From: a virus
IMG/VR virus record: IMGVR_UViG_3300017719_000028
Span: 1-43,647 of that record
Reading direction: 5' to 3' (one strand)
DNA: 43,647 nt
A program made the translations under genes and the position numbers. The notes under the pieces were generated by a model, which searched no databases, was not told the DNA's origin, and saw only the letters and a program-made list of their open reading frames with translations. Below are positions 1-43,647 of the stretch, piece after piece; the first letter of the stretch is position 1, and every line of letters begins with the position of its first letter.

Positions 1-543
1 GTATAACTTAAACCAATCAATATCGTTCCGATGTTCTGTGCTATCTTTGTACGGACCATTTTGTTTTATTTCGCTGTAGTATCTACTACTAAATTTAGGA
101 TGACAGTAACCGCATTTAAAGTTACATTCATTACTAAAATTAACTTCAATGTATTCAGGATTTATATCATAATCCCAAGGATTATTTTTTATTTCTTCAA
201 TACGTTCTGGTGTATAAATGCTCGTTGTCTTTATATGTCTATCACTAACATAGTCTTTACCCATACACTCAATATTCCAACAGTACTGACATCCTGCAGG
301 CTTTTGACCGTTGAGCATAGCAAGTCGTTCTTGTTTCTTTTGCGGAGTATTGTGTAGTTGACTGGGATTTTGTTCAAGACCTTCTAACGGAATTTTGTGA
401 GGAGCAGGATGATAACAACTATGTGTTTCTCCAGTTTGTAAATAGATCGTTACATGATGCCATTTAGCCAAACAAAAAGTAGGCGAAGTGTCCTTTTCAA
501 CACCCGGCATTATTTCTTTGATTCTAATTAGTTCGTTGTTCAT
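1..543 (-). CDS. Twitch-type radical SAM protein (3' end beyond window)
   Basis: The reading frame starts with ATG at 543 and stays open to base 1, giving 181 residues; the C-terminus lies outside the window. A canonical radical SAM cluster, CNFKCGYC (CX3CX2C), has cysteines at residues about 140, 144 and 147, which would bind a [4Fe-4S] cluster and S-adenosylmethionine. A second cysteine group (C85, C88, C93) and an SCYHP segment lie N-terminal to it. Such proteins are annotated in marine T4-like phages as twitch domain-containing radical SAM proteins; the substrate is unknown. The ATG overlaps the TGA of the upstream glycosyltransferase-like gene (ATGA), so the two are probably translationally coupled and belong to the cassette transcribed from the promoter near 4021-4049. 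The radical SAM identity is firm; the chemistry it performs cannot be inferred. Confidence 0.85.
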   Translation of the reverse strand, partial: MNNELIRIKEIMPGVEKDTSPTFCLAKWHHVTIYLQTGETHSCYHPAPHKIPLEGLEQNPSQLHNTPQKKQERLAMLNGQKPAGCQYCWNIECMGKDYVSDRHIKTTSIYTPERIEEIKNNPWDYDINPEYIEVNFSNECNFKCGYCHPKFSSRYYSEIKQNGPYKDSTEHRNDIDWFKLY

Positions 544-1430
544 CTCTTTTTAATAATCCTTGGAGTATTATGATAAACACTTTTAAAAAACTTACTACCT
601 AGTGCATCTACATCAGCAATTTCTAAGTTTAGTTCTGATCGTATATTGTTACCATATCGAAACAGCTCTGAAGCAACATCTAAATCAGCAACTTTTTCAT
701 CTTTCCAATAATCTGTTAGATACTTAAAGTCACGTACATTTGTGTAATCCCAATCTGTACACATAGTCATATAGCAACCCATTCTTGCACCTAACATACT
801 CCAATTGCCGTTTTCTACATCAGCGCCTATACTACACCAAATACGCAATCGATCTAAATTTTGCCACCAAATGTTTTTTACATCAACATGTTTTGCACCT
901 TCATTAAGGCTCATTTTAACACCTTCACGAAACCCTGCTCTCCATGCTTGAAAAGGCGAAGCATTTGTGTAACTTATACTATAACTGTCATTGAACTGAT
1001 AATACCTTTCATCAAAACAAAATTCTACTAGTCCTTTAGTATCGTCAGCATTACTATTTTCATGAGTTTTCATATTGTTTACGAACTTACGTGTCCACAA
1101 TTTTAATCCACCGTTGCCGTACTGTAGTCCATTTACATGGACATTGCCGCACCAGCTAAACACATGATCTGGCGTTAGTCCTAGTTGTTCAATATCAATT
1201 TCTTGTTGTAAGAATTCTGTATCGATAATATTGTCACCGTCGATAGTAACAAAATACTCTGTTTCACTTACATCAGCACAGGCTTTGTGTGCGGCATCTG
1301 ATCCGTCTACTCCGTGTACACGTTTGGCCCACGGTAGTTTACTACACAAGTCAGCATAGTTTTTTTCAGCATTAGGTTCATCGTAGGACAAAAAAACTAT
1401 GTCCTGATCGATAATTTTAATTTTATCCAT
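540..1430 (-). CDS. Glycosyltransferase family 2-like protein
   Basis: This 296-residue protein has an N-terminal nucleotide-sugar-transferase pattern: a beta strand ending in FLSYDEPN, and a hydrophobic strand ending in TIDGDN with a DxD-type motif at D64/D66, which in GT-A enzymes binds metal and the sugar nucleotide. It is rich in Trp and aromatic residues further on (WRAGFREG, NIWWQNLDRLRIW). I chose the ATG at 1430 over an upstream ATG at 1496 because GAGG lies about 6 bases upstream of it, and because the longer form would run 74 bases into the preceding gene. The chosen start overlaps that gene by 8 bases. It is the third transferase-like gene in the cassette and is not close in sequence to the other two. 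Donor and acceptor are unknown. Confidence 0.6.
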   Translation of the reverse strand: MDKIKIIDQDIVFLSYDEPNAEKNYADLCSKLPWAKRVHGVDGSDAAHKACADVSETEYFVTIDGDNIIDTEFLQQEIDIEQLGLTPDHVFSWCGNVHVNGLQYGNGGLKLWTRKFVNNMKTHENSNADDTKGLVEFCFDERYYQFNDSYSISYTNASPFQAWRAGFREGVKMSLNEGAKHVDVKNIWWQNLDRLRIWCSIGADVENGNWSMLGARMGCYMTMCTDWDYTNVRDFKYLTDYWKDEKVADLDVASELFRYGNNIRSELNLEIADVDALGSKFFKSVYHNTPRIIKKR

Positions 1431-1998
1431 TAACAACCTCACATGAATACTTTTGGAACTTTCTATTAGTATATACACTATATTTGTCAATTTCAAACTG
1501 ACTCTGGCTGTTTATTGTAATAGAATTTTCTAATAATTGTTGTACTGTTGTTGTAAAGTATTCATGGAGGATATTTGGATTGTTTTTTTGTGTAACACTA
1601 AATTGTAGTGCTTGATTAATACGTTCTTTTTTGCTTTCGAGATCTTTTTTTGCACTATCGGATAGTGCAACTTTCCACATATTAGATTGTGTTAGAAAAC
1701 TTACAGTTATCTGAGCATTGTCTTGTTGTTTAATTTTATAAACATTGTCATTTACATCAATTTCAAGTTTTTTATATTTGTCTACTATAATGTATGACGA
1801 AGTCCTAATATCATATACTACTTTATGTCTAGTAACATTCTTTGTTCCGTCTAAGTACGGTCGTGCATCTTGAGTATCAATTATAAAATTAGTTTCTATG
1901 TCTTGTTCTACATTTGACACTGAAAGAATATTTCCTGTATCTTTATCAAAGTACACCCTATATACTATTTCGAATTTTGGTGTTTCTAGAATTATCAT
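1423..1998 (-). CDS. Hypothetical protein in glycosyltransferase/radical SAM cassette
   Basis: I do not recognise this 191-residue protein. It has no signal peptide or membrane segment. The N-terminal half looks beta-rich (FEIVYRVYFDKDTGNILSV, then KVVYDIRTSSYIIV), and the C-terminal half is more polar and helical (DSAKKDLESKKERINQAL). Its ATG overlaps the TGA of the upstream transferase gene (ATGA at 1995-1998), and its own 3' end overlaps the next transferase gene by 8 bases, so it is a fixed part of the operon. It could be a partner or substrate-binding protein for the neighbouring enzymes, or an unrelated structural accessory protein. That role is inference from position only. Confidence 0.75.
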   Translation of the reverse strand: MIILETPKFEIVYRVYFDKDTGNILSVSNVEQDIETNFIIDTQDARPYLDGTKNVTRHKVVYDIRTSSYIIVDKYKKLEIDVNDNVYKIKQQDNAQITVSFLTQSNMWKVALSDSAKKDLESKKERINQALQFSVTQKNNPNILHEYFTTTVQQLLENSITINSQSQFEIDKYSVYTNRKFQKYSCEVVNG

Positions 1999-2831
1999 AT
2001 ATCTAATCTCGTTTCTAATATTTCTATGATATCGTCTGTTAAAAAATTATCTTCAGTATAATGAAATATGCCAGACTGTTTATGATTACCTATATACAAC
2101 TCTGCATCAGTTGTAAAATATGTGCCGACTTTTGTTTGCCAACTTTCCCTTATTTCGTCCCAACCTTGTATGTTTGCTTTCATATGTGTAAAACTAGGCA
2201 CTGATACATTTTCATTAGTAATCTTTGATTTACAATCTAACAAATCAATTGTCATTGCAGCTGTTAAGTCCATACTTGCAAAATTTTGTATTGGTTTATC
2301 TCTACCTAGTTTGTAAAATTCTTTCCAATTGTTAGTAATTTTATCTAACCATGTATAAAATTCTAATGCAAAATCACTTTTCTTAAAATAGTGCAATCCC
2401 ATGTATGTGTTTGGTAAGTTATACTTGTTAAAATTCTTTCGATAAAAAGTATCTTTAATCTTATTACCTCTGTAATCAAATACTGTTGATGTAATATACA
2501 TATCATAACTTTGTAAAAAATTATACCATGTTGTAATATCCTCTAGTACTAACATATCCGTATCAAGAACTATTGCATCATCATACGGTGAAATAAAATA
2601 TGTCTTCCATCGATTGTGTATCTTCCAATCATATTTGTTTGCAAGGTCACCCCAAGGTATTTCTATTACATTATCAAATAATGTTTTGTAACGTTCTGGA
2701 ATTATATCGTCAGTAAGTATACTAATATTACTATTAGGCGTTGTTGCGTGAATACTCATTGCCAATGCACATGCTTGTTTTACATAATCAACATCTTGTG
2801 TATTTTGAGCTACTAAGATAAAATTAGGCAC
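1995..2831 (-). CDS. Glycosyltransferase family 8-like protein (paralog 1)
   Basis: This 278-residue protein has features of a GT-A fold retaining transferase. An N-terminal strand and helix (FILVAQNTQDVDYVKQACALA) precede an ISILTDD strand, then SPYDDAIVLDTDML with the DxD motif at D90/D92. Later segments (MGLHYFKKSDFALEFY, FTHMKANIQGW) resemble the acceptor-side half of GT8 enzymes. It is clearly paralogous to the gene immediately upstream (2824-3654): both share DYVKQA, an SI-TD strand, RYK--FDN and SPYD--LD-D in the same order. The start overlaps the upstream stop by 8 bases. The protein is cytoplasmic with no signal. The target could be host surface glycan, phage protein or another acceptor; the sequence does not say. 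Confidence 0.65.
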   Translation of the reverse strand: MPNFILVAQNTQDVDYVKQACALAMSIHATTPNSNISILTDDIIPERYKTLFDNVIEIPWGDLANKYDWKIHNRWKTYFISPYDDAIVLDTDMLVLEDITTWYNFLQSYDMYITSTVFDYRGNKIKDTFYRKNFNKYNLPNTYMGLHYFKKSDFALEFYTWLDKITNNWKEFYKLGRDKPIQNFASMDLTAAMTIDLLDCKSKITNENVSVPSFTHMKANIQGWDEIRESWQTKVGTYFTTDAELYIGNHKQSGIFHYTEDNFLTDDIIEILETRLDI

Positions 2832-3654
2832 TTAAATTATCCTCTAATGTATACTTGTTCATTACATGCACACTGTTACCTTGAAATTTACAAGGGCTAT
2901 ATTTGTCTAGTGAGCCTTTACATTGTATCAGAAAGATAAACTTGTCTCCTTTTATAGAATGTAATATATCTCTATCTGCTGTAAAAAATAATTTGCCGGG
3001 CATTTTTTTTGCAAAATCCCCTTGCTTGAATCCGTTCATTATATGGATTGCAATACTAAATGCAAAGTCGTTTCGATATGTTGTTGATTGAATGTTGTAT
3101 ACTTTTCTATAGTGTGTATAGTATTCCTGTATATGTTTTATTAAATCAAAAAAGCGTTTGTTTATCTCTGTCTTTCTAAAAAATACACACGTTGCCCAAT
3201 AAAAATCTATACTTGTTTCACTTATAACTTTGAATTCATTAGTTTCCCTATTGCCGGCAATATCTACAGCATCCTTATATATTAAAAAATCATATGTACT
3301 ATTAAAACAATTTTTGAATACATCATCTGCTATTACATAGTCACTGTCTAGCATAAGTGTTTCGTCATATGGAGATAAGTCGTAAGCAAAAGGTCGCTTG
3401 TCGTTTTTAAATTCTAGTACAGTACTTTGTTCTGCACCGTTATAGTATTTCTTTTTGGATGATGCTGTAATAATATCACTAATAATAATGTTATCAAACC
3501 AACCTTTGTATCTATCGCCTATGCTTTTTTCATCAGTTACAATACTAACTGGTAAGTTAAGATATTCTTTTGCTCGACCAGCAAGAAATGCTGCTTGTTT
3601 TACATAATCAATATCGGCATTATTATAAGCAAAAACAAGAATACCTTTAGTCAT
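2824..3654 (-). CDS. Glycosyltransferase family 8-like protein (paralog 2)
   Basis: This 276-residue paralog of the 1995-2831 gene product has the same layout: ILVFAYNNADIDYVKQA, then SIVTDEK, RYKGWFDN, and SPYDETLMLDSD with the DxD at D103/D105. I selected the ATG at 3654 (MTKGILVF) rather than the longer frame to 3729, because GAAGGG lies about 9 bases upstream and only this start aligns with the paralog's N-terminus. It overlaps the preceding gene by 8 bases. The two copies diverge after the DxD region, so acceptor preference probably differs. The last 70 residues (FFTADRDILHSIKG, FIFLIQCKGS) are unlike the partner. Confidence 0.65.
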   Translation of the reverse strand: MTKGILVFAYNNADIDYVKQAAFLAGRAKEYLNLPVSIVTDEKSIGDRYKGWFDNIIISDIITASSKKKYYNGAEQSTVLEFKNDKRPFAYDLSPYDETLMLDSDYVIADDVFKNCFNSTYDFLIYKDAVDIAGNRETNEFKVISETSIDFYWATCVFFRKTEINKRFFDLIKHIQEYYTHYRKVYNIQSTTYRNDFAFSIAIHIMNGFKQGDFAKKMPGKLFFTADRDILHSIKGDKFIFLIQCKGSLDKYSPCKFQGNSVHVMNKYTLEDNLSA

Positions 3655-3994
3655 TAAATATCCCTTCAACCGAACGTTGTTTTTTAATTTTATTGTACTC
3701 GTTAAAAAACTTGTTTGATGCTGTTGCATACGTGTTTACTAAGTTGTTAGTAAATGTAGACAAGTCACTAACCATTGACGGTAACCCGTTGTCGTCGATT
3801 AACACAATTTGATCTTGTTCTAATGATATTAAACTTTGACAAAAACTAATTAGTTCTTTACTAGATGTAAATTGACATCCGTTTTCGTAATGAATCAGGT
3901 CAGCATCATATTGCTGTTGTAGTAATTTCTTTTGTTGATTTATAGTATCAAGTAGTTTACTTGCTTCAAGTGCTTTTGCTAATTTGTCGTCCAT
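3647..3994 (-). CDS. Hypothetical protein, coiled-coil-like, first gene of the accessory cassette
   Basis: This 115-residue protein is predicted to be largely alpha-helical. An N-terminal Lys/Leu/Gln-rich stretch (residues about 5-32, LLDTINQQKKLLQQQYDADL) has coiled-coil character, followed by a short beta segment (IVLIDDNGLP). I do not recognise the family. The ATG at 3994 has GGAG about 7 bases upstream and sits roughly 20 bases downstream of the predicted start site of the consensus sigma70 promoter at 4021-4049, so it is the promoter-proximal gene of the operon leading into the glycosyltransferase-like genes. It could be a small adaptor or chaperone for the enzymes or for fibers; this is unproven. 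Confidence 0.75.
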   Translation of the reverse strand: MDDKLAKALEASKLLDTINQQKKLLQQQYDADLIHYENGCQFTSSKELISFCQSLISLEQDQIVLIDDNGLPSMVSDLSTFTNNLVNTYATASNKFFNEYNKIKKQRSVEGIFND

Positions 3995-4020
3995 CCATCA
4001 TCTCCATAGGTATAGTATTA

Positions 4021-4049
4021 ATTATACACTACTTAGAGACAAATGTCAA
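4021..4049 (-). promoter_or_regulatory. Consensus sigma70 promoter for the glycosyltransferase/radical SAM cassette
   Basis: On the minus strand, TTGACA (4049-4044) and TATAAT (4026-4021) are separated by exactly 17 bases, a full match to the bacterial sigma70 consensus. The predicted start site is near 4014, about 20 bases before the ATG at 3994, leaving room for the GGAG site. The -35 hexamer overlaps the TGA stop codon of the upstream gene ending at 4046. No repressor site is obvious. Confidence 0.85.
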
Positions 4050-4534
4050 GAAAAAGACCAAGTCCAAACAGTAGTTTTTTCTGTTTCTTGTATAGTTGGA
4101 GTGTAAGAGTCTGCAAGTGGATATTCTGTACATGAACGTCTAATCCAATTGTCATCTACTAATTCTTTATAAGTGACCATACGCTTACTGGTATATCCTC
4201 TTTCAATAAGGCCATTATTTAAACAAGTAAAATATTCTGGTTGATACAAGTAATCTCTTGATCCATTATATCTTATACTTAAAATTGCTGAAATCTCAAA
4301 TAAATCATCATGTTTTGTACCAGTTATAATTGATACAGGTGTGTCGTCGATAGTAATTAAAAAATTAGTTACAAGCTGAGCATTTAAATTTTGTAGTGCT
4401 AAATTTAAAGGGTGTATTCGTGTTTCACCATGCAATTCTTGTAGTTTTGCATATTGATTATCCATTTCAGTATGCAAGTTATCTACAAATTCTTGTGGCA
4501 ATTCGTAAACTTCATTGATAAAATATGTTGACAT
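4046..4534 (-). CDS. Hypothetical protein downstream of the adhesin gene
   Basis: This 162-residue protein has no family I can name with confidence. I start it at the ATG at 4534, which overlaps the adhesin stop codon as TAATG and has AAGGA about 10 bases upstream. A longer frame to 4564 has no ribosome site. It begins with a helical stretch (VYELPQEFVDNLHTEMDNQYAKLQEL), then alternating strands (NFLITIDDTPVSIITG, FEISAILSIRYNG), then LNNGLIERGYTSKRMVTYKEL. The strand/helix order is faintly reminiscent of GNAT acetyltransferases, but no acetyl-CoA loop is evident. Its position directly after an adhesin also fits a tail-assembly chaperone. Both ideas are speculative. Confidence 0.7.
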   Translation of the reverse strand: MSTYFINEVYELPQEFVDNLHTEMDNQYAKLQELHGETRIHPLNLALQNLNAQLVTNFLITIDDTPVSIITGTKHDDLFEISAILSIRYNGSRDYLYQPEYFTCLNNGLIERGYTSKRMVTYKELVDDNWIRRSCTEYPLADSYTPTIQETEKTTVWTWSFS

Positions 4535-7500
4535 TATTCTATAGTCCTTACTCGTAAGTTCCATGTATTACCAACAGCCCACGGAGAGAGCTGACTTTGC
4601 CCGTTAACCATACCTTCAACATGGAGTTGTGCAATGCCGTCACGTGGTTCTAATTTAAATGTAGTATTTGTTCCATCAAAAGTTCTTAATGTTTGTGCTG
4701 TTTTTATCCACGTATTTTCATACTCAGTGTTTTGCCAAGCATCTACACTGTGCAATAATTCAGCAGGCATATTGCCTGAGAATGTAACCATCAATGTGAC
4801 AACGTTGCCAGCGCCGCCGACGAGAATTGAACCCGACGATATACTAGCTCTAACTAAAGTATGAGATCCAGTAGTTGTTGAAAAGTTCTGTGTTATTGAT
4901 CCTACTGGAAGGCTTGTAATGACGTTGTTGCCGACCCCGGTGGTAGTAATGCCAAATCCAAAAAATGGTGCTGCTATTAAGCCTATTTGTCCTTGAGCTA
5001 CGTATTCTGTAAACTGTTTTGCTGTTCCTGAACGATATCTTTTTACTACTACTAATCCTGGTTGACCTTGTCCGCCCATTGCAGGAGATGTATATCTTGA
5101 AACATTGCCGCCGCCGCCGGCGCCAGGTCCTATTCCATTAGTGCTTATATTAGGATAAGATTGACTATTAAACTGGGAAGCAAATCCGCCTTGGAATTCT
5201 ATTTTTCCTATTAGATCCTGTAGTACTGTCGGAATAGATTGTTTTTGGCCTGCTTTTACACTATCAGTTGTAGTATTATCTGTCACCGCGCCGTTTGAAG
5301 AAAGTACTACATTGTCTGGTCTATTTGCAATTACAGAACCAATAAATGGCACGCCGCCTGTACTAGCACGTAATGTATTAAAGCCTGCTGTTGGACCTAA
5401 TGTAGCTGTACCTGAATAATTAATACTACCGCCAGAACCAACGCCACCTGTCGCACTACTACCTGTTGGGTTTGCTTGGTTGCCGCCTGTAGCATATTGC
5501 GCTCCTCGTTGTATTTTTATACCATAGTATTGCGCTGTTATTGGTTCCTGCCCACTACCAATATTGAAGACGCTCTGGCTACTGCCGGCTTGATAGGTAA
5601 CACCATTAAATGTATGAGTTGCGCCATTGAATGGAGTACCTGCGTTTTGGCCTGAAGCATCTTTAATAACTTGTCCATTCCACACCCAAATTGCTCTTCC
5701 AATTTGCCAATAGACAAAAAATTGCTCTTCAGCGGTATGACTGTATCTTTCTGGCCCATATCCAGAAACTCCAAATGACGATTCGTCGCCATTTCTACCT
5801 CTGTTAAAGTCATTTGCTGTAGATGTTATTAATGATGAATCGCCGCCTTTACCAACTACTATAAGTGCTGTACTTGGAATATCGCCATCTGAATAAGTTT
5901 TAAAAGATGCGCCTCCGCCTCCGCCGCCTGCAGCTTCACCGTCGTTTGAAGTATCTGGTGAAGCAGCTCGGCCTGATGCGCCGCCTGCTATAACTATTAC
6001 ATCTATTTTATTATCATCTGCTGCTTTTGACCATGTATACTGTGTGGTGCCACCAGCCCATCTTCTATTTTCTGTAACATTTTGTAACAAAGGTGTAGAA
6101 GTGCCAGTGCTAGTAACTTGTGTCTTTGTTATATTTCTACCTTCAGGAGCAAATACAAATTCACCACCGTTACCGGGTGTATTTACGTCTCGTACTGGAT
6201 AGTATTCCATTGCATAAAAGTTATAAGATGTCGGTGGTACAGTTGTATCAACAATAGATGTTGATGTATTAGCAAGTACAGTTCCTGCACTTGATCCTTG
6301 TCTAAGCGATACTGATATAGTTTCATTATCTCCTACAACAGCATCATTGGCTGCTGTAAGTGTAAACGTTCCGTTACCTCCTGAAACTGTTAATGGTCCT
6401 GCTGACGAAGTCATTACTCCTGTTGGTACAACACTATAATAATAACTACCATCAGGTGCATCTGTTATTGAAACATTATAGGTACCATTGCTTCCTTCAC
6501 TTATACTACTAGGACCTGATATACTATATGATGCAACCGCTGGTGGCGGTGCTGGTTCTACACTTGTATCGTTAATTCCAATTGACGATGATAAGCCAAA
6601 GGCTGGTACTGATAATGTCAAAGTTTCAGCACCATCTGTGAATGCATCATTAGCAAGTGTAATTGTAGCACTAGCTGTTCCATTTTGCATATTAAACTGT
6701 CCGCCCATGCCTTGACTATTAGCAAAGTCGCCTACACTAATTCCTAGTCCACCTAGAGTATAATCTATAAGTGTGCCGTTAGCAACAGGATTTACACTTA
6801 ATGTAAATGTAACATCTTCACCTTCATCAATTGGTCCATTTGGAGTTCTTGAAAGGTTAGCTGACGTTTGTGTTGCTGCTCCGTCATCGAGTGAAGTAAT
6901 AGTAGTAAACGATGGTGACGGTATACTTAATACAGTATCATGTCGAACACTAATAGTACTTGTAATATCATTTGTAACATATTCATCTACATCTGTTGGT
7001 CCGCTACTAAAATCGTTGTCTTGAAATTCTATTCTAAATCTAAGTACACTAGGTGTTGATGCATTACCTGCAGCTTCTTCCCATGCTGTAATTTGATATT
7101 TTATATCAGCGTATAATCCACTTCCGTTTTTTGTAAAAAGAGTAGCTTGGTTTGAAGAACTTGTTAGCGACCAGCTGGCATAATAGTTGCCAAAACTAGC
7201 AGAAGTGCCTGGACTTGATCCGTCACTTGTTACAGCATTTTTGCCAAAAGTAATTGTTCCCATATTTTCTAATATAGTATTCCAATTAGCATTTTTGCTA
7301 TTAGCTGTTACAGCACCAATTAAATCAGCAGCAAATTTTATAGAGCCGCCGGTATTAAAAAAATATCTTCTTTCGTCTGCATTTACCCAAGTAACTTCTG
7401 CTTCATGTGTTATTTTAGTACCTGGCGAAGCATAGTCGCCACCACCCCACTGAGAAGTACGTGTATCAGATAATTTTTGTGTTACACTAAAATTAGTAGC

Positions 7501-8061
7501 ATCATGTACATTTATATCTGCAACAATTTCGTCTGCAGCCGCTTCAAAATCTAAATATCCTTCTGCTAGATCTTCCTCAGCATTTGCACTTGTAGGTGCA
7601 AGTTTTGCTTGTCCTGATCCTGTACCTGGGCCTGTTGCTGTAAATTTTATTCCTACTTCGTTAGCAGAAGCACCTATTAATGTAAAGTCTGATGTATTAT
7701 TTGGATCTACGTCTGTAGAAAGAATTTGATATTCAATGCCAATGGTAAGTGCTGTAATATCTATTGGTGTGTCGTTGCCTACGTCTGCTGCACTTGCGCC
7801 AACATTTTCGTCTGCATCTGGTGGTGCTATAGCACTTGTCCATGCTAGTGGATTTGCTTGGTGTGTTCTGGCTTTGACTAAATCTGCATAAAGATCAATC
7901 ATGTCTTGTGCGGCAATAGTATCGCCTGAAGACTTTGCAGAACTTGTTAACGCACGACCATAGCCGTTTTGAGCACCATCGCCGGTGCCTAAAACATCAT
8001 CTATTTTACTTTGTATTGTATTATAGTTTGCCGCGGTAACATTTGTTCCAACTACAGCCAT
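4534..8061 (-). CDS. Calx-beta and glycine-rich tail adhesin
   Basis: This 1175-residue protein is a probable distal tail adhesin. Residues 1-350 form a tail-attachment region paralogous to the neighbouring 338-aa protein (YGR, DLVKARTHQ, ERRYFFNTGG and MGTITFGKN motifs). Two Calx-beta-like immunoglobulin-type repeats follow at about 405-500 and 510-605 (each with a DEGEDVTF or SEGSNGTY opening and an acidic ND--GD--ET end). Residues about 685-1010 are interrupted glycine-rich tracts (AAGGGGGGAS, GGVGSGGS, GPGAGGGG) ending in VVVKRYRS, typical of phage glycine-rich receptor-binding domains. A separate C-terminal domain spans about 1015-1175. AAGG precedes the ATG by about 8 bases. A segment at about 96-154 is inserted relative to the paralog. 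Receptor binding is inferred from architecture. Confidence 0.75.
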   Translation of the reverse strand: MAVVGTNVTAANYNTIQSKIDDVLGTGDGAQNGYGRALTSSAKSSGDTIAAQDMIDLYADLVKARTHQANPLAWTSAIAPPDADENVGASAADVGNDTPIDITALTIGIEYQILSTDVDPNNTSDFTLIGASANEVGIKFTATGPGTGSGQAKLAPTSANAEEDLAEGYLDFEAAADEIVADINVHDATNFSVTQKLSDTRTSQWGGGDYASPGTKITHEAEVTWVNADERRYFFNTGGSIKFAADLIGAVTANSKNANWNTILENMGTITFGKNAVTSDGSSPGTSASFGNYYASWSLTSSSNQATLFTKNGSGLYADIKYQITAWEEAAGNASTPSVLRFRIEFQDNDFSSGPTDVDEYVTNDITSTISVRHDTVLSIPSPSFTTITSLDDGAATQTSANLSRTPNGPIDEGEDVTFTLSVNPVANGTLIDYTLGGLGISVGDFANSQGMGGQFNMQNGTASATITLANDAFTDGAETLTLSVPAFGLSSSIGINDTSVEPAPPPAVASYSISGPSSISEGSNGTYNVSITDAPDGSYYYSVVPTGVMTSSAGPLTVSGGNGTFTLTAANDAVVGDNETISVSLRQGSSAGTVLANTSTSIVDTTVPPTSYNFYAMEYYPVRDVNTPGNGGEFVFAPEGRNITKTQVTSTGTSTPLLQNVTENRRWAGGTTQYTWSKAADDNKIDVIVIAGGASGRAASPDTSNDGEAAGGGGGGASFKTYSDGDIPSTALIVVGKGGDSSLITSTANDFNRGRNGDESSFGVSGYGPERYSHTAEEQFFVYWQIGRAIWVWNGQVIKDASGQNAGTPFNGATHTFNGVTYQAGSSQSVFNIGSGQEPITAQYYGIKIQRGAQYATGGNQANPTGSSATGGVGSGGSINYSGTATLGPTAGFNTLRASTGGVPFIGSVIANRPDNVVLSSNGAVTDNTTTDSVKAGQKQSIPTVLQDLIGKIEFQGGFASQFNSQSYPNISTNGIGPGAGGGGNVSRYTSPAMGGQGQPGLVVVKRYRSGTAKQFTEYVAQGQIGLIAAPFFGFGITTTGVGNNVITSLPVGSITQNFSTTTGSHTLVRASISSGSILVGGAGNVVTLMVTFSGNMPAELLHSVDAWQNTEYENTWIKTAQTLRTFDGTNTTFKLEPRDGIAQLHVEGMVNGQSQLSPWAVGNTWNLRVRTIE

Positions 8062-8084
8062 TATGCTTTTCCTTTGTTATCTTA

Positions 8085-8092
8085 TATTTACA
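8085..8092 (-). promoter_or_regulatory. Weak late-promoter-like core ahead of adhesin gene
   Basis: The minus-strand octamer TGTAAATA lies about 24 bases before the adhesin ATG and differs at one position from the NATAAATA late core. It overlaps the stop codon of the preceding gene, as do the better cores elsewhere in this window. A one-mismatch match in AT-rich DNA is weak evidence. Confidence 0.3.
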
Positions 8093-9104
8093 GATTTGAA
8101 TTAACGGTTAACGCCGGTTGTGATATTCCTAAAACTCCTGTTGCTGTTAAAAAAGATACAGTACTTGTTGTTACACCAGTTACATCTTCGTCTTCAGGTC
8201 CAGATGAACTTGCGCCGCCTGCATCATCTCCGATATCATTATCAGAAAAACTAATTAAAAATCTTATACTATTTGGTGCTGTTTCCCAAGCTGATATGCT
8301 ATATTCGTTTTCAGCATATAGTCCTGCGCCACTTTTAGCAAATACTCCTACTGGATATGTTGCACTAGTTGCTGCCCATGCGTCATAATAATTACCTACA
8401 TTAGTACCAATTCCAGGGTTACTGCCATCTGCTACTGTTGTATTTTTACCAAAAGTAATTGTTCCCATAGTGCCCAACATAGTTTGCCATATTTCATCTT
8501 TTGTTCCAGGCGGTGTAGTTGTTACATCTCCTGGTACACTAGTTCCGCCTGTCAAATTAGCATTAAATTTTATTACTCCGCCGGTATTAAAAAAGTAGCG
8601 TCTTTCGTCTGCATTTGCCCATGTTACTGTAACTGTATGTGTTATTTCTGAATTCCAACTAGATTGACGTTCATTGCTATCTCCAATTGATGTTGAAAAT
8701 TGTCCCGCATCAAATGTATCTCTATTATTGCTAATATCAACAGCCGCTGATTCAAAATCAGCAAACCCTTCATTTAGGTCAGTAGTAGCATCAACCGATG
8801 TACCTCCTGCACCTACATCAGCTGCATAAACACCTACAATCTCTCCAGCACTTGGTGCACCAAGTCCGTCTGCTGATGACCATGTCGGCGGAGTTCCTGA
8901 TTGATGTGTTCTAGCTTTTACTAAGTCATTGAATAATAATTGCATATCTGCTGCATATATAATATCGTTATCAGCTTTTGATGTGCTTTCTAGTGTTCTG
9001 CCATAGCCGTTTTCAGCGCCATCGCCAACACCTAGCACGTTACTAACTGTACTTCTTATCGAATTGTATACGGATGAGTTAACTAAGTCTGTTACCGCTG
9101 GCAT
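8088..9104 (-). CDS. Tail/adhesin protein, short paralog of the 1175-aa adhesin
   Basis: This 338-residue virion protein is of a kind widespread in marine myoviruses. It aligns along almost its full length with the N-terminal 350 residues of the next gene: NGYGR near residue 33, DLVKARTHQ near 60, ADERRYFFNTGG near 165, MGTITFGKN near 205, then GNYYDAW. It lacks the Calx-beta and glycine-rich distal parts, so it is probably the shaft or attachment partner of the longer protein, or a homotypic baseplate decoration. GGAG lies 7 bases before the ATG. The gene follows the fiber gene by 10 bases and precedes its paralog by 26. Structural role is inferred from context; no enzymatic motif is present. 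Confidence 0.7.
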   Translation of the reverse strand: MPAVTDLVNSSVYNSIRSTVSNVLGVGDGAENGYGRTLESTSKADNDIIYAADMQLLFNDLVKARTHQSGTPPTWSSADGLGAPSAGEIVGVYAADVGAGGTSVDATTDLNEGFADFESAAVDISNNRDTFDAGQFSTSIGDSNERQSSWNSEITHTVTVTWANADERRYFFNTGGVIKFNANLTGGTSVPGDVTTTPPGTKDEIWQTMLGTMGTITFGKNTTVADGSNPGIGTNVGNYYDAWAATSATYPVGVFAKSGAGLYAENEYSISAWETAPNSIRFLISFSDNDIGDDAGGASSSGPEDEDVTGVTTSTVSFLTATGVLGISQPALTVNSNL

Positions 9105-9114
9105 AAAGGTTCTC

Positions 9115-10611
9115 CTAAAGTTTTAATATACACTCTACTAATTTTTCGTCTTCGTCCAAGTTGCTTTCAAGTGCTATTCCAACTAAAGGGTTTCCGTTAA
9201 AGTGAACGCTTGCTGTGCCTTCGGCATCTACAAATACTTTTTGTCCTTTTGATACTGGTCCAACTACTCTTACAGGAACACGCCCTTCAAGTGCTATAGC
9301 TTGACCATCTGCTTCTGCATTCATTAAGTATGCTGGCTTTTCTGATATAACTCCTACTGGATAGCTATCTAGTAAACATGGTGCAATTTCGTATTCGCCT
9401 GCTGGCGCAACGTACATTACTGTTCCTACTGGATGATCTTTTTCTACAGTGTATTTTTCTGCTAAGTCAGCAAACTGTGCTTGTGTTGCTACACCTTGGA
9501 ATATGTCTGCAACTAACTTTGTATTTGCTCCGTCTTGCTCTCTAATAGCAATTGTGCCGCCTGTGTTTGACGCTGTAGCATATGTATATGCTGTGCCTGA
9601 GTTTCCAATTCTTAATTGGTTTGCATCGTCTGCTATACCTTTAAAAGATGTAGCATGTACTTCGTCCCACGCATTTCCTGTTTCGCCTAGTTTTAGATCA
9701 GTAGTTGCACTGCCTGGCATAATTCCTTCTGATGTAATTTTAACAGAATTTGTTAATACTCCAGAACTATTATTAACATCAAACTCAATTGCGTTTGAAT
9801 TACCTGATGTATTTTTAATTAATCCTGTTGTTGCATCTGGACGCATTGTAAAGAACATATTACCATGTGTAACTAACCCTGCTGTTAGACTTAACTGACT
9901 AGTAAAAGATGCATTACTGTTTTGTACAAAATCTCCTGGTGTAAGTCCGCCGAATTTCTCAGCGTCTGTTGCTGTTCCATGGAATCTAAATGATGTACTT
10001 GTTACTCCGGATGCCGGTGTATCTCTTAGTGTAATACCCTGTTGAATATCACTAAATCCGTTTATCTCATTATCGGCGCCTGCGCCTAGTGTAAATGCTG
10101 TTGGGGATATAACAAATGTTACTGTATCGTTTACTGTTGCTGTAATAATACTTCTAGATATTCCTGACGGTGCTGAATTATCAAGTACTGTGCGACTAAC
10201 CATTTGTGTTTGGCCTTCGCCTGCGTCTTGTGGTCCAATTAGGACAAAATTTGAACCATTATACACATACAGTTGTTCGTTTGCGCTATCCCACCAAAAA
10301 TCTCCTTCTGCTAGACCAGCTGGTTGAGCAGCTGAAACTTCAGCACCCCCTACTGTTCTCCAGTTTTGATTTCCGTCTCTAAACTTCATTCTGTCTGATC
10401 CCGAATCAAACCATAATTGACCGCTTAGTGGTTTAGGTGGCTGATTAGCACCTGCAAAGTTTTCTAGCAAGAATAAGAAATTTTCGTTATGTATTTCTCC
10501 ATATCCTGCATAATTTTTTCCTACAAATTTAATATCTGTAGTTTCGTCGAGTGTACCATCTTCCACTGTGGTTAATGGGCTCTTGTTAAATCTGTCTATT
10601 TGATACGCCAT
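9115..10611 (-). CDS. Tail fiber protein with DLAEKY-type tip domain
   Basis: This 498-residue protein is the shortest of three tandem fiber paralogs. The N-terminal module (residues about 1-70: VEDGTLDETTDI, GKNYAGYGE, NENFLFLLENFA, PLSGQLWFD) is followed by a second W-D/YNGSNF module to about 130 that ends in VLIGP; both are shared with the other two. The centre is fiber-like, rich in Ser, Thr and Asn. The C-terminal 110 residues start at DLAEKYTVEKDHPVGTV and continue through VGVISEKPAYLMN and GRVPVRVVGPVSKGQ, a domain often found at the ends of marine phage tail proteins. A TATAAATA late core lies 38 bases upstream of the ATG. The likely role is a baseplate-anchored fiber; the receptor is unknown. 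Confidence 0.75.
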   Translation of the reverse strand: MAYQIDRFNKSPLTTVEDGTLDETTDIKFVGKNYAGYGEIHNENFLFLLENFAGANQPPKPLSGQLWFDSGSDRMKFRDGNQNWRTVGGAEVSAAQPAGLAEGDFWWDSANEQLYVYNGSNFVLIGPQDAGEGQTQMVSRTVLDNSAPSGISRSIITATVNDTVTFVISPTAFTLGAGADNEINGFSDIQQGITLRDTPASGVTSTSFRFHGTATDAEKFGGLTPGDFVQNSNASFTSQLSLTAGLVTHGNMFFTMRPDATTGLIKNTSGNSNAIEFDVNNSSGVLTNSVKITSEGIMPGSATTDLKLGETGNAWDEVHATSFKGIADDANQLRIGNSGTAYTYATASNTGGTIAIREQDGANTKLVADIFQGVATQAQFADLAEKYTVEKDHPVGTVMYVAPAGEYEIAPCLLDSYPVGVISEKPAYLMNAEADGQAIALEGRVPVRVVGPVSKGQKVFVDAEGTASVHFNGNPLVGIALESNLDEDEKLVECILKL

Positions 10612-10648
10612 TTTTGTTTGTCCTATATAATCCTGTGTTCACACGTTG

Positions 10649-10656
10649 TATTTATA
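10649..10656 (-). promoter_or_regulatory. T4-type late promoter core (TATAAATA)
   Basis: The minus-strand octamer TATAAATA is a perfect match to the T4 late promoter -10 element recognised by gp55-containing RNA polymerase. It lies in the 45-base gap between two fiber genes, one base after the upstream stop codon and 38 bases before the next ATG. No -35 hexamer accompanies it, as expected for late promoters. Confidence 0.7.
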
Positions 10657-12486
10657 CTAATTTGCAACCCACACACCATTAGTAATAATAAAGTTTCTTT
10701 GCCCTCTTGTAACGCTCAAAGTAAATGTAGGTGTTAAAGAGTTGGGTAAACTTATACCTTGCAAAACACTTACGGTGCCGCCGGCGGCTGCATTAACGTC
10801 AACTTCAGTAGTTGTTGTAGGTGTTGCAATATCAATTGCATCAGTTGATTGCCCCGATGCATAAAAGAATGTTGCAATCCTCGCTACTTTGCCGTTAGCA
10901 AATGTTGTTGCTGGATATAAGCCATTAAGTATAGTAATAAGTTCATCATTAACACTAACCATTCCTGTAATATCCATACCGAATATAATTGGATTAGTTT
11001 GTACTGTTTGATCAACATATACTTTATTTGCGGCTTCTGCATCTGCTGTAGGTGTTAATAGGTTAGTAATTTTACTACTACTAACATTAATATCACCGCC
11101 TACTGTAAATGTTAAGCCGGTTCCTGCTCCTGGTCTAGTTATTACACCTGCATTGGAAATGTTTACACTAGCTGTTCCGCCAGTACCAATATTAAGTGTT
11201 TCTAATACACCAAGATTTCTAATACTACTGTTTATAACACCAGAACCAATTGTGGTTGATGATAATACATCTGTATTATTAATTTTGTAATTTTTTGTAT
11301 CTGCTAAATCTAAATGTTCGCTACTTGTCCAAGCATTTGAAACGTTAAGCCATTCAAAAGTTTTATCAGTAGTGCCCTTAACTGTAATGCCGCCTTGATC
11401 TGCTGTTAAGTTTGTAGGGTTATCTACTACAGCTACTTCAATATTTTTATCTGCTATTTGTAATGTTTCTGCTTCAGTTACAAAACTATCACCTTCCACT
11501 GTTAAATTACCAGTAATACGTGCATCACCTGTAACATCTAAATTATATTCTGGGTTTGTTTTAAATATACCAATTCTTCTAGTATTAGGTTTAATTACAA
11601 ATGCATTAGTTTGGTCAAGTACATCATTTGCGCCTCTGACAACAATATTAAAACTATCGCCTGATCTTGTGTTTCTAATAGTAAAACCGTTATCCATAAA
11701 CAGTCTTGTATCATCGTTAACACCAACTGATACGCCGCCGCTGTTTCTTATATTTAATTTTCCATTTAGTACTTGATCTGCATCATTCTTCATTAACTTT
11801 GATTCTGGAACAACCGTACCAGTTGAGCTAACTAAGTTTTCTGCAGATTCAGCAACACCTCTATATTTAAAGTCTACTTTGTCTACTAGGTTTACACCTT
11901 TAAAAATAGTTCCTGTAGCATTGCTTGATGTAACTAGTCCTGCTACTAAGTTATTTGGTACTGGGTTAGGCGTAAATGTTTCACCTGATATAATAGCATG
12001 TAATATTTCATTTGTAAATACTTTTAATACTGTTTTTGAATTTAGGTCAGTATCGAAAATTGTATCTGTTATAACTCCACTTTTTCCTTGTAATCTACTA
12101 AATGCTGGACCAATCAGTGTCCATGATGTTCCGTCAAACAAATAAAACTGTTTATCGTCTGTACTAAACCATGTGTCGCCTGCAACCGATCCTGCTGGGA
12201 ACGTTTCACTAATAAAACTACCTGCTGCAGATTGAAATGATGTTCCGTCAAATACTTTTAATTTGTTTTCTGATGTATCATACCACAATTGCCCTTTGAG
12301 TGGTGTTACTGGACTGTTAGGATTTGCAAAATTCTCTAACATTCTTATAAAATTTTCGTTAATAAACTCGCCGTAGCCTGCATAATTTCTGCCTACTAAA
12401 GATATATCAGTAGTGTTTATGTCCAATATCCCATCTACTAGTTCTGTAAGTAGTGTTCCATCTGTTTTATTTAAATTATAACTCAT
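10657..12486 (-). CDS. Tail fiber protein, middle paralog
   Basis: This 609-residue fiber protein shares the N-terminal attachment module with both flanking genes (VDGILDINTTDI, GRNYAGYGE, NENFIRMLENFA, PLKGQLWYD) and the second module ending SWTLIGPAF. The middle carries fiber repeats of the type NPEYNLDVTGDARITGNLTV (near residue 300), also present in the next upstream paralog. The C-terminal 110 residues (from VYVDQTVQTNPIIFG to FIITNGVWVAN) differ from both paralogs and have no recognised domain. AGGA lies about 7 bases before the ATG, and the gap to the preceding gene is 8 bases. It is probably a structural fiber or connector; homotrimer formation is expected for such proteins but cannot be seen here. 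Confidence 0.75.
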   Translation of the reverse strand: MSYNLNKTDGTLLTELVDGILDINTTDISLVGRNYAGYGEFINENFIRMLENFANPNSPVTPLKGQLWYDTSENKLKVFDGTSFQSAAGSFISETFPAGSVAGDTWFSTDDKQFYLFDGTSWTLIGPAFSRLQGKSGVITDTIFDTDLNSKTVLKVFTNEILHAIISGETFTPNPVPNNLVAGLVTSSNATGTIFKGVNLVDKVDFKYRGVAESAENLVSSTGTVVPESKLMKNDADQVLNGKLNIRNSGGVSVGVNDDTRLFMDNGFTIRNTRSGDSFNIVVRGANDVLDQTNAFVIKPNTRRIGIFKTNPEYNLDVTGDARITGNLTVEGDSFVTEAETLQIADKNIEVAVVDNPTNLTADQGGITVKGTTDKTFEWLNVSNAWTSSEHLDLADTKNYKINNTDVLSSTTIGSGVINSSIRNLGVLETLNIGTGGTASVNISNAGVITRPGAGTGLTFTVGGDINVSSSKITNLLTPTADAEAANKVYVDQTVQTNPIIFGMDITGMVSVNDELITILNGLYPATTFANGKVARIATFFYASGQSTDAIDIATPTTTTEVDVNAAAGGTVSVLQGISLPNSLTPTFTLSVTRGQRNFIITNGVWVAN

Positions 12487-12494
12487 ATTGTTTC

Positions 12495-14579
12495 CTAAAC
12501 ATTATCGGCAAATATTATATAGTTTACTGTTACAAACGGTGGTAACGCATCTAGTGCTGTACCTAAGTTTTCACTGCCTCTAAACGAACCTTGCCCATCA
12601 GTTCCGCCTTCTTTTATTCCGCCACTTGACGGAATACCACTTGTTGTTTGTGATCCTTGTGCAATATTTAACGGTTGGTTAATACTTCCGTCTTCACCTG
12701 CTGGCACAGTATCATCAATAATTGCATAATGCTGTGTGCCGCCTGGTGATTTCATATCATGTTCGTGTTCTGGTAAGTTTTCAGTTTTGATATCTTTAAA
12801 TTCTGAACCTGAACTTCCACCAATGTTATCAGCATTAGTATTTGTTGTAGTATTTGCTGGTAAGCCGCCCATGTTGTCAGCACCTAATAAGAATCTACCT
12901 CTAAAATCTGGTAATGCAAAGAATGTACTTGACGAATTTTGAAAGTTTGGACTTTGTGGATCTTTAAATTTAAAGCCAATAGTATTAAATAGTTCAGTTG
13001 CTTCTGTTTGTCTAATTTCTGTACCGTCACATAAGTACCATCCTGGAGGAGCAACTTCTCCACCAAATGGTACAATCATTCCTACTGGATTAGTTGGAAC
13101 ACCTTTTAGTAAGTTTGACTGTGATATTCTAAATAATCCGCCATCACCCTGTGTTCTGTTTATTAATATTTCGTCTCCAGTTTGCGGAGTAACAACAACA
13201 CTTTTATCTGTTATAAATCTATCACTAAGTGTAGTTGTAAATGTCTTAGTTAAATCTCCTGCACCGTCAAACACAATAGCATCTGAACTTACATCGCCTG
13301 ACATTTGAAATACTGTTTTATTATTAAGTTTTGCTGCACTTGATGCTGTACCATTAATAGTACCTGATACACTTCCGTTAAAGAAACCTTCAAATGTGTC
13401 AGCTTTTACTGTACCAAGACCTTCCATGTTTGGTTTTGTTAACGCATTAGGATCTGCAATTATATCGCTACCTATGTTTAATTGTCCTTTTACTGTAAGG
13501 GTACTACCAATTTTTAAATTTTTAGCAATACTTGCACCACCGGAAGTTACAATTGCTCCTTCAGTTAATGTATCGTTAAATGTATCATCGGCATCTTGTG
13601 TGCCTATAACATTAATACTATCTGTAATCTGTGCAGAACCTACAACATCTAACGCTACTTGCGGATTAGTTGTATTAATACCAATGTTGGTATTTGCTTT
13701 AATTGTTAAAGGTGTTACTATTCCTGTTTCATTTTTTACTTGAAGTTGTAAAGCAGCATTAGTATAATTACTTTTTACAATTGCTATATCACCGGCTGCT
13801 TCAAGACCAAGTTGTGCATTAGCACCTACTTGTACACCTTGATTGTTTTTGACATACAGTACGCCATTTGCTGTTGTATTTTGATCAGCACGTAAAAAGT
13901 TAGCTGCTGGTACGTTAACATTGCTTATTCTAAGTGCTTCTGCAGATTCTGCTGTTCCATTATATTTTGCAATAGTGCTGGATAATGTTAAACTAGTTAA
14001 ATTAAATCCTGGTTTAAGTTCTGAAAATCCTCTAATGTTTACTTTTGGTGTAAACTGTGCATTAGTAATAATTGCAATTGGTTGTGCGCCAACTTCAACT
14101 TTTAATACAGTATAAGTTAAATCGTCAGTGCCTTGAATTTGTTCTGCTTTAGTACCAGATGAAAGACCTTCACTAAATTCAGGACCAACTAATATCCAAC
14201 TAGAACCATTATTTAAATAAAGTTGCTGGTTACTAGTGTCTACCCAAAGATCACCTATTACACTGTTGCCAACTTCTGGCTGTGCAGCACCTTTTTTAAT
14301 GCCTCCTGATTCAACCCAATTTGTTCCGTCATATATTTTTAATGCATCAACACCAACTGTAGTATCGTACCATGTTTGTCCTTCTACAGGATTTGCTGGT
14401 GCATTGTTATTTGCAAAATTTTCTAATAAGTGAAGGAAGTTACCAGCAATAGCTTCGCCATATGCTGTACTATTTCTACCAGGTAATTTTAAACTAGTAT
14501 CTGTAGAGTTTATTTCTCTATCTTCAACAATAATTGACCCTTTATTTGTAAAATCTGTAAATTGGATTTGATAAGCCAT
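12495..14579 (-). CDS. Tail fiber protein with C-terminal phage tail Collar domain
   Basis: This 694-residue protein is the longest of the three fiber paralogs. The N-terminal attachment modules span residues 1-150 (GRNSTAYGE, NFLHLLENFA, VEGQTWYD, WILVGPEF). Fiber repeats around 290-320 (INTTNPQVALDVVGSAQI) match the middle paralog. The last 190 residues form a phage tail Collar domain: VGMIVPFGGEVAPPGWYLCDG, then FFALPDFRGRFLLG, LPEHEHD with H605 and H607, and a closing LPPFVTVNYII. The T4 short tail fiber gp12 carries this domain and binds a metal through an H-x-H pair, so a gp12-like baseplate fiber is the best comparison. The start overlaps the upstream stop as TAATG, with GGAGG about 9 bases before it. 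Confidence 0.8.
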   Translation of the reverse strand: MAYQIQFTDFTNKGSIIVEDREINSTDTSLKLPGRNSTAYGEAIAGNFLHLLENFANNNAPANPVEGQTWYDTTVGVDALKIYDGTNWVESGGIKKGAAQPEVGNSVIGDLWVDTSNQQLYLNNGSSWILVGPEFSEGLSSGTKAEQIQGTDDLTYTVLKVEVGAQPIAIITNAQFTPKVNIRGFSELKPGFNLTSLTLSSTIAKYNGTAESAEALRISNVNVPAANFLRADQNTTANGVLYVKNNQGVQVGANAQLGLEAAGDIAIVKSNYTNAALQLQVKNETGIVTPLTIKANTNIGINTTNPQVALDVVGSAQITDSINVIGTQDADDTFNDTLTEGAIVTSGGASIAKNLKIGSTLTVKGQLNIGSDIIADPNALTKPNMEGLGTVKADTFEGFFNGSVSGTINGTASSAAKLNNKTVFQMSGDVSSDAIVFDGAGDLTKTFTTTLSDRFITDKSVVVTPQTGDEILINRTQGDGGLFRISQSNLLKGVPTNPVGMIVPFGGEVAPPGWYLCDGTEIRQTEATELFNTIGFKFKDPQSPNFQNSSSTFFALPDFRGRFLLGADNMGGLPANTTTNTNADNIGGSSGSEFKDIKTENLPEHEHDMKSPGGTQHYAIIDDTVPAGEDGSINQPLNIAQGSQTTSGIPSSGGIKEGGTDGQGSFRGSENLGTALDALPPFVTVNYIIFADNV

Positions 14580-15199
14580 TAGCTATTACCTCCACTAAGG
14601 CTTTGTACTCTAACAGTATAGTCAACTTGTATAAGCCTATTAAGTGATTTTTGTACAGGATGGAAAATGACATGTGTTAGTAACCTACCGTTACCTATAA
14701 CACCATCTGCACTAGTACTTCTTAACCCTAATTCGTCAAATACAAAACTGTTATCAGCGTCAGATGCTGTATCAAATGCATCTTGACCGTTTGGTTCACC
14801 GTAATCTAACAAACAAGTTATAACAATATCAGTATAATTAGTACCGTTTACATGTCTAGTTTCAATTTTGTTTCTAGTAGGATCTAAATTGTCTGTATTT
14901 CTATCATCAACTATTTTTGTAAACGTTTGATTGTATAAACCAGCGTTTGTGCCTGTTGAGTTAGGAGTAAGATACGTTATAACTCCTGTCGAGTCAATGT
15001 TTGTACCGCCGTTGCCAAAACTCATTACAGCAATAGGCCCTTGCCCTGCGTTGCCCAAAGACTCTGCAAGTGCAATACTCATATTTTCATAGTGTATGGC
15101 ATTCTTTTTGTTTATAAAAATTTCGCCTGTGGCTGGGTCACTTATTTTAATGTGGCCTTGCACAAATACACCGTTTTCTTCATTTATTATGTTTGTCAT
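14579..15199 (-). CDS. Tail/baseplate structural protein, hypothetical
   Basis: This 206-residue protein sits between the giant baseplate protein and the fiber genes. Recognisable segments are an opening beta strand (GVFVQGHIKISDP), an AIHYENMSIALAESL helix, VMSFGNGGTNID, FVFDELGLRS, and a final strand pair (THVIFHPVQK, RLIQVDYTVRV). I cannot assign a named family. Its position and size would suit an adaptor joining fibers to the baseplate, in the way gp9 or gp11 does in T4, but no homology to those is visible. The ATG at 15199 has AGGA upstream, and an AATAAATA late core ends 19 bases before it. The 3' end overlaps the Collar fiber start by one base. Confidence 0.7.
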   Translation of the reverse strand: MTNIINEENGVFVQGHIKISDPATGEIFINKKNAIHYENMSIALAESLGNAGQGPIAVMSFGNGGTNIDSTGVITYLTPNSTGTNAGLYNQTFTKIVDDRNTDNLDPTRNKIETRHVNGTNYTDIVITCLLDYGEPNGQDAFDTASDADNSFVFDELGLRSTSADGVIGNGRLLTHVIFHPVQKSLNRLIQVDYTVRVQSLSGGNS

Positions 15200-15217
15200 T
15201 TTCTATTCCTACTAGTA

Positions 15218-15225
15218 TATTTATT
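15218..15225 (-). promoter_or_regulatory. Late promoter core (AATAAATA) ahead of fiber block
   Basis: The minus-strand octamer AATAAATA fits the NATAAATA form reported for cyanophage late promoters. It overlaps the TAA stop of the giant gene and lies 19 bases before the ATG at 15199, leaving a short leader that still holds the AGGA ribosome site. It would provide separate late expression of the fiber genes from the end of the 15-kb giant gene. Confidence 0.55.
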
Positions 15226-18200
15226 CGGGTAATTCGCTTTTCGCTTCGCGCAAGAAACTACCAATATCGTTTTGAGCATCTTTTAATGGAGTGCCCGGGT
15301 CTGTCCACAATTTGCCTACTTTTCTAATAACAACTAACTTCTGATCTGCTTTCATTGGGTTAGTTAACGTTAATATATTGCCACTTACAGTGAACTCTGC
15401 TGGTGTATTTACGTCACCCTCGGGTGAGTCAATGGCTATAGCTGGATCAAACTTAGCTATAGCAGCTTTATTTAACCTCGTTCCTGCAGCAAATACTTCA
15501 AATTCATTTACACTATTTGGAGTAAAATCAAGTGTAAAATCAGTTTGTCCTTCAGTTACAGCGTCTACGGGTGACCAAACTATTGTTTCGTCGCGGTATG
15601 GAATATTTTTATCAGTACTTGCTCCGTATACTGGTGTATTTACTGGATATGTATCTTTAACACCTGTGCCTAATGTGCCTCTTCTAAGTTGTCTTAGATC
15701 ATTTCCTGTTTTAGCAAAATATTCTATTCGCTCACCATCAATCCAAATTATTCCAGGCTTATTAGAACGTTTATCCGGTGTTGGTAATCTATCAGCATTT
15801 TGTACTACCACAATTCTAAGATCATTGTATCTTAACGGAGAAGCCAATTTAATACCGTCATTATTGTCAACACGTTTATAGTGTGTTCTATTAAGAATAT
15901 CTTTAAACTGTTGCCATGCAATTGTTGGTGTGCTGATTGGTGCTGTAAAATGTATAATATCAATTATATCGTTTTCAGCTGGTGTAGTTACTAACTGTAT
16001 AACTTTCATGTTAGATTCTAACTTATAATCAACACTTGGTGATAGTAATTTACCGTTTTTAAATATCCAAACATTTTCAACACCTGATGTTGCTGTGTTG
16101 AGCCTAACTCTGCCGCCAGTTAAAGAATGATATGCTGAATAATTATCTGAGCCTGGTGTTAATGTACTTCTATTAATAACATCATAACTTATGCGGTTAA
16201 TATCTAATATATCATGATTACTAAATGAGTATACATTTATTACTTTGTCCTCACTTGGAGCATTATTAAATATAACTTGATTACCAACTACTCTATAGTC
16301 AGAATTTCTAAAGTAAATGCTTAGTGTATCGCCTTGAGATAGTAAGTTATTTTCTAAAATAATACTACTTTGACCAATGTTAACGCTATAACTATCTTGT
16401 TGATTTAAAAGGTTACCATTTAAGTAAACTTCTGTATCTGCAGCACTTAATGTTGATTCCTGTACTTGGAATGTTTCTAATTCATACTCTCTAATTGCAG
16501 GATCTGTAATTTTAAAGATTTTAGAATATCCTGGTTTCTTAACTATTCCGTCAACTTCAACAATTGTAAAGAACTCTGCTGGAGTATCATAAATTGCACT
16601 AGTTGATAAGTTGTATATAACACTTGACCCGTCTGCAATTATACTATCTTTTTGTACTTTACTATAGTTAATTTGTGTATTGTTAGAATAAATTTCATAA
16701 TCTAATCTAGTGCCAACGTCTGGTGCTGTTGGACTAAACACAAACTCTACAAATCCATTAGTATCATTTTTTCTAGCAATAAGTTCAGGACCGTCTGGTA
16801 CAATACCATCTTTTCTTAGATAGATTTGATATTGGTCTTGCCAAGGAATCTTTGTTTCGTACACAACTTGATCTGCAACAGTAAATATTGACCCTATATC
16901 AATTATGTTTTGACCATTTTGACCAATTGCGAGTATAGTTAACATTTGATCAGTTGCTGGAGCATTTTCAAATGTTAATGTTAGCACTTGATAATCCAAA
17001 GTATACAAACTAGAGTCAACTATTGTATTACCTAATTTAACAATAACAGCATCGTTGCTGTTAGGTAACAACCCTAATGGATATGTAGTAGTTGTGCCGT
17101 CTGTTAAATAATTTTGGTTGTATATTTGTCCTTGGCCTTCACCAGTTCTTTCGTATACTGTGATATTCACAGAATCCATAACTTGTCCACTAACTAACTC
17201 TTCAGGTCCGCCTGATGTTAAAGGTGTAACAAACAAGTCACCGTCTAAAATAATATCATCTGCGTTTACACCTGATGCATTACCATAGTCTAATTGGCCA
17301 CCTGTTAATAGTGTGTCATAAGAATCAGGATCTGGTTTGAAACTACCATCTGAAGTAATTTTTCTAACAGTAACAATATCGCCGTCATTGACTTCTATAT
17401 CATTTTCTGCTAGATTAATAGTCTGTGTTACACCGTCACCTGTAAGTGTTTGCATCATTGCAAGTTTATTTGCAGGGTTATTACCATAATTAGGATCATC
17501 AATTCTAATTGCTTTAGTTTGTCCAGAACGTTTTAGGTATACATTATATTGTATTCCGTCTTCTAATGGATTATCTAATTCTATAGCAACAGTAGTGCCA
17601 TCTGCAAAGAATATTTCGTCTTGGAATTCGTTGTCATAACTATCCCAGGTATCTGATCCGTATTCGTCAGTCATCCAACCCGATGTACCTTCAAAGCCAA
17701 AGCTCTTAACTTCAACACCACCATAGTCAATACCAGTCATTAATTGACTTAATTCTTTACCTAGCATTCCTGTAGTAGGATTATACAGATGATTTATTCT
17801 ATCTTGTGCATTTAGTATTGACGATTCTTTTTCGTACTCTATACTAATTGCTGCTCCTAGTGCAGGTGTAGTTGTAAACTTTATTTGACCTTTATGTCTT
17901 TTGTATGTATAATTATTATCTTCTATATTACTAAACGTATATTCGCTACGTAATAATATTTGACCGTTAATTGTAACTTTTACTTTGTTGCGCTTTAAGT
18001 TCATTGGCCATTTAAGTGCAAATGTATCATTAATTGCTGTACCAGTAAATGTTTCTGTTTCTGGTAATTCAATTATAACATATTCGCCTGACACTCTATC
18101 AAACTTCATTTCTACATGCATACTTCTAACAACAGTTTCGCCAATTTGTGCTGATGCAATTGCTGTAGTAGATCCGTCTGCTTGTGATCCTGATATAGTA

Positions 18201-21200
18201 ATTGTTGGTGCGCTTGTATAACCTGATCCTGTATTAGTAACTACAATGTTAACAACTTTGCCAGCACCGATATATGCCCTTGCTGTAGCGCCTGATCCGC
18301 CACCGCCAGCAATAGTTACTGTTGGTGGATATGTATATTTGCTTCCGCCATCATAGATGTTTATACCAATAACTTTAAATCCAAAGTTTTCTTTCCAAGA
18401 TTTATATGGATAATCATCAAAAAATTCATCTGCACCAATTAGTGTATCGTCTTTAATTTTAACTGACTTAGTTGTAATTTTACCTTTTGTAATATCAAAG
18501 TACGGAGGTAAATCAAAGTCACTAGTTTGTGTGTTGGTATTATCAACATTTTCATATGAACTTAGATATTCACGTACATTTGTTTTGTAAGGCTTAACTT
18601 CGTTTATATAATCATTATAACTATCTAAATTATCATTTTGATAATTAATTTTTTGTGTTAATGAGCCTACATTATGTTTTGCTTTTACAAAACTTGTCTT
18701 ATACACCCAATCAACATTTTGTTGTTCTGATAATACATAGCGAATACTTGCAAAGAATAACTCCTGCCATTTGACAGCAAGATTATCAACAAATATATCA
18801 TTCTTTAATGCTGTTAATATTTGTCTAGCTTCTGTTACTGGTTCAGTATCAAAGAATCTGTTGTCATAGCCTAGTAAGTCATAGCCAATAGTGTTTTCAA
18901 TAACATTGTAAATTTTAGAACTAATTTCAATTGTTCCATTTTCTCTACCAATAGTATCATAATCTATTGTATAATCAGTTGAATTTGTTTCTGCTGTACG
19001 TATTAGTAATAACCAACCACCGTTGCCAATATTATCAATTTTTACAATTTGACCTATTTTTGCATCAGTTGCACTTAGCTGATAACTTTCATCAACTCTG
19101 TAATCAATCTTAGTAAACTGATTATATCCAGTAGCATACCAATCAGCATAATCCCAATACTCAGTAGTATCATAACTTTGTGATATTATTCTATCCCATA
19201 TAGATGATGTAGTATTATATTCGTATATTGCCCATTTGTTATTTACTGTTGAATCATTTTCTATTAATACTGTTAGAGGCCTAACTTCTATTCTTAAGTT
19301 TTCGTCATACCCGGCGCCGCCGTTAATAATGTTTACTTTATTAACTTGTCCTAGATTGTTAATTTCTATATTAAAGTCTAAACCAGAACCGTTACCAAAT
19401 AGTTCAAAACTTGGCCCATGTCTAACTGTAGACGTTGTTGAATCATAAGTAGGATCAACATACCCTCTACCTGAATTTATTATTCGTATATCTGTAACTG
19501 TGCCGCCATGTACTGATGCTTCAAGTTGTGCTGTTTTTATTTTATTAGTACCAACAAAGTCAAGCTCTTCCAATGTATCAAGTTTATAATCATACTTTCT
19601 TTCAGTAACAAACGGTTGCACATCGACGCTATTAAGAGTTGTAAAACTAAAATCATCTACAATAATATTTTCTTTTAATGTTAGATTAGCTCTTTCAATA
19701 ACCTGTTTAAATGCTTCTTGTTTGTTTACAAACCAACTTTGTCTTGGACTGTTTAGTGTACCATATTTTTCTGCTGGACTTAGCTCAGGATTTGGAACTT
19801 GACGTCCTCTAGTATCATAACCTATTAAACTATCAATCCATTTTCTTTCTATATCTGCTTTAGGTACACTTGTTTCTAAACCTTCTGTAACAAGTTGATA
19901 TTCAAGGTGTGTATTTTGTTCTTGTGTATCTTGTGTATAGTAACTTACATGTAATGCAACTTCTTTATCGTTGAGTAAACTTTCGCTATTGTATAATACA
20001 AATCTATCATTACTTAATAATGCTACAAAACTATATCCTTGGCCCCTAGGGTTACCAATTAATCCTTCAACTTCAGACCCGCTAATTGATCTTGTTTCAT
20101 CTGCTGGTACTGTCTTTTTACTTTTTACCCAGAAATAGTATTTGTCACTAAATGTTTGCGATGCTGAATCATATGCAAGTTTTTGACTGTATGCAGCATC
20201 ACCGTATTTTGATAGACCGCTAATACCTTTTGCAAATCCTTCACTTGTGTCTGCAATCTTATCCCATTCACTTGGTATAATACTACTTTCTACCCATTCA
20301 TAAACATCAGCGGAGTACCCTGGTATTAGTGTATTCCATTTGTTTGCTTGGTTAGTGATATCTTCTTGATAAGGATTAAAGAATCTAGCTGTGCTTATAT
20401 CCCACCATAACTTACCTAAGTGCTGTTCTTCCCAATTATTTGTTTCACTAAAGTAATCAGGTAATGTTGTAACATTATAACGTGCAAAATCAATATTAGA
20501 TTTAAATGTTAATTCTTGTTCTGCTGGTCCTGCAATTTTACCTTGTACAGGATCAACATAATCTAAATATTTAATAAGTTTATTTGTTCTTGTATTGTAT
20601 AAAAATGCTGATTTAATTTTCTTAACATCAACTACTTCATTTGGTGTTCTTAGTATTGTCCAAGGTTTAACATTTTGAGTAACTTGATAATCAACAAAAC
20701 TACCTGGATTTGTATCTTCAGTATAGTAATCATTTGGATCGCCTGGAACACCAACATACACATGGTTATCGTTAATTAAAACTTGCTCTCCAAATCTACT
20801 TGCTGTAAGTACAGTTAGGTCACCATCATAATCTAATTCTTCACCAAGTACAAATGCATCTGCAACTTTTTGGTAAAGTCTAATACTTCCGCTGTCTATT
20901 TTCTTATCTGGGAATGCTGTAAATGTATCGTCAAATGTTGTTATACCAGTATCAAATAATGTGTCAGTTGCTACATCACCGTTCCCGCTTGTAACAGCAA
21001 TTATATCTTTTGAAACACTAACTTTTTCACCGAACTTTTCTGATGATGTTCCTGTTCCTGATAATGTTTGATGCATTTCAAATGTACCATTAGACTTAGC
21101 ATACACATAAACTTTACCTGTGTTGAATCCGTCAATATCACTTTCAGGATCTGCTATTGCTAATGTGTCGCCGTCTTCGCTAAGATCAATACTACTACCC

Positions 21201-24200
21201 CAGCCAGTGTTTGATAGAGGTGCAACAATAGTTTGATCTAAAACATATCTATCATCTAATATTCTATAAACAAGAACTTTATTATCTGCATCAACAGATA
21301 CATCAGTAACAATGCTAATTGCAAGTACTTGTCCATTATCGCTTACTGTAATTTGTTTAGTAAAGTCTGTAACGCTTTCGCCTAAGTCGTCAAACGCTGG
21401 GTCGTTAAATATATTAACAGCATTTGGTAAAGTTGGCAAATAGTTAACTTGACTATTAAGTAGTTTCCATTTCAATGTACTTGTTGGAGTAACACCTTTA
21501 ACAAAAGTTAATGCTGAATATAATTGGTTACTATATAAAACAATTTCATCTGTTTTGTATGTTGCATCTGCACTGTAATCACCTCTGTAATGAGGATTAA
21601 TATCAAATGCAAAGTCGTATGTTTTACCGTACTTGTCAGTACCATGTTTTATAACTGTTAGGTTTTCTTTTGACCCAACATAGAATCTATACAAATCATT
21701 TTCTTGACTAATAGCAACTTGTTTACCTACATTACTATTTGTAGCACTGTCAGGTATTTCAAATGTACCTCTGTTGGTCCACGACGTTCCAACTCTGTTG
21801 TAGATAGTATACACACCTTGATTAGCCGGCTTACTAACTTGTGAACCAGTTGTAGTAACTGGTAAGTTATAAACTAATTGCCAGTCACTATTTGATGTGC
21901 TTGGAATACTAGCCGGTGCTTCTGCTCCGGCTTCTGCTAATTCTTCTTTGTAAATCCAAAATTCTTTGTTTACATATGCAAAAGAATTTAAATCTCTAAA
22001 CTGATCTAAACCACCATATGACTCTGGGTGTGCTGGGAATGTTGTACCTTTTTGTACTACAGCAAGTTTACCAGTGTTAAGCCCATATAAAGATATTTTA
22101 TTAATTGGACCCATAATACGTAAGTTATCGTCTTGTCCTACACCTTCAACTGTTTTTAGTAATAGCCTATTACCTTGTGTAAACGATCCAGTGCCTGTAA
22201 CATTTTTAAGATACACTCTGCCTTGGTCGCCGGCTCTTCTTATATAGTATGCTACTTTTGCTTCAGCACCAGTAATGTCATCCCTAATAATGTCGCCAGT
22301 AACGGCGCCACCAATATTTACAATATTGCCATTTAAATCAGTAAACTCTTTACCTTCGTATGCTGGTTCAAAAAAGTCGCCTACATCTACATCTTGGTCT
22401 GATAACATAACAACATCAGCACCCTGTGTTTTTGTAAATGTAAAGTCAATATAGCCGTCCCACATATCAATAACAGTGTGTTCAAAATCATTTATGTAAG
22501 ATGCATCAAAACCTAGTAAACTAAAATCCGGAGCATCTGCTTGATCATCTATATATGTTCTAAATTTGTCTCCTGGAGCATTAATATCTCCCTCTAAACT
22601 TTTAGGTATTCTTACTAACCACCTATTGTCTAAGATACTTTGTACACCGTCAACGTCAACATTAATGTACGCCGCACCTCTGTGTGAAAGTACACTAACA
22701 AACCCAGGTTCATCAACACTCGGAAATAACGTGCTTGAAACATCATCTAAAACATTTTTATAAAAGTTTGGTGTTGTTCTTGCATATGTGTCTGTAAGTT
22801 CATCATATACTAGCACATCTTGATATATTAATCCGTATGCCGGTACACCAAAGTCTTTAGGATCTGTAAATTCGTCTGATGTTAGATAATTTGTTCCTAC
22901 ATCTATGTACCACCAGCCGCCTATTGCTCCGGTTGTACCATTATAATTTGGCTGTGTGTATTCACCAATAGGTGTGCCATTAGCGTTACTAATTGTTCCA
23001 GTTGGTCCAAATACTCCATTAGTATCTTTAAGGTATACTACTAATTTAAAATCACGAGTAAATGCTTTATATACTGTTGCTGATCCGCCTGATGTTTCAA
23101 TTACATCACCGTCTACTGGTGGATCAGTAAATGGTTCTACAAGTAACACTGAATCAACTTTTTCTACAATTACATGTTCGCCTGATATAAAGTTTGCTGT
23201 TGGTTCTGTATATTGCCCTGCAACATTTTGGCTATTAATACCATTTGGAAATAATTCAACCGATACAGAAGGACCTGTATTTCTATTAAAGTTAGTAAAT
23301 GCGTTCCATTTAAGTACTAGTTTGTCTTGAGGCTTAGTACCTTTATACTGATCAAATGGTGCCGCTACTAAAATATGATTTGTTTGTGTGTTAGGAAGAT
23401 ACGCATTACCTTGTAAAACAAGTGTTAACAAACTACTATCACTTGAATTTTCAAAGTTTGCATAACTATCAAATGTACTAAATGCAACACTTGCACTTTC
23501 AGCTGTGATTGGACGTTTTGCTTTCCAATAGTTTTCGTTGTATTTTACAATATCATTTGTAGCATACGCTGTAGTGTTTAAATAGCCTTGTTGGTAATTA
23601 GAAGCAACATCACTTGCTGTGCTTGAACCAACAATTAAGTATTTGCCGTCGGCACTAATATCAATATCTGCGCCAAATCTATGATCTGCACTTACTGGAT
23701 ATATGTCAGTATCTAACTGAAGTGTTTCTTCAAACAATAAATCTCTTAGATTTGATCCTCTTTGATAAGTGTGTACTAGTCCGCTGTTGTTGTTAGCACT
23801 ATGATCTCCAAGAACCATTCTAGTATTTGCTGTGTTTACTGACATAGACGAACCATACTCATACGTTGAAGTATTATCGTATTCTGATGGATTGTTATAA
23901 TGTTTCTTAGTAGAATAAACATTGTCTTTAATTGGAACAAGCCAATTAGAACTATTACCAACCCATATTTTTTGGTTCTTTAAAAGTTTTCCTTCTAGTG
24001 CATAGTTTGCATCTTTTACTGTAGAATACTTAACAGATCTAAGTACACTAACAAATGCGTCAACTGTTTCTTGGTCTTCAATAGATTGTTGCTCGCCTGC
24101 TACAACTTCAACTGAAGTAGCAAATGCCGATTCAACTACAAAAAATGCATCATTTGCTGTAAGTGTATTTTGTATACCAATAATGTCGCCTGGAACAAAG

Positions 24201-27200
24201 TTGTGGGCTTTATTAAATGTAAAGATACCACCTGGTGCAGATGTGCCGTCAATTTGATCTAGCCCTTCACCGAACCCTACAATTTTTACTACTCTTAAGT
24301 CAGTAGTAACATGTTGTAATACGTCCCAGTCTGCATTTTCGCCAGTTACCCAAACATAATCATTTGCGCCAATAACATCTATATTAGCAGTAAGTATGTC
24401 TGTTTTATTTTTAATTCTATAACTAATATCGTCGTCAAATACATATCCTGCATCTTTTACAAACGGAATATAACTAGAAGTTATTGGAAAAGGTTTATGA
24501 TTATAATCTTTTGGTTTTAAATAAACATCTTGCGGTGTTAACTTATATATCGTGTCAGTATCGTTAGCAGGTATACTATTCACTAATTCAATTGGCTGTG
24601 GATTAGTTTTAATTTGTGATTCATCAAGTAAAAATTCAACACTAGAAAAGTTTTCAGTTGCTCCGTATCTTCCTACACGCAACGCCCACTCTTCGTAAAA
24701 TTCTAAACTTTCTTTATCAGCACTTGCAAGAGCATCAAACAAATTAGTTAATGAATTAGCTGTTCCTTTGTCCTGTAGCATACCTTGATAAAATTTATAT
24801 TGTGATACATCATCGTTAACAATATTTTCAAGATATTTTCTTTTTTGGTAACCAATTAAATGCTGTGCATGTTTTTGTTGTTCTATATCAAAGTTATCTG
24901 TATCTAAGTCATAAAAATCAGCAAACTGATTTATCTTATATTCAAAGTTTGGAATTAATTGTGCTTCAGGACGTTCATCTAAACGTTCCCACTGATTGTC
25001 TATAAATTGTTCTGTTCCAGTAATATCAGTTGTTGCAACATAATAAAATTCTTTGTGCTTTACTAGTTTTCCAATTCCGTAATCTTTGTATGATAACCAA
25101 TCAGTAACTTCAGCAGCATCATAAACAAATCCTGGAATATTCAAACCACCTGTCCAGTTATCACTTCTGTAACCAGCAACTTTGATTCGTTCTTGTCTAT
25201 ACCCTGCTTCTTGGTCATATATTACATCACCAAATACAGTTTTGTTATCAAGTAAAATTATATGTTCTCTTTGTACTAACGGAAGTTTTACACTAAAGAT
25301 TCCATCTTCAGTATTTTTAACTGTTAGGCCAAACTCATTTTCACTATCTCTAGCAATGCTACTAAACGACTTTTCTAATTTTTGACCATCTGCTTTTAGT
25401 AAACTATAATCATAGAAAGTATCAAATATATCATCAACTACTACAAAAGGACGTTTAAATTTAAATTGTTGTGCGCCAGGCGATAATGTAATTACTGTTC
25501 CTGCAGCCCAATTTTGTGTAGTCCAAAACATAAACTCTTTTACACTATATGTCCAGTCTTCAACTATACCAATATCTTTATTATAATAATTGAATTCAAA
25601 ACCTTGTGATTTTAAATATGCTTCGTAACCTAACAAAAAGTCAACAACATCTTGTGTTGTTCTTAATAGTGTACCATAGGAAATAGTTTTAACTCTATTT
25701 GTAAATTTTCTTCTAAGTACATTTGAACGTCCGCCAACTAACGGAAGCTCTGCTAGTTTAACCATTTTGTCAGTATCAAACGTTGTTGTGCTTACGTGAC
25801 TATCTTTTACTCTATAGTAAAAACTATCAAATCTAACATTTTGTCCTTTGACATACTGTTTACCACTGTCCCAAACAACAAACGATTCTGATATTCCGCC
25901 TATGTTAATTACAGGATCTCTTTGACTTATAATTGGTTCAAGATATTTAAATGTCGACGTTGCTTGATCATATCCCTTAACTACAAATCCATTTGTATCT
26001 TTTTGTAATACAACACCACTGTAAGTTGCAATGTCAACAGGTACTGATGTGTTAAGGAATAGTTTATAATTTTCAGTTGGTACAAACACATTACCATCAT
26101 TTAATGGAGTTCTACTATCAAGCATTAATTTAAATTTACGCTTGTCTGTAAAACCGCCAACTTTTAATGCTAATCTGTTAGATAGTGTTTTTAATTCTGT
26201 TTGGTATTCGTTATAACTTGTGTTTATATCACTAACAATATAATTGTAAACAAGATTTACAAGACCGCTAGTTATAACTCTTTGATTGTCAGTATATGTA
26301 TTTGGAAATACTAAATCTTTTAATCTAATAATTGAGTTTGTAGGAGTATAAACAAGATTACCTACTTTGTTTCTTTCCATTCTTGATAAATCAAATCCTA
26401 TACCCATTACTTTAGCAGGTTGATTTAATAACCAAGATGTAATTAACGCAAATGGATATTCGCTACTTCGTCTCCACGCACTTTCAGCAGGAGTGTGATC
26501 TCCAAAGGAGTAAGAATCTCTTGTTCTAACAGCAACAAAGTTTTGTGCATAGTTGCTATCTAAAGGACTTAATAAATTACCATTTTCATCTACTGGTATA
26601 TGATTAGTTAGGTTTGGTCTTTTATATTTTTTGTTTACTTTTGCAGGAACATTTGGTTCTCTTATAATACCATTTTGTAAGTCTTCCCAAAGAACAAAGT
26701 TATTTTTTGTATATGGTGCTGCACCGTATTCTGTTTCCCACCAAGTTGGTTTAATTGTAAAGCCTAGCATTTCCCATGGATGGGTGTGTGGACGATCAGT
26801 ATCGTATGCTTCGTTGTATACACCTCTCCAAAATCCTGGTAATGTTTTACCTGTTGGAGATACCATACTGTTATAATTGTACCTAAATGTATCAGTATCT
26901 TTCCAGAAAGTATTTGAAGTATAATTAGGATCGCCTGCAATAACAGTCCATTGTACAAAATCTGAAACAAATGCATTATCAATGGCTTGTCTATTAAACC
27001 CTGTATCTCTATAATTGCCGCCTACATATTCATGAATATCAAATAATTCTTTATTATAAGATTGTTTTAAGTTATTGTATATTCTTCTTTCAAAATCTAA
27101 TATTAAATTATCTCTAAAGTCGCCATATGCAACAGTAATACTTCCATCGTGTCCTTGTATAACTGTTTTTGGTGTTTGGTATGTAGTATCTAAATACATT

Positions 27201-30200
27201 TCTGGCTTGTATGCAGGGTACAATCCTAACTTAGTAGGAGTTGTAGGAACAAAACAGCCGTCAGTTGTATCGTACTCGTATATTTCTACTTCGTCACCTA
27301 CAGCTAGTGTTGCTGAAATATTTACAAAACCTTCTGCTGTAAACACATAGTCTGTCCCGTGACATAATTCTTGATCATTAAGGTAAACTAATACCGCCTT
27401 TTCAGTTAAGTTATTAAGACTAAACACTTTTGAAAGTCCAAAGAATGTACCTGTACTTGCTGTTACATTATGTAGTGTTCTTTTTGACGCACCATGCGGT
27501 AACATGTCTGAGAAATAAAACGGCATGCCTTTTGTTTTTTGGCTGTTTATTTCTTCAAGAATTTTATCAACGTGTTCTTTGGTAGGTCCGTCATATCCTA
27601 AATTTTCTGCAACTTGTAAAAATACTCTTTTGTACTTTGCATATTCTAGTCTAGCATATTTTAACGCTTTTACAATATTTGCATTTTTGTCTGTTAGATG
27701 ATAACTGGCTAAACTTATTGGTCCACTATGTTTTACAAATCGTGTGCCGTGTTTGCTTAGGTCACCTATATCTCTTAAGTTGCTTACACCTGGAAATACG
27801 TTTCCGTCATACTCAAATGTATTTTCAATAATTGTACTAACATGGTCATTAACTTCTGCTATTGTAAAGTCGCCTATGTTTTCATTCATAGGGTTACGTT
27901 CTAAGTTGTATGCTAGTTCATAGTAACCGTTTTCATTTTTATCTGTGTTACTATAACATCTTAATTCTACAACATCGTCTTTAGTTAGTGCTGTAGTAAA
28001 TGTTACATATGCAATACTATTGATTCTATTAATAGTGTAATGGTCATTTTCTTTTTTAAACAAGTTGTTTACATAAACTTTTACAACTAGATCATTTAAA
28101 TCACCACTAGCATCAAATACATTAACAGCAAAGTCATTAGTATTAGTGTCTACAACATACTGTTGTATTATTGCTTGCTTACTTGGCTTATGTGCTTTTA
28201 TCCAACCATTTTCACTAACATATGTAGTTAGGTCTGTGTACTTTCTTAGATAACCTGTTTCGATATTAACTTTTATATTTTCATTATTTTCTTCATACAC
28301 AAATGAATCTGTAACTAAAGGAAAGTTAAATTGTATATCGCCAAAGTTTTCAATTGCTCTGTACGATAACGGAAATCCTAATTCACTATCATTTGTGCCA
28401 GTGCCTTGTTTATAGTTAAACAATGTTGTACCAGCAAAGTTTGAAGAATTGTAAGTAGAAAAACTATCATCATTATTATCGAATATATCAAATAACGGTG
28501 CTTGGTTTACTTTATCTTTTGCTTGTGCAAATTTCCATTCTGTTCCGTTAAAATAAAATAATTTGCCTCTATAAGTTGTGCCACCTTTAACTAGTAATGT
28601 TTCATCTACTAACGGTGTAGAATCTGTATCTTCAATTAAACTAATTTGTCTAATATTATCAATTAGAATAAAATTAACTGTGTAAATTTTACCTTTAACA
28701 TTCCTATCAGTGTCTGCATTGAATATTACACGCATGCCATCAGCAAGTGATGTACCGTCAATATTATATCCGGTTGCATTTTCTACTGTACTAAATGCAT
28801 CAGTAGTTTTAAAATCAATTAGGTCAATATCATTTTTAGCACTAGTACCAAAATTAAATAATTTTAGTCCTGCATTAAATTCAATAATAGGTCTTGCTGC
28901 TCTAGAACTTTGATCTACTGTTGGAACTTGGCCATTGTATTCTGCAGACTTTTCAATTACATCTTTATGGAACCATTTATTATAACGTGTCCAAGCGTTT
29001 CTGTCAACACTTGCTCGATTAACAATAATATAATCTTTAGTTCCAGCATAAGCACTTGCATTACCAAATGGCAATCTATCAAAGCCTTCACTATCAAATG
29101 GAACTAATTTGTCGCCAACGTAATTAGCAGGAATAACTAAATCACTTTCCTTAACTAACTTAATTCCGTCTCCAACACCTTCAATATACCATTCGTCATT
29201 TTTGTAAATTTCAGGAGTAACATTACCTGCGAATTTAACTTTTAAACCATTACTGAATTTAACTTTATTAGAACTAGTATACGCTTTCTTTCCAATAATT
29301 TCATTAACATCAATTTTAGTGTTTTCTATTAGATCAAATACTTTAACATAACCACTAGTGTTAGCATTACTTTGACTTGTATAATAAAGTTGTTCTGGTG
29401 CGTTAAAAGGAACTGTAAAGGTAATAAATCCTTCTTCAACATTTACAGGATTAATTTCGTTACCGTCTAAGTCTGTTGCTGTAATGCCTTGCACATATAA
29501 ACTAGATATGTTTTCTGCACTACCAGTTGACACAATGTTGTAACTACCGTCTGCTTGTTTAACTACATCAAATGGTACATCAGTAAAACGTCTGTTTGAT
29601 GAAAAGGAGAACGGATGTCCTGGTGTATCTATTTCAAATGTATAAGTTTGACCTCTATACAAAGTTAATGCAGGGTTAGGTGTAAACCCTGGAGGCGATA
29701 TTTTATAAACAACATTATCATCTTGATCTTCTGTTGTTACTGTATATGTACTAACTTCTTCTAAACTTTTTCCAAAAACTGTAACAGTTTGCGGACCATT
29801 AGGCAACCAATAGTACTCACGGAAATTTGTAAATTTATCCCAATCAATATTTGGATTCCAAGAATAATATTCTTGACTGTTTAATAAACTTTGATTAGCT
29901 ACGTTGCCTGAAAAGTTTTTAACTTGGTTAATATAGTCAGTATAATCAGCAAAGAAATTTACATTACCTAAATCATCTACAGAAACTGTTGCTGGCTCTA
30001 ATTGTCTATCTTCTCTTTGTTTAGAAATGTCAGCAATATAAGTGTCATCAGCTCTATATGCTTTTGCATTTTTTCTTCCCATATAGCCATTGACTTTTTC
30101 TGCCACACCTGGTTGTGTAAGCTGGTCTATTGTACTTGATAGTATTTTCTTGTTTGCTTGTGTTCTAAAATACTTAGGAAGTAAATCTGCACTCTTTCTA

Positions 30201-30256
30201 TTAGAGTTGTTGCCTGCTGGCAACGGTGATTCTGTCTGATCGTTATCGTAAGACAT
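15221..30256 (-). CDS. Giant 5011-residue baseplate/tail structural protein
   Basis: This single uninterrupted 15-kb frame encodes a very large virion protein of the kind found beside gp6 in marine T4-like phages. The position suggests the gp7 wedge slot, but I see no clear gp7 homology. Landmarks include a cupredoxin-like beta domain near 190-305 (LTLYRGQTYTFEIDTPGHPF), a conserved Trp/Tyr-rich core to about 1700, and short carbohydrate-binding-module-like segments near 1455, 1718, 2227 and 2892. Beta-propeller-type repeats (DISADGKYLIVG, DLSEDGDTLAIADP) occur near 2130-2220 and 2960-3170. GSGY/GGAGY strand repeats lie near 3600, 3650 and 4013, and an IDGERIEYF segment near 4840. GGAGG precedes the TAATG-coupled start. 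Function beyond structure is inference. Confidence 0.85.
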   Translation of the reverse strand: MSYDNDQTESPLPAGNNSNRKSADLLPKYFRTQANKKILSSTIDQLTQPGVAEKVNGYMGRKNAKAYRADDTYIADISKQREDRQLEPATVSVDDLGNVNFFADYTDYINQVKNFSGNVANQSLLNSQEYYSWNPNIDWDKFTNFREYYWLPNGPQTVTVFGKSLEEVSTYTVTTEDQDDNVVYKISPPGFTPNPALTLYRGQTYTFEIDTPGHPFSFSSNRRFTDVPFDVVKQADGSYNIVSTGSAENISSLYVQGITATDLDGNEINPVNVEEGFITFTVPFNAPEQLYYTSQSNANTSGYVKVFDLIENTKIDVNEIIGKKAYTSSNKVKFSNGLKVKFAGNVTPEIYKNDEWYIEGVGDGIKLVKESDLVIPANYVGDKLVPFDSEGFDRLPFGNASAYAGTKDYIIVNRASVDRNAWTRYNKWFHKDVIEKSAEYNGQVPTVDQSSRAARPIIEFNAGLKLFNFGTSAKNDIDLIDFKTTDAFSTVENATGYNIDGTSLADGMRVIFNADTDRNVKGKIYTVNFILIDNIRQISLIEDTDSTPLVDETLLVKGGTTYRGKLFYFNGTEWKFAQAKDKVNQAPLFDIFDNNDDSFSTYNSSNFAGTTLFNYKQGTGTNDSELGFPLSYRAIENFGDIQFNFPLVTDSFVYEENNENIKVNIETGYLRKYTDLTTYVSENGWIKAHKPSKQAIIQQYVVDTNTNDFAVNVFDASGDLNDLVVKVYVNNLFKKENDHYTINRINSIAYVTFTTALTKDDVVELRCYSNTDKNENGYYELAYNLERNPMNENIGDFTIAEVNDHVSTIIENTFEYDGNVFPGVSNLRDIGDLSKHGTRFVKHSGPISLASYHLTDKNANIVKALKYARLEYAKYKRVFLQVAENLGYDGPTKEHVDKILEEINSQKTKGMPFYFSDMLPHGASKRTLHNVTASTGTFFGLSKVFSLNNLTEKAVLVYLNDQELCHGTDYVFTAEGFVNISATLAVGDEVEIYEYDTTDGCFVPTTPTKLGLYPAYKPEMYLDTTYQTPKTVIQGHDGSITVAYGDFRDNLILDFERRIYNNLKQSYNKELFDIHEYVGGNYRDTGFNRQAIDNAFVSDFVQWTVIAGDPNYTSNTFWKDTDTFRYNYNSMVSPTGKTLPGFWRGVYNEAYDTDRPHTHPWEMLGFTIKPTWWETEYGAAPYTKNNFVLWEDLQNGIIREPNVPAKVNKKYKRPNLTNHIPVDENGNLLSPLDSNYAQNFVAVRTRDSYSFGDHTPAESAWRRSSEYPFALITSWLLNQPAKVMGIGFDLSRMERNKVGNLVYTPTNSIIRLKDLVFPNTYTDNQRVITSGLVNLVYNYIVSDINTSYNEYQTELKTLSNRLALKVGGFTDKRKFKLMLDSRTPLNDGNVFVPTENYKLFLNTSVPVDIATYSGVVLQKDTNGFVVKGYDQATSTFKYLEPIISQRDPVINIGGISESFVVWDSGKQYVKGQNVRFDSFYYRVKDSHVSTTTFDTDKMVKLAELPLVGGRSNVLRRKFTNRVKTISYGTLLRTTQDVVDFLLGYEAYLKSQGFEFNYYNKDIGIVEDWTYSVKEFMFWTTQNWAAGTVITLSPGAQQFKFKRPFVVVDDIFDTFYDYSLLKADGQKLEKSFSSIARDSENEFGLTVKNTEDGIFSVKLPLVQREHIILLDNKTVFGDVIYDQEAGYRQERIKVAGYRSDNWTGGLNIPGFVYDAAEVTDWLSYKDYGIGKLVKHKEFYYVATTDITGTEQFIDNQWERLDERPEAQLIPNFEYKINQFADFYDLDTDNFDIEQQKHAQHLIGYQKRKYLENIVNDDVSQYKFYQGMLQDKGTANSLTNLFDALASADKESLEFYEEWALRVGRYGATENFSSVEFLLDESQIKTNPQPIELVNSIPANDTDTIYKLTPQDVYLKPKDYNHKPFPITSSYIPFVKDAGYVFDDDISYRIKNKTDILTANIDVIGANDYVWVTGENADWDVLQHVTTDLRVVKIVGFGEGLDQIDGTSAPGGIFTFNKAHNFVPGDIIGIQNTLTANDAFFVVESAFATSVEVVAGEQQSIEDQETVDAFVSVLRSVKYSTVKDANYALEGKLLKNQKIWVGNSSNWLVPIKDNVYSTKKHYNNPSEYDNTSTYEYGSSMSVNTANTRMVLGDHSANNNSGLVHTYQRGSNLRDLLFEETLQLDTDIYPVSADHRFGADIDISADGKYLIVGSSTASDVASNYQQGYLNTTAYATNDIVKYNENYWKAKRPITAESASVAFSTFDSYANFENSSDSSLLTLVLQGNAYLPNTQTNHILVAAPFDQYKGTKPQDKLVLKWNAFTNFNRNTGPSVSVELFPNGINSQNVAGQYTEPTANFISGEHVIVEKVDSVLLVEPFTDPPVDGDVIETSGGSATVYKAFTRDFKLVVYLKDTNGVFGPTGTISNANGTPIGEYTQPNYNGTTGAIGGWWYIDVGTNYLTSDEFTDPKDFGVPAYGLIYQDVLVYDELTDTYARTTPNFYKNVLDDVSSTLFPSVDEPGFVSVLSHRGAAYINVDVDGVQSILDNRWLVRIPKSLEGDINAPGDKFRTYIDDQADAPDFSLLGFDASYINDFEHTVIDMWDGYIDFTFTKTQGADVVMLSDQDVDVGDFFEPAYEGKEFTDLNGNIVNIGGAVTGDIIRDDITGAEAKVAYYIRRAGDQGRVYLKNVTGTGSFTQGNRLLLKTVEGVGQDDNLRIMGPINKISLYGLNTGKLAVVQKGTTFPAHPESYGGLDQFRDLNSFAYVNKEFWIYKEELAEAGAEAPASIPSTSNSDWQLVYNLPVTTTGSQVSKPANQGVYTIYNRVGTSWTNRGTFEIPDSATNSNVGKQVAISQENDLYRFYVGSKENLTVIKHGTDKYGKTYDFAFDINPHYRGDYSADATYKTDEIVLYSNQLYSALTFVKGVTPTSTLKWKLLNSQVNYLPTLPNAVNIFNDPAFDDLGESVTDFTKQITVSDNGQVLAISIVTDVSVDADNKVLVYRILDDRYVLDQTIVAPLSNTGWGSSIDLSEDGDTLAIADPESDIDGFNTGKVYVYAKSNGTFEMHQTLSGTGTSSEKFGEKVSVSKDIIAVTSGNGDVATDTLFDTGITTFDDTFTAFPDKKIDSGSIRLYQKVADAFVLGEELDYDGDLTVLTASRFGEQVLINDNHVYVGVPGDPNDYYTEDTNPGSFVDYQVTQNVKPWTILRTPNEVVDVKKIKSAFLYNTRTNKLIKYLDYVDPVQGKIAGPAEQELTFKSNIDFARYNVTTLPDYFSETNNWEEQHLGKLWWDISTARFFNPYQEDITNQANKWNTLIPGYSADVYEWVESSIIPSEWDKIADTSEGFAKGISGLSKYGDAAYSQKLAYDSASQTFSDKYYFWVKSKKTVPADETRSISGSEVEGLIGNPRGQGYSFVALLSNDRFVLYNSESLLNDKEVALHVSYYTQDTQEQNTHLEYQLVTEGLETSVPKADIERKWIDSLIGYDTRGRQVPNPELSPAEKYGTLNSPRQSWFVNKQEAFKQVIERANLTLKENIIVDDFSFTTLNSVDVQPFVTERKYDYKLDTLEELDFVGTNKIKTAQLEASVHGGTVTDIRIINSGRGYVDPTYDSTTSTVRHGPSFELFGNGSGLDFNIEINNLGQVNKVNIINGGAGYDENLRIEVRPLTVLIENDSTVNNKWAIYEYNTTSSIWDRIISQSYDTTEYWDYADWYATGYNQFTKIDYRVDESYQLSATDAKIGQIVKIDNIGNGGWLLLIRTAETNSTDYTIDYDTIGRENGTIEISSKIYNVIENTIGYDLLGYDNRFFDTEPVTEARQILTALKNDIFVDNLAVKWQELFFASIRYVLSEQQNVDWVYKTSFVKAKHNVGSLTQKINYQNDNLDSYNDYINEVKPYKTNVREYLSSYENVDNTNTQTSDFDLPPYFDITKGKITTKSVKIKDDTLIGADEFFDDYPYKSWKENFGFKVIGINIYDGGSKYTYPPTVTIAGGGGSGATARAYIGAGKVVNIVVTNTGSGYTSAPTITISGSQADGSTTAIASAQIGETVVRSMHVEMKFDRVSGEYVIIELPETETFTGTAINDTFALKWPMNLKRNKVKVTINGQILLRSEYTFSNIEDNNYTYKRHKGQIKFTTTPALGAAISIEYEKESSILNAQDRINHLYNPTTGMLGKELSQLMTGIDYGGVEVKSFGFEGTSGWMTDEYGSDTWDSYDNEFQDEIFFADGTTVAIELDNPLEDGIQYNVYLKRSGQTKAIRIDDPNYGNNPANKLAMMQTLTGDGVTQTINLAENDIEVNDGDIVTVRKITSDGSFKPDPDSYDTLLTGGQLDYGNASGVNADDIILDGDLFVTPLTSGGPEELVSGQVMDSVNITVYERTGEGQGQIYNQNYLTDGTTTTYPLGLLPNSNDAVIVKLGNTIVDSSLYTLDYQVLTLTFENAPATDQMLTILAIGQNGQNIIDIGSIFTVADQVVYETKIPWQDQYQIYLRKDGIVPDGPELIARKNDTNGFVEFVFSPTAPDVGTRLDYEIYSNNTQINYSKVQKDSIIADGSSVIYNLSTSAIYDTPAEFFTIVEVDGIVKKPGYSKIFKITDPAIREYELETFQVQESTLSAADTEVYLNGNLLNQQDSYSVNIGQSSIILENNLLSQGDTLSIYFRNSDYRVVGNQVIFNNAPSEDKVINVYSFSNHDILDINRISYDVINRSTLTPGSDNYSAYHSLTGGRVRLNTATSGVENVWIFKNGKLLSPSVDYKLESNMKVIQLVTTPAENDIIDIIHFTAPISTPTIAWQQFKDILNRTHYKRVDNNDGIKLASPLRYNDLRIVVVQNADRLPTPDKRSNKPGIIWIDGERIEYFAKTGNDLRQLRRGTLGTGVKDTYPVNTPVYGASTDKNIPYRDETIVWSPVDAVTEGQTDFTLDFTPNSVNEFEVFAAGTRLNKAAIAKFDPAIAIDSPEGDVNTPAEFTVSGNILTLTNPMKADQKLVVIRKVGKLWTDPGTPLKDAQNDIGSFLREAKSELPE

Positions 30257-33200
30257 TAGTAATAACTTCCTCCGCTACTTGAATTATTAGAACTGCTTGA
30301 ACTTGAATTGTTTAAATTATTTGAACTAGATGAACTAGTAAATGACGATGCACTTGTAATACCTGTGTTTACATTTTCACTTGATGTTACTACGTTACCA
30401 GATGCATTTAATCTAGTTGCTGTAATTTGGTCAATAATTTCTATATCTGCCACTGTTGCACTGTTAATAAAAATTTCATCAACTTCGCTTCTTATTTCAA
30501 ACAAACTACCAAAAGTTTGTGTTACTTGATCAGGAACAATAACAACACTTACTAAATCTGGTGCAAGTCTGTTTGTTATATATGTTGCTAATTCTTGGAA
30601 GTAAAACGTATCACCGAAGTTCCAATTTTCTAATGCAAAATATTGATTAATTGCTTCAATACATCTTGTCTTTACATCATTGTCATTTAAAACTTGATCA
30701 GGATTTTTTACTAATTTAAATGTTGCTTGTAGATCTGATCTAGCAGCTGCACCAAATAGTTCTTTGTATTTTACTGGATGGTAAATTACTTCATCACTTA
30801 TTGATTTAATTTTATTAAGTTCGCGACCATAAGATCTAAATAACTCATCTGAACTTGGTGGTAGTGGCTGTTGTGTTAATTGTCCATCTAAGAAAAGTCT
30901 ATAATTTCTATCATATGTTTTTGTTAACATATAAGTGTCAATAATATTACTTGCACTAGGATCAATCCTATTGTTAGTATCAGCAACATGTATATAATGG
31001 AATTTTAGTTTGTCTCTTCCTATAAATGCTTTGTAGTCACTGTTAGTTACTAGTTCAAGTATTGATGCATCTAACTTCTTAAACACATTGTTGTCTCTAA
31101 AGTAAAATAGTTGTCCATCTGTGTATGTGCTTAATGGTTGTATGTTAGTTTGCGATTCTAGTATTTCAATATCTGTTGATTCAACATATCTAAATTCTTC
31201 AACACCTGCATCTGTAAAATATTTTTCGTGTATAATAATTTTTGTTAGTGGAGTATTATCCTCGTCACCTACAATATGTAAAAATAATTCTGGATCATCA
31301 ATAACACCATCTGCGTCTTTGTCAGCAAATGTTATTTCTATTTTCTTAGTGTCTACATAACCTTCTTTATCTCTATATGATTCTAAAATATCAAAATCAA
31401 AGTTATCTGTAAACGGCAACACACTGTTAGGTCTTGTGTTTATATTCAATACACTTAGTTTGTCTCTTATAGTTTTACCTGTTTGTGTGTCATATATTTT
31501 ATCTGTGCTGTCATAGTAGAATTTAATTTCCCTATCACTTTCAAATACATAACGTAACCCTCTATTTGTTACTTTGTATGTCTCGCCATTTGTTTCAAAT
31601 AGCAATAACCAACTTGCATCAAGGTTAGCATTACTTACATTGCCTGCAAATCCTGTACCAAAACTACTTTTCTTATCTAAGTCTGTTGCTTTTATTAAAC
31701 GCCAAACACGATTAACATCATCATAACGTAACCCAAAATCGTTGTATGCAAAAGTTTGATCAATAATTTCTACTTTAACATCGTCAATAAGACTGTTTGC
31801 TAACTTAGGACGTATCTGTACTAGTCTGCATCCGTTAGCAATCTTATCAGCTAATGCTATTGGACCTTGTGTGTCTGATAATCCAATGTCTAGTCCGTTA
31901 CCTGCAACCGCTATAACTTTAGTCCATTTATATGTAGAACTTCCTACATGGTTAGCGTCACCTGCCATTAAGGATCCGTCGGGCATAAAGTGGAATCCTG
32001 TTGGTGCTTCAAATTTAATTGCTGTGCCAGCTTCAATATATTTTAAACTGTTTGTAGTAAATGATCCAACTCGATAACCAGAGGCATCTAATGACTGAAA
32101 ATTACCTGTATAAGTGTTTGTAGCTTCTGTAGTAACGTTCCAATAAACACTTAGATCAAAAGTACTAATCTTTGGAAATTTATCTAAGTAATAATGTTTT
32201 ACTTTCTTGTCATCAAGAATAGGTTCTACAGTGTTTATTATAATACCTTCAATATCTGTTTGAGTATTAAAATTAAAACTTGTTTTGTTTGTGATGTATT
32301 CTTTGTATAGTACGCCATCATTTCCGTATAAGTTAGTATTACTATATTTGCCAGTAGCATCATTTAAATCAAAGTATCTTGATATACCACTTGATGTTCT
32401 GTTAACTGATTTTACTTTTACAATTTCTTGACTTATGCCTAAAGGAGCAACATTGTAATCTTCCCCTGTGACCATTCTATTTTGTGTATAGTATGTTGCA
32501 GGTGCATTTTGTTTAATACTTAAATTACTTTCAGATCTAGCACTATTTGCTACAGTTGTTTGTAACCCTAGAGTTAATGTAAGAGTGTGTACTCTTCCTT
32601 TTTTGCTTAGGTATGGAATATTAACAGCAATATTAGTAATAGCTGCTGGTGTAATAACCATATTTCTATTTTCACTAGTTCTAAAATATGATTTAAAATT
32701 ACCTTTTGGAAGATTTCCAAAAACTCCATCACTAAATGCTATATTAATTCTGTCGTCAACTCTTGTTAGCACACTATAGATATTTCTTATTTTTTTGTTA
32801 ATACTATTGTATATTACATTATTGCCTTCTACAGCATCAAGTTTTGACCATAACTCTGATTCGTTACCATTTGCATCTAATTTAAATAACCAAACATCTG
32901 AATCGTTAATATTTTCTGTATCAATGGAAACTGTTTGATTTGGTGTAGGTTGTGTTACACTAAATTGTCCACTTTCTAGTCTACCCTGACGGAAGTGTGC
33001 AAAAAATCCTGTGTTACTACTACCTGGTCCTTGTGTATCATTTCTATACATGAACGCAAAGTTGTTTCCTGGTATTGGTGCTTCTTCAACTAAACTACCT
33101 TCTTCTATATCTGTAGATACAATTTCAAAAGGAGTTGTTTTACCTTCAATTGGCTTTTCAAAAGAATATACAGGAACATCAGTGTTAACTCCGTTTATTC

Positions 33201-33762
33201 TGTACTGGTCTGTTGATATGCCTGCTACTGTCTCACTTTTGTTTGGCTTACCAAATACTCCGTTAACTGGTAACGAAGTGTTTAGCACTTTAATAAACTG
33301 TTCATACCAGTTTGAATTGGTGCTGTCGTTCCACTGTATTGTTTGGCCTGCTAAGTTAGTACCATTTGAATCAAGAAGATCTTCAGTAGTGCTTACGGCT
33401 GTAAATTTTAAAAGTCCGTTAGCAGATTGATTTCTTCGTGGATTATAATTTAGTAGTCTTGCTAGTCTTAGTACTGATTCTCTACGTTCTGCAAGTTCGA
33501 GGAAATTTTCTCTTGCATTTAAATCAATTCTAAAGGATAAATTTTGTCCAAGGAATGCTACTAAGTCAATTAGTGCAAGGTATTCACTTGATTCAATATA
33601 GTCGTTGAAATCCTCAGGATAATTAGTCCTAAGATATTCTATCATTGTTCGTCTTAAATTATCAAAGTCGTAACTTTGAAAGTCGGCATTGCGAAAAGAT
33701 TGGTATATTGTTTTCCAATCCTCTGCAACTAGTAATCTGTTTTGTCTATCAGTAGCTGACAT
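30256..33762 (-). CDS. 6: Baseplate wedge protein gp6
   Basis: This 1168-residue homolog of T4 gp6 forms the inner ring of the baseplate wedge. The N-terminal 150 residues are highly characteristic: DWKTIYQSFRNADFQSYDFD, then YLRTNYPEDFNDYIESSEYLALIDLVAFLGQNLSFRIDLNARENFL and LARLLNYNPRRN. The C-terminal third (PVKYKELFGAAARSDLQATFKLVKNPD, LENWNFGDTFYFQELATYI) also fits the family's dimerisation region. It is far longer than T4 gp6 (about 660 residues), with extra beta-rich material in the middle. It ends in a Ser/Asn-rich low-complexity tail of roughly 40 residues. An AATAAATA late core lies about 20 bases upstream. It is coupled to the giant gene by a TAATG overlap. Confidence 0.92.
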   Translation of the reverse strand: MSATDRQNRLLVAEDWKTIYQSFRNADFQSYDFDNLRRTMIEYLRTNYPEDFNDYIESSEYLALIDLVAFLGQNLSFRIDLNARENFLELAERRESVLRLARLLNYNPRRNQSANGLLKFTAVSTTEDLLDSNGTNLAGQTIQWNDSTNSNWYEQFIKVLNTSLPVNGVFGKPNKSETVAGISTDQYRINGVNTDVPVYSFEKPIEGKTTPFEIVSTDIEEGSLVEEAPIPGNNFAFMYRNDTQGPGSSNTGFFAHFRQGRLESGQFSVTQPTPNQTVSIDTENINDSDVWLFKLDANGNESELWSKLDAVEGNNVIYNSINKKIRNIYSVLTRVDDRINIAFSDGVFGNLPKGNFKSYFRTSENRNMVITPAAITNIAVNIPYLSKKGRVHTLTLTLGLQTTVANSARSESNLSIKQNAPATYYTQNRMVTGEDYNVAPLGISQEIVKVKSVNRTSSGISRYFDLNDATGKYSNTNLYGNDGVLYKEYITNKTSFNFNTQTDIEGIIINTVEPILDDKKVKHYYLDKFPKISTFDLSVYWNVTTEATNTYTGNFQSLDASGYRVGSFTTNSLKYIEAGTAIKFEAPTGFHFMPDGSLMAGDANHVGSSTYKWTKVIAVAGNGLDIGLSDTQGPIALADKIANGCRLVQIRPKLANSLIDDVKVEIIDQTFAYNDFGLRYDDVNRVWRLIKATDLDKKSSFGTGFAGNVSNANLDASWLLLFETNGETYKVTNRGLRYVFESDREIKFYYDSTDKIYDTQTGKTIRDKLSVLNINTRPNSVLPFTDNFDFDILESYRDKEGYVDTKKIEITFADKDADGVIDDPELFLHIVGDEDNTPLTKIIIHEKYFTDAGVEEFRYVESTDIEILESQTNIQPLSTYTDGQLFYFRDNNVFKKLDASILELVTNSDYKAFIGRDKLKFHYIHVADTNNRIDPSASNIIDTYMLTKTYDRNYRLFLDGQLTQQPLPPSSDELFRSYGRELNKIKSISDEVIYHPVKYKELFGAAARSDLQATFKLVKNPDQVLNDNDVKTRCIEAINQYFALENWNFGDTFYFQELATYITNRLAPDLVSVVIVPDQVTQTFGSLFEIRSEVDEIFINSATVADIEIIDQITATRLNASGNVVTSSENVNTGITSASSFTSSSSSNNLNNSSSSSSNNSSSGGSYY

Positions 33763-33781
33763 CTAATTTCCTCATATAACG

Positions 33782-33789
33782 TATTTATT
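33782..33789 (-). promoter_or_regulatory. Late promoter core (AATAAATA) ahead of gp6
   Basis: The minus-strand octamer AATAAATA lies in the 55-base gap between gp25 and gp6 and ends 20 bases before the gp6 ATG. A TATAAT overlaps it, but the place where a -35 would sit reads AATTAA, so a gp55-type late promoter is more likely than a sigma70 promoter. Confidence 0.6.
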
Positions 33790-33817
33790 ATAAACTGTTA
33801 TGTACGTAGTTAATTCT

Positions 33818-34264
33818 CTAAGCAAGTAAGCCAGCTTCTCTATCAAATTGTAGAGTCATAGCTTCAGCAATACTATAGTTTAGGTAGATTAGAGTACATT
33901 CAATTTGTATACCACTTTCATACGTATCAACAATAACATTATCAACAGTAACCCGAGGATCATAATTAATAATATCTGCTACATTCTCAATAATAGCGGC
34001 TTTTAGTCCTTCTGTTAATGGGTCAAATAGTAAGTCCCATATAATTGTCCCAAATTCAGGATTTTCTAATTTTTCACCTTGACGTATATGAAAATGGTTA
34101 ATTATATCCTGTTTAATAACAGCAAGGTCGTACAATCTGTATCCGTCATTAACAGGATTTACTGTGCTTATAGATCTGTAAGACGCACTTGATGCTGGTT
34201 GTTTAGGCTTTGTAGAACTTGCTACATTTACCCTTTTGTATATATTTTTCTCTAAAGTACTCAT
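33818..34264 (-). CDS. 25: Baseplate wedge protein gp25 (lysozyme-like fold family)
   Basis: This 148-residue gp25 homolog is close to the T4 length of 132. The family core is plain: YDLAVIKQDIINHFHIRQGEKLENPEFGTIIWDLLFDPLT, then a helix, then NYDPRVTVDNVIVD and a final strand (IQIECTLIYLNYS). The EFG/LFDPLT segment is the conserved EPR-type motif region of gp25-like sheath-initiator proteins, which join the baseplate wedge and nucleate the contractile sheath. A basic, Ser-rich N-terminus of about 40 residues is extra. GAGGG lies about 11 bases before the ATG, a little far. It follows gp5 by 15 bases. Confidence 0.93.
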   Translation of the reverse strand: MSTLEKNIYKRVNVASSTKPKQPASSASYRSISTVNPVNDGYRLYDLAVIKQDIINHFHIRQGEKLENPEFGTIIWDLLFDPLTEGLKAAIIENVADIINYDPRVTVDNVIVDTYESGIQIECTLIYLNYSIAEAMTLQFDREAGLLA

Positions 34265-34279
34265 AGTAATATTTACCCT

Positions 34280-36667
34280 CTACGCATAACCGGAATCTTT
34301 AGCATTCCTAGCTGCAGCAATTAATTGTGTAGGGGAGATTCTTGACTTGTTGCCTGCTACACCTTGATAATAACTTTCTCCTGTTTCGACTATTCTCTTA
34401 CTACCTTGTTGTCTAAATGTAACTGGTAAACTGGCCCATTCTTGTGCCAATGATCTACAAAAAGCTGGCTCTGATTTGGAGCCTGAAATAAACGCATCAA
34501 TTCCTCTTCTCTGCAGTAATTTACGACATAATTTATCTTGGTTAGCAGGACTGAATAACTCTGTTCTACTTACTACTCCGTCTCCGTCAACTAAACTTAT
34601 CAATGTTTTCTTAATAATTTGATACTTACCTGCTGCTGAACTTGCTGATCCTGCGTCTACACTTGCAATTTGCCAATCAATTACTTCTTGTAATGTTAGT
34701 TCTGATAATTGTTTTCCATAGAACTGGAATGGTGTTATTTTAGATCCACCATAAGGAGTGTTATAGCCTGCACCTTCTGCATTACCAATAACATCTAAAA
34801 TACTACCGTCGGCGCCGACACTAGTAAATTTAGTTTCTAGTGTTTTATCATCTTTTTCTGTAGTTGTAGCAACAGGAGTTGTGCCACTTGTTCCTGGAGG
34901 TGGTCCAGCGGTTGAGCTAACAGCGTCTTTGTTGCCAACTCGGTCGCTTTTTCTAAAAGTATCAACACTGGTAAGTAAATCTGCTTGAGGCAAAGGCGTA
35001 TCAACTAATATATCTGTTCTTTGACTCTTAAAGAATAACGGATCTAAGTTTTCATGTTGTGCATATGGTTCATGACTTGGCATTCTTTTTACGAATGTTT
35101 GTATGTCTGAAGGGACTTCTGTTCCTGGATTTGTTTTAGGAACAACGTGTCTAGGCAATGGTATCATTTCTATAGCATCTGCTGCATCAGTTGCCACTGT
35201 GCCTGCTGATGACGAGCTGCTGTTTAAATTAATATCCGTGTCTCCATCAATTTCAACGTTGCCGCCTGCGGCATTGATATTAATTGCTCCTTCTGTTGCT
35301 GTTAAGTATGATGCTTTTCCTACTAAATTAAGTGTTGTATCAGTATTAATAAACATATCAGTTGCTGAACGTATATGTCCTTGTGCATCTGCTAATACAT
35401 ATAAATTTGCATTTGTGTGATGATGAATATCACCTGTAACTAATGTACTTTGAATTCCGCCAACAGTTGTGTCTTGGTTTTGTTTAACTGTAACTAACAT
35501 ATTTTGTTCTGCTAATATACTAGTATCACTGTGGCTTTCTATTTTTACTTCACCAGTTCCTTCACCGTATCGTCCACTAGCTCTTACATTGACAGCACGA
35601 CCGCCTTCTATGTTTACATCTCTATCTGCTGTAAGGTTTATATCAGCGTCACTATGTATAGATATACTATCTAAACCATAAACATCAATTTTACCATCAC
35701 TAGTTAATTCTACCCAAGCTGTTCCTCTACTGTTAGCAATGTAGATAAAGTCTTCACTGTTGTGCATTAATATTTGATGACCAGTTCTAGTTCTAAATCG
35801 CATAAGTTCGTTATGTGGTATACTAGACTGACCAAATGTTTCGCCAGCTTCAACATTTGCATATGCTGGCGGCCCTGCTGATGCATGTGATGCTCTTGTT
35901 AATTTGTCATCACCGTCATCCATAACAAAACTTGAACCACCAAGCCTGTTAACAAATTTTGAATGTTTAAGTCCTGCTTCTCCAGCAAGCCCTTTAGGTG
36001 CTCCGGGTCTTTTATCTATTGGTCCAGGAGTGCTTATTCCAAATACAGCACTAGGAACTTCACGCCTAGCACTCGTACTTGTTGTTCCTCGATTTTCGTC
36101 TCTTATTAAACCTTGTATTTCAAGTGCTTGTGTAAAATCTTTGTTGTACGGTTTATTAAATTTTGTTGGGTCTCTTCCTGATCCTTTTTCAACTTTTTTA
36201 TTATACTCGCCTGTTGGTAATTTTAAACCTTGAATATTTTGCGGAGTACCGGGAGTTGTAAGTGCTGTTGATGCTCTTCCATCTGGAACCATAAAGTTCA
36301 TAAATTTATCTTGGATACATCCTATCCAAAATCCGTTAGCAATATCGCCTTCAGCAAATGTAACTAAAACTCTTGAGCCAATATCAGGTGGTACAAACCA
36401 CATACCGTAACTTTTTTGAGTTGCGGCATATCCGTCATTTGCTGACGTATGCGCAGGATTAGTAATACCATAAAATGGTGACAAATATCTAACTTCTATT
36501 GATGTTCCTAATCCTTCAGGTAAACTACCTGTAGAGTTATTTTTTAGAATATCAACTTTTAGTGATCCTGAATATGTAGCATCTAAATTACTAACTACAA
36601 TTGCTTCGAAGGGACCTGTGCCGATAGATTCAATTTTTTTTACGTTTGTTCTTTTAGACTGGGCCAA
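34280..36667 (-). CDS. 5: Baseplate central spike gp5 with C-terminal GH104-type lysozyme
   Basis: This 795-residue spike protein starts with an OB-fold domain at about 10-115 (FEAIVVSNLDATYSGSLKVD, PPDIGSRVLVTFAEGD, GFWIGCIQD). A beta-helix-type repeat region at about 315-480 (DINLTADRDVNIEGGRAVNV and similar) forms the needle. The C-terminal 165 residues resemble lambda endolysin (GH104 lytic transglycosylase): AEG with probable catalytic E631, SAAGKYQII, SPANQDKLCRKLL and LAQEWASLPV. T4 gp5 instead carries its lysozyme between the OB and helix domains. The start is TTG at 36667, directly after the upstream TAA, with AGGAG 8 bases ahead. No ATG fits. It would puncture and digest peptidoglycan during injection. 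Confidence 0.9.
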   Translation of the reverse strand: MAQSKRTNVKKIESIGTGPFEAIVVSNLDATYSGSLKVDILKNNSTGSLPEGLGTSIEVRYLSPFYGITNPAHTSANDGYAATQKSYGMWFVPPDIGSRVLVTFAEGDIANGFWIGCIQDKFMNFMVPDGRASTALTTPGTPQNIQGLKLPTGEYNKKVEKGSGRDPTKFNKPYNKDFTQALEIQGLIRDENRGTTSTSARREVPSAVFGISTPGPIDKRPGAPKGLAGEAGLKHSKFVNRLGGSSFVMDDGDDKLTRASHASAGPPAYANVEAGETFGQSSIPHNELMRFRTRTGHQILMHNSEDFIYIANSRGTAWVELTSDGKIDVYGLDSISIHSDADINLTADRDVNIEGGRAVNVRASGRYGEGTGEVKIESHSDTSILAEQNMLVTVKQNQDTTVGGIQSTLVTGDIHHHTNANLYVLADAQGHIRSATDMFINTDTTLNLVGKASYLTATEGAININAAGGNVEIDGDTDINLNSSSSSAGTVATDAADAIEMIPLPRHVVPKTNPGTEVPSDIQTFVKRMPSHEPYAQHENLDPLFFKSQRTDILVDTPLPQADLLTSVDTFRKSDRVGNKDAVSSTAGPPPGTSGTTPVATTTEKDDKTLETKFTSVGADGSILDVIGNAEGAGYNTPYGGSKITPFQFYGKQLSELTLQEVIDWQIASVDAGSASSAAGKYQIIKKTLISLVDGDGVVSRTELFSPANQDKLCRKLLQRRGIDAFISGSKSEPAFCRSLAQEWASLPVTFRQQGSKRIVETGESYYQGVAGNKSRISPTQLIAAARNAKDSGYA

Positions 36668-39600
36668 TTATTGAGCTCCTGTAGCATTTGGATCAAATTG
36701 TTCTGCTGCTTGTGACGGCTTTGTATTTACTGGATCACCAAACTCATTATAGGTAACCCCGGACGAAGTTTGTGTTACTGGTGAACTTGTTGCTGTGCCC
36801 CGTGATGTATAGAACGAAGCAATAGCGGCAATCTTATTACCTTTTTGTACATCATATAAGTTATCAGCTGGATCAAGTGGAAAATATGGCCTTAGTGTTG
36901 TGTCAGCTTGTGTTGATTGGGCTGTTTGCGTTGTTGATTTTGTTCCGCTAACAGAATCGTTTGTAGCACCTGCTTGCCCGTCGGACATTGCTGATGGTGG
37001 TTCAGGCGGTCCTACAACTCCACCTGGTATTTGACCGTTTCTTGTCCAATCATAAGATCCACCTTCACTTGTGGCTGCACTAAAATGCATAGCATCTGTT
37101 GCACTTTTCCAGTCACCGCCCCAACCTAGGCCATATTTAGATGCAAGCGCACTCATTAAACTTCCTGTACCGTCTCCGGGCATATCTGTAGGTTCTGGAG
37201 CGTCTTCTGGACGTGGGCGAATCATACCATTATCTTTTGAATTAATATCAATTGCAAGTCCACTAGCATGATAGCTAGGAACACCAGTATCTGTGTTACG
37301 CTGTACATATCCGCCTAACGTAGTTATTTCATAACCTAGATCAGTTTCTAACTCGTTAATTAAACCTTGGAATTTATCTGCAACTACAGCAGCAACTTGT
37401 GTTGTTTTTCCGCTTGGTGTTGTAATTGTTTTTAACGGACCGTTTGGACCTGTTGGTTTTATTATTTCATTATTTCGATTTGTAGTATCCTCCATTGCAT
37501 CAGTTCCTGCAACATCGTTAGGATTTTTATCGTTAGGGTTAAGTCCCGGGCATGCTGGTTTTTCAATTACCGCTTTAACTTTACTAATACCTTCTGTACT
37601 TTGATTTCTACGTCTTACTAGTTCTAAAGTTTGTTTAAATTGGTTTCCACTAATTGAAGATGTAACCTTTACAACTTGGTACACACCGCTAAAACTATCT
37701 ACAGCAACAGTTGCTCCTGGAAAAAACATTGTTCCGTCATTGTTATAATCAACTGGAGTTCTAAAATTTACAATAATATCTATTTCATTTCTTTGATGAT
37801 CCATTGCGCCGCCAGATGTTATATTTTTTGATCCGCCTCTAGCCGATGTATGGTTTCCTAATCCGCTGTCAGGAATAAAATAAGGATCGCCCCAAATTTC
37901 TAAATTTGCTGTAATTAAATCTACTTTACTGTTAACTAAAGCATTATGGAACATCTTAGCAACTTCTTCACCATATTGTTTATTGTAACTACCACCATTA
38001 AAATTACCGGCTTTTATAGTCGATCTAGTAGTGCCTTCTGGTATTGTGTTTCCTGCTGTTGGTTTTCCTAAAGATGGCTTTTTTGGAGTAACAACAGTTT
38101 TTTCTCTATCGTTAACTAAACTTGATGCATTTAATTGTCCCATGTCCATTTGTATTGCTTGGAAAAATGCGGCATTAAATTTAATATCAAATCCTAATAC
38201 ATCTTCATTTGCGCCACTATATATGTAATTGTAAGTTTTAACACAATGCTTTGCTTTTTCAATTAGTCCTGCGCCTGCTTGGTTAGGCGCACTAAATCTA
38301 CTTGCATCTACTTTGTAAGGAACAACATCATAAACATAAATCTTTGGCATTGTTCCTGTTGCACTTTCATGTTGTCTGTCACTTATAACAAAACACTGTG
38401 ACTCAATTCTAAACCAATCTACTTCGCCTTTTTCGTCAGTTCTTTTTAGTGCTGTTCTACCGTACTCGCTAACAATCACTAGTTCTTCAATAATCTTAGT
38501 AATTGGTGTTCCTTGATTAAATTTAAAAATTCTATTGGTATCGCTTATAGTAAGTTCTATGCCGTTACGACTGTAGACGTGTGTGTCTTTGTCATAAGCA
38601 TACAACCCAAGACCAAACGGATTATCGCCGCCTTCGGTATAATCAGATATCATTGGGCTTGCACCTATTTTATTTAGATTTTTTACAGAACTTGATTTTA
38701 ATGTTTCTAATAATGCACTACTAGTTGTGTCTGCACCTATATTTTTAAAGAAGCTAGTTAGACTATCAACTTCGTCCTCATCTGCTGTTTGGGCACCTTT
38801 ACGTGATGACCTTGCTTCTGCATTTGTTGTGGCTTGATCTAGTATATCTGGTCTTCTTAAATATGATTTTGTATAATCGCCTGTACGCTGTGAAGGGAAT
38901 CTAACAAGATAAAAATCAGTTGCTGTAGAGCATGAGTCTTTAGCAATTTTTTGTAAACTATTATTAATTACTGTTGATAAACTTTGTTCGCCCACTGACA
39001 GTATTTCAACTACGTCATTTCCTGTAAGACTTAAAGGTTCTTTTATTAACTGTACATCGTCATCAAAAGATTGTTCGTTCCAAGGTATGCATGATACTTG
39101 ATATGTACTACCGCCATTATTAACATCAAACTCAATATTTGTTAATTTAAAAGGTATTTTTCTATTACAAAATGCCATTGGTTTAATTTCATTTAATTTT
39201 TTATCAGATTCTCCAAAGCCTACAAAATCAAGTTCTAACAAATATGGGCATTGTAGATAATTTTCAAAACCTGCATCAAATGCCGCTGACTGTAGCATTT
39301 GTAAAAATATTCCCATACTGTATGGTTCTTTTACAGTAAAGCTAATATTAAATGCTTGTGTTGCACCTGTTTTACTATTAGTTGTTACAACAGCATCCAT
39401 TTCAAAATCGTCTATAAAATATTCTAGGTTGGCTTTTTCATCACCCATTTGGTCATATGCTGTTTGTATACGCTTGTTATCAATACCTCCGCCACCGCTA
39501 CGTAAGATAGTAAAGTCTGCGCCATTTTGAAGATATGTATCTGATGGATTATTTGCACTGTCAGCGGTTAACGATCCTAAAGTAAATATACAATTTACAC

Positions 39601-40156
39601 TATTGAATGCTCTTAGAGGATTTTTTAATGCAATTCCCGGACCTTTTGGTTCTATCTCTGGGGAACTATCTGAGCCTTTGACAGTGTCTGCAAATTTTGA
39701 AGCATATTCTTCTACTGTTGTTTCAACAGCACCATCAAGTGCCTGAGCTGCATAATCTACTATGTCAATTGGTATTGAATCAACCAACGGAATTACTTGT
39801 TCAACAAGTTTATCTTTCTTACCTTGTAAAGATGCTCCTAGTGCGTTTGCAAACTGATTGAGTCCCGGTGGATATATTGCATTAATGTCGGCTCCTAAAT
39901 TTGCTAAGGACGGTAATGTTAAATTTCCAAATCCTCCTATTGTATTTGTTAATCCTGTTGCGTCAATTTTAGAAAATTTATCTGTAAGTACGCTAACAGC
40001 ACCTGAAGCATCATAAACTTTTCCTGTTGCGTTCTTCATGTCGCCGAAGCTTTGAGAAAGATCAACATTAGCCACCGCATCAGTAACAGCCGTACTAAGA
40101 TTGCTAGTAAGTGTCTTTGCTTTATTTTCAATAATTTGCTTTGGATTAATTGACAT
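36668..40156 (-). CDS. Baseplate hub protein with C-terminal M15 (VanY-like) peptidase domain
   Basis: This 1162-residue protein occupies the hub position between gp53 and gp5. The N-terminal and central part has beta segments typical of tail hub proteins (YLQCPYLLELDFVGFG, FKLTNIEFDVNNGGSTYQVSCIPWNEQ, TLELVRRRN) and probably takes the gp27-like role. Residues about 925-1030 are an M15 metallopeptidase: SYHASGLAIDI gives H963 and D970, and DAMHF gives D1021 and H1024. This is the same H-D-(D/E)xxH arrangement as in T5 endolysin, an L-Ala-D-Glu peptidase. Cyanophage homologs have been labelled VrlC-like or peptidase. A Gln/Thr/Ser-rich tail ends the protein. AGGA lies 7 bases before the ATG, which abuts the gp53 stop. 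Peptidoglycan cross-link or stem-peptide cleavage is inferred. Confidence 0.82.
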   Translation of the reverse strand: MSINPKQIIENKAKTLTSNLSTAVTDAVANVDLSQSFGDMKNATGKVYDASGAVSVLTDKFSKIDATGLTNTIGGFGNLTLPSLANLGADINAIYPPGLNQFANALGASLQGKKDKLVEQVIPLVDSIPIDIVDYAAQALDGAVETTVEEYASKFADTVKGSDSSPEIEPKGPGIALKNPLRAFNSVNCIFTLGSLTADSANNPSDTYLQNGADFTILRSGGGGIDNKRIQTAYDQMGDEKANLEYFIDDFEMDAVVTTNSKTGATQAFNISFTVKEPYSMGIFLQMLQSAAFDAGFENYLQCPYLLELDFVGFGESDKKLNEIKPMAFCNRKIPFKLTNIEFDVNNGGSTYQVSCIPWNEQSFDDDVQLIKEPLSLTGNDVVEILSVGEQSLSTVINNSLQKIAKDSCSTATDFYLVRFPSQRTGDYTKSYLRRPDILDQATTNAEARSSRKGAQTADEDEVDSLTSFFKNIGADTTSSALLETLKSSSVKNLNKIGASPMISDYTEGGDNPFGLGLYAYDKDTHVYSRNGIELTISDTNRIFKFNQGTPITKIIEELVIVSEYGRTALKRTDEKGEVDWFRIESQCFVISDRQHESATGTMPKIYVYDVVPYKVDASRFSAPNQAGAGLIEKAKHCVKTYNYIYSGANEDVLGFDIKFNAAFFQAIQMDMGQLNASSLVNDREKTVVTPKKPSLGKPTAGNTIPEGTTRSTIKAGNFNGGSYNKQYGEEVAKMFHNALVNSKVDLITANLEIWGDPYFIPDSGLGNHTSARGGSKNITSGGAMDHQRNEIDIIVNFRTPVDYNNDGTMFFPGATVAVDSFSGVYQVVKVTSSISGNQFKQTLELVRRRNQSTEGISKVKAVIEKPACPGLNPNDKNPNDVAGTDAMEDTTNRNNEIIKPTGPNGPLKTITTPSGKTTQVAAVVADKFQGLINELETDLGYEITTLGGYVQRNTDTGVPSYHASGLAIDINSKDNGMIRPRPEDAPEPTDMPGDGTGSLMSALASKYGLGWGGDWKSATDAMHFSAATSEGGSYDWTRNGQIPGGVVGPPEPPSAMSDGQAGATNDSVSGTKSTTQTAQSTQADTTLRPYFPLDPADNLYDVQKGNKIAAIASFYTSRGTATSSPVTQTSSGVTYNEFGDPVNTKPSQAAEQFDPNATGAQ

Positions 40157-40459
40157 TTATATTCCTAAAGATTTTTTAAGTTTAGCAGGATCTGGAATGA
40201 ATATAGTTGTACCCGCTAACATATCAAATACTGGGTCTTTGATAATATCCATATTTCTTTGTGCAAACACCCACCATAACTTTGGAGTTCCATAATAGTC
40301 ATATGCTAACAAGTCTGGTCTATTAGTGTATTGCGTTTCAATTGTATATTGTACATCATCTGATGATGCTGGAATAGGTCGTATTCTAAGTATATCTAAT
40401 GCGCCGGTCCTATTGTATTGTGTTTTGTGCCAAGGACTTGATGATTTGTAATTTGCCAT
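40157..40459 (-). CDS. 53: Baseplate wedge protein gp53
   Basis: This 100-residue protein is compact compared with T4 gp53 (about 196 residues) but has the conserved core of the family: TQYTNRPDLLAYDYYGTPKLWWVFAQRN, followed by DPVFDMLAGTTIFIPD. The latter half resembles a LysM-like fold in which gp53 clamps neighbouring wedges in the baseplate. The start overlaps the gp48 stop codon as TAATG, with GGAGGG about 9 bases upstream. It lies between gp48 and the hub gene, the order seen in marine T4-like phages. Confidence 0.9.
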   Translation of the reverse strand: MANYKSSSPWHKTQYNRTGALDILRIRPIPASSDDVQYTIETQYTNRPDLLAYDYYGTPKLWWVFAQRNMDIIKDPVFDMLAGTTIFIPDPAKLKKSLGI

Positions 40460-41340
40460 TAGATGAAGCCCTCCCCGCTACCTATATATTCGCCGTTAGT
40501 AAAAGTGTTTAAATTAAAAGAACTAGTTCTTCTTCTAGAAAATGTAGGTTTGAGTGTTACTGATATCTGACTGTTTGTAGGACACCATGATGTTGACGAA
40601 GTATCGCCTCCTGGTGTACTTGTAGCAATATAATCAACATCAGCCGGAAGGTCAACTGTAAAGTTTGATATAACTACAGGAACATTATTAAAGATATAAT
40701 CTCCATAGCCGTTTAGTCTTACTATAGGCGGTGGTGCGCCTGCATTTGCTGAGCTTTCACCGTAAAACATTTTTGTTACAGTACGCAAATAATGTATTGC
40801 ACCAATCCAGTATTTTGCATCGTCTGCATTTTCTACTGGAAATTCTCCTGTAATAACAATGTCATCTGCTTGACTGTTTTCGTAGATTTGAAAAGGATAA
40901 TTTGTATGCACAGGCTGTAGTGTATTGTAGTTTGCACTATGGCTTACAATAATCGTAGGAGTTATAGGAAAACAAAGTCCAGCTGTTTTAGCTAAAGGTG
41001 CAATTAATGTTGATGTTGTTGGGTCAATTGTAGGAGGCATTGATAATTTTACACGCCAATCATGATCAGCACTTGTAGATTCAAATCCTGATACTTTAGC
41101 ATCTGTTTTTCCTTTTTCAGAACTAGGTAAATTAATGCTTCTAGCCTGTTTTGCAAAACCTGCAGCACTAAACAGCTCGTTGACTACAGTATTTTTTATA
41201 CCATCTAAAAATCCGTTGCCAGTACTGACGCCAGTCAATGCATCTTGCACGGATGCAGCTGCTTGGTTTTTTAAGTCACCAAGTGCTTTGTTTGCTTGTG
41301 TTTTTACAGTCTTGCCCAAATCTGCTGGATTAAATGCCAT
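40459..41340 (-). CDS. 48: Baseplate tail tube cap gp48
   Basis: This 293-residue gp48 homolog caps the hub and starts the tail tube. Family-like segments include DHDWRVKLSMPPTI, FPITPTIIVSHSANYN, TNYPFQIYENSQADDIVITGEFP and IHYLRTVTKMFYGE, followed by a final strand-rich part and a C-terminal RRRTSSFNLNTF. The N-terminal 60 residues are helical. Two ATGs compete. I chose 41340 because GGAG lies 8 bases upstream of it and only 2 bases upstream of the ATG at 41346. It is the first gene of the minus-strand baseplate operon and is transcribed away from gp55. Confidence 0.88.
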   Translation of the reverse strand: MAFNPADLGKTVKTQANKALGDLKNQAAASVQDALTGVSTGNGFLDGIKNTVVNELFSAAGFAKQARSINLPSSEKGKTDAKVSGFESTSADHDWRVKLSMPPTIDPTTSTLIAPLAKTAGLCFPITPTIIVSHSANYNTLQPVHTNYPFQIYENSQADDIVITGEFPVENADDAKYWIGAIHYLRTVTKMFYGESSANAGAPPPIVRLNGYGDYIFNNVPVVISNFTVDLPADVDYIATSTPGGDTSSTSWCPTNSQISVTLKPTFSRRRTSSFNLNTFTNGEYIGSGEGFI

Positions 41341-41361
41341 TTTCATATCTCCTATATGTAT

Positions 41362-41369
41362 TATTTAGT
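41362..41369 (-). promoter_or_regulatory. Possible late promoter core (ACTAAATA) for the gp48 operon
   Basis: The minus-strand octamer ACTAAATA differs at one position from NATAAATA and ends 21 bases before the gp48 ATG, with the GGAG site between. It is the only late-like core in the divergent region. Its upstream end touches the -35 hexamer of the plus-strand gp55 promoter, so the two promoters cannot easily be occupied together. Confidence 0.4.
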
Positions 41370-41397
41370 TGACATAATTAAGTATGTAGTTTATAAT
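41369..41397 (+). promoter_or_regulatory. Consensus sigma70 promoter for gp55
   Basis: TTGACA (41369-41374) and TATAAT (41392-41397) are separated by exactly 17 bases, a full sigma70 consensus match. The expected start site is near 41404, giving a leader of about 20 bases that contains GGAG before the TTG start of gp55. It would let unmodified host polymerase make the late sigma factor early in infection. Confidence 0.88.
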
Positions 41398-41423
41398 AGT
41401 GTTAATTAACTTGGAGAATACCA

Positions 41424-42284
41424 TTGAGAAAACGTAATTACCTTAATAATAAGGACATATTGTCAGAAATCCATAAATCTAAGAACACTTTTAATAGTTA
41501 TGTGGAATCTACGTATCATCAGTACGATTTGATACTATTAGACGTAGCTAAAATTAATAGACTGACAATCGCAGAAGCAAAAAGAGCAAAAGCAAAAAGA
41601 CTCAGTTCAGCTGAATATGAGAGACGTAAAATGGCCGGCGAAAAGGTCAAACAAGCTGAGTGTGAGGTTGATTGGAAAAAGATAACAAAGGAAGAACTAA
41701 TCTTCCGTGTTATGACATTTGATCATATTCCAGAAGAACCAGGACGTAAGAAAAATCCTAAAACTATAGCAGACACTAAGACTAAACTTAACTTTCCACC
41801 ATTTCATCATTACAAATTTAATGACGAAGGTGATCTTATTTTAGTTGGTAAAAGTCATTGGGTCGGTGGCATGGACAACGGACACTTTGACAAGACACAC
41901 GGCAAAGCAACAAACACACTTGCTACTATGTGGTTGAAGTTAGTTGATAGATATGCTACACGTGGCAATGTACGTGGTTACACTTATAACGATGAAATAA
42001 AGGGACAAGCAATACTTCAGTTAGCACAGATTGGACTACAATTTGACGAGTCAAAATCAAACAATCCTTTTGCTTACTACACGGCGGCTGTAACTAACAG
42101 TTTTGTACGTGTTATTAACATTGAAAAACGTAATCAAAACATTAGAGACGACATTTTAGAGATGAACGATCTTAATCCTTCTTATACAAGACAAGCACAA
42201 GGCGAATGGGAAGCAAGTGTAAAACGTAACGAACAAGCACCGATTACAATCTTTAAAGATAAAAAACCGGTTGACAACGCTTAA
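41424..42284 (+). CDS. 55: Late-transcription sigma factor gp55
   Basis: This 286-residue homolog of the T4 late sigma factor, as found in marine T4-like phages, directs host RNA polymerase to late promoters. The sigma-region-2-like core is at about 170-245: NTLATMWLKLVDRYATRG, GYTYNDEIKGQAILQLAQIGLQFD, NPFAYYTAAVTNSFVRVINIEKRNQNIRDD. The N-terminal 150 residues, rich in Lys and Arg, have no counterpart in the 185-residue T4 protein. The start is TTG at 41424 with GGAG 7 bases upstream; no ATG is available nearby. It is expressed from the consensus sigma70 promoter just upstream, and its last codons contain the -35 element of the gp47 promoter. Confidence 0.88.
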   Translation: MRKRNYLNNKDILSEIHKSKNTFNSYVESTYHQYDLILLDVAKINRLTIAEAKRAKAKRLSSAEYERRKMAGEKVKQAECEVDWKKITKEELIFRVMTFDHIPEEPGRKKNPKTIADTKTKLNFPPFHHYKFNDEGDLILVGKSHWVGGMDNGHFDKTHGKATNTLATMWLKLVDRYATRGNVRGYTYNDEIKGQAILQLAQIGLQFDESKSNNPFAYYTAAVTNSFVRVINIEKRNQNIRDDILEMNDLNPSYTRQAQGEWEASVKRNEQAPITIFKDKKPVDNA

Positions 42285-42299
42285 TTGTTCCGCTATAAT
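42271..42299 (+). promoter_or_regulatory. Consensus sigma70 promoter for gp47-gp46
   Basis: TTGACA (42271-42276) and TATAAT (42294-42299) have a 17-base spacer, again a full consensus match. The -35 hexamer lies inside the last codons of gp55 (encoding Val-Asp) and the -10 is just after its stop. The expected start site near 42306 leaves a leader of about 25 bases that includes GGAGGA before the gp47 TTG. Confidence 0.85.
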
Positions 42300-42330
42300 A
42301 CTAACATAGAAGCCTAATGGAGGACTGACT

Positions 42331-43353
42331 TTGTTTAAGAAAGCCGCTGTCTTTACTGATATCCATTTTGGTCTAAAAAGTAATTCACGTATTCATAACG
42401 ATGATTGTGAAGAATTTATAGACTGGTATATCGAAGAAGCAAAGAAGAATAACTGTGAAACAGGTATATTCTGTGGTGATTGGCACCACAATAGAAATAG
42501 CCTTAACCTTACAACTATGGACGCAACTATACGGTCTATGGAAAAACTAGGTAATGCATTTGAAAAGTTTTACTTTTTTGACGGTAACCACGATTTATAT
42601 TATAAAGACAAAAGAGATGTAAATTCAACAGCATTTGCAAAACATATTCCTGGTATCACATTTGTTGACGAAATGATGGTTGAAGATGATGTTGCACTTG
42701 TTCCTTGGCTAGTAGGCGACGAATGGAAGAAAATACAAAAGTGTAAAGCAAAGTATATGTTCGGTCACTTTGAACTTCCTAGTTTTTATATGAATGCAAT
42801 GGTTAAGATGCCCGATCATGGTGGCGATCTTAACAAGCAACATTTTGCAAATCAAGACTATGTGTTTAGTGGACACTTTCACAAAAGACAAACGCAAGGA
42901 AAAATACATTATATTGGTAATGCATTTCCGCACAACTATGCAGACGCATGGGACGACGAACGTGGTATGATGATACTCGATCGTGAAAATGATTTAGAAC
43001 CAGAATATATCAATTGGAAAGATTGTCCAAAATATCGAACTGTAAAACTTTCAAAATTAATCGATGAACAAAGCACACTTATCAAAAGCAGAATGTATCT
43101 GCGTGTAGAACTTGATATTGACATTAGTTATGAAGAAGCAAGTTTTATCAAAGAAACATTTATAAGAGATTATAAATGTAGAGAAATTACACTTATTCCT
43201 CAATCTCAAATTGAAGAAATAACGACAGACTTAGACATTAGCACATTTGTTAGTGTTGATCAAATTGTTGCAAGTGAGATAGCAGAGCTAGATACAGAAT
43301 CATTTGATAAAGTAAAACTTTTAGAAATTTATAACGGATTAGCACATGATTAA
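42331..43353 (+). CDS. 47: Recombination endonuclease subunit gp47 (Mre11/SbcD family)
   Basis: This 340-residue metallophosphoesterase nuclease matches T4 gp47 in length (339). The catalytic motifs appear in order: FTDIHFG (D10, H12), FCGDWHHNR, FFDGNHDLYY, MFGHFELP and SGHFHKRQ. These residues hold two metal ions in Mre11/SbcD enzymes. With gp46 it would resect DNA ends for recombination-dependent replication and help degrade host DNA. The start is TTG at 42331 with GGAGGA about 6 bases upstream; translation from a later ATG would remove the first catalytic motif. Its end overlaps the gp46 start by 8 bases. The order gp55-gp47-gp46 follows the T4 arrangement. Confidence 0.95.
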   Translation: MFKKAAVFTDIHFGLKSNSRIHNDDCEEFIDWYIEEAKKNNCETGIFCGDWHHNRNSLNLTTMDATIRSMEKLGNAFEKFYFFDGNHDLYYKDKRDVNSTAFAKHIPGITFVDEMMVEDDVALVPWLVGDEWKKIQKCKAKYMFGHFELPSFYMNAMVKMPDHGGDLNKQHFANQDYVFSGHFHKRQTQGKIHYIGNAFPHNYADAWDDERGMMILDRENDLEPEYINWKDCPKYRTVKLSKLIDEQSTLIKSRMYLRVELDIDISYEEASFIKETFIRDYKCREITLIPQSQIEEITTDLDISTFVSVDQIVASEIAELDTESFDKVKLLEIYNGLAHD

Positions 43354-43647
43354 AATTAAGGACCTTACAGTAAGGAACTTTATGAGTGTTGGAAATCAGA
43401 CACAGGCTGTAGATTTCGATAAACAACAACTTACATTAGTACTAGGCGAAAACTTAGACCAAGGCGGAGACGATAGCGGATCACGTAACGGCACAGGTAA
43501 GACTACAATTATTAATGCACTAAGTTATGCACTCTATGGAACAGCACTAACTAATATTAGAAAAAACAATTTAATTAACAAAACTAATTCTAAAGGTATG
43601 TTAGTCAGACTTTCTTTTGAGAAAGACAATCTACAATATCGCATTGA
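43346..43647 (+). CDS. 46: Recombination endonuclease subunit gp46 (Rad50/SbcC family), 5' part
   Basis: The frame opens with ATG at 43346 and runs off the window after about 100 residues; T4 gp46 has 560. The N-terminus is typical of the Rad50/SbcC ATPase head: IKIKDLTVRNFMSVGN, then a strand LTLVLGEN, an acidic insertion, and a Walker A loop GSRNGTGKTT followed by IINALSYALYG. The SMC-like ATPase would drive the gp47 nuclease. It overlaps gp47 by 8 bases and is cotranscribed with it from the promoter at 42271-42299. Confidence 0.93.
   Translation, partial: MIKIKDLTVRNFMSVGNQTQAVDFDKQQLTLVLGENLDQGGDDSGSRNGTGKTTIINALSYALYGTALTNIRKNNLINKTNSKGMLVRLSFEKDNLQYRI

Follow-up and report, generated by a model that had tools for sequence, protein, structure and literature searches.

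A covarying promoter hairpin may shield a putative early glycan-modifying gene block of widespread uncultured T4-like phages from late read-through

The host recognition cluster of pelagimyophages is a hypervariable tail-fibre region with glycosyltransferases and radical SAM cassettes (PMC7029224). GT8 is the best-represented glycosyltransferase family in marine T4-like phages, and host O-chain modification has been proposed for the glycosyltransferases, most of them GT8 (PMC7029224); T4-like viruses bearing many radical SAM genes are also known (PMC5332604). The locus analyzed here resembles that cluster in lying in the tail region of a T4-like aquatic myophage and in combining glycosyltransferases, two of them GT8-like, with radical SAM. 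Whereas the cluster, by the description in PMC7029224, is variable in content, the present locus holds a block of five genes that is fixed and is preceded by a predicted early promoter and hairpin. The preliminary description of this DNA had proposed an undescribed system, and this holds only in part, as glycosyltransferase/radical SAM cassettes of tail regions had already been described (PMC7029224).

A second likeness concerns the leader. In the T4 genes e, soc, 49 and I-TevI, transcripts that start farther upstream form a hairpin that sequesters the Shine-Dalgarno sequence or start codon, and a promoter in the 5'-arm region, documented for gene e, yields translatable RNA (PMC3014915). The computed geometry at the present locus is similar, with the Shine-Dalgarno sequence paired solely in the longer transcript and the promoter inside the 5' arm, the transcription start being a predicted one. 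The order of events would be the reverse: T4 leaders enclose a late promoter and silence early RNA, whereas here the enclosed promoter is a sigma70 one and the silenced RNA would be late read-through. Fold-back inhibition of the IS10/Tn10 transposase likewise relies on read-through RNA that masks the ribosome-binding site, with the promoter of the element located inside. Read-through masking of the Shine-Dalgarno sequence with an inner promoter is shared with our locus; IS10/Tn10 uses it on a transposon gene, and here it would stand at a phage operon boundary. We propose, at an even chance, that in widespread uncultured T4-like phages a covarying promoter hairpin shields an early five-protein, undescribed glycan-modifying unit from late read-through, in a reversal of the switch at the T4 lysozyme gene.

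Gene organization and conservation of the block

The window, meaning the whole stretch of DNA analyzed, is the entire IMG/VR record IMGVR_UViG_3300017719_000028, a linear viral contig of 43,647 bases. It carries a T4-like myovirus gene set (baseplate genes, a late sigma factor at 41424-42284 and SbcCD-like genes), and the nearest cultured phages by late sigma factor and baseplate protein (33-46% identity) are large T4-like phages, including Atu_ph07, Phosso, PA5oct, SCTP-2 and RaK2. Where the tail genes end, and behind a perfect sigma70 promoter, six overlapping minus-strand genes run from 3994 to 1; as the window is the full record, the operon is truncated by the contig end. The genes, with their upstream neighbor, are as follows.

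4046..4564, minus strand: U172, upstream gene, end of the tail cluster, outside the conserved cassette
3647..3994, minus strand: CC, 115 aa, unknown function, first operon gene
2824..3654, minus strand: GTa, 276 aa, GT8-like glycosyltransferase, D103-x-D105 invariant
1995..2831, minus strand: GTb, 278 aa, GTG start, paralog of GTa, D90 91% and D92 98% conserved
1423..1998, minus strand: U191, 191 aa, fast-evolving, beta-rich
540..1430, minus strand: GT2-like, 296 aa, GT-A glycosyltransferase, D64-x-D66 invariant
1..543, minus strand: RS, twitch radical SAM enzyme, first 181 aa, without stop at the contig end

The preliminary description had claimed five coupled genes overlapping at every junction. 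The overlaps are indeed found throughout (8, 8, 4, 8 and 4 nt, in gene order), but the count was wrong, since six genes had been listed and six are present. U172 was found in just 15 of the compared loci, all close relatives.

Relatives were fetched with separate baits (GTa, GT2, RS, CC and a GTa/GTb profile) and assigned, without a tree, to independent groups sharing no exact 300-mer. The order CC-GTa-GTb-U191-GT2 was kept in most of 65 independent groups, and junctions overlapped in at least 90% of cases. The 50 groups recruited by GTa only and with enough flank stand closest to the window among more than 590 GTa matches, so that the most distant are under-sampled; in these groups, GTb and U191 each occurred in 50, CC and GT2 each in 49, and RS in 42. 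The neighborhood analysis suggested earlier thus finds the genes together rather than scattered, and retention of gene order across widely divergent viruses (median identity to the window ~47% for GTa, ~62% for GT2 and ~23% for U191) sustains the earlier view that they likely act jointly. The block is real and old; its first five genes form a stable core, while RS and the genes downstream vary.

In relatives the block is consistently positioned after tail-side genes, and the cassette extends past the point at which our window ends. The variable cargo that follows RS comprises more radical SAM genes (multiple paralogs in many relatives), a sugar-nucleotide epimerase, 2OG-Fe(II) oxygenases, a methyltransferase-like gene and additional GT2-like proteins. 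Neither this downstream extension nor the promoter-embedded hairpin had appeared in the preliminary description.

Outside the viral records, the majority of matching genome-collection contigs keep CC-GTa-GTb, mostly with GT2, and those bearing the block are probably misbinned phage contigs. Bdellovibrionia-assigned contigs, with lengths of 494 and 937 kb in two cases, bear GT2-family genes without the rest of the block; some of these genes are followed by RS, and on one contig the GT2-family gene adjoins two PF00535 glycosyltransferases, which we count in favor of a glycan-related role. Among 50,697 cultured-phage records, tblastn gave no match to GTa, GTb, GT2 or the truncated RS at E 1e-3, nor to a divergent GT2 at 0.01. 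Full-length RS had a sole match among cultured phages, a 27%-identical radical SAM protein of two Vibrio phages.

Protein families encoded by the block

The preliminary description had placed the glycosyltransferase-like proteins in the GT-A fold. This is upheld for GT2-like by its predicted structure, and supported for GTa and GTb by a profile match to glycogenin and by the DXD motif. Neither GTa nor GTb matched any Pfam family, GT8 included, at thresholds up to E 1, and their best PHROG was phrog_1903, of unknown function. When a joint GTa and GTb profile was compared with solved structures, glycogenins were the only matches, weakly (E 0.0026) and over the N-terminal part. In alignments of relatives, both DXD aspartates were conserved at 100% in GTa, were invariant in GT2, and reached 91% and 98% in GTb. 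The two paralogs may thus resemble glycogenin and GT8 enzymes in profile and, for GTa, in an invariant DXD, and differ in the weakness of that match and the absence of one to Pfam GT8. We consider them probably GT-A-like and GT8-like, with moderate evidence for the fold.

For GT2-like, neither Pfam nor PHROGs detected a glycosyltransferase, the sequence test for PF00535/CAZy GT2 was negative, and its profile matched no glycosyltransferase among solved structures. Its AF2 model (pLDDT 87.7, pTM 0.88) gave Foldseek matches at E 8e-5 and probability 0.99-1.0, with SunS best and a PBCV-1 capsid glycosyltransferase, TarP and RmlT also among them; VIA-align returned Z scores of 9-10, up to 10.0 over ~140 residues. 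This model provides good evidence for a predicted GT-A fold. Nucleotidyltransferases of the same fold scored almost as high as GT-A glycosyltransferases, so the fold alone is insufficient proof of sugar transfer.

Since RS is cut in the window, it was scored on its full-length relative in L009 (458 aa, 96% identical over the shared part), which reached 322 bits with the twitch radical SAM model NF033640 (cut-off 170), its best radical SAM match. The CX3CX2C cysteines C140, C144 and C147 are invariant, as are the N-terminal C24, C43, C85 and C88. Assignment of RS as a viperin (pVip) was rejected at 23.7 bits against a cut-off of 180 (25 bits and partial in PADLOC), and the PADLOC search returned nothing beyond such weak pVip matches.

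The two small proteins are less readily classified. CC had no match in Pfam and PHROG searches, and its family has no conserved stretch usable for a family-wide search; residues D67, P72 and R107 are almost invariant (98-100%). The AF2 model of U191 (pLDDT 81.6, pTM 0.58) gave no convincing fold match (best VIA-align Z = 5.5). Its C-terminal half may resemble an Ig-like sandwich, a weak indication drawn from the model, and all its BFVD relatives belong to uncultured phages or to entries without a name. Foldseek rows suggesting an Hsp90-like protein had a TM of ~0.15 and were discarded.

Promoter and hairpin of the CC leader

The signals upstream of CC, together with the late promoter of the tail side, are listed below.

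4044..4049, minus strand: -35 element TTGACA, exact match
4021..4026, minus strand: -10 element TATAAT, exact match, predicted transcription start ~4014
3996..4045, minus strand: inverted repeat, 5' arm 4045-4023 (spacer and -10), 3' arm 4014-3996 with the CC Shine-Dalgarno sequence
4002..4005, minus strand: Shine-Dalgarno sequence GGAG of CC, paired in the read-through hairpin
10649..10656, minus strand: TATAAATA, T4-type late promoter, 37 nt upstream of the tail-fibre gene 10611-9115

The cassette promoter (TTGACA-N17-TATAAT) matches the sigma70 consensus at 12/12 positions and is the sole perfect site in positions 1-9200; the promoter named in the preliminary description is thus present, and early timing is predicted from it. 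A site of at least 10/12 within 90 nt upstream of CC was found in 73 of 113 independent relatives, whereas the other cassette genes were rarely preceded by one. Where present before CC, the promoter in most cases overlaps an inverted repeat able to pair with the Shine-Dalgarno sequence. About one third of lineages lacked a promoter before CC; genes were called with a simple ORF picker, and some CC starts (e.g., with the promoter 6 nt away) may be miscalled. The late motif TATAAATA occurred once in the window against 9 expected, and 101 times in 1.75 Mb against 322 expected, a threefold depletion. Of these 101 copies, 58 lay directly upstream of an ORF, and none preceded CC, GTa, GTb, U191 or GT2. 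Copies on the cassette strand numbered 42 on the tail side, 1 inside the cassette and 0 in CC leaders.

Folding of the window stretch 4055-3991 gave an MFE of -17.6 kcal/mol (z -3.7; 0 of 200 shuffles equally stable), against -1.2 kcal/mol (z 0.6) for the RNA from the predicted start. Because the 5' arm lies upstream of that start, only read-through tail RNA could fold the hairpin. Similarly, the 60 nt before CC in 57 groups had a mean z of -2.6 against shuffles, with 68% below -2, compared with a mean z of ~0 at the starts of GTa, GTb, U191, GT2 and RS and of -0.3 at other intergenic starts. In 60 of the 61 promoter-bearing leaders whose Shine-Dalgarno sequence paired to its 5' side, every pairing partner lay upstream of the predicted start. 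When arms were swapped among 40 leaders less than 80% similar, 0 of 20,000 permutations paired as well as the true arms, and the related leaders in this set make the test conservative. Elsewhere in these genomes, genes with strong sigma70 promoters showed no hairpin over the Shine-Dalgarno sequence. Little or no hairpin was found in about one third of 40 promoter-bearing leaders, including some with strong promoters and none at all, and the same test did not detect it at the majority of the distant genome-collection loci; the hairpin is therefore not universal. Rfam had zero matches within the window, and no terminator-like site was found in the window CC leader. By eye, a terminator precedes CC in relatives L103, L067, L069 and L073.

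The dyad could instead act at the DNA level, as an operator bound by a repressor or an activator, a question independent of the substrate of the enzymes, and its overlap with the -10 element and spacer is the usual place for one. We nevertheless regard an operator as rather improbable. The arm sequences vary between lineages while their complementarity is kept, the transcribed strand of the leader forms the more stable fold of the two strands (p 5e-4), and the Shine-Dalgarno sequence is included in the 3' arm; these three observations lead us to favor an RNA switch. G-U pairs also outnumber A-C mismatches by 61 to 4, though the folding program favors such pairs.

Proposed function and its alternatives

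We interpret the locus as an early operon of three GT-A-like glycosyltransferases, two small partners and usually a radical SAM enzyme that would modify a host-envelope glycan under hairpin insulation, an interpretation that we hold to be evenly poised between right and wrong. Host sigma70 RNA polymerase would start within the inverted repeat, by prediction early in infection, and this proper transcript, without the 5' arm, would leave the Shine-Dalgarno sequence of CC free. Late read-through RNA from the tail genes is longer, and would fold and mask it; with the CC ribosome site masked and the genes tightly overlapping, the rest of the coupled operon would be silenced as well. The enzymes would then most likely build or alter a host-envelope glycan soon after infection, for example as a block to superinfection.

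The preliminary description had suggested covalent modification of host glycans, phage adhesins or a metabolite. Predicted early timing together with insulation favors a host target, and argues against adhesins as the main substrate. The cargo (sugar-nucleotide epimerase, 2OG oxygenases, methyltransferase-like and glycosyltransferase/radical SAM genes) was counted in support of a glycan-modifying operon, whereas the failure to find a flippase, a polymerase or a membrane-anchored glycosyltransferase counts against the host-glycan reading. We rank modification of a host-envelope glycan first, glycosylation of the virion second, and DNA and peptide modification lower.

If glycosylation is instead directed at the virion, either at the tail fibres or at U191 in the role of an Ig-like adhesin, the tail-adjacent position of the block would reflect that role. 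Its consistent placement after tail-side genes, the protein-glycosylating SunS and the PBCV-1 capsid enzyme among the nearest folds of GT2-like, and the possible Ig-like nature of U191 fit this reading, which we consider unlikely but worth serious weight. The sigma70 promoter and the near absence of late promoters from the cassette speak against it, as does a leader that apparently blocks late read-through expression, the opposite of what a virion-assembly factor would need. The tail-gene neighborhood suits virion modification equally well, and enzymes made early could still modify late virion proteins. Early expression would also be compatible with glycosyltransferases and radical SAM enzymes that hypermodify phage DNA, as the T4 glucosyltransferases do, and 2OG-Fe(II) oxygenases occur among the cargo. 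GTa and GTb resemble glycogenin-type GT8 enzymes, however, and the 2OG proteins match the general models PF13640 and PF13759 with no TET/JBP model reported, although most of the genome lies beyond this contig and may encode base-modifying enzymes; a DNA target appears very unlikely to us. We give slightly less credence still to a small peptide or metabolite product with CC or U191 as substrate, on the pattern of glycocin or radical SAM peptide pathways. The pairing of a radical SAM enzyme with a glycosyltransferase whose best Foldseek match is SunS points that way, as do the multiple radical SAM paralogs downstream in many relatives. Yet both of these candidate substrates are proteins of full size that show no leader-core pattern and lack a conserved run of Cys/Ser/Thr, and RS fits the twitch subfamily best, scoring far below the cut-offs of peptide-maturase models.

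A glycosyltransferase gene that adjoins the tail genes of a phage is usually assigned to the tail fibre or the surface, with no hint as to its timing. The leader described here offers a testable clue that the block acts early and is kept off late, which would favor host takeover over virion assembly. Furthermore, it suggests a compact, terminator-free way for phages to separate adjoining early and late operons.

Leaders and promoters in relatives

Upstream of CC, the 115-aa gene that opens the minus-strand glycosyltransferase and radical SAM cassette, four relatives (L103, L067, L069 and L073) carried an apparent terminator hairpin replacing the Shine-Dalgarno hairpin, apparently another means of insulating the cassette from late tail read-through. 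Lake relatives (L024, L021, L032, L040, L022, L031 and L075) had, before a gene of ~395 aa on the opposite strand, a near-perfect sigma70 promoter with its spacer occupied by a strong GC-rich hairpin (for example, TTGACAGGACCTGCGGGTCCTGTTATAAT), possibly a terminator fused with a promoter.

The block in cellular bins

We found the block in L154–L157, L159, L160, L163, L165–L167 and L169, contigs binned with several bacterial groups and in one archaeal bin; these are probably misbinned phage sequences. In L158, L162 and L164, assigned to Bdellovibrionia, a twitch radical SAM gene came after two GT2-family genes, and CC and the GT8-like paralogs GTa and GTb were absent; these enzymes may have come from bacteria, or bacteria may use them in parallel.

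Long open frame and control promoters within the window

15221-30256, minus strand: single open frame of 5,011 aa, of unusual length, within the baseplate/tail region
41424-42284, plus strand: late sigma factor gene
42331-43353, plus strand: SbcD-like gene

Each of these two plus-strand genes has its own perfect sigma70 promoter (12/12) with no Shine-Dalgarno hairpin, and both promoters are usable as internal controls.
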